Positions 1 to 32,789 of a stretch of 32,789 bases of DNA are shown here, in pieces (the stretch's first letter is position 1; each line of letters opens with the position of its first letter). Made by a program: the position numbers and the translations under genes. Below the pieces are notes generated by a model that was given only the letters and a program-made list of their open reading frames with translations, was not told the origin of the DNA and searched no databases. The stretch lies in the IMG/VR virus record IMGVR_UViG_3300020733_000803, positions 1 through 32,789 of that record. The stretch is one strand, 5' to 3'. The stretch is from a virus.

Positions 1-92
1 CTGTTAGTGAAACTTATACTATCGCTATCGCACAATTATCATCAGGTACACAATACGGTCAAGCCAGTATGCAGTGGATTGAAAGTAGATAA
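1..92 (+). CDS. C-terminal end of an unidentified gene (partial)
   Basis: One reading frame, with codons starting at base 3, is open from the window edge to a TAA at 90-92. It would give 29 residues ending QWIESR. The start lies outside the window. The residues (Thr, Ser, Gln, Gly rich, with an Ile-Ala-Ile-Ala stretch) would suit the end of a beta-rich virion protein, but this is too short to assign. A minus-strand terminator follows directly, so transcription converges here. Confidence 0.45.
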   Translation, partial: VSETYTIAIAQLSSGTQYGQASMQWIESR

Positions 93-93
93 T

Positions 94-114
94 AAAAAAG
101 GCCCCTAAGGGCCT
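94..114 (-). terminator. Intrinsic terminator for the minus-strand operon
   Basis: AGGCCC (99-104) and GGGCCT (109-114) form a perfect 6-bp stem with a CTAA loop. On the minus strand the stem is followed by six T residues (94-99), the rho-independent arrangement. It lies 37 bases beyond the stop of the minus-strand gene ending at 151. On the plus strand no T-run follows, so it probably works in one direction only. Confidence 0.8.
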
Positions 115-150
115 AGTGAATGTTACGCTATTCTGGCGAACAAGCTATGC

Positions 151-417
151 TTACTTCTTGGTGCCGCTATTTACGAAACCATAGAACTTTTCAGCCGCTT
201 CCATAATCTTTTCCATTCCTGGAAACTCTGGCATGTCTACTTTGCTAACAACTTGTCCAGTTTTCTCATCACGAGCAACTGACATTTCCCAACCCTTGAA
301 CTTCATATGATATTCTTCTAGTACAGCATCTTTAGCCATGGCCAACACGTCTGTACGGATCTCATAACCGTTCTTGTTGAATTTAACTTCTGGTAGCTTT
401 GGAGTAAAATCGCTCAT
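151..417 (-). CDS. Conserved phage hypothetical protein (88 aa)
   Basis: The function is not known. The protein is small, soluble and charged (MSDFTPKLPEVKF start, then a helical stretch around NGYEIRTDVLAMAKD). From memory it resembles a small protein found in T4-like cyanophages and pelagiphages, several of which contain the NGYEIRT-VLAMAKD pattern. The ATG at 417 shares its A with the TAA stop of the gene upstream (TAATG), which indicates translational coupling with the phasin-like protein. A terminator follows at 94-114. There is no signal peptide or membrane segment. Identity as a phage family is moderately sure; the role is unknown. Confidence 0.7.
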   Translation of the reverse strand: MSDFTPKLPEVKFNKNGYEIRTDVLAMAKDAVLEEYHMKFKGWEMSVARDEKTGQVVSKVDMPEFPGMEKIMEAAEKFYGFVNSGTKK

Positions 418-623
418 TATTTTGCTCCTTTGTAAACTGAGTCTTTAGCACTGGCAACTAGCGTTTGTGCAAGTGTAAGTGTTGTGTCAACCCAGCCTTG
501 GTAAAACTTAGTCTGTGCTTCGATTAATTTGATTAGTTCTTTTTGAACTACTTCATCTTTAACAAATGTGTTAACGATTACTTTTTTACCGCTTTGCACG
601 GTGTCAATTGCTTGATTAAACAT
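417..623 (-). CDS. Small helical, phasin-like protein (68 aa)
   Basis: The start was set at the ATG at 623 rather than an upstream ATG at 671, because AAGGAGA lies at the right distance before it and the late-promoter box at 673-680 would place the 5' end near 667. The protein is almost entirely amphipathic helix (MFNQAIDTVQSGKK..., then KELIKLIEAQTKFYQGW and TLAQTLVASAKDSVYKG), the style of phasins and of similar small proteins in T4-like cyanophages. Phasins coat polyhydroxyalkanoate granules, but no diagnostic motif is visible, so phasin-like describes shape only. It forms a two-gene operon with the 88-aa protein. Confidence 0.65.
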   Translation of the reverse strand: MFNQAIDTVQSGKKVIVNTFVKDEVVQKELIKLIEAQTKFYQGWVDTTLTLAQTLVASAKDSVYKGAK

Positions 624-672
624 ATTTTTCTCCTTGTGTATGTTTGTGTGTGACAACATTTCTGCTGCCAAG

Positions 673-680
673 TATTTATT
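673..680 (-). promoter_or_regulatory. T4-type late promoter box
   Basis: AATAAATA reads on the minus strand (680 to 673), one base from TATAAATA. The predicted mRNA start is near 667, giving a 44-base leader that contains AAGGAGA before the ATG at 623. Confidence 0.55.
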
Positions 681-695
681 ATAAACAAAAAAACT

Positions 696-1244
696 CTAGA
701 TGTAAAGCGGTCTGGCTATGCGTTTGCTCAAGAAATCTACAACTGCTAGATTACTGCTGGTCGCTTCCTCTATATAGGTATAGGTATCTGCACGAGGCAG
801 TTCTATAGTGGCAAGTGTCTCGCCCAGTTCATTTTCCATAGTAATACCATACTTAGAACACAAGTGTTTGATGGTATTATTAGTACTTAAACAGACCATA
901 CAGCCCTTGCGTATGTTACGAGTACGGCACCATTGTATGCAACGCTTCATAAGTCGATTGCCCATGCCCTGCCCCTGATAATCTTTGAGCACACTAAAGG
1001 CCAATTCCATTTTGCCTTCTAGCGCAATATGCCCTACAGCAACAAGTTCTAGACGTTCGTTCTCTATAGCGAATAAGATATGCTTGCTAGGATTAGCTTC
1101 GAACCGATCGCAAAGTGTGTCCAGGATGTGGTCGCTAACTGTATAGCCAAACCGTAATACCTTAGATTCTGCGTCAAGAGATTTAAGGTGCGTACGATAT
1201 TTGGCATACTCATATGGAAGTACACGACGAACTGTAGTACGCAT
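696..1244 (-). CDS. GNAT-family N-acetyltransferase (182 aa)
   Basis: GNAT enzymes transfer the acetyl group of acetyl-CoA to an amine on a small molecule or protein. The pyrophosphate-binding motif A is clear near residues 90-100 as QGQGMGNRLM (Q-x-x-G-x-G/A), preceded by the typical strand MELAFSVLKDYQ and followed by helix KRCIQWCRTR. Length and layout suit a single GNAT domain. The substrate cannot be read from sequence. It is the last gene of a minus-strand operon, starting four bases after the stop of a 30-aa ORF. No strong Shine-Dalgarno precedes the ATG, so coupling to the upstream gene is likely. It may modify a host protein or small molecule, but this is inference. Confidence 0.85.
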   Translation of the reverse strand: MRTTVRRVLPYEYAKYRTHLKSLDAESKVLRFGYTVSDHILDTLCDRFEANPSKHILFAIENERLELVAVGHIALEGKMELAFSVLKDYQGQGMGNRLMKRCIQWCRTRNIRKGCMVCLSTNNTIKHLCSKYGITMENELGETLATIELPRADTYTYIEEATSSNLAVVDFLSKRIARPLYI

Positions 1245-1247
1245 TGA

Positions 1248-1340
1248 TTAAATCCAGTGTTGACCTTTGAGTATGGCTTCAGCGCGAGCTTGCTGTACTG
1301 CCTTAATGATTTCGTAGAAGTCTTTAATAAATTGTCGCAT
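1248..1340 (-). CDS. 30-aa small protein
   Basis: ATG at 1340 to TAA at 1248-1250 encodes a short basic helix (MRQFIKDFYEIIKAVQQARAE...). It fits exactly between two minus-strand genes: its ATG follows the upstream stop (TAAAATG) and the GNAT gene starts four bases after its stop. This spacing, rather than any recognised motif, is the reason for calling it. The amphipathic AVQQARAEAILKG segment resembles the N-termini of short DUF1127-like proteins, but that link is weak. Confidence 0.5.
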   Translation of the reverse strand: MRQFIKDFYEIIKAVQQARAEAILKGQHWI

Positions 1341-1341
1341 T

Positions 1342-1527
1342 TTAAAGCCCCCTCGCCCAATAGAATGTATTTCTATTAGTTTCGTATTCTTTGGTTAGAC
1401 GATCAACATCTGCGGCATTTTGTGGCTTGTTCGATACGATATAGTACTCTAATCCACTACCGTAAGTTTGTGGTTTACTGAATGAATTTTCTAGGTTTTT
1501 GACCCAGGTTGATATGGTTTTTAACAT
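1342..1527 (-). CDS. Conserved small phage protein (61 aa)
   Basis: First gene of the minus-strand operon. AAAAGGAA lies before the ATG at 1527. The N-terminus is an amphipathic helix (MLKTISTWVKNLENSF) and the C-terminal half carries SNKPQNAADVDRLTKEYE. Similar segments (YIV-S-N/K-P-x-N-A-A-x-V-x-x-L-x-x-E-Y) occur in short proteins of aquatic phages and proteobacteria, with some likeness to DUF3563. The function is unknown. The transcript probably starts at the CTAAATA box on the minus strand at 1590-1596, immediately followed by a stem-loop. Confidence 0.65.
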   Translation of the reverse strand: MLKTISTWVKNLENSFSKPQTYGSGLEYYIVSNKPQNAADVDRLTKEYETNRNTFYWARGL

Positions 1528-1559
1528 TTTGTGTTCCTTTTAAGTGTATGTGTAATATC

Positions 1560-1586
1560 AGTAGAAACGTTATCAGTGTTTCTACT
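1560..1586 (-). promoter_or_regulatory. Perfect 9-bp inverted repeat at the minus operon 5' end
   Basis: AGTAGAAAC (1560-1568) and GTTTCTACT (1578-1586) are exact reverse complements separated by nine bases. On the minus strand the repeat lies just downstream of the CTAAATA box, so the predicted transcript would begin at or inside the first arm. It could be a 5'-terminal RNA stabilising hairpin or a DNA operator. Confidence 0.6.
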
Positions 1587-1589
1587 GAG

Positions 1590-1596
1590 TATTTAG
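1590..1596 (-). promoter_or_regulatory. T4-type late promoter box
   Basis: CTAAATA on the minus strand, the form also used in T4-like cyanophages. The predicted start is near 1584, 57 bases upstream of the ATG at 1527. Confidence 0.45.
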
Positions 1597-1663
1597 TGTT
1601 CTAAGTGTTACAACTAGATTAATTCTCTAGGTTGATTTTGCCAATTAGTTCGTGTACAATATC

Positions 1664-1671
1664 AATAAATA
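1664..1671 (+). promoter_or_regulatory. T4-type late promoter box
   Basis: AATAAATA with a predicted transcript start near 1677, 17 bases before the ATG at 1694. It makes a divergent promoter pair with the minus-strand box at 1590-1596. It also argues against an upstream ATG at 1652, which would lie outside the transcript. Confidence 0.5.
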
Positions 1672-1693
1672 CACTAGAGACATAACAATAAAA

Positions 1694-1957
1694 ATGCGCA
1701 AAACAACTCGTAGTATATTACAGGAACTTAGCGACCTAGGTGTTAATCGTAATGCCGATTTGGTCATCGAAAGTCGCGGCAGTAACATTATAGAAAGTGC
1801 CATTAATTTGCTTAAATTAATACGCGAAAACTATGATTTGGAAACAGCCGCTGAATTAGAGCGCCGTTTTATTAACAGCATCAAGGGTGCCGATCCTACC
1901 AAGTTTAAGCGTGGGATCAAACGCATACAAGAAGGCCGAGAAAATGATACTCAATGA
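1694..1957 (+). CDS. Conserved T4-like phage hypothetical (87 aa)
   Basis: The start MRKTTRSILQEL was preferred because the late-promoter box at 1664-1671 puts the mRNA 5' end downstream of the ATG at 1652. The protein is helical and basic at both ends, with a central IESRGSNIIESAINLLKLI block and a C-terminal LERRFINSIKG..KF.RGI segment. I recall this pattern from short proteins of T4-like cyanophages, always of unknown function and next to the nucleotidyltransferase gene, as here. It overlaps the following gene by 14 bases, so the pair is probably co-translated. Confidence 0.7.
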   Translation: MRKTTRSILQELSDLGVNRNADLVIESRGSNIIESAINLLKLIRENYDLETAAELERRFINSIKGADPTKFKRGIKRIQEGRENDTQ

Positions 1958-2705
1958 AGGTGGTAATGTTTTTAGTGATGCAGAAGCATTTGATCACAAA
2001 GACGTTCATCATATTTTAAATAAAATCAATCATGCACTCGCTGGTACAGGTATTCATGCCATACCAGTTGGGTCTGCGGCTACTCCTACTCCTGGACGTA
2101 CTAGCGGAGATATGGATGTCATTGTTGATGAAGCCGCAGTACTAGAGTATTTTAAAGTTAAAGATGCTAAAACTGCACGTAAAGCACTTAACGACTACAT
2201 GTCCAGCAAAGGATTCCAAACAGCCCAAAGCGGTATTAACGTGCATGTTCGTGTTCCGCTAGGGCATCATGCTCATCAAGTGGACATAATGGTCACTCCC
2301 AAAGCAGACAAGGTCAGCAAGTTTCATACACATGATATTCCGCACGGCAGTCCATACAAAGGCGTCAACAAACAGCTGATGCTGGCCATACTGGCCAAAC
2401 AAAAAGGCTACATGTGGTCAGCTTGGCAAGGCTTATTTGCCCGTAGTCCAGAAGGTAAAAAGGGCGATTTTGTCAGTGATGACTTAGATTATATCGCTAA
2501 GACCATCATAGGGCCGCATGCCAATCATAAAAATCTAGGCAGTGTAGAAGCTATACTCAAAGGACTACCTAAAGATCAAGCAGATGCGCTTCTAGCTAAA
2601 GCCCGCGAAGATGCCAACTGGAAAGAGCTACACGAAAGCCGTAAATTAACACCAGTTAACGATCTAGACTGGTTCAAGGCTATCTCGCAAAAATTAGGCG
2701 TTTGA
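1944..2705 (+). CDS. Nucleotidyltransferase-fold protein (253 aa)
   Basis: Polymerase-beta-type nucleotidyltransferases move a nucleotide onto an acceptor using three acidic residues. They are visible as VGS (G43-S44), SGDMDVIVD (D56, D58) and HQVDIMV (D114). The start MILNEGGNVF was chosen because GAAGG precedes it and N-termini of this type occur in T4-like phage homologues; an ATG at 1887 would extend deep into the upstream gene. The C-terminal half (LMLAILAKQKGYMWSAWQGLF) is helical. Homologues sit in the head/packaging region of T4-like cyanophages with no known substrate. It could be catalytic (RNA or protein nucleotidylation) or structural. Confidence 0.8.
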   Translation: MILNEGGNVFSDAEAFDHKDVHHILNKINHALAGTGIHAIPVGSAATPTPGRTSGDMDVIVDEAAVLEYFKVKDAKTARKALNDYMSSKGFQTAQSGINVHVRVPLGHHAHQVDIMVTPKADKVSKFHTHDIPHGSPYKGVNKQLMLAILAKQKGYMWSAWQGLFARSPEGKKGDFVSDDLDYIAKTIIGPHANHKNLGSVEAILKGLPKDQADALLAKAREDANWKELHESRKLTPVNDLDWFKAISQKLGV

Positions 2706-2726
2706 GCCCAATTTTAAGCCAAAACA

Positions 2727-2733
2727 CTAAATA
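2727..2733 (+). promoter_or_regulatory. T4-type late promoter box
   Basis: CTAAATA, predicted start near 2739, giving a leader of about 50 bases with AGGAGA before the ATG at 2792. Confidence 0.5.
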
Positions 2734-2791
2734 ATTATACACAGGCCTGCAGAGGGTGGGCTTATGATAACGCATATCGAGGAGAAAAATT

Positions 2792-3250
2792 ATGCCATCA
2801 TTATTAGGAACAACAGTCGCTGCCAACTATGGTAAGATGACTGCACAACAAACATACGGTACAGACAATAACTTCAGCAACTTTGGTACACGTAACCTAC
2901 GTTTCTTGAAAGTAACAGCTACTTCAGACGGTACAACAGCGATTGACTTCAGCGCAACTACAGTTTATTCAACAACTGGTTTTACTGATTTCTCAGCCGC
3001 AGTTCGTACACTACAAACTATCGGTGAAATCTACTTAGTTGGTCCTGGCGGTTCAGTCGGTTTCTTAGTTGCTGTTTCTGGCGATACATTAGCTGACGGT
3101 ACAAGCGTTGCTTCAAGCTCACCAAGCTACACAGCTATTCAAACAGCTTTAGTTGCCGCTATTAAAGCAAACGTAACATCACGTACTGGTGCTACAGCAA
3201 CAGTTACATTGTTAACAGTTGGTGCTGGTAACGGCGTTACAATCGCTTAA
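2792..3250 (+). CDS. Probable virion structural protein (152 aa)
   Basis: The protein is rich in Thr, Ser, Ala, Gly and Val with alternating beta-strand pattern, almost no Cys or Trp, and ends in VTLLTVGAGNGVTIA. This composition is typical of tail or decoration proteins. The N-terminal MPSLLGTTVAANYGKM... and FGTRNLRFLKV blocks resemble small structural proteins I recall from T4-like marine phages. It is a single transcription unit: late promoter at 2727-2733, strong AGGAGA Shine-Dalgarno, and a UUCG-loop terminator at 3292-3314. A separate unit of this kind suits a protein needed in many copies. The exact virion position is not known. Confidence 0.65.
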   Translation: MPSLLGTTVAANYGKMTAQQTYGTDNNFSNFGTRNLRFLKVTATSDGTTAIDFSATTVYSTTGFTDFSAAVRTLQTIGEIYLVGPGGSVGFLVAVSGDTLADGTSVASSSPSYTAIQTALVAAIKANVTSRTGATATVTLLTVGAGNGVTIA

Positions 3251-3291
3251 TTAACGTTAAGTTTATTCCTGTTCGGGATGGGAAGCAAATC

Positions 3292-3314
3292 AGGACTCTT
3301 CGGAGTCCTTTTTT
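3292..3314 (+). terminator. Intrinsic terminator with TTCG tetraloop
   Basis: AGGACTC (3292-3298), loop TTCG, GAGTCCT (3303-3309) and then a T-run to 3314. It is a classic rho-independent terminator with an extra-stable UUCG loop, 40 bases after the structural gene stop. Confidence 0.93.
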
Positions 3315-3319
3315 GTTGG

Positions 3320-3327
3320 CTTAAATA
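3320..3327 (+). promoter_or_regulatory. T4-type late promoter box, leaderless geometry
   Basis: CTTAAATA. Late T4 transcription starts about six bases after the last A, which is 3333, exactly the A of the next ATG. Confidence 0.45.
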
Positions 3328-3332
3328 TACGC

Positions 3333-3728
3333 ATGGAATACAAACTTTATACACTTGTTGATATCACGCACACTGGGCAACATAGACCAAATGGCTCTAT
3401 TGAGCATTGGCAGGAACAAAACTTCAATACTGTACTGCAAACACTAGGTATACGAGGTAACATCAGTTACTCCTTTAGTCCAGAAGTAGTTGAAGTGGCA
3501 GGCCGCCTAGTTGGGTTTGACACTGATGATATCATACGTGTATGGCGTTTTGATTTTTACACAGAACAAGATCATTTGTTTGCTAAGAATGGTGACCCTG
3601 TGGGATTTCTCAAAGAAGATTTCATGTTGGTCCCCTACATCAGCGGACTTAACGAAGCTATGGAACAACAGTATGCAGTGTTTACTACTGAAATACCTGG
3701 CAACAACATCAGCTTCTTTAAAAAATAA
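3333..3728 (+). CDS. Conserved T4-like phage hypothetical (131 aa)
   Basis: Begins MEYKLYTLVDITHTGQHR, a pattern I recognise from a hypothetical family widespread in T4-like cyanophages (YTLVDIT-TG, followed by an NFNTVLQTLGIR-type block and a region ending near VPYISGLNE). The function is unknown. The protein is soluble, beta-rich and has no signal peptide. There is no Shine-Dalgarno; the late promoter box at 3320-3327 lies directly in front, so translation may be leaderless or may depend on residual read-through of the terminator upstream. It stands alone between a terminator and a separate promoter region. Confidence 0.7.
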   Translation: MEYKLYTLVDITHTGQHRPNGSIEHWQEQNFNTVLQTLGIRGNISYSFSPEVVEVAGRLVGFDTDDIIRVWRFDFYTEQDHLFAKNGDPVGFLKEDFMLVPYISGLNEAMEQQYAVFTTEIPGNNISFFKK

Positions 3729-3735
3729 TGTTGTG

Positions 3736-3741
3736 CTATAA
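3736..3741 (+). promoter_or_regulatory. Possible extended -10 sigma70 promoter
   Basis: TGTGCTATAAT contains a perfect TATAAT with an upstream TG. No good -35 is seen at 17 bases, so the call rests on the extended -10 only. It would transcribe the coiled-coil membrane gene at 3860. The leader to 3859 also holds a short GCTCG/CGAGC hairpin and no other gene. Confidence 0.35.
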
Positions 3742-3859
3742 TTATTAGCAATTTCCAATAAATAAAACTGTAGGCAAATTTTATACACTTAGGCATTCAA
3801 TCATACATTAGGCACATGGCTCGGAGCGAGCACTTGACTTATAACATTGGAGAGCCTAA

Positions 3860-4261
3860 ATGGCCACTAAAGAAGCAGTTGCACAACTAGCTACATTACC
3901 AGAGCGTGTAAGCGTACTAGAAACCAAAGTTGAAAACATCAACGAAAAATTAATTGACCTCAAAGATGATGTCAAAGAAATGCACGACTGTTTAGATCAA
4001 ACACGTGATCGTGTACTGGCACAGTTAGATATAATGACTGGAGAATATCGTACTAATGCTACCAAATACTATGAACATGCTAATCATCTAAATGAACTAC
4101 AGACAGCACAGCATGATGAGTTAGCTGTCAAAATTAGTGAGTTAGAAAAAATCAAAAGCAAGTGGACTATGTATGCTATGGTAGGTCTAGCATTTGCCGC
4201 AGGCACTGGCTGGATCAACGCAGTTAATTTTCCTAGCATATTAAAGTTCCTAGGACTCTAA
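3860..4261 (+). CDS. Coiled-coil protein with C-terminal membrane anchor (133 aa)
   Basis: Residues about 10-50 and 80-105 show heptad-like coiled coil (LPERVSVLETKVENINEKL, and ELAVKISELEKIKSK). One hydrophobic helix follows near 106-122 (MYAMVGLAFAAGTGWINAV), then a short tail. A long coiled coil followed by a single membrane span near the C-terminus is seen in XhlA-type lysis accessory proteins and in several phage membrane proteins. Assignment to lysis is therefore only a suggestion. GGAGAG precedes the ATG. It sits alone between the 3333 hypothetical and the second nucleotidyltransferase gene. Confidence 0.65.
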   Translation: MATKEAVAQLATLPERVSVLETKVENINEKLIDLKDDVKEMHDCLDQTRDRVLAQLDIMTGEYRTNATKYYEHANHLNELQTAQHDELAVKISELEKIKSKWTMYAMVGLAFAAGTGWINAVNFPSILKFLGL

Positions 4262-4266
4262 TTCTG

Positions 4267-4273
4267 TTAAATA
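4267..4273 (+). promoter_or_regulatory. T4-type late promoter box, leaderless geometry
   Basis: TTAAATA, ending four bases before the ATG at 4278; the predicted start falls within a base of the ATG. Confidence 0.4.
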
Positions 4274-4277
4274 CAGA

Positions 4278-4976
4278 ATGCAAGTTCAAGAACTATCCGT
4301 CGAACCCCTACATCACAATGATACACTGAATCCCTCGCTTTGGGACGGTGAATCACTGCGTCGAGATGTACGCTACAAACTACTACAAATAGCCAAACAT
4401 TTTGCTGAGTTTTTAAATGTAGATCAGCTGAATCTCAAAGACATTACTATTAGTGGTAGCAATGCCAGTTACGGATACAGCAAATATTCAGATATAGATC
4501 TACATCTAGTGGTAGAGCATGTAGGCGATCGCGAAGAGCTCTACCAGGCCAAAAAGAATCAATATAATTTTACCTACGATATCACTCTTAACGATATCCC
4601 TGTTGAACTGTATGTACAGGACAGCAAACAACCACATCATTCAGCTGGAATCTATTCAGTATTAGATAACAAGTGGCTAAGCAAGCCCAACCCTGATCGC
4701 CCAAAAACACACCCAACAGAAATTAAAAGCAAGGCACGTAACTTTTCCGGCCTAATCAACCAAGCTATACGAAGCGAAGATCTAGAACGTTGCAGAGCGA
4801 CTATGGAAGAAATACGTAGATTGCGTAAAGCGGGACTAGAGCGCAGTGGCGAAGACAGTGTAGAAAACTTAGCATTTAAGTTGCTCAGAGCTAGGGGGCA
4901 GATAGACAAATTGCGTAAATACATAACTAAACTAGAAAGTGCTGAATTAAGCCTTGGAGAACACAATGAAGATTAA
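4278..4976 (+). CDS. Second nucleotidyltransferase-fold protein (232 aa)
   Basis: Shows the polymerase-beta nucleotidyltransferase signature: SGSN (G60-S61), SDIDLHLV (D72, D74) and IPVELYV (E110 as the third acidic residue). The C-terminal part, from about residue 150, is mostly charged helix (EEIRRLRKAGLERSGED, LLRARGQIDKLRKY). The N-terminus MQVQELSVEP resembles those of four other proteins in this window and may be a head-targeting peptide. No Shine-Dalgarno is visible. The stop overlaps the start of the next gene, so they are co-translated. The substrate is unknown; a similar gene occurs near head genes of related phages. Confidence 0.75.
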   Translation: MQVQELSVEPLHHNDTLNPSLWDGESLRRDVRYKLLQIAKHFAEFLNVDQLNLKDITISGSNASYGYSKYSDIDLHLVVEHVGDREELYQAKKNQYNFTYDITLNDIPVELYVQDSKQPHHSAGIYSVLDNKWLSKPNPDRPKTHPTEIKSKARNFSGLINQAIRSEDLERCRATMEEIRRLRKAGLERSGEDSVENLAFKLLRARGQIDKLRKYITKLESAELSLGEHNED

Positions 4977-5901
4977 AGACCTATTAGGTGAAGATGACAC
5001 CCTAAAATCTATTAGCGGAGACAAGGCTGTAGTCAATATGGGTGGACAAGATCAAGAAATCGCTACAAAGGATCTAATTCCAGGAGCACAGCCTAATACA
5101 ATTACTATCAAACCTACTGATCCTAACCAATTAAAACCTGGCATGAAAGTGTCTACTTCAGGCGAGCAAACTAGCGAAGAGCAGGGCGAAGAAGAATGGA
5201 GTCACGATCTAGTTGCTCAGGGAGATCACGATGTAGGCGGAGATGGAACTGATCAATTTATCCGCGATATTTCTGTACACCCGCATGTCAAGGGTACGTA
5301 TGAATATGAAGAAGAAGCGGCAGATCCTAATCAGCAAGCTCAACAAACTATTGGGCAACTGACTGCACAACCAGCTCCAACATCGGCTCCTACAGATACA
5401 GATGGTCCGGGCTATTCATTTGATAGTGCCAAAGGATTCAAAGATGCTATCAGCAAAGATTTAGGTAGTAAAGATCCAGAAATAAATGCACAAATTGATA
5501 AACTAGTAGCGGCAGAGCCTGATGGTACGGTTGACGTTGATCAAACACTTTACAACATGATAAATGTAGCTGACAATGAAATCATGCCTGCAATGCTTAA
5601 TTTTGTCAAGCAAATGATTGATTCATTTACACAGCTTACTAAGAGTCCCGAATGGTCACAAGTTAGTCCAGCAGATCAGGCCAGTGTATTACAGAGTATT
5701 AAAGACATGCAGGCTAGTCTTCCAAAAATAGAGCAGGCAGTTGCAGATGCACATGCTGAATTTGAAAAGAACAAAGGCATGATGCAACAAAACATTAAAG
5801 ACCGTAAGATGAATCAGCAGTTAAAGGGAACCCCTGCAACAATGTCAGAAGCTGATCGTCAAATGTTAGAAAAGATGCGTATGATCGCAGGCCTACGTTA
5901 A
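4966..5901 (+). CDS. Acidic head-region protein, possible capsid-internal (311 aa)
   Basis: The start was set at MKIKDLLGED because GGAG lies just before it and the upstream ATG at 4954 has none. The protein is very acidic, Gln/Asp/Glu rich, with a low-complexity centre (QQAQQTIGQLTAQPAPTSAP) and helical C-terminal half ending MLEKMRMIAGLR. It has no catalytic motif. The N-terminus contains LGE at residues 7-9, which fits the L-x-E cleavage rule of the T4 prohead protease. Acidic low-complexity proteins with such an end are typical of internal or scaffold proteins, so this is the best guess. It overlaps the nucleotidyltransferase gene by 11 bases. Confidence 0.6.
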   Translation: MKIKDLLGEDDTLKSISGDKAVVNMGGQDQEIATKDLIPGAQPNTITIKPTDPNQLKPGMKVSTSGEQTSEEQGEEEWSHDLVAQGDHDVGGDGTDQFIRDISVHPHVKGTYEYEEEAADPNQQAQQTIGQLTAQPAPTSAPTDTDGPGYSFDSAKGFKDAISKDLGSKDPEINAQIDKLVAAEPDGTVDVDQTLYNMINVADNEIMPAMLNFVKQMIDSFTQLTKSPEWSQVSPADQASVLQSIKDMQASLPKIEQAVADAHAEFEKNKGMMQQNIKDRKMNQQLKGTPATMSEADRQMLEKMRMIAGLR

Positions 5902-5902
5902 A

Positions 5903-6112
5903 ATGAAAATCAACGAACTGTTAGGTGAGTTTGGTATCTGGACTACTAGAGAAGAAGAAGCTCTATTAGAAAAACTACAGCGTCCTGTAAAGATATCTGC
6001 TCTAGAAGAACACGAACAGTTCATAATCCAGGCCATGATCCGTAAAAGTTTGGTAACTAAAGTAGGGCACGAAGATCCTAAAGTAGTTGCAAATGAAAAA
6101 ACATTCACATAA
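5903..6112 (+). CDS. Conserved small phage protein (69 aa)
   Basis: Begins MKINELLGEFGIWTTREEEALLEKL, one base after the previous stop, and overlaps the next gene by 20 bases. It resembles a 65-70 residue hypothetical known to me from T4-like cyanophages (ELIG-FGIYT-EE...REQFVI..LIRKSLVTKV). The RKSLVTKV block is present at residues 48-55. The fold looks like a small helical or winged-helix domain, but no function is known. It shares the residue 7-9 LGE motif with its neighbours. Confidence 0.7.
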   Translation: MKINELLGEFGIWTTREEEALLEKLQRPVKISALEEHEQFIIQAMIRKSLVTKVGHEDPKVVANEKTFT

Positions 6113-6578
6113 AACAAAATCTAATCAGCAAACTGGCCTTAAACCTAAAGCCAAGGTTATACAAGAACTAGTTACTGCCTTTGAGCAAGATCTAAAAAAG
6201 ACTTTGCCCATCAGCATACAGCCTGATGGTAGTGTAGTTTATAAAGACTACTACATCAAAGAAGTTGCCAACGGCAACTGGGGACTATTCAATCTTGCCA
6301 CTAAGAATTTAATTGAAGAGTTCTATTTAAAAACTAGTGCTCTTATGGGTGCAAAGTACTATAACGAAGTTAAGCTAGAAAAGTACTTTTCAGTCAAACA
6401 CTTAGACAATCGGTATTGGGCAAATTACACTGATAGTTTAATCTACGGTAAAAATATGAAATCTGCTAAAGATTTTAATCGTTATCAGATACTTTTAAAT
6501 AGATACGAACACAGCACTTTCCTATCATCACACTACAAGGAAGAAATTTCCAAGATGTTTCGATGGTGTTTTGTATAA
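6093..6578 (+). CDS. Conserved T4-like phage hypothetical (161 aa)
   Basis: The start MKKHSHKTK at 6093 is preferred over a TTG at 6087. A basic N-terminal tail is followed by a conserved region LPISIQPDGSVVYKDYYIKE, NWGLFNLA, LDNRYWANYTDSLIYGKNMK.AKD..RY and SKMFRWCFV at the C-terminus. I recognise the same blocks in a hypothetical family of T4-like cyanophages located next to the 69-aa protein above. It has no signal peptide or membrane helix. The role is unknown but synteny with head-assembly genes suggests a virion or assembly protein. Confidence 0.7.
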   Translation: MKKHSHKTKSNQQTGLKPKAKVIQELVTAFEQDLKKTLPISIQPDGSVVYKDYYIKEVANGNWGLFNLATKNLIEEFYLKTSALMGAKYYNEVKLEKYFSVKHLDNRYWANYTDSLIYGKNMKSAKDFNRYQILLNRYEHSTFLSSHYKEEISKMFRWCFV

Positions 6579-6581
6579 ATA
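6574..6581 (+). promoter_or_regulatory. T4-type late promoter, exact TATAAATA
   Basis: Exact match to the T4 late consensus. The predicted start is 6587, 21 bases before the ATG at 6608, with TAGGGA as a possible ribosome-binding site. It overlaps the last codons of the upstream gene. Confidence 0.7.
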
Positions 6582-6607
6582 GTTTATAGAAGCTTAGGGA
6601 CATAACC

Positions 6608-7609
6608 ATGCAAATTAGAGATCTTTCAAAACCAATCACAGCTCAGTCACTTAACGAGAGCTTGAGTAAGAAATTTGGCTACAAGCTAAATTTAGAACAA
6701 TTTACCGATGTGCAATTAGAAGATGCACGTAACAAACTGCGTACAAAAATCAGTCAGTTTGAAGTCAGTGAGAGCTTTGACAGCGTGAACGAAAGTCCAG
6801 CTTACCAAAAAACACGTCTTATGTTAGACTGTGTTAATCAAGAAATCCTTGAGCGTGAAATGACCCCTGCAGACAAGTCTAAAGAAAAGAATTTAAAGGC
6901 TAAGTTTGATAAATCAGATATGAAAAAATCTATGAAGAAACAATACGGTGAAAACAAAGGCAAACAAATTTATTTTGCAACTATCCGTAAAAAGGCAATG
7001 GATCATTCAGTTCCAGAAAGCTGGATTGATTCAGCAATTAATCGTATGAGCTTAGGCGAAAGTGATCAATCAGAACTAATAGCAGAACTAACAACACGTT
7101 ACGATTTAAACGAAAATACAGCAAACTATATTCTATATCTAGCAGAAGGTGAATCCGAGAAAGCAGAAGTTATTATGGCTACAAAAGATATGGTTGACCA
7201 AATTACTGGTTGGCTAGAAGATGTTGCCGCAATGAAATCAGAGCACTTGCTAGAATTAATGGACTCTATAAGAGAAAACTTTGGCAGTGATGTCGCACAA
7301 AAATATGAACAAGCAGTAAAGCCTGCATTAGATCAAATCTATTCAGCAATTGAACAAGCACGTTCAGGCATTACCTCAGGCCTATCAATTGTATCAGGCG
7401 GCGAAGCTGACACGATGGGTGCAGAACCAACCCCAGATGCTGGATCTCCAGACATGGGTGGCGCACCAGACATGGGTGGCGCACCTGACATGGGTGCAGA
7501 ACCTGCTCCAGAACTACCTGCTCCAGAAGCAGAAGCTGGTAGAGAAAAACGTGAGTCAGTAGACTACAGTCGTCGACTAGGCATTTTGTTAAACTCAAAA
7601 AAAAAGTAA
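6608..7609 (+). CDS. Prohead-core-like structural protein (333 aa)
   Basis: An N-terminal domain (FGYKLNLEQFTDVQLEDARNK, SESFDSV..SPAYQKTRLMLD) is followed by a basic block at about residues 95-135, a helical region (MVDQITGWLEDVAAMKSE), an Ala/Pro/Met/Asp-rich linker with three PDMGxA repeats, and a C-terminal REKRESVDYSRRLGILLNSKKK. Related proteins in pelagiphages and cyanophages share the helical part and the DREKRES..RS-RLG end, and I recall them annotated as virion or core proteins. Highly charged composition and a low-complexity linker suit an internal scaffold. The N-terminus MQIRDLSK belongs to the shared targeting-like group. Length is larger than usual because of the linker and basic insert. 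Confidence 0.65.
   Translation: MQIRDLSKPITAQSLNESLSKKFGYKLNLEQFTDVQLEDARNKLRTKISQFEVSESFDSVNESPAYQKTRLMLDCVNQEILEREMTPADKSKEKNLKAKFDKSDMKKSMKKQYGENKGKQIYFATIRKKAMDHSVPESWIDSAINRMSLGESDQSELIAELTTRYDLNENTANYILYLAEGESEKAEVIMATKDMVDQITGWLEDVAAMKSEHLLELMDSIRENFGSDVAQKYEQAVKPALDQIYSAIEQARSGITSGLSIVSGGEADTMGAEPTPDAGSPDMGGAPDMGGAPDMGAEPAPELPAPEAEAGREKRESVDYSRRLGILLNSKKK
7451..7504 (+). repeat. Three 18-bp tandem repeats in the core-like gene
   Basis: Three consecutive units start with GACATGGGTG at 7451, 7469 and 7487. The first two differ by one base and the third diverges at its end. They encode PDMGGA-type hexapeptides in the linker, so copy number changes keep the frame. Likely a slippage-prone flexible linker. 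Confidence 0.85.
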
Positions 7610-7617
7610 TTAGTGAA

Positions 7618-7926
7618 ATGGTAGATCCCTTGGTAATGTTACTAAGGGATTTACAAAGTGCTGCCAATCGACAGCATATCCAATCTCCAATGACCTGGAG
7701 AGCAATCAATCAAGCCCTAAGCAGTCAAGGTAATCCTGAAATAGGATACGATGAATTTGCCGCACGTTGGGACAAAGAACCTATGCTTAAACAACTAGTT
7801 GATCGTTTTGATGGACATGGCCTAGTTGTTAAGACCAAAGCTAAAGAAGTGCCAGCACACGGTCATAAAGGTCCTGATGCAATGGGCCAAATGGCTAAAC
7901 GTGCTACAGACAAAGCGTTCAAATAA
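7618..7926 (+). CDS. Conserved phage hypothetical (102 aa)
   Basis: Soluble protein with helix-rich N-terminal part (MVDPLVMLLRDLQSAANRQH, WRAINQALSSQ) and a Lys/His/Gly tail ending QMAKRATDKAFK. The central EFAARWDKEPMLKQLVDRFDGHGLVVKT block looks like a compact helical domain. I do not recognise a family with a known role. It starts eight bases after the core-like gene stop, so the two are probably translated from one late message. Confidence 0.6.
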   Translation: MVDPLVMLLRDLQSAANRQHIQSPMTWRAINQALSSQGNPEIGYDEFAARWDKEPMLKQLVDRFDGHGLVVKTKAKEVPAHGHKGPDAMGQMAKRATDKAFK

Positions 7927-7962
7927 CTAGTATTTTTCATTAAGTTAGTGTAAACTTACCTA

Positions 7963-8679
7963 ATGACACTATTAATAGAACGATATAACTACACACCCAT
8001 TAGTAGGGAAAGTGTAGAGGGCAAGCGTTTATACGCAACACCAGATGGTTCCAAAGTTCCTAGCGTAACCACAATCTTAGACAAGACTAAACCTCGAGAA
8101 AAAGTTGAAGCCTTGATGGCTTGGAAAAAACGTGTTGGCGAAGCCAAGGCACAAGAAATTGTTACTGAGGCCGCCAGCCGTGGAACACGTATGCACAAGT
8201 TCCTAGAAGACTATATCACAACTAGCATTATCAACGAGCCGGGAACTAATCCTTACTCAGTACAAAGCCACAAGATGGCCAAATGTATTATTGAAAACGG
8301 ACTCAAAAATGTTGACGAAGTATGGGGTGTGGAAGTGCCCTTATACTATCCAGGATTGTATGCAGGCACCACAGACTGTGTAGGAGTTCATTCTGCTGAT
8401 CCGGCAATTATGGATCATAAGCAGACTAACAAGCCTAAGAAAGAAGAATGGATTGAAGACTACTACTTACAAATGGTAGCCTACGCTCTTGCACACAATG
8501 AAGTACATAAAACAAACATTCGCAAAGGTGTTGTGTTTATGTGCGTTAAACCGCCTGAAATCAGCCCTTTAGTCTGGGGTGAACCTAGTTACCAAGAATT
8601 TATACTGAAACCCGAGGATTTTAGCTACTGGGAAGCTAAATGGTGGGATAGGGTGGAACAATACTACGCACAAAACTGA
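7963..8679 (+). CDS. PD-(D/E)XK exonuclease, RecB/Cas4-like (238 aa)
   Basis: The catalytic core is visible: GTRMHKFLEDY (residues 74-84), GVEVPLYYPGLYAGTTDCVG with D138, IMDHKQTNK with D151-x-K153, and Q170-x-x-x-Y174 in YLQMVAYAL, the arrangement of RecB-family nucleases. The N-terminus YNYTP...PSVTTIL is typical of the phage exonuclease group seen in T4-like cyanophages. It probably degrades DNA ends during host DNA breakdown or recombination. There is no clear Shine-Dalgarno. A TAAGTT/AACTTA inverted repeat (7941-7958) lies just in front and could be an operator. Confidence in the fold is high, the exact role moderate. Confidence 0.85.
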   Translation: MTLLIERYNYTPISRESVEGKRLYATPDGSKVPSVTTILDKTKPREKVEALMAWKKRVGEAKAQEIVTEAASRGTRMHKFLEDYITTSIINEPGTNPYSVQSHKMAKCIIENGLKNVDEVWGVEVPLYYPGLYAGTTDCVGVHSADPAIMDHKQTNKPKKEEWIEDYYLQMVAYALAHNEVHKTNIRKGVVFMCVKPPEISPLVWGEPSYQEFILKPEDFSYWEAKWWDRVEQYYAQN

Positions 8680-8685
8680 TAAATA
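8678..8685 (+). promoter_or_regulatory. T4-type late promoter box
   Basis: GATAAATA with predicted start near 8691, placing AAGAGGA in the short leader before the ATG at 8706. Confidence 0.65.
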
Positions 8686-8705
8686 TCCAATAAGAGGATA
8701 TTTTC

Positions 8706-10607
8706 ATGGCCGTTGTACAAATCTCAAGAATCCAGATACGTCGTGGTAAACTTAATAGTGGCACAGGCCTACCGCAGTTGGCCAGCGGAGAACTAGCTTG
8801 GACTACTGACACGCAAGAATTGTTTATTGGTAATGGCGCAGTTTCAGAAGGCGCTCCGGCTGTAGGCAATACTAAAATTATTACTCAGAATGACCTTGCT
8901 GTCAACGGTAATATCTACAATATTATTCAGTATGTTTACAAGGCAACTGATGCAACTATACAAACTGGACCTAGTGCAAACGCACCTGTTGTTCAAACTA
9001 TCCAACAAGTACTAGACAAACAAATAGATACTAGTGATTTTGGAACTGCTGGTGATGGATCAACTGATGACACAGCGGCAATACAGCGAGCTATCGATCA
9101 GTTATTTTTAAATCCAACTGCACCTGCTAGTGCAGGAACTGTTGGCGCTACTACTAAACGTGTAATATTGCAAATGCCTGCTGGACAGTTTAATACATCT
9201 AGCACTATCTATATTCCAAGCTATGCAAGCCTAGTAGGCGCTGGTGCTGACAAAACTATTATCTATTATAACCCAGTGAAATCAGTAATTGGTACAGTTA
9301 CGCTTAACAGTGCTGTGATACAATCAGTACAGGGAACAAGCAACATGGTTGGCGGCACGATATCTGGTGCTGGTATCCCTTCCGGAGCAACTATTGTAAG
9401 CGTAATACCTGGCACTAGTATTACTATCAGTGCCGCCGCTACTGTAACTACTATTAGTACAACACTGACAGTTACATTGGCAGGAGCGGCTATTCAATTT
9501 GTCAACGACAGTTCTACTCCTGGATCACCAAGTACACTAGGTAGCACACTAGGTGCAACACAGCCACGTAATATTTTAATTAAAGATTTAACTATCCATA
9601 CACCAACTGGTAAAAATACTTGCCTACAATTAGATGCTGTTAAAGACAGTAGATTTGAAAATCTAAACTTACAAGGTGATTGGAACGCAAGTCTCAATGC
9701 ATTGAGTCGCGGTATATTAATGCAGGCAGTAAGCTCGCTTGTAACCTGCGAACATAACATATTTAGAAATATTAAATTTACTAGTTTCAGCTATGGTGTG
9801 TTTGCCAAACAAGATATCTTAAACAATTCATTTGAAGATTGTTATTTTACAGACGGATATCAAGGCATCAGTCTAGGAGCAGGAGCCGACGGCGGTTCAG
9901 TTGGACAGCAGTATGGACCTCGTGAAACAGAAATATTTAACAGCAAATTTTATAATATTCGCAGACAAGCTGTCTATATTGAACTAGGCACAGGTAATTC
10001 AACTAGAGATTGCAAGTATACCAACGTAGGATGTAATGGTGGAGGCAACGTTGCCGCGCAATATCCACAAGTGTATTTTGCCACATACGGCAACACGAGT
10101 CAAAATGATCGCAGTGACAGACCAAATGATTTGTCTGCAAGTAATTTGACAACTCAGTATGTACCAGAAGTATCCGGACATGGGACATACGCCTTACAAG
10201 GTTCTAGAAGTTTTACAATCAGCTATATTACAAATGCCGCAACATTAGGATTTAGATTGCCTTGCTCAACAACAGCATCAGGCTTACCAGCTGGATCAAT
10301 TATTTTTAAAATTGATTACATTTATAAGAGCACTGCTAATAACTTTACTCGCCGTGGAGTTATGACTATTGCCGCCGACATTGATGGTAAACAACTTCAA
10401 TTAAGCGACGACTATGACTTCGCAGGAACAGATGTAAGTGGCACTACTGCACTCATTTTAGATTTTAAAGCATACTTCTTAGATGCTAGCAGTAATATCT
10501 ACACTGGTGCGAATGGTCAGGCTCTAACATCAATTGGTGTGTTCTATACCAATAACCTAAACGGCGATACTGGAACTTTCTCCTACTCATATACTGGCAA
10601 TTTATAA
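8706..10607 (+). CDS. Tail fibre / tailspike with pectate-lyase-type beta-helix (633 aa)
   Basis: The N-terminal 45 residues carry IQIRRG...GELAWTTDTQELFIGNG, the attachment module seen at the start of many phage tail and tropism-determinant proteins. From about residue 110, DFGTAGDGSTDDTAAIQRAID is the signature start of pectate lyase 3-type right-handed beta-helices, which continue with repeated NNSFEDCYFTDGYQGI-style turns. The C-terminal part is a Thr/Ser-rich beta domain. Such proteins bind, and often cleave, surface polysaccharide of the host. A low-complexity Thr/Ile/Ser stretch lies near residues 215-260. It is transcribed from its own late promoter. An 11-bp inverted repeat spans the stop codon. 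Confidence 0.85.
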   Translation: MAVVQISRIQIRRGKLNSGTGLPQLASGELAWTTDTQELFIGNGAVSEGAPAVGNTKIITQNDLAVNGNIYNIIQYVYKATDATIQTGPSANAPVVQTIQQVLDKQIDTSDFGTAGDGSTDDTAAIQRAIDQLFLNPTAPASAGTVGATTKRVILQMPAGQFNTSSTIYIPSYASLVGAGADKTIIYYNPVKSVIGTVTLNSAVIQSVQGTSNMVGGTISGAGIPSGATIVSVIPGTSITISAAATVTTISTTLTVTLAGAAIQFVNDSSTPGSPSTLGSTLGATQPRNILIKDLTIHTPTGKNTCLQLDAVKDSRFENLNLQGDWNASLNALSRGILMQAVSSLVTCEHNIFRNIKFTSFSYGVFAKQDILNNSFEDCYFTDGYQGISLGAGADGGSVGQQYGPRETEIFNSKFYNIRRQAVYIELGTGNSTRDCKYTNVGCNGGGNVAAQYPQVYFATYGNTSQNDRSDRPNDLSASNLTTQYVPEVSGHGTYALQGSRSFTISYITNAATLGFRLPCSTTASGLPAGSIIFKIDYIYKSTANNFTRRGVMTIAADIDGKQLQLSDDYDFAGTDVSGTTALILDFKAYFLDASSNIYTGANGQALTSIGVFYTNNLNGDTGTFSYSYTGNL

Positions 10608-10639
10608 TTTTACCGTTTTGGTAGACCTAAATTATAAAT
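10600..10639. repeat. 11-bp inverted repeat over the tail-fibre stop
   Basis: ATTTATAATTT (10600-10610) and AAATTATAAAT (10629-10639) are exact reverse complements; an inner TACC/GGTA pair extends the stem. No T-run follows. It may end or stabilise the tail-fibre transcript, or separate it from nrdA. Confidence 0.55.
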
Positions 10640-10743
10640 GCGTATATTATTAACTTTATCAGCATGATAAGGAAAAACATCTTTGAGTATTCAGTTATTT
10701 TCGCGCCTAAACCATTATGTCCGAATAGTTTTTTGACGTGGAA

Positions 10744-10764
10744 GGTAGTATAATAAATACTACC
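10744..10764 (+). promoter_or_regulatory. Late promoter box inside an 8-bp inverted repeat, upstream of nrdA
   Basis: GGTAGTAT and ATACTACC are perfect complements around AATAA, and the AATAAATA box (10752-10759) lies inside. A TTGACG occurs at 10733 but is too close to TATAAT (10749) for a sigma70 pair. A protein bound to the repeat would block the promoter. The 201-base gap before nrdA holds this element and the repeat at 10600-10639, with no convincing gene. Confidence 0.45.
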
Positions 10765-10808
10765 TAGAGCAATTAAGTACATTATCAAATATTTCAAAGT
10801 AACGGACA

Positions 10809-13130
10809 ATGACCAAGATTACAGTAATTAAAAGAAGCGGAAGCAGAGAGCCATTAGCAGTTGAAAAATGGCAAGCCCAAGTGGCTAAAGTGTGTAAAGG
10901 TATTGCCGATGTCAGTCAGTCGATGATTGAGATCAAGAGCCAACCACATTTCTACGATGGTATCACCACACAAGAAATTGACGAGATTACACTACGAGCT
11001 ATTGTAGATCTGATCGATGTAGAACATAATCAAGATGTTGGACACACTAACTATCAATATGTAGCAGGCAAACAACGTTTGAGTATGTTGCGTAAAGATG
11101 TATATGGTGCATATGAAGTTCCTCACCTCTATACAATCGTTAAGAAAAATGTTGAAGTAGGGTTATATACTCCTGAACTGTTAGAATGGTACAGCGAAGA
11201 TGATTGGAACCGAATGAATGACATGTTAGATCATGAAAAAGACGAAACATATTCGTATGCGGCCATTGAGCAGTTGATTGAAAAATATTTGGTACGCAAT
11301 CGTGCGACAAAGGAAATTTATGAAACTCCACAGATTAGATATATTATTGCGGCTGCAACAGTGTTCCATAAAGAAGAACCCAATACTGCCCGCATGCGTT
11401 ATATTAAAGAATACTACACTGCCGCGAGTGACGGCTTGTTTACTCTTGCTACTCCTGTGCTTGCCGGTCTCGGCACTCCTACCAAGCAGTTTAGTAGCTG
11501 TGTGCTTATCCGTTCAGATGACGACTTGGATTCTATATTTGCATCTGGTGAGATGATGGCCAAGTATGCCAGCAAACGTGCAGGCATTGGTTTAGAGATT
11601 GGTCGTCTACGTCCACTAGGTAGTCCCATCAGAGGTGGGGAGATCATGCATACTGGTATGATACCATTCCTGAAGAAGTGGTTTGGTGACCTACGTTCAT
11701 GTTCACAAGGAGGTATTAGAAATGCTAGTGCTACTGTGTTCTATCCTATTTGGCATCATCAGTTTGATGATCTTATTGTACTTAAGAATAATCAAGGCAC
11801 AGAAGAAACGCGAGTTAGACATATGGATTACGGAGTTGTGTTGTCCGCCTTTTTCTGGAGACGTTTCAAGAACAAAGAAAACATAACATTCTTTGATCCT
11901 AATGAAGTACCTGACTTGTATGAATCCTTTTATCGAGATACTAAGAAATTTGAAGAACTATACGTAAAATATGAAAAGCGTACAGACTTACGCAAGAAGA
12001 CTATGAACGCTGAAGATGTATTCAAAGGCGGCATCCTAAAAGAACGTACTGACACTGGCCGCATCTATCTTGTGTTCATTGATAATGTACAAAGCCAGGG
12101 TCCGTTTGATCCCGAGTACCATACAATTTACCAAAGTAACTTATGCTGTGAAATACTTTTACCTACCCGTCCTTTCAAGCGTCTCGATGATGCTCTTGGC
12201 CGCATTGCTCTTTGTACGCTCGGTTCAATCAACTGGGGAGCATTCCGTAATCCAGAAGACATGCGCCGTGCTTGCCGTATTTTACAGCGTAGTCTATGCA
12301 ACATACTTGATTACCAAGATTTTCTAAGTATACAAAGTAAACTAAGCAATGACGAAATCCAACCATTAGGTATTGGCGTTACTAACTTGGCCTACTGGCA
12401 CGCTAAACGTGGCCTACGCTATGGTGACAAGGATGCACTACAAGATGTTAAGAGTTGGATGGAACATCAAGCCTACTATCTAACAGAAGCAACAGTAGAG
12501 TTAGCTAAAGAACGTGGTGCCTGTATTGACAGCCCACGCACACGTTACGGACGAGGCACATTCCCTTGGGAACTACGTGCTAACGGTGTTAACGAATTAG
12601 CTGATTTTACACCTGAACTTGATTGGGAAACACTACGTACTAACATGAAACAGTATGGTGTACGCAATGCGACTTTAATGGCCATTGCACCAGTTGAAAG
12701 CAGTAGTGTTGTTATAAACAGCACTAATGGAATTGAAATGCCTATGAGCTTAATCAGCACAAAGGAAAGTAAAGCAGGGTCCTTTACACAAGTTGTTCCA
12801 GAATATCATAAACTTAAGAACAAATATCAAATGATGTGGGATCAAAAAGACTGTGATGGCTATTTGAAAACAGCGGCTGTACTTGCGGCCTATGTTGATC
12901 AATCAATTAGTACAAACACATTCTACAATCCAGCACACTTTCCAGATCGTAAGGTTCCGACTACATTGATCGCTAAAAATCTAATGCAGGCACATGCATG
13001 GGGATTAAAGACATTCTATTATAGTCTAATCAACAAAGCTGGCAGTAAGGCAGTTGCTGAAGAAACACCAACAATGTTAGAGCCTATAGATTTTGATAAC
13101 GAAGAAGATTGTGAGGCATGTAAGCTATGA
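10809..13130 (+). CDS. nrdA: Ribonucleoside-diphosphate reductase, alpha subunit, class I (773 aa)
   Basis: Reduces ribonucleoside diphosphates to deoxy forms for phage DNA synthesis, with NrdB. Visible parts: an N-terminal ATP-cone (ITVIKRSGSREPLAVEKWQ), the redox cysteine in FSSCVLI, the active-site segment SNLCCEILLPT (N, C and E of the catalytic set), the radical-transfer tyrosine pair in TFYYSLI, and the C-terminal EACKL tail cysteines that accept electrons from glutaredoxin (the usual CxxC). Length is close to the E. coli enzyme. The stop overlaps nrdB (ATGA). The sequence looks complete and functional. Regulation is probably through the promoter with inverted repeat at 10744-10764. Confidence 0.97.
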   Translation: MTKITVIKRSGSREPLAVEKWQAQVAKVCKGIADVSQSMIEIKSQPHFYDGITTQEIDEITLRAIVDLIDVEHNQDVGHTNYQYVAGKQRLSMLRKDVYGAYEVPHLYTIVKKNVEVGLYTPELLEWYSEDDWNRMNDMLDHEKDETYSYAAIEQLIEKYLVRNRATKEIYETPQIRYIIAAATVFHKEEPNTARMRYIKEYYTAASDGLFTLATPVLAGLGTPTKQFSSCVLIRSDDDLDSIFASGEMMAKYASKRAGIGLEIGRLRPLGSPIRGGEIMHTGMIPFLKKWFGDLRSCSQGGIRNASATVFYPIWHHQFDDLIVLKNNQGTEETRVRHMDYGVVLSAFFWRRFKNKENITFFDPNEVPDLYESFYRDTKKFEELYVKYEKRTDLRKKTMNAEDVFKGGILKERTDTGRIYLVFIDNVQSQGPFDPEYHTIYQSNLCCEILLPTRPFKRLDDALGRIALCTLGSINWGAFRNPEDMRRACRILQRSLCNILDYQDFLSIQSKLSNDEIQPLGIGVTNLAYWHAKRGLRYGDKDALQDVKSWMEHQAYYLTEATVELAKERGACIDSPRTRYGRGTFPWELRANGVNELADFTPELDWETLRTNMKQYGVRNATLMAIAPVESSSVVINSTNGIEMPMSLISTKESKAGSFTQVVPEYHKLKNKYQMMWDQKDCDGYLKTAAVLAAYVDQSISTNTFYNPAHFPDRKVPTTLIAKNLMQAHAWGLKTFYYSLINKAGSKAVAEETPTMLEPIDFDNEEDCEACKL

Positions 13131-14227
13131 GTAAAGAACAATATAATTTAAACACACGTACAGATTATTTGAGTCGCAAGATGTTTCTGGATCCAGCCGG
13201 ACCAGTGACCATTCAACGATTCGAAGAGGTTAAATACAAGAAGATTGCAGATTTTGAAGCAACTGCACGTGGTTTCTTTTGGCAACCTGAAGAGATTAGC
13301 TTAACTAAAGATGCTAATGACTTTAAGGATGCGAGTGATGCAGTTAAGCATATTTTCACTTCAAATCTATTACGCCAAACAGCACTTGACAGTTTACAAG
13401 GACGTGGTCCAACACAGGTGTTTACACCAGTATGTTCGTTGCCTGAAGTTGAAGCATTAATGTATAACTGGGGATTCTTTGAAACCAACATCCACAGCAA
13501 GAGCTACAGCCACATAATCCGTAACATCTATAATGTACCTAAGGATGTGTTTAACACTATCCATGACACACAAGAAATCATTAGTATGGCATCTAGTGTA
13601 GGCAACTATTACGATGCACTACACGTTATCAATTGTCGTAAGGAATCCGGAGAAAAGATCAATGAGCAAACACACATCAAGGCTATTTGGTTGGCTCTTA
13701 ATGCTAGTTATGCCCTCGAAGCCTTCCGTTTCATGGTCAGTTTTGCAACAAGTCTTGCTATGGTAGAGAACAAGATTTTTATTGGTAATGGCAACATTAT
13801 CAGTTTGATCCTACAGGACGAATTACTACACAAAGGTTGGACTGCCTATTTGATCAATCAAGTAGTTAAAGAAGACAATCGTTTCGCCCAAGCTAAAATT
13901 GATTGTGAAGCAGAAGTTTACGCTATGTATGCAGATGTTATCCGTGAAGAAAAAGAATGGGCAGAATATTTGTTTAAGATGGGACCTGTAATTGGACTTA
14001 ATGCTAACATCCTTAAAGACTTCGTAGACTATACTGCCGCAGGTGCGTTGAAAGATATTGGAATCAAATATCAAAATACTGCTCCAAAGTCTACTCCTAT
14101 CCCATGGTTTAATAAACATAGTGATACTAGCAAGAAACAAACTGCCCTACAAGAATCAGAATCAACAAATTATGTTATTGGAGTCATGGGTGAAGCTATT
14201 GACTATGATGCACTACCTAGTTTATAA
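13127..14227 (+). CDS. nrdB: Ribonucleoside-diphosphate reductase, beta subunit, class I (366 aa)
   Basis: Carries the diiron-tyrosyl radical cofactor that NrdA needs. Ligands line up with the E. coli enzyme: ALDSLQG (D84), FFETNIHSKSYSHI (E115, H118 and the radical Y122), LEAFRFM (E204) and LQDELLHKGW (E238, H241). The Tyr is kept, so this is a classic Ia-type enzyme. The C-terminal VIGVMGEAIDYDALPSL tail is the peptide that docks to NrdA. Start ATG overlaps the nrdA stop, showing translational coupling. The need for iron links it to the Fe-S and heme-oxygenase genes of the same genome, which is inference. Confidence 0.97.
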   Translation: MSKEQYNLNTRTDYLSRKMFLDPAGPVTIQRFEEVKYKKIADFEATARGFFWQPEEISLTKDANDFKDASDAVKHIFTSNLLRQTALDSLQGRGPTQVFTPVCSLPEVEALMYNWGFFETNIHSKSYSHIIRNIYNVPKDVFNTIHDTQEIISMASSVGNYYDALHVINCRKESGEKINEQTHIKAIWLALNASYALEAFRFMVSFATSLAMVENKIFIGNGNIISLILQDELLHKGWTAYLINQVVKEDNRFAQAKIDCEAEVYAMYADVIREEKEWAEYLFKMGPVIGLNANILKDFVDYTAAGALKDIGIKYQNTAPKSTPIPWFNKHSDTSKKQTALQESESTNYVIGVMGEAIDYDALPSL

Positions 14228-14245
14228 TAGTAAAAAGGAATTAAA

Positions 14246-14473
14246 ATGAAAGCAATAGTATGGAGTAAAAATGCCTGCCCGTTTTGTGTACAGGCCAAAG
14301 CCCTATTAGAAATGAAAGGCATTGAATTCGAAGAACGTAATGTTAATAAAGATTGGACTAAAGAACAGTTGTTGGAAGCAGTACCAACAGCCAGAACTTT
14401 GCCACAGATATTCTTAGATGATAATTACATTGGCGGGTTCACAGAACTCAAGAAACATTTCGAAAAGGTATAA
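14246..14473 (+). CDS. Glutaredoxin (75 aa)
   Basis: Small dithiol reductant for ribonucleotide reductase. Shows CPFC at residues 11-14, the cis-proline TLPQIFLDD and the GGFTEL glutathione-site region, the full set of glutaredoxin motifs. CPFC is a variant of the usual CPYC. AAAAAGGA lies before the ATG, 18 bases after nrdB, so it belongs to the nrd operon. Comparable to NrdC of T4 or GrxC of bacteria. Confidence 0.93.
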   Translation: MKAIVWSKNACPFCVQAKALLEMKGIEFEERNVNKDWTKEQLLEAVPTARTLPQIFLDDNYIGGFTELKKHFEKV

Positions 14474-14474
14474 T

Positions 14475-14771
14475 ATGTTAATTTCAAAAGGTATCGCAGA
14501 AGGTGAAGTGGTTACAATTAAAACTACTGCTGGTGAAGAAATTGTTGCTAAATTGGTAGAAGATGGTCCAACAGGCGTAAAAGTCAAAAAACCATTGTGC
14601 CTTACCGCAACTAAAGAAGGTGTCGGACTTGTTCCATTTTTGTTTACAACAGATCCCGACGGCGAAGTTACTATTACAAAAAATGCAATTATGGTACTAG
14701 CACCAACTATGAAAGATGCCGCTGATACTTATATTCAGCAAACTACCGGCATCAAATTGGCCAAAGCATAA
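14475..14771 (+). CDS. Sm-like small beta-barrel protein (98 aa)
   Basis: The ATG at 14475 follows the glutaredoxin stop by one base with AAAAGG in front; an ATG at 14418 inside glutaredoxin was rejected. The sequence GEVVTIKTTAGEEIVAKLVED, VKVKKPLCLT and GLVPFLF resembles the strand pattern of LSm/Hfq-type barrels, as in a family I recall from T4-like cyanophages. A helical C-terminus follows. An RNA-binding or ring-forming role is possible but unproven. Confidence 0.55.
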   Translation: MLISKGIAEGEVVTIKTTAGEEIVAKLVEDGPTGVKVKKPLCLTATKEGVGLVPFLFTTDPDGEVTITKNAIMVLAPTMKDAADTYIQQTTGIKLAKA

Positions 14772-14774
14772 ATC

Positions 14775-15080
14775 ATGCCAGCTGTAGCTAGACAAGGAGA
14801 TCCGACTACGACCGGACACGGGTGTGATGGTACCACCACTGTGATCGGACCAACCGGACTAGGTGCTAACGTGTATGCCAACGGCATTCCGATTGAATGT
14901 AAAGGTAATCCAACTGCTCCGCATACTATTAATTCGGGTAGATTATGCGTTCCTCACAGTGCGGCAATTAACGCAGGATCTAGCAATGTGTTCGTAGGTG
15001 GCGTTGCTATTGCTCGAGTAGGTGATTCAACAGATGGCGGCTCGATCCAATCCGGGTCTCCAAATGTATTTGCCAATTGA
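14775..15080 (+). CDS. PAAR-domain tail spike tip protein (101 aa)
   Basis: PAAR proteins form the metal-binding cone at the tip of the contractile tail spike, like T4 gp5.4. Visible are MPAVARQGDPTTTGHGCDG, GIPIECKGNP, PHTINSGRLCVPHSAAINAGSSNVFVGG and IARVGDSTDGGSIQSGSPNV, with His and Cys residues that bind the metal. Length is normal for a bare PAAR protein, without toxin extension. It starts three bases after the Sm-like gene stop. It confirms that the virus has a contractile tail. Confidence 0.93.
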   Translation: MPAVARQGDPTTTGHGCDGTTTVIGPTGLGANVYANGIPIECKGNPTAPHTINSGRLCVPHSAAINAGSSNVFVGGVAIARVGDSTDGGSIQSGSPNVFAN

Positions 15081-15149
15081 CTAGACATTTATTTTTAACC
15101 ACTGTACACTAGGTATAAGTACTTGGTACTTGCCTTAAAGGAGAATTAA

Positions 15150-15344
15150 ATGGCTACAAACAAATATGCAGAATTCACTGCAATCGTCGAAGCAATGGAA
15201 GCAGATTTTGAAAAGTTTTATGATAAAGAAGTAGGTGCCGCAGGTACCCGTGTTCGTAAGCATTGCCAAGATTTGGCTAAGTTGTGCAAAGAAACTCGTA
15301 ACGATGTTACAGCAGTTAAAAACGCTCGTAAAGAAACCAAATAA
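15150..15344 (+). CDS. Histone H1-like Hc1-type DNA-binding protein (64 aa)
   Basis: Begins MATNKYAEFTAIVEAMEADFEKFYDKEVGAAGTRVRKHCQDLAKLCKE. The ADFEKFY-K...AAGTRVRK--QDL pattern matches the short Hc1-like histones of Bacteroidetes and related bacterial proteins, which compact DNA through a helical basic domain. It is Lys/Arg rich with no lipid or catalytic motif. It may coat viral DNA or reshape the host nucleoid. AAAGGAG precedes the ATG, and an AAGTAC/GTACTT hairpin lies in the leader (15117-15131). Membership in the family is fairly sure, the role inferred. Confidence 0.75.
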   Translation: MATNKYAEFTAIVEAMEADFEKFYDKEVGAAGTRVRKHCQDLAKLCKETRNDVTAVKNARKETK

Positions 15345-15347
15345 ATA
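15340..15347 (+). promoter_or_regulatory. T4-type late promoter box
   Basis: AATAAATA overlapping the stop of the histone-like gene. Predicted start near 15353, with TAAGGAG in the leader before the ATG at 15375. It would transcribe the secreted protein, iscU and iscA. Confidence 0.55.
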
Positions 15348-15374
15348 GTATTATACTTTTTAAGGAGCAGTATC

Positions 15375-15713
15375 ATGAAAAGTAAACTTATTATAACTTC
15401 AATATTTGCTAGTATACTGGCAATGAGTGCGCTGTTTGCTTATTCCTCAGATGCTCGAGCAGATGGTTGGCATCATGGGGGCGGACACTATGTTTACCGT
15501 CCTGGATACGGTTGGGTAGTTCCAAGTGTTATTGGTGGAGTGATTGGCTATGAGCTAGCCCGTCCTCGTCAACCCGACGTAGTTATAGTTCAACCACAGC
15601 CAGTAATGCCTCCACCAGCGGCACCAGTTTGGCCACAGCCAGCTGGCTATCATTGGGAAGCTATTCTGGATGCTGGTTGTAACTGCTATCGAACAGTGCT
15701 AGTACCCAATTGA
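15375..15713 (+). CDS. Secreted His/Pro-rich protein (112 aa)
   Basis: A clear Sec signal peptide (MKSKLIITSIFASILAMSALFAYSSDARA) precedes a mature part that begins DGWHHGGGH, then a Gly-rich membrane-like VIGGVIGYELA segment, a Pro/Val/Gln region (VIVQPQPVMPPPAAPVWPQP) and a GYHWEAILDAGCNCYRTVLVPN end. It would act in the periplasm or outer membrane. The His cluster could bind metal, which would suit its place directly before iscU, but this is only a suggestion. No enzyme motif is seen. TAAGGAG gives a good start. Confidence 0.65.
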   Translation: MKSKLIITSIFASILAMSALFAYSSDARADGWHHGGGHYVYRPGYGWVVPSVIGGVIGYELARPRQPDVVIVQPQPVMPPPAAPVWPQPAGYHWEAILDAGCNCYRTVLVPN

Positions 15714-15714
15714 A

Positions 15715-16101
15715 ATGGCATACTCAGATAAGGTCATTGACCACTATGAAAACCCGAGAAACGTTGGATCTTTTTCAAAAGATGATCCTGACATTGGTAC
15801 TGGTATGGTTGGTGCTCCTGCTTGTGGTGATGTAATGAAACTACAGATAAAGGTAGATAAAGATGGTATTATTAGAGATGCTCGTTTCAAGACATACGGA
15901 TGTGGTTCCGCAATCGCTTCTAGTTCACTCGTTACCGAGTGGGTCAAAGGAAAAACATTGGATGAAGCTATCAGTATCAAAAATAGCGACATCGCTGAAG
16001 AACTTGCTCTTCCGCCAGTAAAGATACATTGCAGTATATTGGCGGAAGATGCTATCAAGGCGGCCATAAATGATTACCGTAACAGACAAAGCCAAAACTA
16101 A
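15715..16101 (+). CDS. iscU: Fe-S cluster scaffold protein IscU (128 aa)
   Basis: IscU holds a new Fe-S cluster before transfer to target proteins. All key residues are present at the same numbers as in E. coli: C37 and D39 in APACGD, C63 in YGCGSA, LPPVK at 99-103 (the HscA chaperone recognition motif) and C106 in HCSILAEDAI. Length is the family standard, so it looks functional. It starts one base after the secreted-protein stop and overlaps iscA by 32 bases. No IscS cysteine desulfurase or HscA/HscB is in this window; host IscS, or the viral DnaK, could cooperate. Confidence 0.96.
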   Translation: MAYSDKVIDHYENPRNVGSFSKDDPDIGTGMVGAPACGDVMKLQIKVDKDGIIRDARFKTYGCGSAIASSSLVTEWVKGKTLDEAISIKNSDIAEELALPPVKIHCSILAEDAIKAAINDYRNRQSQN

Positions 16102-16396
16102 GATCAAAGCAAATCTTGCCAAGCGTGGTAAGGGTGTTGGTATCCGGGTAGGTGTAAGAACTACGGGGTGTAGCGGATTAGCCTATGTATTAGAGTACGC
16201 AGATAACCTAGACTTCGAAGTGGGCGTTACTAATTATGCCCGCGACGAATTTGCTGTATTAGTTAATGCTAAAGATGAACCTTACCTAAACGGATTAACT
16301 ATAGATTGGGTCCGCAACGGACTTAATGAAGGATTTGAGTTTATCAATCCAAACGAACGTGACCGCTGTGGGTGCGGTGAAAGTTTTAGAGTATAA
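16070..16396 (+). CDS. iscA: A-type Fe-S carrier IscA/ErpA-like (108 aa)
   Basis: Shows the three conserved cysteines of A-type carriers: C34 in TTGCSGLAYV and C100/C102 in RCGCGESF. Length and motif spacing match IscA. It receives clusters from IscU-type scaffolds or carries iron to them. Its start lies inside iscU (32-base overlap), so the two are translated together. IscA versus ErpA cannot be separated without a tree. Confidence 0.93.
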   Translation: MITVTDKAKTKIKANLAKRGKGVGIRVGVRTTGCSGLAYVLEYADNLDFEVGVTNYARDEFAVLVNAKDEPYLNGLTIDWVRNGLNEGFEFINPNERDRCGCGESFRV

Positions 16397-16406
16397 TAGG
16401 ACAGTA

Positions 16407-17459
16407 ATGAAAATATCAAAAATACCTGGACTTGGAAGATTTGGCATCTTTATAGACGACTTAGATTTTACTACAATAACTGACGAAGAATGGTTAGAAG
16501 TAGGACAACTACACTTAAAAAATCTAGTTACTATTATTAGAAACGTAAATCTTGAACCTAGAGACTATGAAAATCGAATACTTCAATGGGGATTTCCTCG
16601 AGGGTTACAATCTTTAAAATTAGCTAAAAAATATAAATCATGTGAGTTTGAAAAGATAGCAACTGAAGATTTTGTAAATGGCATTCCTGTTGACCCAGAG
16701 GATAAGAAATGGTGTCAAAATATTTCCTATGTCATTGCTAGTGAAGTTAGCGAATTTACATCTGTACTACGTGTATCTGGAATGAAAAATGAAGAAGGAA
16801 AACCATTAGGAATGTTCCAAGAAGGTGAGTTACTATGGCACAGTAACGAATCGGGTAACCTTGCATTTACCCCAGGCGTAAGTCTTTTAGCTAAAAAAGG
16901 TGTTGTTGGGTCAGCTACAGGTTTTGTTACAACAACTGATTGGTATGAATCACAGTCAGAAAGTTTTCGTAGTGAACTAGATGAAATGGTTATTCAACAT
17001 GAATTTACCCCAGGTCGAATTAATCCTGGACTTCGTGAAGATCAAGACGATATTATGTACAAAAACATGTGTCCTGAGCCAACTGAAATTCCATTGGTAA
17101 TTCAAAGTCCCCTAGGTATTAAAGGATTGCATTATTCTGTGAACACAATTAATAAAATTAAAGGAATGTCTGCTGAAGAAAGCCAAAAAATATTTAATAT
17201 TATTAATACTGGTATTTTTACAGAAGAAAACATATACGATCATTGGTATCAACAAGATAATGATTTATGTCTATTTGATAACTCAATTACGTTGCATCGT
17301 AGATTAGGCGGAATATCGGATAGATTGTGTTATCGTATTCAGCATGATTATAGTAAAATTACCCCAACAATATCTCCATACTTTCGAGAACCGTTTATCA
17401 GTGATTATAATCAAACAATAAACGGATACTATGAAGTTCAAAAAATGATAGAATCCTAG
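16407..17459 (+). CDS. 2OG-Fe(II) oxygenase-like, TauD-type (350 aa)
   Basis: The start MKISKIPGLG is chosen because AGGA sits just before it and GTATAAT precedes. The fold is TauD/TfdA-like: GELLWHSNESG (H145 at the HxD position but with Asn147 instead of Asp), and LFDNSITLHRRLGG...CYRIQHD (H297, R310) at the end. The HxN variant resembles TauD-like proteins I recall from cyanophages. If the Asn position cannot bind iron it may be halogenase-like or non-catalytic, but the true ligand may be elsewhere. The substrate is unknown. It follows iscA by 10 bases. Confidence 0.75.
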   Translation: MKISKIPGLGRFGIFIDDLDFTTITDEEWLEVGQLHLKNLVTIIRNVNLEPRDYENRILQWGFPRGLQSLKLAKKYKSCEFEKIATEDFVNGIPVDPEDKKWCQNISYVIASEVSEFTSVLRVSGMKNEEGKPLGMFQEGELLWHSNESGNLAFTPGVSLLAKKGVVGSATGFVTTTDWYESQSESFRSELDEMVIQHEFTPGRINPGLREDQDDIMYKNMCPEPTEIPLVIQSPLGIKGLHYSVNTINKIKGMSAEESQKIFNIINTGIFTEENIYDHWYQQDNDLCLFDNSITLHRRLGGISDRLCYRIQHDYSKITPTISPYFREPFISDYNQTINGYYEVQKMIES

Positions 17460-17488
17460 TTGACTATTTCCAAAAGTGATGCTATACT
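17460..17488 (+). promoter_or_regulatory. sigma70-type promoter (TTGACT-N17-TATACT)
   Basis: -35 TTGACT (17460-17465), exactly 17 bases, -10 TATACT (17483-17488) with an extended TGC just before. This is a host-polymerase promoter, unlike the late boxes elsewhere, so the next gene is likely expressed early. TTTTGGAG lies in the leader. Confidence 0.75.
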
Positions 17489-17525
17489 ATTAGCATTGTT
17501 ATAACTTTTGGAGATTATTTTGACT

Positions 17526-17912
17526 ATGCATTTAGAAGGTCCGTGGCTTAGTACCACCGGTAAAAAGAAAGGCAAAAAGAAATTCGCTTCAGCAGAACAT
17601 GCTAGAAAGGCTAGAGAATTGGACGAAAGCTGGAAAGAGCTACAGAAGAAGTGGGGCATCGAAGCAGAAGAAAAGAAACGCAACCGTGCCCTATCATCGG
17701 AAATTTGGAAACCAGATAACAAGCCCTACAGCCGATATGGCACAGATGTAAAGCATCCAAGTTTACCATTTACTGGTGGCCCTTGCACTGTACCTACACC
17801 AAAAGTCTACACAGGCACCAAGGTAAAAGGCATAGCAACCATGCATAAAAGCAACGCAGTGCCAGTTTTTAGTGATGAAGAGGCAGTAGATATCTCCAAA
17901 ATGCGGAGATAA
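17526..17912 (+). CDS. Conserved phage hypothetical, Lys-rich (128 aa)
   Basis: Begins MHLEGPWLSTTGKKKGKKKF and contains SAEHARKARELDESWKELQKKWGIEAEEKKRNRAL, then a Pro-rich linker and a conserved C-terminal HKSNAVPVFSDEEAVDISKMRR. I recognise both ends from a protein family found in many unrelated phages, without known function. The start could also be a TTG at 17520, which is better spaced from GGAG. It stands directly behind a sigma70 promoter, so it may be an early gene. A nucleic-acid-binding role would fit the basic head region but is inference. Confidence 0.75.
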   Translation: MHLEGPWLSTTGKKKGKKKFASAEHARKARELDESWKELQKKWGIEAEEKKRNRALSSEIWKPDNKPYSRYGTDVKHPSLPFTGGPCTVPTPKVYTGTKVKGIATMHKSNAVPVFSDEEAVDISKMRR

Positions 17913-17915
17913 ATA
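17908..17915 (+). promoter_or_regulatory. T4-type late promoter box
   Basis: GATAAATA overlapping the ATG at 17915. Predicted start near 17921 lies after that ATG, which supports the downstream start at 18083. The leader (17921-18082, about 160 bases) holds a TTGTCC/GGACAA hairpin (17969-17994) and two AAGGAGA sites. Confidence 0.55.
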
Positions 17916-18082
17916 TGCCTGTTTATAATAATAGTATTTTACTGACAGATACAGAGGATAACTATATATTGTCCCCTAAGGGTTTAGAGGACAAAACGGC
18001 TAACTTAAGGAGAAATAGAAACAGCCAAACATTAACCAATGACGGTACTAGCGATACCTCATCCAGCGTAAAGGAGACAAAA

Positions 18083-18613
18083 ATGATACGCATTATCAAA
18101 ATAGTTTTAAACTGTTTAGTTTTACTAGCAGTAATCGCAGTAGCACAAACAGCAGTAGCAAATAAGTTTCAACAATTGAAACAGGCTCGCGAAACAGCAA
18201 GCCCAATTACAGCACAAATGAGACAAGCCCAATTAGATTGTCTAGCTCGTAATATCTACCATGAAGCAGGCAGTGAGCCTTTTGAAGGCAAAGTAGCTGT
18301 CGCACAAGTTACAATCAATCGTTCAGAAAGCGGAGAATTTCCAAGCGATATCTGTAAGGTTGTATATCAAAAGAACATAGTGTACGAAAAAGTCATGTGC
18401 CAATTTAGTTGGTACTGCCAAAGTCCCAGTGCTATGAAGCCAATGAATGGACCAATGTATACAGAAAGCATGGAAGTAGCCAAAAAAGTGCTACTAGAAG
18501 GATTCCGTTTACCGGACCTAAAGAAAGCCCTATATTTCCATGGGGATTATGTGCAACCAGGGTGGAATAAAAAACCAGTAGCTAAAATTGGCCACCATAT
18601 CTTTTATAATTAA
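18083..18613 (+). CDS. Membrane-anchored cell wall hydrolase, SleB/CwlJ type (176 aa)
   Basis: Family members cut peptidoglycan; the catalytic Glu is E61 in ARNIYHEAGSEPFEGKVAVAQV, followed by INRSESGEFPSDIC and the CQFSWYC region, as in SleB-type domains. An N-terminal membrane segment (IIKIVLNCLVLLAVIAVAQTAVA) may be a signal-anchor. The start MIRIIK was chosen for AAAGGAGA just upstream; the frame is also open back to an ATG at 17915. As a candidate endolysin it could leave the cytoplasm by its own signal. A small membrane protein follows, possibly a holin. Confidence 0.85.
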   Translation: MIRIIKIVLNCLVLLAVIAVAQTAVANKFQQLKQARETASPITAQMRQAQLDCLARNIYHEAGSEPFEGKVAVAQVTINRSESGEFPSDICKVVYQKNIVYEKVMCQFSWYCQSPSAMKPMNGPMYTESMEVAKKVLLEGFRLPDLKKALYFHGDYVQPGWNKKPVAKIGHHIFYN

Positions 18614-18621
18614 GGATCAAT

Positions 18622-18975
18622 ATGAACGCAAGTACACGACTTTTTATGACCAATCTTAAAATTAGACTGCACAACTTTTTTGACTTAGATTTATTGGTTA
18701 AAAATATTAAAGAACATGCTCCGCATGCGAGTGCAGAAACAATGGGCTGGGTAGCAGTAATTCTGCTACATTTGGCCACAATTCCTACCCTACTAGCAGT
18801 ACTAACAGGGCTAACTGAAAAAATGCCCCCAGTAGATTTAGTACTATTTGCATGGTCTGGATTGTTTTGTTTCTTCATCAAAGCCGCAATTCAAAAGGAT
18901 TTTTTAAATATTGTAACAATCGGGTTTGGATTCTTTGTACAGGCCGGGCTAATGTCTATGATCATCTTTAAATAA
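18622..18975 (+). CDS. Small membrane protein (117 aa)
   Basis: Three probable transmembrane helices: WVAVILLHLATIPTLLAVL, VDLVLFAWSGLFCFFIK and IVTIGFGFFVQAGLMSMII, after a cytoplasmic basic N-terminus. AAGGAT precedes the ATG, eight bases after the hydrolase gene. Size, three spans and position next to a cell wall hydrolase make a holin plausible, but similar small membrane proteins of T4-like cyanophages have no known role. Not assigned further. Confidence 0.65.
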   Translation: MNASTRLFMTNLKIRLHNFFDLDLLVKNIKEHAPHASAETMGWVAVILLHLATIPTLLAVLTGLTEKMPPVDLVLFAWSGLFCFFIKAAIQKDFLNIVTIGFGFFVQAGLMSMIIFK

Positions 18976-18991
18976 CCAATAAGGTTGCAAA

Positions 18992-19033
18992 GTAAATTAC
19001 CCTGTTTTATAATCTACGAATAGGGTGATTTAC
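18992..19033 (+). promoter_or_regulatory. 12-bp stem-loop before a structural gene
   Basis: GTAAATTACCCT (18992-19003) pairs with AGGGTGATTTAC (19022-19033) with a single G-T wobble. No T-run follows, but the late promoter comes directly after, so it may end the upstream transcript or mark a processing site. Confidence 0.55.
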
Positions 19034-19034
19034 T

Positions 19035-19042
19035 GATAAATA
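19035..19042 (+). promoter_or_regulatory. T4-type late promoter box
   Basis: GATAAATA, predicted start near 19048, with TAAGGAG in the leader before the ATG at 19068. Confidence 0.65.
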
Positions 19043-19067
19043 TCTTATAACTAAGGAGTAGGCAATT

Positions 19068-19775
19068 ATGGCCGGATCAGGATACAATCAAGACAGTAAT
19101 CAAATTACGCCAGTAATCTATCGTGTAGGTGTAGATACTAGCAATTCAACAAACTACCCAGTAGCTACGGGTAATACAGCAAGTGGCGCACTTTGGCCAT
19201 ATGACTGGAACAACACAGTTTATACAAACGTAACCACTTTATCAGCCGCACAGGCTCTAGTACTTGCCCAAGGTAATGTACGTTGGGATCGAGTAGTAGA
19301 AAGTTTGGCAAGTATTGCAGATTGCCGTATTGAAAGTGTAAACATTACGGCTAACAATGGTAGCGGACTAGCCACTGATGCTACTAATCAGCCAACCGCA
19401 GTAAACTTTACAGTAGTTTTCGATCGTGATGCTCCGATCGTTGGCAACTGGAACGCTTACCTAAAATCAATCGGTAACAGTTCTAGTGGAACATATACAA
19501 ACAATGACGGTAGTACTGGCACAGCGTATGTTGGTGTCGGTGGTACTGCTATTACAACAACAGCATTGGCAATTCGTGATATCGTAACAAACGCTATTCA
19601 AACTGGTGGATCAGCAGGATACAAACGCTCATATCGTGTTTATAATCCTGTAACTGCAAGTGACAGTCAGCAGGTAGTTACTATCACTTACCCAAACAGC
19701 ACTGCCGCAACTATATTCGGTACAGTTTCTTGTTCCGCTATTGCGCAGACTTCATTAACTGGCACTCCGCTATAA
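19068..19775 (+). CDS. Probable virion structural protein (235 aa)
   Basis: Rich in Thr, Asn, Ser, Ala and Gly, with alternating beta pattern and almost no charge clusters; starts MAGSGYNQDSNQITPVIYRVG. The composition and strong Shine-Dalgarno under its own late promoter suit an abundant tail or baseplate-associated protein. The C-terminal SYRVYNPVTASDSQQVVTITYPN block looks like a beta-sandwich. I do not recognise a family with a known position in the virion. Confidence 0.6.
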   Translation: MAGSGYNQDSNQITPVIYRVGVDTSNSTNYPVATGNTASGALWPYDWNNTVYTNVTTLSAAQALVLAQGNVRWDRVVESLASIADCRIESVNITANNGSGLATDATNQPTAVNFTVVFDRDAPIVGNWNAYLKSIGNSSSGTYTNNDGSTGTAYVGVGGTAITTTALAIRDIVTNAIQTGGSAGYKRSYRVYNPVTASDSQQVVTITYPNSTAATIFGTVSCSAIAQTSLTGTPL

Positions 19776-19793
19776 CATAGAAAACGCTACTGG

Positions 19794-20972
19794 ATGATAT
19801 TAGCTTACCTACTCCTACTCACCGGTCTAACAATATCAGCAGTAGCAATCTACTACTCCGTAGTAGGGCTAACTGCAATCTTTAGTGCCGCGGCAATTCC
19901 TATTATCATAATGGGCTCAGCTTTAGAAGTTGGCAAACTTGTCTGCGCCTCTTGGCTAAAAGCCAACTGGGAACGTGCTCCACGTTTCATGAGATACTAC
20001 ATGACCATTGCGGTTGTAGTACTAATGCTCATTACCTCAATGGGTATTTTTGGATTCCTTTCGAAAGCACATAATGACCAAAACCTTGTATCGGGCGACG
20101 TTCAAAGCAAAATCGCTATTTTTGATGAAAAGATCAAAACTGCCAAAGAGAATATCGAAGCTGACCGCAAGCAACTTAAACAGATGGATGAAGCGGTGGA
20201 CCAAATCATGGGTCGCTCGTCAGATGAAAAAGGTGCCGACAAAGCCAACGCTGTACGTAAGAGTCAGCAGAAGGACAGGGTTTCGCTTGCCAAAGACATT
20301 GAAACCCAGCAGAAACTTATTGCTAGTCTTAACGACGAAGCGGCTCCAGTACGTGCAGAAGTACGTAAGGTCGAAGCCGAAGTTGGCCCAATTAAGTATA
20401 TCGCTGCCTTTATCTATGGAACAACTCCAGATGAATCAATGCTCGAACGAGCAGTTACCTGGATCATTATCTTAATCGTTATTGTATTCGATCCGTTAGC
20501 TGTTATCATGTTACTAGCTAGTCAAATGACATTTGGTTGGAGCAAAGAACAAAAAGCAGATACCCCCGATCCTTATCTAGCAGATGTCGGCGAAAAACCA
20601 ACACTAGAAGAAATAAAAGAAGATCCACTACCGGCCCCTCCGATGGATGTAGGTGTCACTGAAGTAGAACTACTAAAAGATTTAGAACCACTACCTCCCT
20701 TGTTTCCAGATCCAAAAACTGTTGAAGAACCCAGCGTTCCAATGACTGAAGAAAGCGAATTGGAAAAATGGAATAGAATGATTGAAGAAGCAGAGAAGGA
20801 AGTACTTGCCCAACAGTCTACAGTAGAAGAACGAGTAGCTAAAGGCGAAAGCTATATTAACAATGAAGGCCAAGAAATATCGGCTATCGATTTGCCAGTA
20901 GACGAATCAAAAAAAAAGACTTACATGATCAAGGACGAACAGGGACAGACGCAGATAGTGAACAAGCAATAG
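19794..20972 (+). CDS. Coiled-coil inner-membrane protein of T4-like phages (392 aa)
   Basis: N-terminal transmembrane helices (MILAYLLLLTGLTISAVAIYYSVVG, an Ile/Met-rich span near 30-50, and VVVLMLITSMGIFGFLSKAH near 75-95), a long coiled coil (about 103-200), the conserved EVRKVEAEVGPIKYIAAFIYG, another membrane segment (WIIILIVIVFDPLAVIMLLASQM) and an acidic Pro-rich tail. The pattern matches a protein I recall from cyanophages and pelagiphages, of unknown role. The zero-frame ends at a TAG at 20970. A run of nine A at 20909-20917 gives A AAA AAG, after which a start-codon-less ORF continues in the -1 frame, so a 486-aa product is possible. Confidence 0.8.
   Translation: MILAYLLLLTGLTISAVAIYYSVVGLTAIFSAAAIPIIIMGSALEVGKLVCASWLKANWERAPRFMRYYMTIAVVVLMLITSMGIFGFLSKAHNDQNLVSGDVQSKIAIFDEKIKTAKENIEADRKQLKQMDEAVDQIMGRSSDEKGADKANAVRKSQQKDRVSLAKDIETQQKLIASLNDEAAPVRAEVRKVEAEVGPIKYIAAFIYGTTPDESMLERAVTWIIILIVIVFDPLAVIMLLASQMTFGWSKEQKADTPDPYLADVGEKPTLEEIKEDPLPAPPMDVGVTEVELLKDLEPLPPLFPDPKTVEEPSVPMTEESELEKWNRMIEEAEKEVLAQQSTVEERVAKGESYINNEGQEISAIDLPVDESKKKTYMIKDEQGQTQIVNKQ
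20909..20918 (+). promoter_or_regulatory. Candidate -1 frameshift slippery site (A9-G)
   Basis: Nine A then G, read in zero frame as TCA AAA AAA AAG, contains the heptamer A AAA AAG in the correct phase, the slip sequence used by E. coli dnaX. A -1 shift here leads into the ORF 20918-21253. No clear pseudoknot or upstream Shine-Dalgarno was seen. Confidence 0.5.
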
Positions 20973-21253
20973 GCTACGTACAAAACCAAGAACAAGGCAC
21001 TAGCAGTATTTGGAGAAGGGTAGTTGGCATAAATGCTATAGATCAACTTTATAAAGAATATTCAGATCACCAGTTTGAAGATTTCATAGTTGATCGTACA
21101 ACAGAACCAGAGCTTGCTGACTTTGTAGAAGAAACTCGAAAACATGGTCCTAGATTTAGTGATTATCCAATAGAAAAAATAGAATACTTTGAAGAGCGTA
21201 TACATGAACTTAGGAAAAATAACTTTAATAACTCCACCGGACAAACTGTTTAA
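20918..21253 (+). CDS. -1 frame extension of the coiled-coil membrane protein (111 codons)
   Basis: The -1 frame is open from the slip site to TAA at 21251-21253 and contains no ATG, GTG, TTG or CTG codon, so it cannot start on its own. The encoded stretch looks like real protein: GYVQNQEQGTSSIWRRVVG, IDQLYKEYSDHQFEDFIVDR and FSDYPIEKIEYFEERIHELR. It overlaps the zero-frame end by 55 bases and the next gene by 50. The simplest reading is a C-terminal extension made by programmed frameshifting. An assembly error in the A-run, or an indel nearer 20970, would give the same picture. Confidence 0.6.
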   Translation, partial: DLHDQGRTGTDADSEQAIGYVQNQEQGTSSIWRRVVGINAIDQLYKEYSDHQFEDFIVDRTTEPELADFVEETRKHGPRFSDYPIEKIEYFEERIHELRKNNFNNSTGQTV

Positions 21254-21611
21254 TTTAACTCTAAGTTATCTAATAGTTAAGCCGAGTATTTTAATTAAAG
21301 AACAATTTCAAACAATACTCAGCAAAAGTATTGACGACATAAATGTTTTTATTTTTGATGAAAATGAAACAGATATAAGTTGGTTATTGAGTGTAGCACA
21401 ACAGGTTGATTGCATAATAATCGATGTTGATAACTGTGATCCAATGACTCGAAAATTTGTTACTTTTTTATTGGCTCAACCAAATACCTACTATATAACT
21501 AACGATGAGACAACACCTTATAATCTTATTAGTAAAAATAGAATTTATGATCTAAGCCAAATTGTTCAACAACTAGAGGACCAAGAGGAAGATGACGATA
21601 TACAAGAGTAA
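21204..21611 (+). CDS. Conserved T4-like phage hypothetical (135 aa)
   Basis: Starts MNLGKITLITPPDKLFN; the ATG at 21204 is preferred over a TTG at 21189. The pattern GKITLITPPD, INVFIFDENETDISWLL, CIIIDVDN and PNTYYITNDE matches a hypothetical family of T4-like cyanophages known to me, probably an alpha/beta receiver-like fold. An acidic tail (EDQEEDDDIQE) ends the protein. The function is unknown. It overlaps the frameshift ORF and the bS21 gene at its two ends, so it lies within a tightly packed operon. Confidence 0.75.
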   Translation: MNLGKITLITPPDKLFNLTLSYLIVKPSILIKEQFQTILSKSIDDINVFIFDENETDISWLLSVAQQVDCIIIDVDNCDPMTRKFVTFLLAQPNTYYITNDETTPYNLISKNRIYDLSQIVQQLEDQEEDDDIQE

Positions 21612-21828
21612 GAAAGGAACAGGGGTAACTGTAAAGGAAGGCGAGAATATCAATCAAGCCTTGCGCCGCTTCAAACGAAAGATTGAAGACAGTAAACTTT
21701 TGGACGACTTACGTAAAAAAGAGTTTTACGAAAAACCAACCAGTATTCGTAAACGCCAAAAAGGTGCTGCCAAAGCACGTTGGCGTAAGAAGCTCGAAAA
21801 AGAGCAACTGCCTAAAAAAATGTATTGA
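21592..21828 (+). CDS. rpsU: Ribosomal protein bS21 (78 aa)
   Basis: bS21 is a small 30S subunit protein near the anti-Shine-Dalgarno region that affects mRNA start selection. The core V.EGENINQALRRFKRKIEDSKLLDDLRKKEFYEKPTSIRKRQK matches the bS21 family closely, including the ALRRFKR and REFYEKPT.RKR motifs, and the C-terminus is basic. Length is normal. Viruses of aquatic bacteria, such as pelagiphage HTVC008M, are known to carry bS21. GAGGAAG before the ATG, overlapping the upstream gene by 20 bases. It may replace host bS21 to favour viral mRNAs. Confidence 0.95.
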   Translation: MTIYKSKKGTGVTVKEGENINQALRRFKRKIEDSKLLDDLRKKEFYEKPTSIRKRQKGAAKARWRKKLEKEQLPKKMY

Positions 21829-21853
21829 CAGATCGATCTAGATCTGCTATAAT
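21825..21853 (+). promoter_or_regulatory. Consensus sigma70 promoter with internal dyad
   Basis: TTGACA (21825-21830), 17 bases, TATAAT (21848-21853) with TGC directly before: a perfect extended promoter. The spacer holds CAGATC and GATCTG arms separated by six bases, a likely operator. The ATG of the next gene (21860) coincides with the predicted transcription start. Confidence 0.9.
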
Positions 21854-21859
21854 GTTTGT

Positions 21860-22441
21860 ATGAATACTGACATTATGATAGATTTGGAGACTCTAAATAC
21901 AACTCCTGATTCTGCTATCCTTACAATTGGTGCTGTAAAATTTGATCCATTCGGATCTGAGATTAAAGAACCAAAAATGGATAGTTTTTATTGCAAAGTA
22001 GATTTAGATAGTTGTGATCGCATAGGGTTGACCACTAACGATGATACAATCGCTTGGTGGGCTAATCAAAGTAAAGAGGCACAAGAAGCTGCCTTTGATC
22101 CCGAAGGAAGAATTGATATCGAAGAAGCATTTGCTCGACTTTATAAATTCTGCTGGGGTGCTAAACGTGTTTGGTCCAATGGATCGTGTTTTGATATTAT
22201 AATCTGTGAACATGTATTCCGCAAGATTAACCGTGCTATTCCATGGAAGTTTTGGGAAGTCAGAGATGTACGCACAGCGTTCGATCTAGGAATAGACCCT
22301 AAACGTCCTCCGGTAACGGCCCATCATGCTTTAGAGGATGCGTGGAACCAGGCAGTAGGCATTCAAAATGTCTACAATACTCTCAGAACTAGCACAACTA
22401 GCGGTGGCACTTACCTCGCTCCCTTTGCCAACCAAAGATAA
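21860..22441 (+). CDS. DEDD-family 3'-5' exonuclease, Rv2179c-like (193 aa)
   Basis: Contains the exonuclease metal ligands: D8 and E10 in MIDLETLN, the central Asp in WSNGSCFDIIICE and HHALEDAWNQA with the His and Asp of the last motif (DEDDh). Features such as TIAWWANQS are shared with Rv2179c-like exoribonucleases. It may degrade RNA or DNA ends. No Shine-Dalgarno is present: the consensus promoter sits six bases in front, so the mRNA should be leaderless. A strong host-type promoter suggests early expression. Confidence 0.85.
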   Translation: MNTDIMIDLETLNTTPDSAILTIGAVKFDPFGSEIKEPKMDSFYCKVDLDSCDRIGLTTNDDTIAWWANQSKEAQEAAFDPEGRIDIEEAFARLYKFCWGAKRVWSNGSCFDIIICEHVFRKINRAIPWKFWEVRDVRTAFDLGIDPKRPPVTAHHALEDAWNQAVGIQNVYNTLRTSTTSGGTYLAPFANQR

Positions 22442-22442
22442 T

Positions 22443-22661
22443 ATGCATTTTACAAATACCGACAATTCTATAGATTTCCCGCCGTGTGGATGTTATAGCT
22501 GTATGAGTAAAATTAAAGACGTAAACGGAATTAGTCCTACATCTTATACATTTATTGTATGCCCAAACTGCGGAAACAAACGTTGCCCCCGTGCAACAAA
22601 CCATAATTTAGAATGTACCAATAGCAATGACCCTGGACAAAAAGGAAGTAGATATGAATAG
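22443..22661 (+). CDS. Zinc-ribbon-like phage protein (72 aa)
   Basis: Start at 22443 follows the exonuclease stop by one base; an ATG at 22368 lies inside that gene. Two Cys groups are visible: CGCYSC and CPNCGNKRC, followed by PRATNHNLECTNSNDPGQKGSRY. The last block recurs in short proteins of many phages, without known function. The four-Cys pattern suggests a zinc-binding knuckle. It overlaps the MazG-like gene by eight bases. Confidence 0.65.
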   Translation: MHFTNTDNSIDFPPCGCYSCMSKIKDVNGISPTSYTFIVCPNCGNKRCPRATNHNLECTNSNDPGQKGSRYE

Positions 22662-22929
22662 TCAAGAACGTGAAGTGATGAACATTCTCTCAGAAGAATG
22701 TGCAGAAGTAATTCAAGCAATTAGTAAGTGCCACAGATTTGGCATCGATAATCTTAAACCAGGTAAACCCAAAACCAATAGAGAACACTTGGAAGAAGAA
22801 CTAGGCGATTTGTATGCCATGATTGAAATCCTACAAGAAATGGATGTTGTCAGTTGGACTAACATTGAACAAGCCGCATTAAACAAACGTGAAAAACTTA
22901 AAAAATGGTCAACTATCGAAAACTTATAA
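22654..22929 (+). CDS. MazG-type nucleotide pyrophosphohydrolase (91 aa)
   Basis: Single MazG-like domain that hydrolyses (d)NTPs or alarmones. The metal-binding motif is LSEECAEVIQ (E14, E15, E18), with a second acidic set EEELGDLYAMIE (E49, D52). GGAAG precedes the ATG at 22654, preferred to 22627. Small single-domain forms are common in aquatic phages, where they are proposed to alter nucleotide or ppGpp pools. It fits with the nrd genes. It overlaps the peptidase gene by 25 bases. Confidence 0.85.
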   Translation: MNSQEREVMNILSEECAEVIQAISKCHRFGIDNLKPGKPKTNREHLEEELGDLYAMIEILQEMDVVSWTNIEQAALNKREKLKKWSTIENL

Positions 22930-23633
22930 TCCTATTGGGGTTATTAGTCAGTTCGCATAGTTACGCATTTAATTTGCCAGGCATCACTGCTAAAAGTTGG
23001 TTAGTAGCAGATGGGTCTGGTCAGATACTACAAGGCGAACATACTACCGATGTTAGAAGTATTGCCAGCATCAGTAAACTAATGACCGTTATGATTGTTC
23101 TAGATCAAAAACAAGATCTAGGAGAACATATAGGACCTTACACACGTCAAGAACTTATTAATCTAGCATTAGTAAAATCTGACAATTCGGCAGCCAAACA
23201 ACTTTGTGATCATTACCCTACAGGTAATTCGGGCTGTATACGAGATATGAATATCAAGGCTCGACACTTACAGTTAGTAAACACTAATTTTGTAGAACCT
23301 ACAGGACTTAGTGTCATGAATGTAAGTACCGCTGAAGAACTGATCAAACTGGTGCAGGCCGCCAGCGAGTACCCGGAGATTACAGCCGCCGCCCAAATGA
23401 GCGAAATTAAAATAAAAATACGCAAGAAGTGGCTAGTGTTTCACAATACTAACCCCATCATAGGCAAAAAGTATAAATTTATAGTAAGCAAGACAGGGTT
23501 TATAAATGCATCAGGTGGGTGTATAGTAATGATGTTAGACACCGACATAGGACGCAGGATTGTAGTAGTGCTAGGCAGTAAGAATACTAAAACACGTATT
23601 CCTGAAGCAGATTTTATTGCCAAAAATTACTAG
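22905..23633 (+). CDS. S11-family D-Ala-D-Ala peptidase, compact (242 aa)
   Basis: Shows the three penicillin-binding motifs: S55-x-x-K58 in IASISKLM, S92-D-N94 in VKSDNSAA and K196-T-G198 in VSKTGFINAS. The N-terminus is a signal peptide (LIILLGLLVSSHSYA). S11 enzymes are D,D-carboxypeptidases or endopeptidases in the periplasm. The gap from S55 to S92 is about 30 residues shorter than in E. coli PBP5, and the protein stops soon after the third motif, without the C-terminal beta-domain. It could cut cross-links during lysis or alter the wall. Phage copies are unusual. Confidence 0.85.
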   Translation: MVNYRKLIILLGLLVSSHSYAFNLPGITAKSWLVADGSGQILQGEHTTDVRSIASISKLMTVMIVLDQKQDLGEHIGPYTRQELINLALVKSDNSAAKQLCDHYPTGNSGCIRDMNIKARHLQLVNTNFVEPTGLSVMNVSTAEELIKLVQAASEYPEITAAAQMSEIKIKIRKKWLVFHNTNPIIGKKYKFIVSKTGFINASGGCIVMMLDTDIGRRIVVVLGSKNTKTRIPEADFIAKNY

Positions 23634-23648
23634 AATTTTTTTGTCAGT

Positions 23649-23656
23649 GATAAATA
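23649..23656 (+). promoter_or_regulatory. T4-type late promoter box upstream of dnaK
   Basis: GATAAATA, predicted start 23662, which is the first base of the stem-loop at 23662-23689. Confidence 0.6.
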
Positions 23657-23661
23657 ATTAC

Positions 23662-23705
23662 GTGCTAAAACGCCGTAAGGGTTTAGTACACCGGGCATGG
23701 TGCCC
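23662..23705 (+). promoter_or_regulatory. Tandem stem-loops in the dnaK leader
   Basis: First hairpin: GTGCTAAAAC (23662-23671) with GGTTTAGTAC (23680-23689), one mismatch. Second: GGGCA (23693-23697), TGG loop, TGCCC (23701-23705). Both precede AAAGGAG. They could stabilise the mRNA or act as a temperature-sensitive control, but the Shine-Dalgarno itself is not inside the stems. Confidence 0.5.
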
Positions 23706-23736
23706 ACAATTACTCGCTTAATTAAAGGAGAATATT

Positions 23737-25647
23737 ATGAGTAAAATCATCGGTATCGATTTAGGTACAACAAATAGCTGTGTAGCAATCGTAGAAAACG
23801 GAATTGCTAAAGTAATCGAAAACAGCGAAGGTGCTAGAACAACACCATCAATCATTGCATATACCAAGGACGAGATCCTAGTTGGTGCAACAGCAAAACG
23901 ACAAGCAGTCACAAATCCAAAGAATACAATTTACGCAAGCAAGCGTCTTATTGGACGTAAGTTTGATGAGCAAGCAGTACAAAAAGACATTGACCTAATG
24001 CCATACACTATTATCAAAGCCGATAATGGTGATGCATGGATCGAAGCCAATGATCAAAAACTAGCGCCACAGCAAGTGTCAGCTGAAGTACTACGCAAAA
24101 TGAAAAAGACTGCCGAGGACTATCTTGGAGAGGAAGTAACTAAGGCTGTTATTACAGTTCCTGCTTACTTTAACGATAGTCAACGCCAAGCAACCAAGGA
24201 TGCAGGTAAGATTGCAGGTCTAGAAGTTCTACGTATCATTAACGAACCGACAGCGGCCGCACTAGCATACGGTGTTGATAAAGAGTCTAAGAAAGACCGT
24301 AAGATTGCTGTATATGACTTAGGTGGTGGTACATTTGATATTTCAATCATCGAAATTGCCAACATTGACGGCGACAAGCAAATTGAAGTATTATCAACAA
24401 ACGGCGATACATTCTTAGGCGGTGAAGACTTTGACCAAGTTCTAATGGATCATTTGGTTGCAGAATTCAAGAAAGATTCAGGTATGGATCTAAAAGCAGA
24501 TGTACTTGCTCTACAACGTTTGAAAGAAGCCGCTGAAAAAGCTAAAATTGAATTGTCATCAAGTCAAAGTACAACAGTTAACTTGCCATATATCACAGCA
24601 GATGCTAGTGGTCCAAAACACTTGAATGTAACTATTAGCCGTAGTAAGTTTGAAGGTATGGTTGAGAAACTAATCGAGCGTTCAATTGAGCCATGTAAAA
24701 CAGCTATGGCAGATGCTAAGGTATCAGCCGGCGACATCGACGAAGTTATCCTAGTTGGTGGACAAACACGTATGCCTAAAGTACAAGAAGCAGTTGAGAA
24801 ACTATTCGGCAAGGCTCCACGTAAAGACGTTAACCCAGACGAAGCTGTAGCCGCAGGTGCCGCAGTACAAGGCGCTGTGTTAGCAGGCGATAAGACAGAC
24901 GTTTTATTGTTAGACGTTACACCATTAACATTGGGTATCGAAACAATGGGCGGTGTGTTTACCAAATTGATTGCTAAGAACACAACTATCCCAACTAAGC
25001 ATTCACAAACATTCTCAACAGCAGAAGATAACCAACCAGCTGTAACTATTAAGGTTGCACAAGGTGAGCGTGAGTTGTTCAAGTATAACAAAATGTTAGG
25101 TGAATTCAATTTAGAAGGTATTGATCCTGCTCCACGCGGCTTGCCACAAATTGAAGTTACCCTAGACATTGACGCTAACGGTATCTTGAATGTAAGTGCT
25201 AAGAACAAAACAACTGGCAAAGAAAACAAGATCACTATTAAATCTGATTCAGGATTAACAGAAGCTGAAATCGAGCGTATGGTTCGTGAAGCTGAAGAAA
25301 ATGCCGAAGCAGACAAAAAGGCAGCTGAATTGATCAATACTCGTAATCAAGCAGAAGGTGCTGTACATAGCCTACGCAAAGATTATAACGAGCACAAAGA
25401 CAATTTAGACATTGCCGATCGCGAGTCTATGGATTCTGCTTTCGAAGCAGTCGAAACTGCAATGAAAGGAGAGGACGTAGAAGCTATCAATACAGCCGTT
25501 CAAAAGCTGTTTGAAAGCTCAACACCTTTACAAACTGCTAAACAAGCCGCCGAAGCCGCTAAGACCAAGGCCGCCGAAGAAGCACCAAAGGAAGGTGAAG
25601 TAGTTGACGCTGAATTCAAAGAAGTTGACAGCGACGACAAGAAGTAA
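23737..25647 (+). CDS. dnaK: Hsp70 chaperone DnaK (636 aa)
   Basis: ATP-driven chaperone. Complete: phosphate-1 motif [13 protein letters not shown], phosphate-2 [14 protein letters not shown], adenosine motif [14 protein letters not shown], the linker [13 protein letters not shown], a substrate-binding domain and a lid ending [10 protein letters not shown], the usual DnaK tail. The length of 636 is typical of bacterial DnaK. No dnaJ or grpE in the window, so it would use host partners. Full-length DnaK is rare in phages. It might also serve IscU (LPPVK motif). A late promoter and two stem-loops precede it. Confidence 0.97.
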
Positions 25648-25659
25648 TATAATAAAAAA

Positions 25660-25687
25660 TGTAGGGTGCCGATAGTCGGGCCCTACA
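25660..25687 (+). promoter_or_regulatory. Stem-loop between dnaK and hsp20
   Basis: TGTAGGG (25660-25666) pairs with CCCTACA (25681-25687), with an inner CCGA/TCGG pair. No T-run follows on this strand. Likely an mRNA stability or processing element; partial termination is possible. Confidence 0.55.
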
Positions 25688-25716
25688 CATTCTTGCTTAA
25701 TATAAGGAGATAAAAA

Positions 25717-26148
25717 ATGGCAACAATGCAACTAAGAGCAATCGATCCAGCTCACTTGGCAAACCTAAGTAGAGCTCTTGTAGGTTTTGATACAATCTTT
25801 AATCAACACTTACAGCAACAAAATGGCAACTATCCTCCACATAACATTGTGAAGTATAGCGATAGTGAATATGCTATCGAAGTAGCAGTAGCAGGATTTA
25901 GTAAAGAAGAAATCACAGTACAAGTTGATCAAGATCAATTGATTGTACGCGGAGTTCAAACAAATAAAGATAACGATACTAAAGAGTATCTGCATCGTGG
26001 ACTTGCTAGCCGTGATTTTGAACAAAGCTATACACTTGCTGAGTATATGGAAGTCAAGGACGCTGAGGTAAAAGACGGTATGCTGATCATCAGTATCGAA
26101 CGTATCGTGCCAGAAGCATTACAACCACGTACTATACAAGTTAAATAA
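25717..26148 (+). CDS. hsp20: Small heat shock protein Hsp20 (143 aa)
   Basis: ATP-independent holdase. A short N-terminal arm (FDTIFNQHLQQQ) leads into an alpha-crystallin domain: NIVKYSDSEYAIEVAVAGFSKEEITVQVDQDQLIVRG, ending in DGMLIISIERIVPEA with the G-x-L motif, and a C-terminal QPRTIQV tail. The pattern is IbpA-like. T4-like cyanophages carry related genes. A strong AAGGAG lies before the ATG. A stem-loop (26155-26172) follows the gene. Confidence 0.93.
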   Translation: MATMQLRAIDPAHLANLSRALVGFDTIFNQHLQQQNGNYPPHNIVKYSDSEYAIEVAVAGFSKEEITVQVDQDQLIVRGVQTNKDNDTKEYLHRGLASRDFEQSYTLAEYMEVKDAEVKDGMLIISIERIVPEALQPRTIQVK

Positions 26149-26154
26149 TCAAAC

Positions 26155-26172
26155 GGGGGAGGCGACTCCCCC
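26155..26172 (+). terminator. GC-rich stem-loop after hsp20
   Basis: GGGGGAG (26155-26161), loop GCGA, CTCCCCC (26166-26172). Very stable GNRA-type loop but no T-run follows, so it may be a Rho-assisted terminator or 3' stabiliser. Confidence 0.6.
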
Positions 26173-26221
26173 ACTATTAAAAACAGTTTTAAATTTATTA
26201 ACCAACGAAAGATATATACAA

Positions 26222-26524
26222 ATGCCAAGTACCGATATTCAAATCGACGAGAAAGTCAAAGTGATTGTAACAGAACCTAAACGTTGGAAGGTCATCTTAC
26301 TAAATGATGACACAACACCAATGGAGTTTGTAATATCGTTGTTAGTTGATATATTCAAACATAATCCAGAAAGCGCCGAGCATGTTATGTTGCAGGTGCA
26401 CGAAACTGGATCAGGAATCGCTGGAATATATAGTTTTGAAATTGCAGAAGCCAAAGCAGTTGAAGCAACTAATACTTCTAGAACTAAAGGTTATCCATTG
26501 CAAATTAAATTGGAGGAAGAATGA
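26222..26524 (+). CDS. clpS: Clp protease adaptor ClpS (100 aa)
   Basis: ClpS delivers N-degron proteins to ClpAP. The core WKVILLNDDTTPMEFVISLLVDIF matches the family, with N28-D29-D30 and H60 in MLQVHETGSGIAGIY as the pocket residues, and the C-terminal PLQIKLE end. Length and motif order are normal. The start has no clear Shine-Dalgarno. The stop overlaps the heme oxygenase start (ATGA), so they are translated together. A viral ClpS could redirect host proteolysis. Confidence 0.95.
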   Translation: MPSTDIQIDEKVKVIVTEPKRWKVILLNDDTTPMEFVISLLVDIFKHNPESAEHVMLQVHETGSGIAGIYSFEIAEAKAVEATNTSRTKGYPLQIKLEEE

Positions 26525-27075
26525 GCCTCCGAGAACTGACTAAAGACGCACACACAAATGCCGAGCGTCAAGAATTTGTAAAAATTCTTTTTAGTGGTAA
26601 AATTAATCCAAAAATTTACGCAACATTTTTAAAAAATCAACATCCGATGTATGAGATTTTAGAAGTGTGTGCTATGCCGCATGGACTATTACACGGGCTT
26701 CCAGATATTCGTCGTGCTCCTGCAATTAACAGTGACTTCATAGAATTGTGGGGATCCGAAGAAAAAGAAAAACCTCAAATTTTACCAGTCACTGATCGAT
26801 ATATCAAGCACATACTCAGTATCAAAGATGATCCTAAAAAACTTATGGCGCATATCTATGTTCGCCATATGGGAGATCTAGCTGGCGGACAGATGATTGC
26901 TAAAAAAGTTCCAGGCAGTGGTCGCATGTACCAATTTGAAGATCCCGAAGGCCTTAAAGTCGCTATCCGTGAACGAATCAGTGATGATATGGCCGATGAA
27001 GCAAAAGTATGTTTTGAGTTCGCCGCTCAACTGTTCAAAGAAATGCTAGAAGTTGTAGAGTACACAGATGAGTAA
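26521..27075 (+). CDS. hemO: Heme oxygenase (184 aa)
   Basis: Opens heme to biliverdin with release of Fe(II) and CO. The proximal His is probably H11 in LTKDAHTNAERQEF, and the distal helix HMGDLAGGQMI (G118-D119-L-A-G122-G123) is the family signature. Length is at the low end, like HemO of bacteria. It overlaps clpS by four bases and the bilin reductase by eight, indicating one operon. Cyanophages carry ho1 with pebS; here the partner is a PcyX-like reductase. Released iron could serve the viral Fe-S and ribonucleotide reductase proteins. Confidence 0.93.
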   Translation: MSLRELTKDAHTNAERQEFVKILFSGKINPKIYATFLKNQHPMYEILEVCAMPHGLLHGLPDIRRAPAINSDFIELWGSEEKEKPQILPVTDRYIKHILSIKDDPKKLMAHIYVRHMGDLAGGQMIAKKVPGSGRMYQFEDPEGLKVAIRERISDDMADEAKVCFEFAAQLFKEMLEVVEYTDE

Positions 27076-27748
27076 AGTTTGGGATACTCTAATAAATATT
27101 CAACATTTATTGGAGACCGAGTTTGGCAGGACTGGCATTGAAATCTTTGAGCCTGGAATGGATCGCTTCAATCAGCCTGGCTGGACTAATAGAGTCTGGG
27201 CTAGTGATCTGTATCGCCGTGCCCACGTTGATGTGGTTGATGCGCGAGATCAAAAAGGACTCTGGATGATGCATTGTTGCATCTTTCCGCATACACACAA
27301 TCCTGCTCCAATTTACGGCTTTGACGTTATAGCTGGTAAGAATAAAATTACTGGCTGTTTTCACGATTATAGTTCTGCTGGCAATCCTAATCACCCTATG
27401 ATACAATGGTTTGGTGAAGAAGTTGCTAAACTCGAATGGCGCAGAGAACGTGAATTGCCCGAGTGGGCACAGCGTATTTTTACCAAGCATATGGTTGCCG
27501 CTGGTAACGTGCAAGATGAAGCAGAACTAGAACAAATCACTAATCTAGCTCGCACAACTCTAGCACACTATTTAGAAACCGTAGGTGAAACTAATAATAC
27601 AGTAATTAGCACCAAATATGAGCAGAATTTCTATGCCCAAAATCAAAAACAAAACCCACATACACCGCGTGTAATGGCTAGTTTAGGGCTAGATGAAGAG
27701 GATGTACGTGTGTTTATCCAGGAATGCCTGTTCCCCGAAATAGTATAA
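27068..27748 (+). CDS. pcyX: Ferredoxin-dependent bilin reductase, PcyX/PcyA-like (226 aa)
   Basis: Reduces biliverdin to a phycobilin using ferredoxin. The family core is visible: RRAHVDVVDARDQKGLWMMHCCIFPHTHNPAPIYGFDVIAG, with D86 likely the central catalytic Asp, and the C-terminal YEQNFYAQNQKQNPHTPRVMASLG..DV..FIQECLFPEI, equivalent to the YCQQQ...TRRVLEKAFG end of PcyA/Peb enzymes. PcyX was described from uncultured marine viruses, thought to infect Alphaproteobacteria, as making phycoerythrobilin. The exact product needs a tree or assay. It directly follows heme oxygenase with overlap, giving a two-step heme-to-bilin pathway. Confidence 0.85.
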   Translation: MSKVWDTLINIQHLLETEFGRTGIEIFEPGMDRFNQPGWTNRVWASDLYRRAHVDVVDARDQKGLWMMHCCIFPHTHNPAPIYGFDVIAGKNKITGCFHDYSSAGNPNHPMIQWFGEEVAKLEWRRERELPEWAQRIFTKHMVAAGNVQDEAELEQITNLARTTLAHYLETVGETNNTVISTKYEQNFYAQNQKQNPHTPRVMASLGLDEEDVRVFIQECLFPEIV

Positions 27749-27751
27749 ATA
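27744..27751 (+). promoter_or_regulatory. T4-type late promoter, exact TATAAATA
   Basis: Exact consensus at the end of the bilin reductase gene. Predicted start 27757, two bases before the next ATG at 27759. Confidence 0.65.
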
Positions 27752-27758
27752 TTGTACT

Positions 27759-28799
27759 ATGCGAATTATTGACGTTCTATCTGAAGATGAATTTGTTCTT
27801 GAAACCCCAGAACAAGTTCGTGCTGACATCATCCAAAAAGTTAACAAGATAGCCGATGAGCCTGATCTTATTAACGTCCTACACTATGCTAACCAATATG
27901 CTTTTAAGAAAGAAGTTGGAAAATTATCAACTGTAAAAGGTTATAAAGAAAATGTTTCTAACATTATTTTACAAGCAGTTGGTAAAGTTCAAGCACCCGA
28001 AGCGCAAGTTAGAGCATTCTTAAAAAGACTAGCCACAGATGGTATTATCAAAGAAAATCTATTATTAACACCCGGTGCTGTACACAGCATGGATCAAATC
28101 GTTGATACTAAATTTTTACCAATGTTCAAGGCCATACAACTTGATCTATTTGAAAAAATATCAGGTAAGATGGGTGAAAAAGGTGACGTAGGTAAAGGGG
28201 AGTACCTACTGTCAATTTTAAGTCCAAGAATTATTCGTCGTGGAGCACCTGGTGATATTGCCATTGCCGATGTTAAAGTAGAATTAAAAGCAGGTCAAAG
28301 TGGACGATTAGGTCCTGCAGGTAGTCAAGCATTGGCAGGTCGTTTTGACGAGTTTATGGCGGCATGCACTAGAGCTAAACTTATTACTCCACAGGCCGCA
28401 CAACAAGCACAGGCTAACCCAACAGCGTTTAATCCATCTTTGAATATGACAGCATTTAGTCAGTTCTTCGGAGCCCATACTAAAAAAGCATTGGCTCATA
28501 TGCTTAAGATGCATTATCCAACTTTAAACACAACAGCAATGGCCAATGCCTGTGTAAATGGAAATGCTATCGACGGTGCGGCTCTTAAAGCTGAAATGTT
28601 AAAAGCATCGTATCATGTATATCAAACAGCCAAAGAGTTTGATGGTATATTACTAACAGATTACGGTATTAACAAATACCTATACATGAACACTCCAGAC
28701 AGTGCCGCACAAGCCGCACCATTCTTGACAGTTAAGTTCCCTAGTTGGACCGACACTCAAAGTAATACTATAAAAATTACCCTCAAGGGTAGAGCATAA
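27759..28799 (+). CDS. Putative PD-(D/E)XK nuclease-fold protein (346 aa)
   Basis: Unassigned protein with a possible restriction-endonuclease-type core: EYLLSILSPRIIRRGAPGDIAIADVKVELKAGQSGRLGPAGSQAL, where an Asp (D167 or D171), then E175-L-K177, would form the D...E-x-K site. The N-terminus MRIIDVLSED has the L-x-E pattern of the head-targeting-like group. The C-terminal half is helical with a YHVYQTAKEFDGILLTDYGINKY segment. It has no Shine-Dalgarno and an exact late promoter in front. If packaged in the capsid it would be a nuclease injected with the DNA, which is speculation. Confidence 0.5.
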   Translation: MRIIDVLSEDEFVLETPEQVRADIIQKVNKIADEPDLINVLHYANQYAFKKEVGKLSTVKGYKENVSNIILQAVGKVQAPEAQVRAFLKRLATDGIIKENLLLTPGAVHSMDQIVDTKFLPMFKAIQLDLFEKISGKMGEKGDVGKGEYLLSILSPRIIRRGAPGDIAIADVKVELKAGQSGRLGPAGSQALAGRFDEFMAACTRAKLITPQAAQQAQANPTAFNPSLNMTAFSQFFGAHTKKALAHMLKMHYPTLNTTAMANACVNGNAIDGAALKAEMLKASYHVYQTAKEFDGILLTDYGINKYLYMNTPDSAAQAAPFLTVKFPSWTDTQSNTIKITLKGRA

Positions 28800-28801
28800 A
28801 G

Positions 28802-28821
28802 TTCTTAATCTAGATTAAGAA
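28802..28821. promoter_or_regulatory. Perfect 20-bp palindrome at the csg promoter
   Basis: TTCTTAATC-TA-GATTAAGAA reads the same on both strands. It lies where the -35 and spacer of a TATAAT (28831-28836) promoter should be. It looks like an operator for a dimeric regulator. Confidence 0.65.
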
Positions 28822-28830
28822 AACCGCTAA

Positions 28831-28836
28831 TATAAT
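28831..28836 (+). promoter_or_regulatory. TATAAT -10 element of the csg operon
   Basis: Perfect -10 with no good -35 (28808-28813 ATCTAG), overlapped by the palindrome. An activator or repressor at the palindrome could replace the -35 function. Confidence 0.45.
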
Positions 28837-28851
28837 TCCTTCTACTAATGT

Positions 28852-28859
28852 CTTAAATA
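28852..28859 (+). promoter_or_regulatory. T4-type late promoter box upstream of csgF
   Basis: CTTAAATA with predicted start near 28865, 23 bases before the ATG at 28888 and inside an imperfect stem-loop (GTCTTA with TAAGAC). Confidence 0.45.
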
Positions 28860-28887
28860 ATAATAAGACTTAGTGGGAGCGAAGACC

Positions 28888-29355
28888 ATGTCGAAAAAGC
28901 TATTATTAGCATTAGTACTATTGCCATCACTAACGATGGCAGCACCTCTGAACGACTTTACATTTAAAAGTCCGGCCTTTAATGGCAATGGTTACGGCAC
29001 ATACGTATTAACCATAGAAAACGAACAATACACTCGACAACAAACTATTAATCAAGCAGTACAGGCAGCCGCCCAACAGGCCAAAGCTGACGCGGCCAAC
29101 ACTCCAATTAATCAGTTTTTAACAAACTTAGAATCACGTATCTACGCACAGATTAGTCAAAACACAGCAACAGCTATGTTTAGTGGCACTTCAAGTACTT
29201 GCGTAAGTTCAGCGGCTTGTTCATTCCAATTTGATGCAAATACAGCAATCAGTTGGTACTGGGCAGGATCGAACATTGTAATGCAAGTTACACAGCCGAG
29301 CGGATCTAGTACTATCACAGTTCCAACTGGATCATTTAATATGACTGGACATTAA
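28888..29355 (+). CDS. csgF: Curli assembly protein CsgF (155 aa)
   Basis: CsgF docks at the outer face of the CsgG pore and guides curlin nucleation. The start MSKKLLLALVLLPSLTMA is preferred over a GTG at 28873: GGGAG lies before it and it gives a normal Sec signal, cleaved after TMA. The mature N-terminus has DFTFKSPAFNGNGYGTYVL, the CsgG-plug segment (F-x-F-x-x-P-x-F-G/N-G), then a helix TPINQFLTNLESRIYAQI and a C-terminal beta region ending ITVPTGSFNMTGH. Length is slightly longer than the E. coli 138. It is the first gene of the curli operon and is followed after one base by csgG. Confidence 0.9.
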   Translation: MSKKLLLALVLLPSLTMAAPLNDFTFKSPAFNGNGYGTYVLTIENEQYTRQQTINQAVQAAAQQAKADAANTPINQFLTNLESRIYAQISQNTATAMFSGTSSTCVSSAACSFQFDANTAISWYWAGSNIVMQVTQPSGSSTITVPTGSFNMTGH

Positions 29356-29356
29356 G

Positions 29357-30499
29357 ATGAAAAAAACATTACTTGCCCTAGCCATTCTTACAGCATTAAG
29401 CGGTTGTGCAGTTACACAAAAGATGGGTGTAGAGTACAAGCCAGAAGTTGCAGAACGTAAACTACAAAAAGAATTTGATACAATACCTACACCAAACGGT
29501 CCAAAGGTCACTGTAGCAGTTTATAGTTTTAAAGATATGACTGGACAGCGTAAAGCTGATGCCAAGTATGCTAGTTTTTCAACAGCAGTTACGCAAGGTG
29601 CTGAACCATTCTTAATCAGCGCACTACAAGATGTTGGACACGGCACATGGTTTGATGTTGTTGAACGTGTTAACATTGATAATTTAATTAAAGAACGTAC
29701 TATTATCAAGCAAATGCGTGATATGTATGAAGGGCCAAATGCCAAACAGTTGATGCCATTGCAGTTTGCAGGCATTATTATTGAAGGTGGCATTATTGGC
29801 TATGATAGTTCGAGCGAGAGTGGCGGTGCCGCATACCGTTGGTTAGGCATTGGTCCACAGACTCAATATAGCAAAGATATCGTTACCATTAGTCTACGTG
29901 CTGTTAGCGTAAACACTGGTAAAGTGCTGGCAACTGTATCAGTTACAAAGACTGTATACAGCACAGCAGATAGTTTTGCTATGTTGAAATTCTTCAACGA
30001 TGGCACACAAGCCTTTGAAGGAGAAACTGGATTAACTATTAACGAACCCGGCACCTTAGCAGTTAAAGCAACTGTTGAAGCCGCAGTAGTTGAGTTGATT
30101 AAAGAAGGACAACGCAAGGCTGTGTGGGACTTTAGAGAACCACCTAAGCCAGTAGTGTTGAATAAAATTGAAGAAGCGGCGCCTGTAGTAGCTGAAGCAC
30201 CTAAACCACAACCAAAAGTGGCCGAAGATATGGCAGTGAAAGAAGGTATAGCTCCTCCAGTTGTAACTAAAAATGACCCACCACCTGCTGAGGAAATAAA
30301 GTATCTTAAATCAGCGGCCTATTTGTATGCAAAACCTGAGTTAGGCGCACAAAAACGCTGGCAGTTGAAAGAAGGTACACGTTTAAATGTTAAAGTTAAT
30401 GACAAGGGATGGTGGTTTGCTAAGGACGACAATGGACATGGCGGATATGTCCAAGAAAATGATTTAACAGGCGAGGTAAAAGCAGTAACCAAAAAATAA
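29357..30499 (+). CDS. csgG: Curli secretion pore CsgG with C-terminal SH3-like domain (380 aa)
   Basis: CsgG is a nonameric outer-membrane lipoprotein channel for curlin. The lipobox LSGC17 is clear. The core follows E. coli: VTVAVYSFKDMTGQRK, FSTAVTQGAEPFLISALQD, WFDVVERVNIDNLIKERTII, LMPLQFAGIIIEGGIIGYDS, GIGPQTQYSKDIVTISLR and EGETGLTINEPGTLAVKATVEAAVVELI. Beyond the usual end (about 285) there is an Ala/Pro-rich linker and a region (about 312-375, AAYLYAKPELGAQKRWQLKEG...GGYVQENDL) like a bacterial SH3 domain, which could bind cell wall. This extension is not in E. coli CsgG. Confidence 0.93.
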   Translation: MKKTLLALAILTALSGCAVTQKMGVEYKPEVAERKLQKEFDTIPTPNGPKVTVAVYSFKDMTGQRKADAKYASFSTAVTQGAEPFLISALQDVGHGTWFDVVERVNIDNLIKERTIIKQMRDMYEGPNAKQLMPLQFAGIIIEGGIIGYDSSSESGGAAYRWLGIGPQTQYSKDIVTISLRAVSVNTGKVLATVSVTKTVYSTADSFAMLKFFNDGTQAFEGETGLTINEPGTLAVKATVEAAVVELIKEGQRKAVWDFREPPKPVVLNKIEEAAPVVAEAPKPQPKVAEDMAVKEGIAPPVVTKNDPPPAEEIKYLKSAAYLYAKPELGAQKRWQLKEGTRLNVKVNDKGWWFAKDDNGHGGYVQENDLTGEVKAVTKK

Positions 30500-30517
30500 C
30501 AAGAGGACTTAGGTCCC

Positions 30518-30561
30518 AGGAGCAGTGCCAGAGATTAGAAATTTGGCACTAGAACAATATG
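30518..30561 (+). promoter_or_regulatory. Hairpin bringing the curlin ribosome-binding site to its start codon
   Basis: AGGAG (30518-30522) is 36 bases before the ATG (30559). AGTGCCA (30524-30530) and TGGCACT (30544-30550) pair, so folding out 27 bases leaves nine between AGGAG and ATG, the optimal distance. No nearer Shine-Dalgarno exists. Confidence 0.6.
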
Positions 30562-31422
30562 GTTCAAAGTAAAAAAGGCGCTGGCAGTTTGTCGAGAAAA
30601 GTAACTGCAATGCTCGTGTTGTCTGCAATGGCAACATTGGCGAATGCGGCTGATAATAGCATCTATATTAATCAGTCTGGTAGTAGTAGCACAATTAACA
30701 TGACACAAGATGGCGCAGGCAACGTAGTGCGCGGAGTGCAAGGAGTTGGTGGCGGCAATACTACACCAGCAACAATCAACGGTGATAGTAACACAGTCAA
30801 TGTGACACAATCTGGTACAGGTAGTACATTAAACTTTGGTATTCAAACTACCATTGCTAATGGTTCTCCTTTGCAGAATGGTAATACATTTGATTATAGT
30901 GTAACTGGTAACAACGCTACAGCAACTATTGATAGTAACAACAATGGTGCTGGAACTAGTGCTAGTAACTATTTGAATGTTACTCAAGCTGGTAACTATG
31001 CTGGATTAAATGCCAACATTTTAGGTAGTAACAACAGTATCACAGCATCAACAGCTGGCGGCAGTAACAATACTATTGTAACAACTACTAATGGTAACAG
31101 CAATACACAAACTATTGCAGTAACTGGCGGTGGTGCTAACTCTGTAACTATTAATCAAGGTATTGGCGGAACAGCAGTAGCCAGCGGTAACACAGCAACT
31201 ACTAACAACAATGGTGTGGTAAACCTTACTATCACTGGTGCAAGTAACACCGTAGCTATTGCACAAACCAGTGCTGGTTATGCTGATACAACTGTACTAG
31301 CATTAAACGGTAGTAACAACAATGCAACTATTGTGCAAAATGCAAGTGCTGGTAACACAACAGTGAATGTACAAAGCACTGGTAGCAGTAACACATTTAA
31401 TATCCACAGTAATGCACATTAA
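30559..31422 (+). CDS. csgA: Curlin-repeat amyloid subunit, CsgA/CsgB-like (287 aa)
   Basis: A signal peptide (SRKVTAMLVLSAMATLANA) precedes curlin-type repeats: NQSGSSSTINMTQDGAGN, DSNTVNVTQSGTGSTLNF and many later NxxxIxQxGxxN-like units, with Asn/Gln/Ser/Thr/Gly dominating. Curlin repeats stack into amyloid beta-solenoids on the cell surface. At 287 residues it is about twice the E. coli CsgA, and the repeats are less regular. CsgA versus CsgB cannot be decided. It overlaps the next gene (TAATG). Confidence 0.85.
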   Translation: MVQSKKGAGSLSRKVTAMLVLSAMATLANAADNSIYINQSGSSSTINMTQDGAGNVVRGVQGVGGGNTTPATINGDSNTVNVTQSGTGSTLNFGIQTTIANGSPLQNGNTFDYSVTGNNATATIDSNNNGAGTSASNYLNVTQAGNYAGLNANILGSNNSITASTAGGSNNTIVTTTNGNSNTQTIAVTGGGANSVTINQGIGGTAVASGNTATTNNNGVVNLTITGASNTVAIAQTSAGYADTTVLALNGSNNNATIVQNASAGNTTVNVQSTGSSNTFNIHSNAH

Positions 31423-31595
31423 TGTATAACGGTCAATTCTTGCAAATGATGTATCAGCAATGGTGTAATGGTAATGACTCATACACTTATGCTTGGAAAG
31501 ATTTTGTAGAATTGGCCGCTAGACATAATGCAGTTACAACAGAGTTAATGTTAGAAGAACTAAAAAAGTATAGCTGGTTCAGCTGGAGGGATTGA
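31422..31595 (+). CDS. Small protein between curlin and FecR genes (57 aa)
   Basis: The ATG shares its A with the curlin stop and its TGA overlaps the next ATG (TGATG), so it is a real member of the operon despite its size. The sequence MYNGQFLQMMYQQWCNGNDSY, WKDFVELAARHNAVTTELMLEELKKY and WFSWRD is aromatic-rich, soluble and helical, with no signal peptide. I recognise no family. It may be cytoplasmic and regulatory. Confidence 0.75.
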   Translation: MYNGQFLQMMYQQWCNGNDSYTYAWKDFVELAARHNAVTTELMLEELKKYSWFSWRD

Positions 31596-32728
31596 TGAAA
31601 TTATGGGTTTTAATTTTTTCGTTACTAATTACATTAAATGCCTACGCTGGAATAGGAACTATAACAGAGCAGGTCAATACACCACCATCTATTGTACGTT
31701 CTAAAACTACACTAACTGGTGCCAAGGGTACCGGTGTTGAAATGGCAGACGCCATTAACACAACCAAAGGCAAAGTAGGTATTACATTTGCTGATGATAC
31801 AAAAGTAGAAGTAAACGAAAACAGTAAACTGGTAATCGACGACTTTGTCTATGATCCTAAATCAAGCAAAGGCGGCAAACTAGCTATGAAGTTTGCTAGC
31901 GGTACTGTCAAGTATGCTAGTGGTGCAATCGCACACAATGATCCCTCCAAAGTAGCTATCAATACTCCAAGTGCAACTATTGGTGTGCGCGGCACTGACT
32001 TTACTGCAACAGTAGATGATGCTGGTGTTAGTACAATTATCTTGTTGCCCAGCTGTCCTATTAATAAAATTATTCGTGACATTGAAGCAGAATGTAAAGT
32101 AGGAAAAATTGAAGTTTATAATGATGCAGGTAGTGTCATGCTAGACAAAGCATTTCAAGGCACTAAAGTAGAAAGTCGCGGCGTTGCTCCAATGAAACCC
32201 GCTGTATTAAAATTATCACTAGATACCATTAATAATTTATTGATTGTTAGTCCACCGTCAGAATTAAACAAGAAAGATAAGATAGAATCTCAGACTAGAG
32301 TATTACAAGTAGGAGATATGCTGGCCGTAAATTATCTAAAACAAAATTTCTTAGAAAACGAATTTCAAAAAGAAGGTCCTGTTTGGGATAACCCTCTAAC
32401 TAAACCACTACTACAACAATACTTCTTAGAAGATATTTTCAATATTTTAAGCCAACAGTTGCAACAAGAAGCCGCGGCTCTGTTGAGTAATCAACTAAGT
32501 CCACAGGCACAATTATTTCCAGATTGGTTTAAAGCCAGTCTAGTTACTAAAGAAGTAACACCTACAACAGCAACACTATGTCGCCCAGACGGCAGTAGTA
32601 ACGTAGCTTGTATCAGTGTACCCAAAGATCAAAATACAACAACTTTTATTCAACAAGCAGACGGCGTGAATATTAAGAACCGTATTAATGCTGGCGGCAA
32701 TACTATTATTACACTAAAGCAGAATTAA
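31595..32728 (+). CDS. Secreted FecR-domain protein (377 aa)
   Basis: The ATG at 31595 (overlapping the previous stop) is preferred over a TTG at 31592. A signal peptide (MKLWVLIFSLLITLNAYA) is followed by a FecR-like beta domain at about 45-150: TTKGKVGITFADDTKVEVNENSKLVIDDFVYDP, GKLAMKFASGTVKYASGAI and the signature VAINTPSATIGVRGTDFTATV. The rest is a helical, Gln-rich region (QQYFLEDIFNILSQQLQQEAAALL). Such periplasmic FecR proteins are found near secretion and adhesin genes. The role in the curli operon is unknown. Confidence 0.85.
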   Translation: MKLWVLIFSLLITLNAYAGIGTITEQVNTPPSIVRSKTTLTGAKGTGVEMADAINTTKGKVGITFADDTKVEVNENSKLVIDDFVYDPKSSKGGKLAMKFASGTVKYASGAIAHNDPSKVAINTPSATIGVRGTDFTATVDDAGVSTIILLPSCPINKIIRDIEAECKVGKIEVYNDAGSVMLDKAFQGTKVESRGVAPMKPAVLKLSLDTINNLLIVSPPSELNKKDKIESQTRVLQVGDMLAVNYLKQNFLENEFQKEGPVWDNPLTKPLLQQYFLEDIFNILSQQLQQEAAALLSNQLSPQAQLFPDWFKASLVTKEVTPTTATLCRPDGSSNVACISVPKDQNTTTFIQQADGVNIKNRINAGGNTIITLKQN

Positions 32729-32729
32729 T

Positions 32730-32789
32730 ATGAAACGTTTTCTTACAATATTCTTTTCATTACTAATGATCCATTTAACTGGTTACAGT
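32730..32789 (+). CDS. Start of a secreted or membrane protein (partial)
   Basis: ATG one base after the FecR gene stop. Only the first 20 codons are present (MKRFLTIFFSLLMIHLTGYS), a clear signal peptide or anchor. In bacteria FecR-domain genes are often followed by an outer-membrane or CHASE2-type gene, but this cannot be judged here. It runs off the window. Confidence 0.7.
   Translation, partial: MKRFLTIFFSLLMIHLTGYS

Follow-up and report, generated by a model that had tools for sequence, protein, structure and literature searches.

A heme oxygenase and PcyX-type bilin reductase gene pair behind clpS and chaperone genes in a T4-like phage

Introduction

The pair of a heme oxygenase (HO) and the bilin reductase PcyX is already known from phages. 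In the marine hemO-pcyX cassette the HO gene overlaps the gene for PcyX_EBK42635 (structure 5owg), which has Asp55, His69, Asp86 and Asn196. Asp55 was called PcyX-specific and catalytic, and PcyX was described as so far limited to marine viruses (PMC11480375). PcyX supported less phycoerythrobilin (PEB) than PebS in cyanobacteria (PMC13197396), and alphaproteobacterial PcyA together with phage PcyX forms the 'AX lineage' (PMC10151467). PebS of cyanophage P-SSM2 is a phage four-electron reductase making PEB. HO also overlaps PcyX in the Pelagibacter phage Mosig EXVC030M (Mosig_00054/00053), a T4-like phage of a heterotroph, and the freshwater phage CB_2 carries hemO, pcyA/X and valaS (Wegner et al. 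2024, PMC11480375).

Here we analysed the whole stretch of a 32,789-base IMG/VR virus record (the window), which is a fragment of a large T4-like phage genome. Its locus is the published hemO-pcyX cassette. HO and PcyX overlap as in the marine system and in Mosig, and the four residues, the clade and the predicted fold are those of the marine enzyme. What is new is the strict pairing of HO and reductase, plus a setting of clpS, dnaK-hsp20 and a promoter, without a light-related partner in the sampled relatives, in the PcyX subclade of the window. Our reading, which we hold with a probability of about 0.85, is that the cassette would convert heme to biliverdin and then to PEB with the help of host ferredoxin, as an early and coupled unit that may bring the phage an iron or heme gain.

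HO and the bilin reductase occur as a pair

The HO gene (hemO, 26521-27075, + strand) encodes 184 amino acids and matches PF01126 Heme_oxygenase with an E value of 8e-26, while pcyX (27068-27748, + strand) encodes 226 amino acids and matches PF05996 Fe_bilin_red (E 1.5e-12). Positions 27068-27075 are common to both reading frames, which confirms the gene pair and the eight-base overlap reported in a preliminary description of this DNA.

A scan of viral contigs in IMG/VR returned 380 relatives, and 79 loci were kept. HO was upstream of the reductase in all 79; the genes overlapped in 78, and one locus had a tryptophan-halogenase-like gene between them. Among marine PcyX loci with room upstream, HO was present in 78/78 and overlapped the reductase in 75. 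When HO was used as the bait, we found the reductase within about 1.5 kb in 76/76 loci with room. Across these three overlapping searches, whose sets (79, 78 and 76) share some contigs, no phage contig large enough to hold the two genes had one without the other. The phage reductases with Glu55 likewise lie directly behind an HO. The habitat labels 'marine' and 'window-type/freshwater' of the IMG/VR contigs are our assumption, based on metagenome identifiers and group membership. Chance is excluded as the origin of the ORF pair, because 79 further IMG/VR loci have the same pair, the catalytic residues are conserved and dN/dS is low.

Several contigs showed variations of the cassette. In L022, HO and PcyX are separated by a flavin-dependent tryptophan-halogenase-like gene (8506-10053; PF04820, E 7e-84), and carbon-nitrogen hydrolase (nitrilase-like) genes take this place in L179 (4916-5971), L180 (5108-5971) and L268 (1707-2618). 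L180 and L268 have 2OG-Fe oxygenases there as well, and HO is present twice in L268. L031 carries two divergent, inverted clpS-HO-PcyX blocks on one contig (9453-10681 and 16803-18021), which may stem from a duplication or from chimeric assembly.

The reductase is assigned to PcyX

In a maximum-likelihood tree the window enzyme fell into a 100/99 clade with 5owg, the Mosig enzyme and marine phage sequences. The sister of this PcyX clade were the Falsiroseomonas enzymes, the nearest bacterial relatives found, followed by cyanobacterial PcyA, with PebS as the outgroup. This placement agrees with the 'AX lineage' of PMC10151467. Within the PcyX clade, the window enzyme belongs to a subclade beside the marine one; it is 47% identical to PcyX_EBK42635 and 49% identical to PcyX of Mosig, whose HO is 47% identical to that of the window. 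In a second tree with distant phage reductases added, all Asp55 sequences stayed together in one PcyX-type clade, again with 100/99, and six Glu55 phage sequences fell outside. The phylogeny, which the preliminary description had proposed as a check, thus places 27068-27748 inside the ferredoxin-dependent bilin reductases.

The reductase has Asp55 (27230-27232), His69 (27272-27274), Asp86 (27323-27325) and Asn196 (27653-27655). The first three are invariant among the 63 distinct window-type sequences and the 58 marine ones; PcyA and the Falsiroseomonas enzymes have Glu at position 55. An assignment to PcyA was rejected on the tree and on Asp55, which stands in place of the catalytic Glu (Glu76 of Synechocystis PcyA). 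PebS was rejected on the tree, where it is distant, and on Asn196, which replaces its second central Asp (Asp206 of PebS); at positions 69 and 196 PebS has Asn and Asp, whereas the window enzyme has His and Asn. The second catalytic Asp had also been singled out for checking, and Asn at this site is what PcyA and PcyX have.

The best PDB sequence match was PcyX_EBK42635 (5owg, E 3e-66), compared with E 4e-12 for PcyA. The AlphaFold model of the reductase (pLDDT 94) also matched 5owg best (rmsd 1.5), ahead of PcyA, PebB, PebA and PebS. By the tree, the Asp55/His69/Asp86 signature and the best structural match of the model, the reductase is assigned to PcyX, in agreement with the PcyX-like character first proposed. 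Homology to the characterised enzymes points to PEB as the product, and two residues near the active site alone do not fix the product of a reductase. Enzymes of the Asp55 type turn out to be common in a large second lineage of phages. One reductase inside the PcyX clade (L329, 3001-3477) has Val at position 55 and offers a natural test of Asp55.

HO is conserved in its active site and varies more than the reductase

The HO has the HO-1 type signature, with the proximal His11 (26551-26553) and the distal GDxxGGQ helix, here GDLAGGQ (G118-D119-L-A-G122-G123-Q124, Asp119 at 26875-26877). H11 is kept in 160/161 sequences and G118, D119, G122 and G123 in all 161, and the protein matches solved HO structures with E values down to 3e-13. 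In moderately diverged pairs the reductase had a median dN/dS of 0.095 and HO one of 0.146; both values are approximate because synonymous sites are near saturation in many pairs. In 19/79 loci HO is less than 45% identical to that of the window while the reductase is still more than 75% identical. In L041, HO has 35% identity and the flanking genes 76-83%, which suggests that HO was replaced in place.

The pair lies in a dnaK-hsp20-clpS-HO-pcyX gene block

The gene dnaK (23737-25647, + strand) encodes an Hsp70 of 636 amino acids (PF00012, E 6e-256) and hsp20 (25717-26148, + strand) a small heat-shock protein (PF00011, E 5e-18); they were present in 76 and 77, respectively, of the 81 loci compared. 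They are followed by clpS for the Clp protease adaptor (26222-26524, + strand; PF02617, E 5e-29), whose binding-pocket residues N28, D29, T32, P33 and H60 are invariant in 97 sequences. The order dnaK-hsp20-clpS-HO-pcyX, then a divergent gene and then a CsgF/CsgG/FecR block, is conserved. While the window-type loci stand behind clpS and dnaK-hsp20, clpS preceded HO in 0/67 marine PcyX loci with room, and the neighbours of the Mosig pair are 2OG-Fe oxygenases, ferrochelatase and neck genes. Our literature search found no paper in which ClpS, DnaK and heme oxygenase are linked to each other in phages.

The clpS stop and the HO start share four bases (ATGA), as seen in 68/79 window-type loci. GGAGG is found before the HO start, and upstream of the pcyX start there is no clear Shine-Dalgarno sequence, which fits translational coupling of pcyX to HO. 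The hsp20 start is preceded by AAGGAGAT. A sigma-70-type promoter, TTGACA-N17-TATAAT (25625-25653, + strand, 12/12 match), is positioned 64 bases upstream of hsp20. A promoter score of at least 11/12 was reached in 40/61 distinct upstream regions of relatives and in 3.2% of random 160-base windows. Some of the -35 box falls within the coding sequence of dnaK, which makes this conservation partly coding; the -10 box lies outside dnaK. We regard 25625-25653 as the putative early promoter of the unit. A candidate T4 late promoter, TATAAATA near 27744, was left out of the argument, since the window has 2 such sites and 3.5 are expected by chance.

Between hsp20 and clpS there is a strong hairpin, GGGGGAG-GCGA-CTCCCCC (26155-26172, + strand; -16.1 kcal/mol, z -2.96). 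It has no U-run on the + strand and is terminator-like on the - strand only; it is possibly an RNA processing site or a partial terminator. Eleven bases past pcyX starts a fast-evolving gene of 346 amino acids (27759-28799, + strand), for which we do not claim membership in the pathway. It had no Pfam or PHROG match and its structure model (pLDDT 45) was too poor to use, and divergent homologues occupy the same position in relatives. The protein possibly has a nuclease-like fold and a T4-like N-terminal signal. Its family shows a D...ExK pattern like that of PD-(D/E)XK nucleases, and an N-terminal motif (MRIIDVLSE, MKIKDLLGE, MKINELLGE) shared by 27759-28799, 4954-5901, 5903-6112 and 6608-7609 resembles T4 capsid-targeting sequences.

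Partner genes in relatives

We observed alaS in 9/23 relatives, apart from the HO-pcyX pair, and none was seen in the 32.8 kb window fragment. The separate position matches the broken cassette of PMC11480375, and CB_2 follows the same cassette logic with alaS apart. Fer2 ferredoxin, flavodoxin, PHY, GAF and psbA were found in none of the 23 sampled relatives, an absence that is suggestive only because these records are mostly incomplete fragments; the same search finds psbA in P-SSM2, and Mosig, unlike the sampled relatives, has a Fer2 ferredoxin. Phycobilisome genes gave weak matches only, inside giant ORFs of 2,300-4,100 amino acids. This absence of photosynthesis genes among the sampled relatives supports the earlier interpretation. 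The phytochrome-like target suggested in the preliminary description did not appear, as none of the relatives has a PHY or GAF domain, though the host may have such a receptor.

Proposed role of the cassette and its alternatives

We infer the enzyme activities, the product and the timing as follows. HO would open host heme with O2 to give biliverdin IXalpha, Fe2+ and CO, and PcyX would reduce biliverdin by four electrons to the pink pigment PEB. Host ferredoxin would supply the electrons, as neither a ferredoxin nor a flavodoxin gene turned up in the sampled relatives. If translation couples clpS, HO and pcyX and the sigma-70 promoter drives them early, heme turnover would begin at takeover. 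The gain is most likely the recycling of heme iron together with the removal of heme in takeover, a view that we hold weakly. One reason for making the bilin may be that free biliverdin serves poorly as an end product; alternatively, the reduced bilin may have a light-independent use of its own. Since the reductase was present wherever a locus had room to show it, the bilin step itself is under selection.

Iron might be the whole gain, as HO could supply it for Fe-S assembly, ribonucleotide reductase and 2OG-Fe oxygenases with the reductase being incidental. The window contains IscU, IscA-like, TauD-like and NrdA/NrdB genes, some relatives have 2OG-Fe oxygenases between the HO and reductase genes, Mosig has them upstream of HO, and iron supply is discussed in PMC11480375. 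However, HO alone would suffice for this, and yet the reductase was present in 76/76 HO loci with room. It also has the lower median dN/dS (approximately 0.095 against 0.146), and it is HO that diverges or is replaced more (below 45% in 19/79 loci whose reductase exceeds 75%). The strict pairing speaks against iron as the sole gain, and so does the tighter constraint on the reductase; we consider this alternative unlikely. The preliminary suggestion that iron may be the main gain is weakened by the same two observations, and iron stays a part of our reading.

It seems quite improbable to us that the bilin serves as chromophore in a light sensor of the host, a phytochrome or a bilin-binding globin through which the phage alters the host's light response. 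Such a use would fit the position of hemO, pcyA and alaS beside a phytochrome gene in Bradyrhizobium ORS278 (PMC11480375), the bilin-binding globins encoded in pre-PcyA clusters (PMC10151467), and Falsiroseomonas enzymes as the nearest bacterial relatives found. The sampled phages, however, showed no PHY or GAF domain. Moreover, phytochrome photoswitching requires a C15 double bond and PEB lacks one. We see a slightly smaller chance still that the reductase is functionally PcyA with phycocyanobilin (PCB) as the product. PCB is the product of the same cassette in the freshwater phage CB_2 (PMC11480375), Glu55 phage reductases exist beside HO, and the sole NCBIfam match of the reductase is the PcyA model, though at 78 bits it is far below the 206-bit cut-off. 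But Asp55, which the CB_2 enzyme lacks according to its published description, replaces the Glu of PcyA in the window enzyme as in every close relative, and the tree joins the window to characterised PcyX and leaves the Glu55 phage sequences outside. Maintenance of phycobilisome pigments in a cyanobacterial host, the accepted role of cyanophage hemO and pebS (PMC11480375), is highly improbable here, as psbA was found in 0/23 relatives by a search that detects it in P-SSM2, phycobilisome genes gave nothing beyond the weak matches in giant ORFs, and Mosig, the closest isolated phage that has the pair, is a phage of Pelagibacter.

The heme-to-PEB reading that we prefer could be extended to a light-independent tetrapyrrole takeover by clpS-HO-pcyX, although we give this speculative idea a low probability. 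Phage ClpS would turn host Clp proteolysis on hemoproteins or on enzymes of the heme pathway, HO and PcyX would drain the heme set free to iron and PEB, AlaS, where present, would resupply the pathway past host feedback, and the bilin would have an unrecognised function in non-phototrophic cells. The idea comes from the position of clpS and from Salmonella and plastids, where glutamyl-tRNA reductase is known to be under Clp control (PMC7966870). With HO and reductase strictly retained next to ClpS and chaperones and no light partner seen, it becomes directly testable why phages that infect heterotrophs produce phycobilins.

Phage genome and host

A Gp23-type capsid was present in five large relatives, which are therefore T4-like. 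A bacterial genome was rejected for the window, since it is a virus record. Its CsgF, CsgG, IscU and IscA-like genes are phage genes, so the curli and Fe-S genes, pointed out in the preliminary description, describe no bacterium. The phage probably infects a non-phototroph. A search for AmoC (pmoC), directed at a methanotroph host, gave no match in 18 records, nor in the control genomes, and so carries no information on the host.

The hsp20-clpS-HO-PcyX block of phages is also carried by three MAG contigs labelled Halobacteroidaceae, Neomarinimicrobiota and Rickettsiales (L178, L179 and L180), which for this reason are most likely mis-binned phages. Melnitz and pelagimyophages are reported to be without csgA and csgB (PMC9004378). 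Within 28873-32728 the window encodes a near-complete curli-like set, which comprises CsgF, CsgG, a FecR protein and, at 30559-31422, a protein with curlin-like repeats.

Follow-up and report, generated by a model that had tools for sequence, protein, structure and literature searches.

In 2020, csgF and csgG were reported together with hypothetical partner genes in pelagimyophages, and the freshwater ones studied lacked the operon (PMC7029224). A complete viral set with curlins, FecR, and a cyclase was described in 2022 (PMC9599517). In that work, CsgC, CsgD, and CsgE were absent from alphaproteobacterial modules, CsgE was absent from pelagiphages, and podovirus modules were preceded by one or more genes labelled "histidine kinase", while its abstract places the histidine kinase and the adenylate cyclase outside bacterial T8SS operons. 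The pelagiphage T8SS/curli module, as seen in HTVC008M and the HTVC023P-type podoviruses, has the order csgF-csgG-curlin-fecR-curlin2-adenylate cyclase (PMC7029224, PMC9599517). Curlin genes are annotated in two cultured phages, the SAR11 phage HTVC008M and the OM43 phage Melnitz. The Methylophilales phage Melnitz was described as being without csgA/B, control of lysis was proposed, and clumping was sought and not seen under the culture conditions used (PMC9004378). Its GenBank record contains csgF, csgG, curlin, fecR, curlin2, and cyclase genes.

The window, by which we mean the whole stretch of DNA analysed here, is an entire IMG/VR record of 32,789 bases, linear and probably a fragment. Judged by the sequence of its genes, it contains a type VIII secretion (curli) module carried by a phage. 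The initial annotation had presented the complete viral set as new, but PMC9599517 (2022), HTVC008M, and Melnitz precede it. Since the core operon was known, what the window adds is a new member of an already described module from another lineage. Its CsgG is 47% identical to that of Melnitz and 43% identical to that of the pelagiphage module, from which the window further differs in having an SH3-tailed CsgG and an upstream block of hsp20, clpS, heme oxygenase, and bilin reductase genes.

The locus and its viral relatives

The features of the window are as follows, with L002 and L006 denoting related contigs.

23737-27748, + strand: dnaK, hsp20, clpS, heme oxygenase, and bilin reductase, a linked upstream block (Pfam matches)
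28800-28890, + strand: csgF leader with a 20-nt palindrome and a strong hairpin (RNA fold)
28888-29355, + strand: csgF, 155 aa (PF10614 E=2e-8, above cut-off; phrog_35372 6e-40)
29357-30499, + strand: csgG, 380 aa (PF03783 E=4.6e-45)
30500-30558, + strand: spacer between csgG and curlin 1, predicted to form two short hairpins (-17.6 kcal/mol, z=-3.4)
30559-31422, + strand: curlin 1, 287 aa (PF07012 E=0.02, below cut-off; family profile match)
31422-31595, + strand: orf57, a small protein of 57 aa, role unassigned, found in L002 and L006 as well (phmmer 4e-40 and 1e-16)
31592-32728, + strand: fecR-domain gene, 378 aa, exported (PF04773 1.6e-10; phrog_37870 2e-111)
32732-32789, + strand: start of curlin 2 (19 residues), truncated where the record stops (frame and start as in L002 ORF 11374-13557)

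The tandem arrangement of csgF, csgG, and curlin at 28888-31422 agrees with the initial annotation in coordinates, gaps (1 nt between csgF and csgG, 59 nt between csgG and curlin 1), and families. The set of pore, plug, and substrate that it named is present, but it is larger than was stated because fecR and the start of curlin 2 (19 codons) follow in the window, in the pelagiphage-type order, and a cyclase follows in relatives. In L002 the region beyond fecR contains a 727-aa curlin 2 and, three genes on, a cyclase gene, whose homologue in L007 is assigned CHASE2 and cyclase domains by Pfam; the window ends before that position. The CsgE gate, CsgC, and CsgD were not seen among the annotated genes. 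No Rfam family or tRNA reached gathering score in the window; in Melnitz, a riboswitch regulates the tmRNA.

The same operon was sought in other viral contigs by a profile scan, which gave at least 588 confirmed relatives, and the counts that follow are taken from 88 distinct contigs. csgF is present in all 88, and a curlin gene lies directly 3' of csgG in every locus long enough to show it (75/75). fecR is equally constant (63/63 loci), and the cyclase was found in 46 of 52 loci. Curlin 2 was detected by profile in 46 of 58, and inspection of the slot showed that almost all of the others, too, have a protein with a curlin tail there. Upstream of the csg genes, hsp20-clpS is found in 54 of 76 loci and the heme oxygenase-bilin reductase pair in 30 of 76. 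An alternative upstream arrangement, present in 14 of 76 loci, is a pair of predicted membrane proteins of ~92 aa, both belonging to a single family, phrog_18771, and this pair and hsp20-clpS never occur together on the coding strand. The pair does not adjoin csgF in the close relatives L002-L004, and nothing similar precedes csgF in the window. A histidine kinase gene is likewise absent before csgF in the window, where orf346 and the hsp20-clpS-heme oxygenase-bilin reductase block are found.

L002 and L004, which are separate IMG/VR contigs, have the same order of dnaK, hsp20, clpS, heme oxygenase, bilin reductase, one variable gene, csgF, and csgG. An assembly chimera is ruled out because these independent contigs share the junction, in line with the first reading of the sequence, which had seen no assembly join. 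That reading also described the codon style as like that of the neighbours, and both the GC content and the codon fit of the csg genes fall inside the range of the remaining window genes. The claim of a T4-like genome draws its support from elsewhere. T4 structural genes such as gp23 are not found in the 32.8-kb fragment, so that the window itself offers no T4 evidence, but gp23 is present in module-bearing contigs of 235-330 kb (G006, G012, G013, G017, and G022). One of these, G012 (L121), has dnaK-hsp20-clpS-heme oxygenase-bilin reductase-csgF-csgG+SH3-curlin-fecR, which is the arrangement of the window. This supports T4-like phages (Kyanoviridae-like myovirus) as carriers of this kind of module, as seen in long relatives of a window too short to contain the evidence.

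The late-promoter context proposed for the operon was not borne out. Exact TATAAATA-like late promoters number 2 in the window against 3.5 expected and are not enriched, matches to TATAAATA with one mismatch are at chance (78 versus 73), and none is located directly 5' of csgF. The predicted RNA fold of the csgF leader is at -24.1 kcal/mol (z=-5.25, equalled in 0/200 shuffles), and it contains a hairpin that pairs the GGGAG Shine-Dalgarno of csgF. The hairpin is found in L002 and L004 too, where the 3' arm is invariant and the 5' arms differ yet still pair.

Pore, plug, and amyloid subunits

CsgF has a signal peptide followed by an FxFKSPAFNGN N-terminus, which aligns weakly (E=0.0095) with that of CsgF in the E. 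coli CsgFG complex, and it is predicted to be a secreted CsgG-binding plug or chaperone. CsgG has a lipobox (LSGC17), a CsgG domain at residues 49-258, a proline-rich linker at ~260-310, and an SH3-like domain at ~311-372. Its profile matches E. coli CsgG at 1.2e-63, and its AF2 model (mean pLDDT 64) matches 4uv2 in Foldseek (E=2e-15). These matches predict an outer-membrane secretion pore lipoprotein, and the constriction-loop sequence is within the range of ordinary bacterial CsgG.

The extra SH3-like domain noted initially on CsgG was recovered by several indications. Pfam SH3_4 matches the tail at 4.5e-4, below cut-off, and the corresponding region of the AF2 model is confidently beta-rich (pLDDT ~79-88) with weak PDB matches to SH3 domains (E ~1e-3 to 1e-2). 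Of the 88 viral contigs, 21 have a homologous tail on CsgG, mostly in loci that also contain the heme oxygenase block; a search of the 80 bacterial loci with an HMM built from 3 tail sequences gave no match. The tail is real, though this evidence is modest, and we did not find it described in the literature on viral curli modules. It would fix the pore to peptidoglycan.

Curlin 1 is an N/T/G/S-rich, CsgA-like protein with a signal peptide and residue-class periodicities of 11-12 and 23-24. The proposed placement of the three proteins in their HMM families stands for CsgF and CsgG by Pfam; for curlin it fails with the single sequence and succeeds once 52 viral curlins, the window curlin first, are aligned into a profile; this profile matches two solved curlins, 8c50 (E=4.8e-36) and CsgA of E. 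coli (8enq, E=1.1e-6). A smaller viral-curlin profile detects curlin genes near csgG in many bacterial loci as well. Curlin 1 is thus a putative CsgA-like amyloid subunit and the predicted substrate of the module. The likeness to the E. coli csgBAC/csgDEFG system lies in the CsgG pore, the CsgF N-terminus, and the CsgA-like repeats; unlike that system, the module has no CsgD, CsgE, or CsgC seen among its annotated genes, and the curlin 2 of its relatives has a long N-terminal head, which CsgB does not have.

Among 37 long curlin 2 proteins, all C-terminal curlin tails fall into one homology cluster. The N-terminal heads of these proteins are diverse: 9 have PA14, 6 have F5/8 type C, and 3 have GLEYA, the rest having other domains that belong to no Pfam family. 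In yeast flocculins and adhesins related to them, PA14 and GLEYA are the domains that bind the ligand. Short curlin 2 proteins of 183-267 aa without a head are encoded at ~18 loci. In the cultured HTVC008M, PA14 and curlin repeats are found within one protein, both above cut-off, and the curlin 2 of Melnitz has no recognised head domain. The heads in L002, L003, and L005, the nearest relatives of the window, match no Pfam family, and by fold they resemble carbohydrate-binding and flocculin domains only weakly. For the L002 curlin 2, the AF2 model is poor overall (pLDDT 59.5) and every Foldseek PDB match is at E>0.01; we leave its N-terminal heads as beta-rich domains.

A head of the L002/L003 type also occurs in L112, fused with F5/8C and an autotransporter barrel (PF03797 3.7e-9); the counterpart in L110 has the F5/8C match only. 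The L112 gene is downstream of hsp20-clpS, and no csg gene was found in its 12-kb locus. The same type of head on both curlin and autotransporter routes suggests that display of ligand-binding heads recurs whatever the export route. Taken together, the sequences suggest that curlin 2 is usually an adhesin composed of a conserved curlin tail and an interchangeable head. We did not find such an adhesin described in the literature on viral curli modules: we saw neither PA14 nor lectin nor adhesin mentioned in the main text of PMC9599517, and no head domains of curlin 2 in the published text on the pelagiphage module (PMC7029224, PMC9599517).

Selection, exchange, and bacterial counterparts

All four of csgF, csgG, curlin, and fecR are under purifying selection, with pairwise dN/dS of ~0.02-0.24 where estimable. 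Over 28802-32789 the window and L002 are 95% identical. csgF is 84-88% identical between them, and from mid-csgG to the end identity is mostly 91-100% with one block at 88%, whereas from dnaK to bilin reductase it is mostly 60-88%. Recombination has recently exchanged the downstream portion of the module.

A genome scan gave 529 relatives in bacterial contigs, the best of them mostly from Alphaproteobacteria. In a quick CsgG tree with long branches, all viral CsgGs group with three entries labelled bacterial. L021 (a 6.9-kb contig assigned to "Pirellulales") and L097 were left out of the bacterial count because they are phage-like by gene content, L021 having hsp20-clpS-heme oxygenase-bilin reductase-x-csgF-csgG-curlin. 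L022, a 705-kb contig of the alphaproteobacterial Hyphomonas sp. TMED17 MAG, is cellular, with bacterial neighbours around csgF-csgG-curlin-fecR-CHASE2-cyclase-like, the last gene named by sequence resemblance. It differs in its CsgG, which lacks an SH3 tail, and in that no curlin 2 separates its fecR from the cyclase-like gene. FecR and a cyclase thus seem to belong to at least one bacterial curli operon, which qualifies the statement in the abstract of PMC9599517; as one MAG contig, L022 cannot tell the direction of transfer. We did not find a bacterial csgF-csgG-curlin-fecR-cyclase contig described in the literature on the module.

Possible roles during infection

The identities, order, and conservation of these genes, the fold-level match of CsgG, the recurrent binding-domain heads, and the purifying selection form the basis of the explanation that we prefer and consider reasonably probable: infected cells display an adhesin-tipped amyloid, exported by the phage curli module, with which they aggregate or attach. 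The CsgG-CsgF pore would sit in the host outer membrane during infection and would export two amyloid subunits, the plain curlin 1 and the headed curlin 2. The tail of curlin 2 would polymerise with curlin 1 into a fibre, and its variable head would attach to a ligand that is probably a glycan. Adhesin-bearing amyloid would then coat the infected cell or its debris, which would clump with neighbours or stick to particles, and the benefit to the phage would be that new hosts stay near the burst, the "sibling capture" idea of PMC7029224. FecR and the CHASE2 cyclase, which accompany the module, probably sense or regulate. Points that weigh against this explanation are the clumping not seen with Melnitz, although its curlin 2 has no recognised head, the weak matches of the heads in L002, L003, and L005, the headless curlin 2 at ~18 loci, the 19 residues of curlin 2 to which the window is limited, and the CsgE gate and CsgC, neither of which was noticed. 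The initial annotation had offered both a surface amyloid and a pore aiding release; adhesin-headed curlin 2 strengthens the former, and the latter loses support. Adhesin-headed curlin 2 also supplies "sibling capture" with a concrete component that can be tested and that the cultured HTVC008M possesses. If this explanation is correct, abundant aquatic phages would actively control the aggregation of infected bacterial cells, with consequences for recombination, for the rates at which phages encounter hosts, and for how cell material sinks.

A more far-reaching proposal, which we make tentatively, is that aquatic phages run a modular flocculation in which amyloid on infected cells bears exchangeable lectin-like heads (PA14 and GLEYA as in yeast flocculins, and F5/8 type C), swapped in the manner of tail fibres and in some cases mounted on autotransporters. 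The phage would then choose what its dying host adheres to.

The same anatomy would fit a superinfection shield, raised in PMC9599517, in which an amyloid coat hides receptors and keeps rival phages out. Such a coat does not specifically explain the binding heads and would block kin too, and we regard it as unlikely, if the least unlikely of the alternatives to adhesive amyloid. Next in probability, and already doubtful, is a lysis or permeability pore, in which CsgGF would form a gated opening in the outer membrane and set the time of lysis, much like a pinholin, with the curlins secondary. PMC9004378 put this forward for Melnitz on the strength of AlphaFold models and of control by a glutamine riboswitch, and the two small predicted membrane proteins (phrog_18771) just upstream in many relatives would suit it, but their absence from this position in the window and in L002-L004 does not. 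A bare pore requires neither the curlin that invariably follows csgG, nor the near-universal curlin 2, nor its heads. Two observations weaken the release-pore role: every contig of sufficient length keeps the substrate gene, and the constriction loop is within the range of bacterial CsgG. Adhesin-headed curlin 2 tips the balance further away from it.

An open CsgG might also serve for the uptake of siderophores, cofactors, or large nutrients, FecR acting as an iron regulator, as suggested in PMC7029224 and PMC9599517; the FecR domain and the heme oxygenase nearby in the window lineage are compatible with this. We consider it improbable. Uptake requires neither CsgF nor curlins, the FecR protein has by hydropathy only an N-terminal hydrophobic segment and no second membrane span, and a non-exhaustive scan of the window genes found neither a sigma factor to partner it nor a TonB receptor. 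The Hyphomonas module, moreover, suggests that FecR is part of a bacterial curli operon. The constant substrate genes, the adhesin heads, and the ordinary constriction loop thus favour a secreted adhesive amyloid over a pore for either lysis or uptake. That the module is a passenger, cargo often swapped by recombination that does nothing for the phage, is very improbable, given purifying selection in four genes, an order conserved across many contigs, and at least 588 viral relatives, even though it is highly mobile and the window and L002 are nearly identical in the module and not in its flanks.

As a separate observation on the upstream block, DnaK promotes curli biogenesis in E. coli (PMC6123696), and we speculate that the phage dnaK nearby could aid curli biogenesis as well.

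Genes preceding the curli module

The curli genes of the window are preceded by a chaperone and ClpS block, arranged as a single run, and by a heme oxygenase-bilin reductase cassette that adjoins the curli module.

23737-26524: dnaK, hsp20 and clpS
26521-27748: heme oxygenase and ferredoxin-dependent bilin reductase
27759-28799: variable gene between bilin reductase and csgF
28800-28890: csgF leader, hairpin and palindrome (RNA fold)

DnaK is full-length (636 aa), and hsp20-clpS is linked to csg genes in 54 of 76 loci. Heme oxygenase-bilin reductase cassettes have already been described from aquatic phages (PMC11480375; Mosig). The phage-type order hsp20-clpS-heme oxygenase-bilin reductase-x-csgF-csgG-curlin is also found in L021 (JADHSL010000125.1), which is catalogued within a Pirellulales MAG and is probably a misbinned phage contig.

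The interval between bilin reductase and csgF

This interval holds a different gene in each of the loci compared, which are the window, L021 and three close viral relatives (L002, L003 and L004).

L002:5648-7441, L003:6108-7412, L004:5819-7438, L021:2870-4411: counterparts of the variable gene

The products of the genes in this interval all begin with a similar short N-terminus of the MR.. type (MRIIDVLSE, MRVLDII, MRALEFLSE), which is reminiscent of the sequences that target T4 proteins to the capsid. E-x-K motifs resembling those of PD-(D/E)XK nucleases occur in some of them. Family searches with the window copy gave no match. The interval may be a slot for injected nucleases.

In many phages, csgF is preceded by a pair of membrane proteins.

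L007:7027-7589, L017:6808-7370: tandem ~92-aa membrane proteins, both phrog_18771, immediately 5' of csgF in two other phage loci

A Pfam search assigned these proteins to no family, and their length is too short for histidine kinases; they are holin-like in appearance.

The csgF leader

In the RNA fold, the csgF Shine-Dalgarno lies within a strong hairpin (z=-5.25), with a 20-nt palindrome located 5' of it. The 3' arm is invariant in L002 and L004, while the 5' arm is divergent with pairing retained. Translational control of the curli operon by this hairpin is possible.

Other host-like genes

10809-17459, 17915-18613, 22905-23633: further host-like genes

These encode NrdA/NrdB, a NifU-like protein, a TauD-family dioxygenase, a cell-wall hydrolase and a D-Ala-D-Ala carboxypeptidase-like peptidase.
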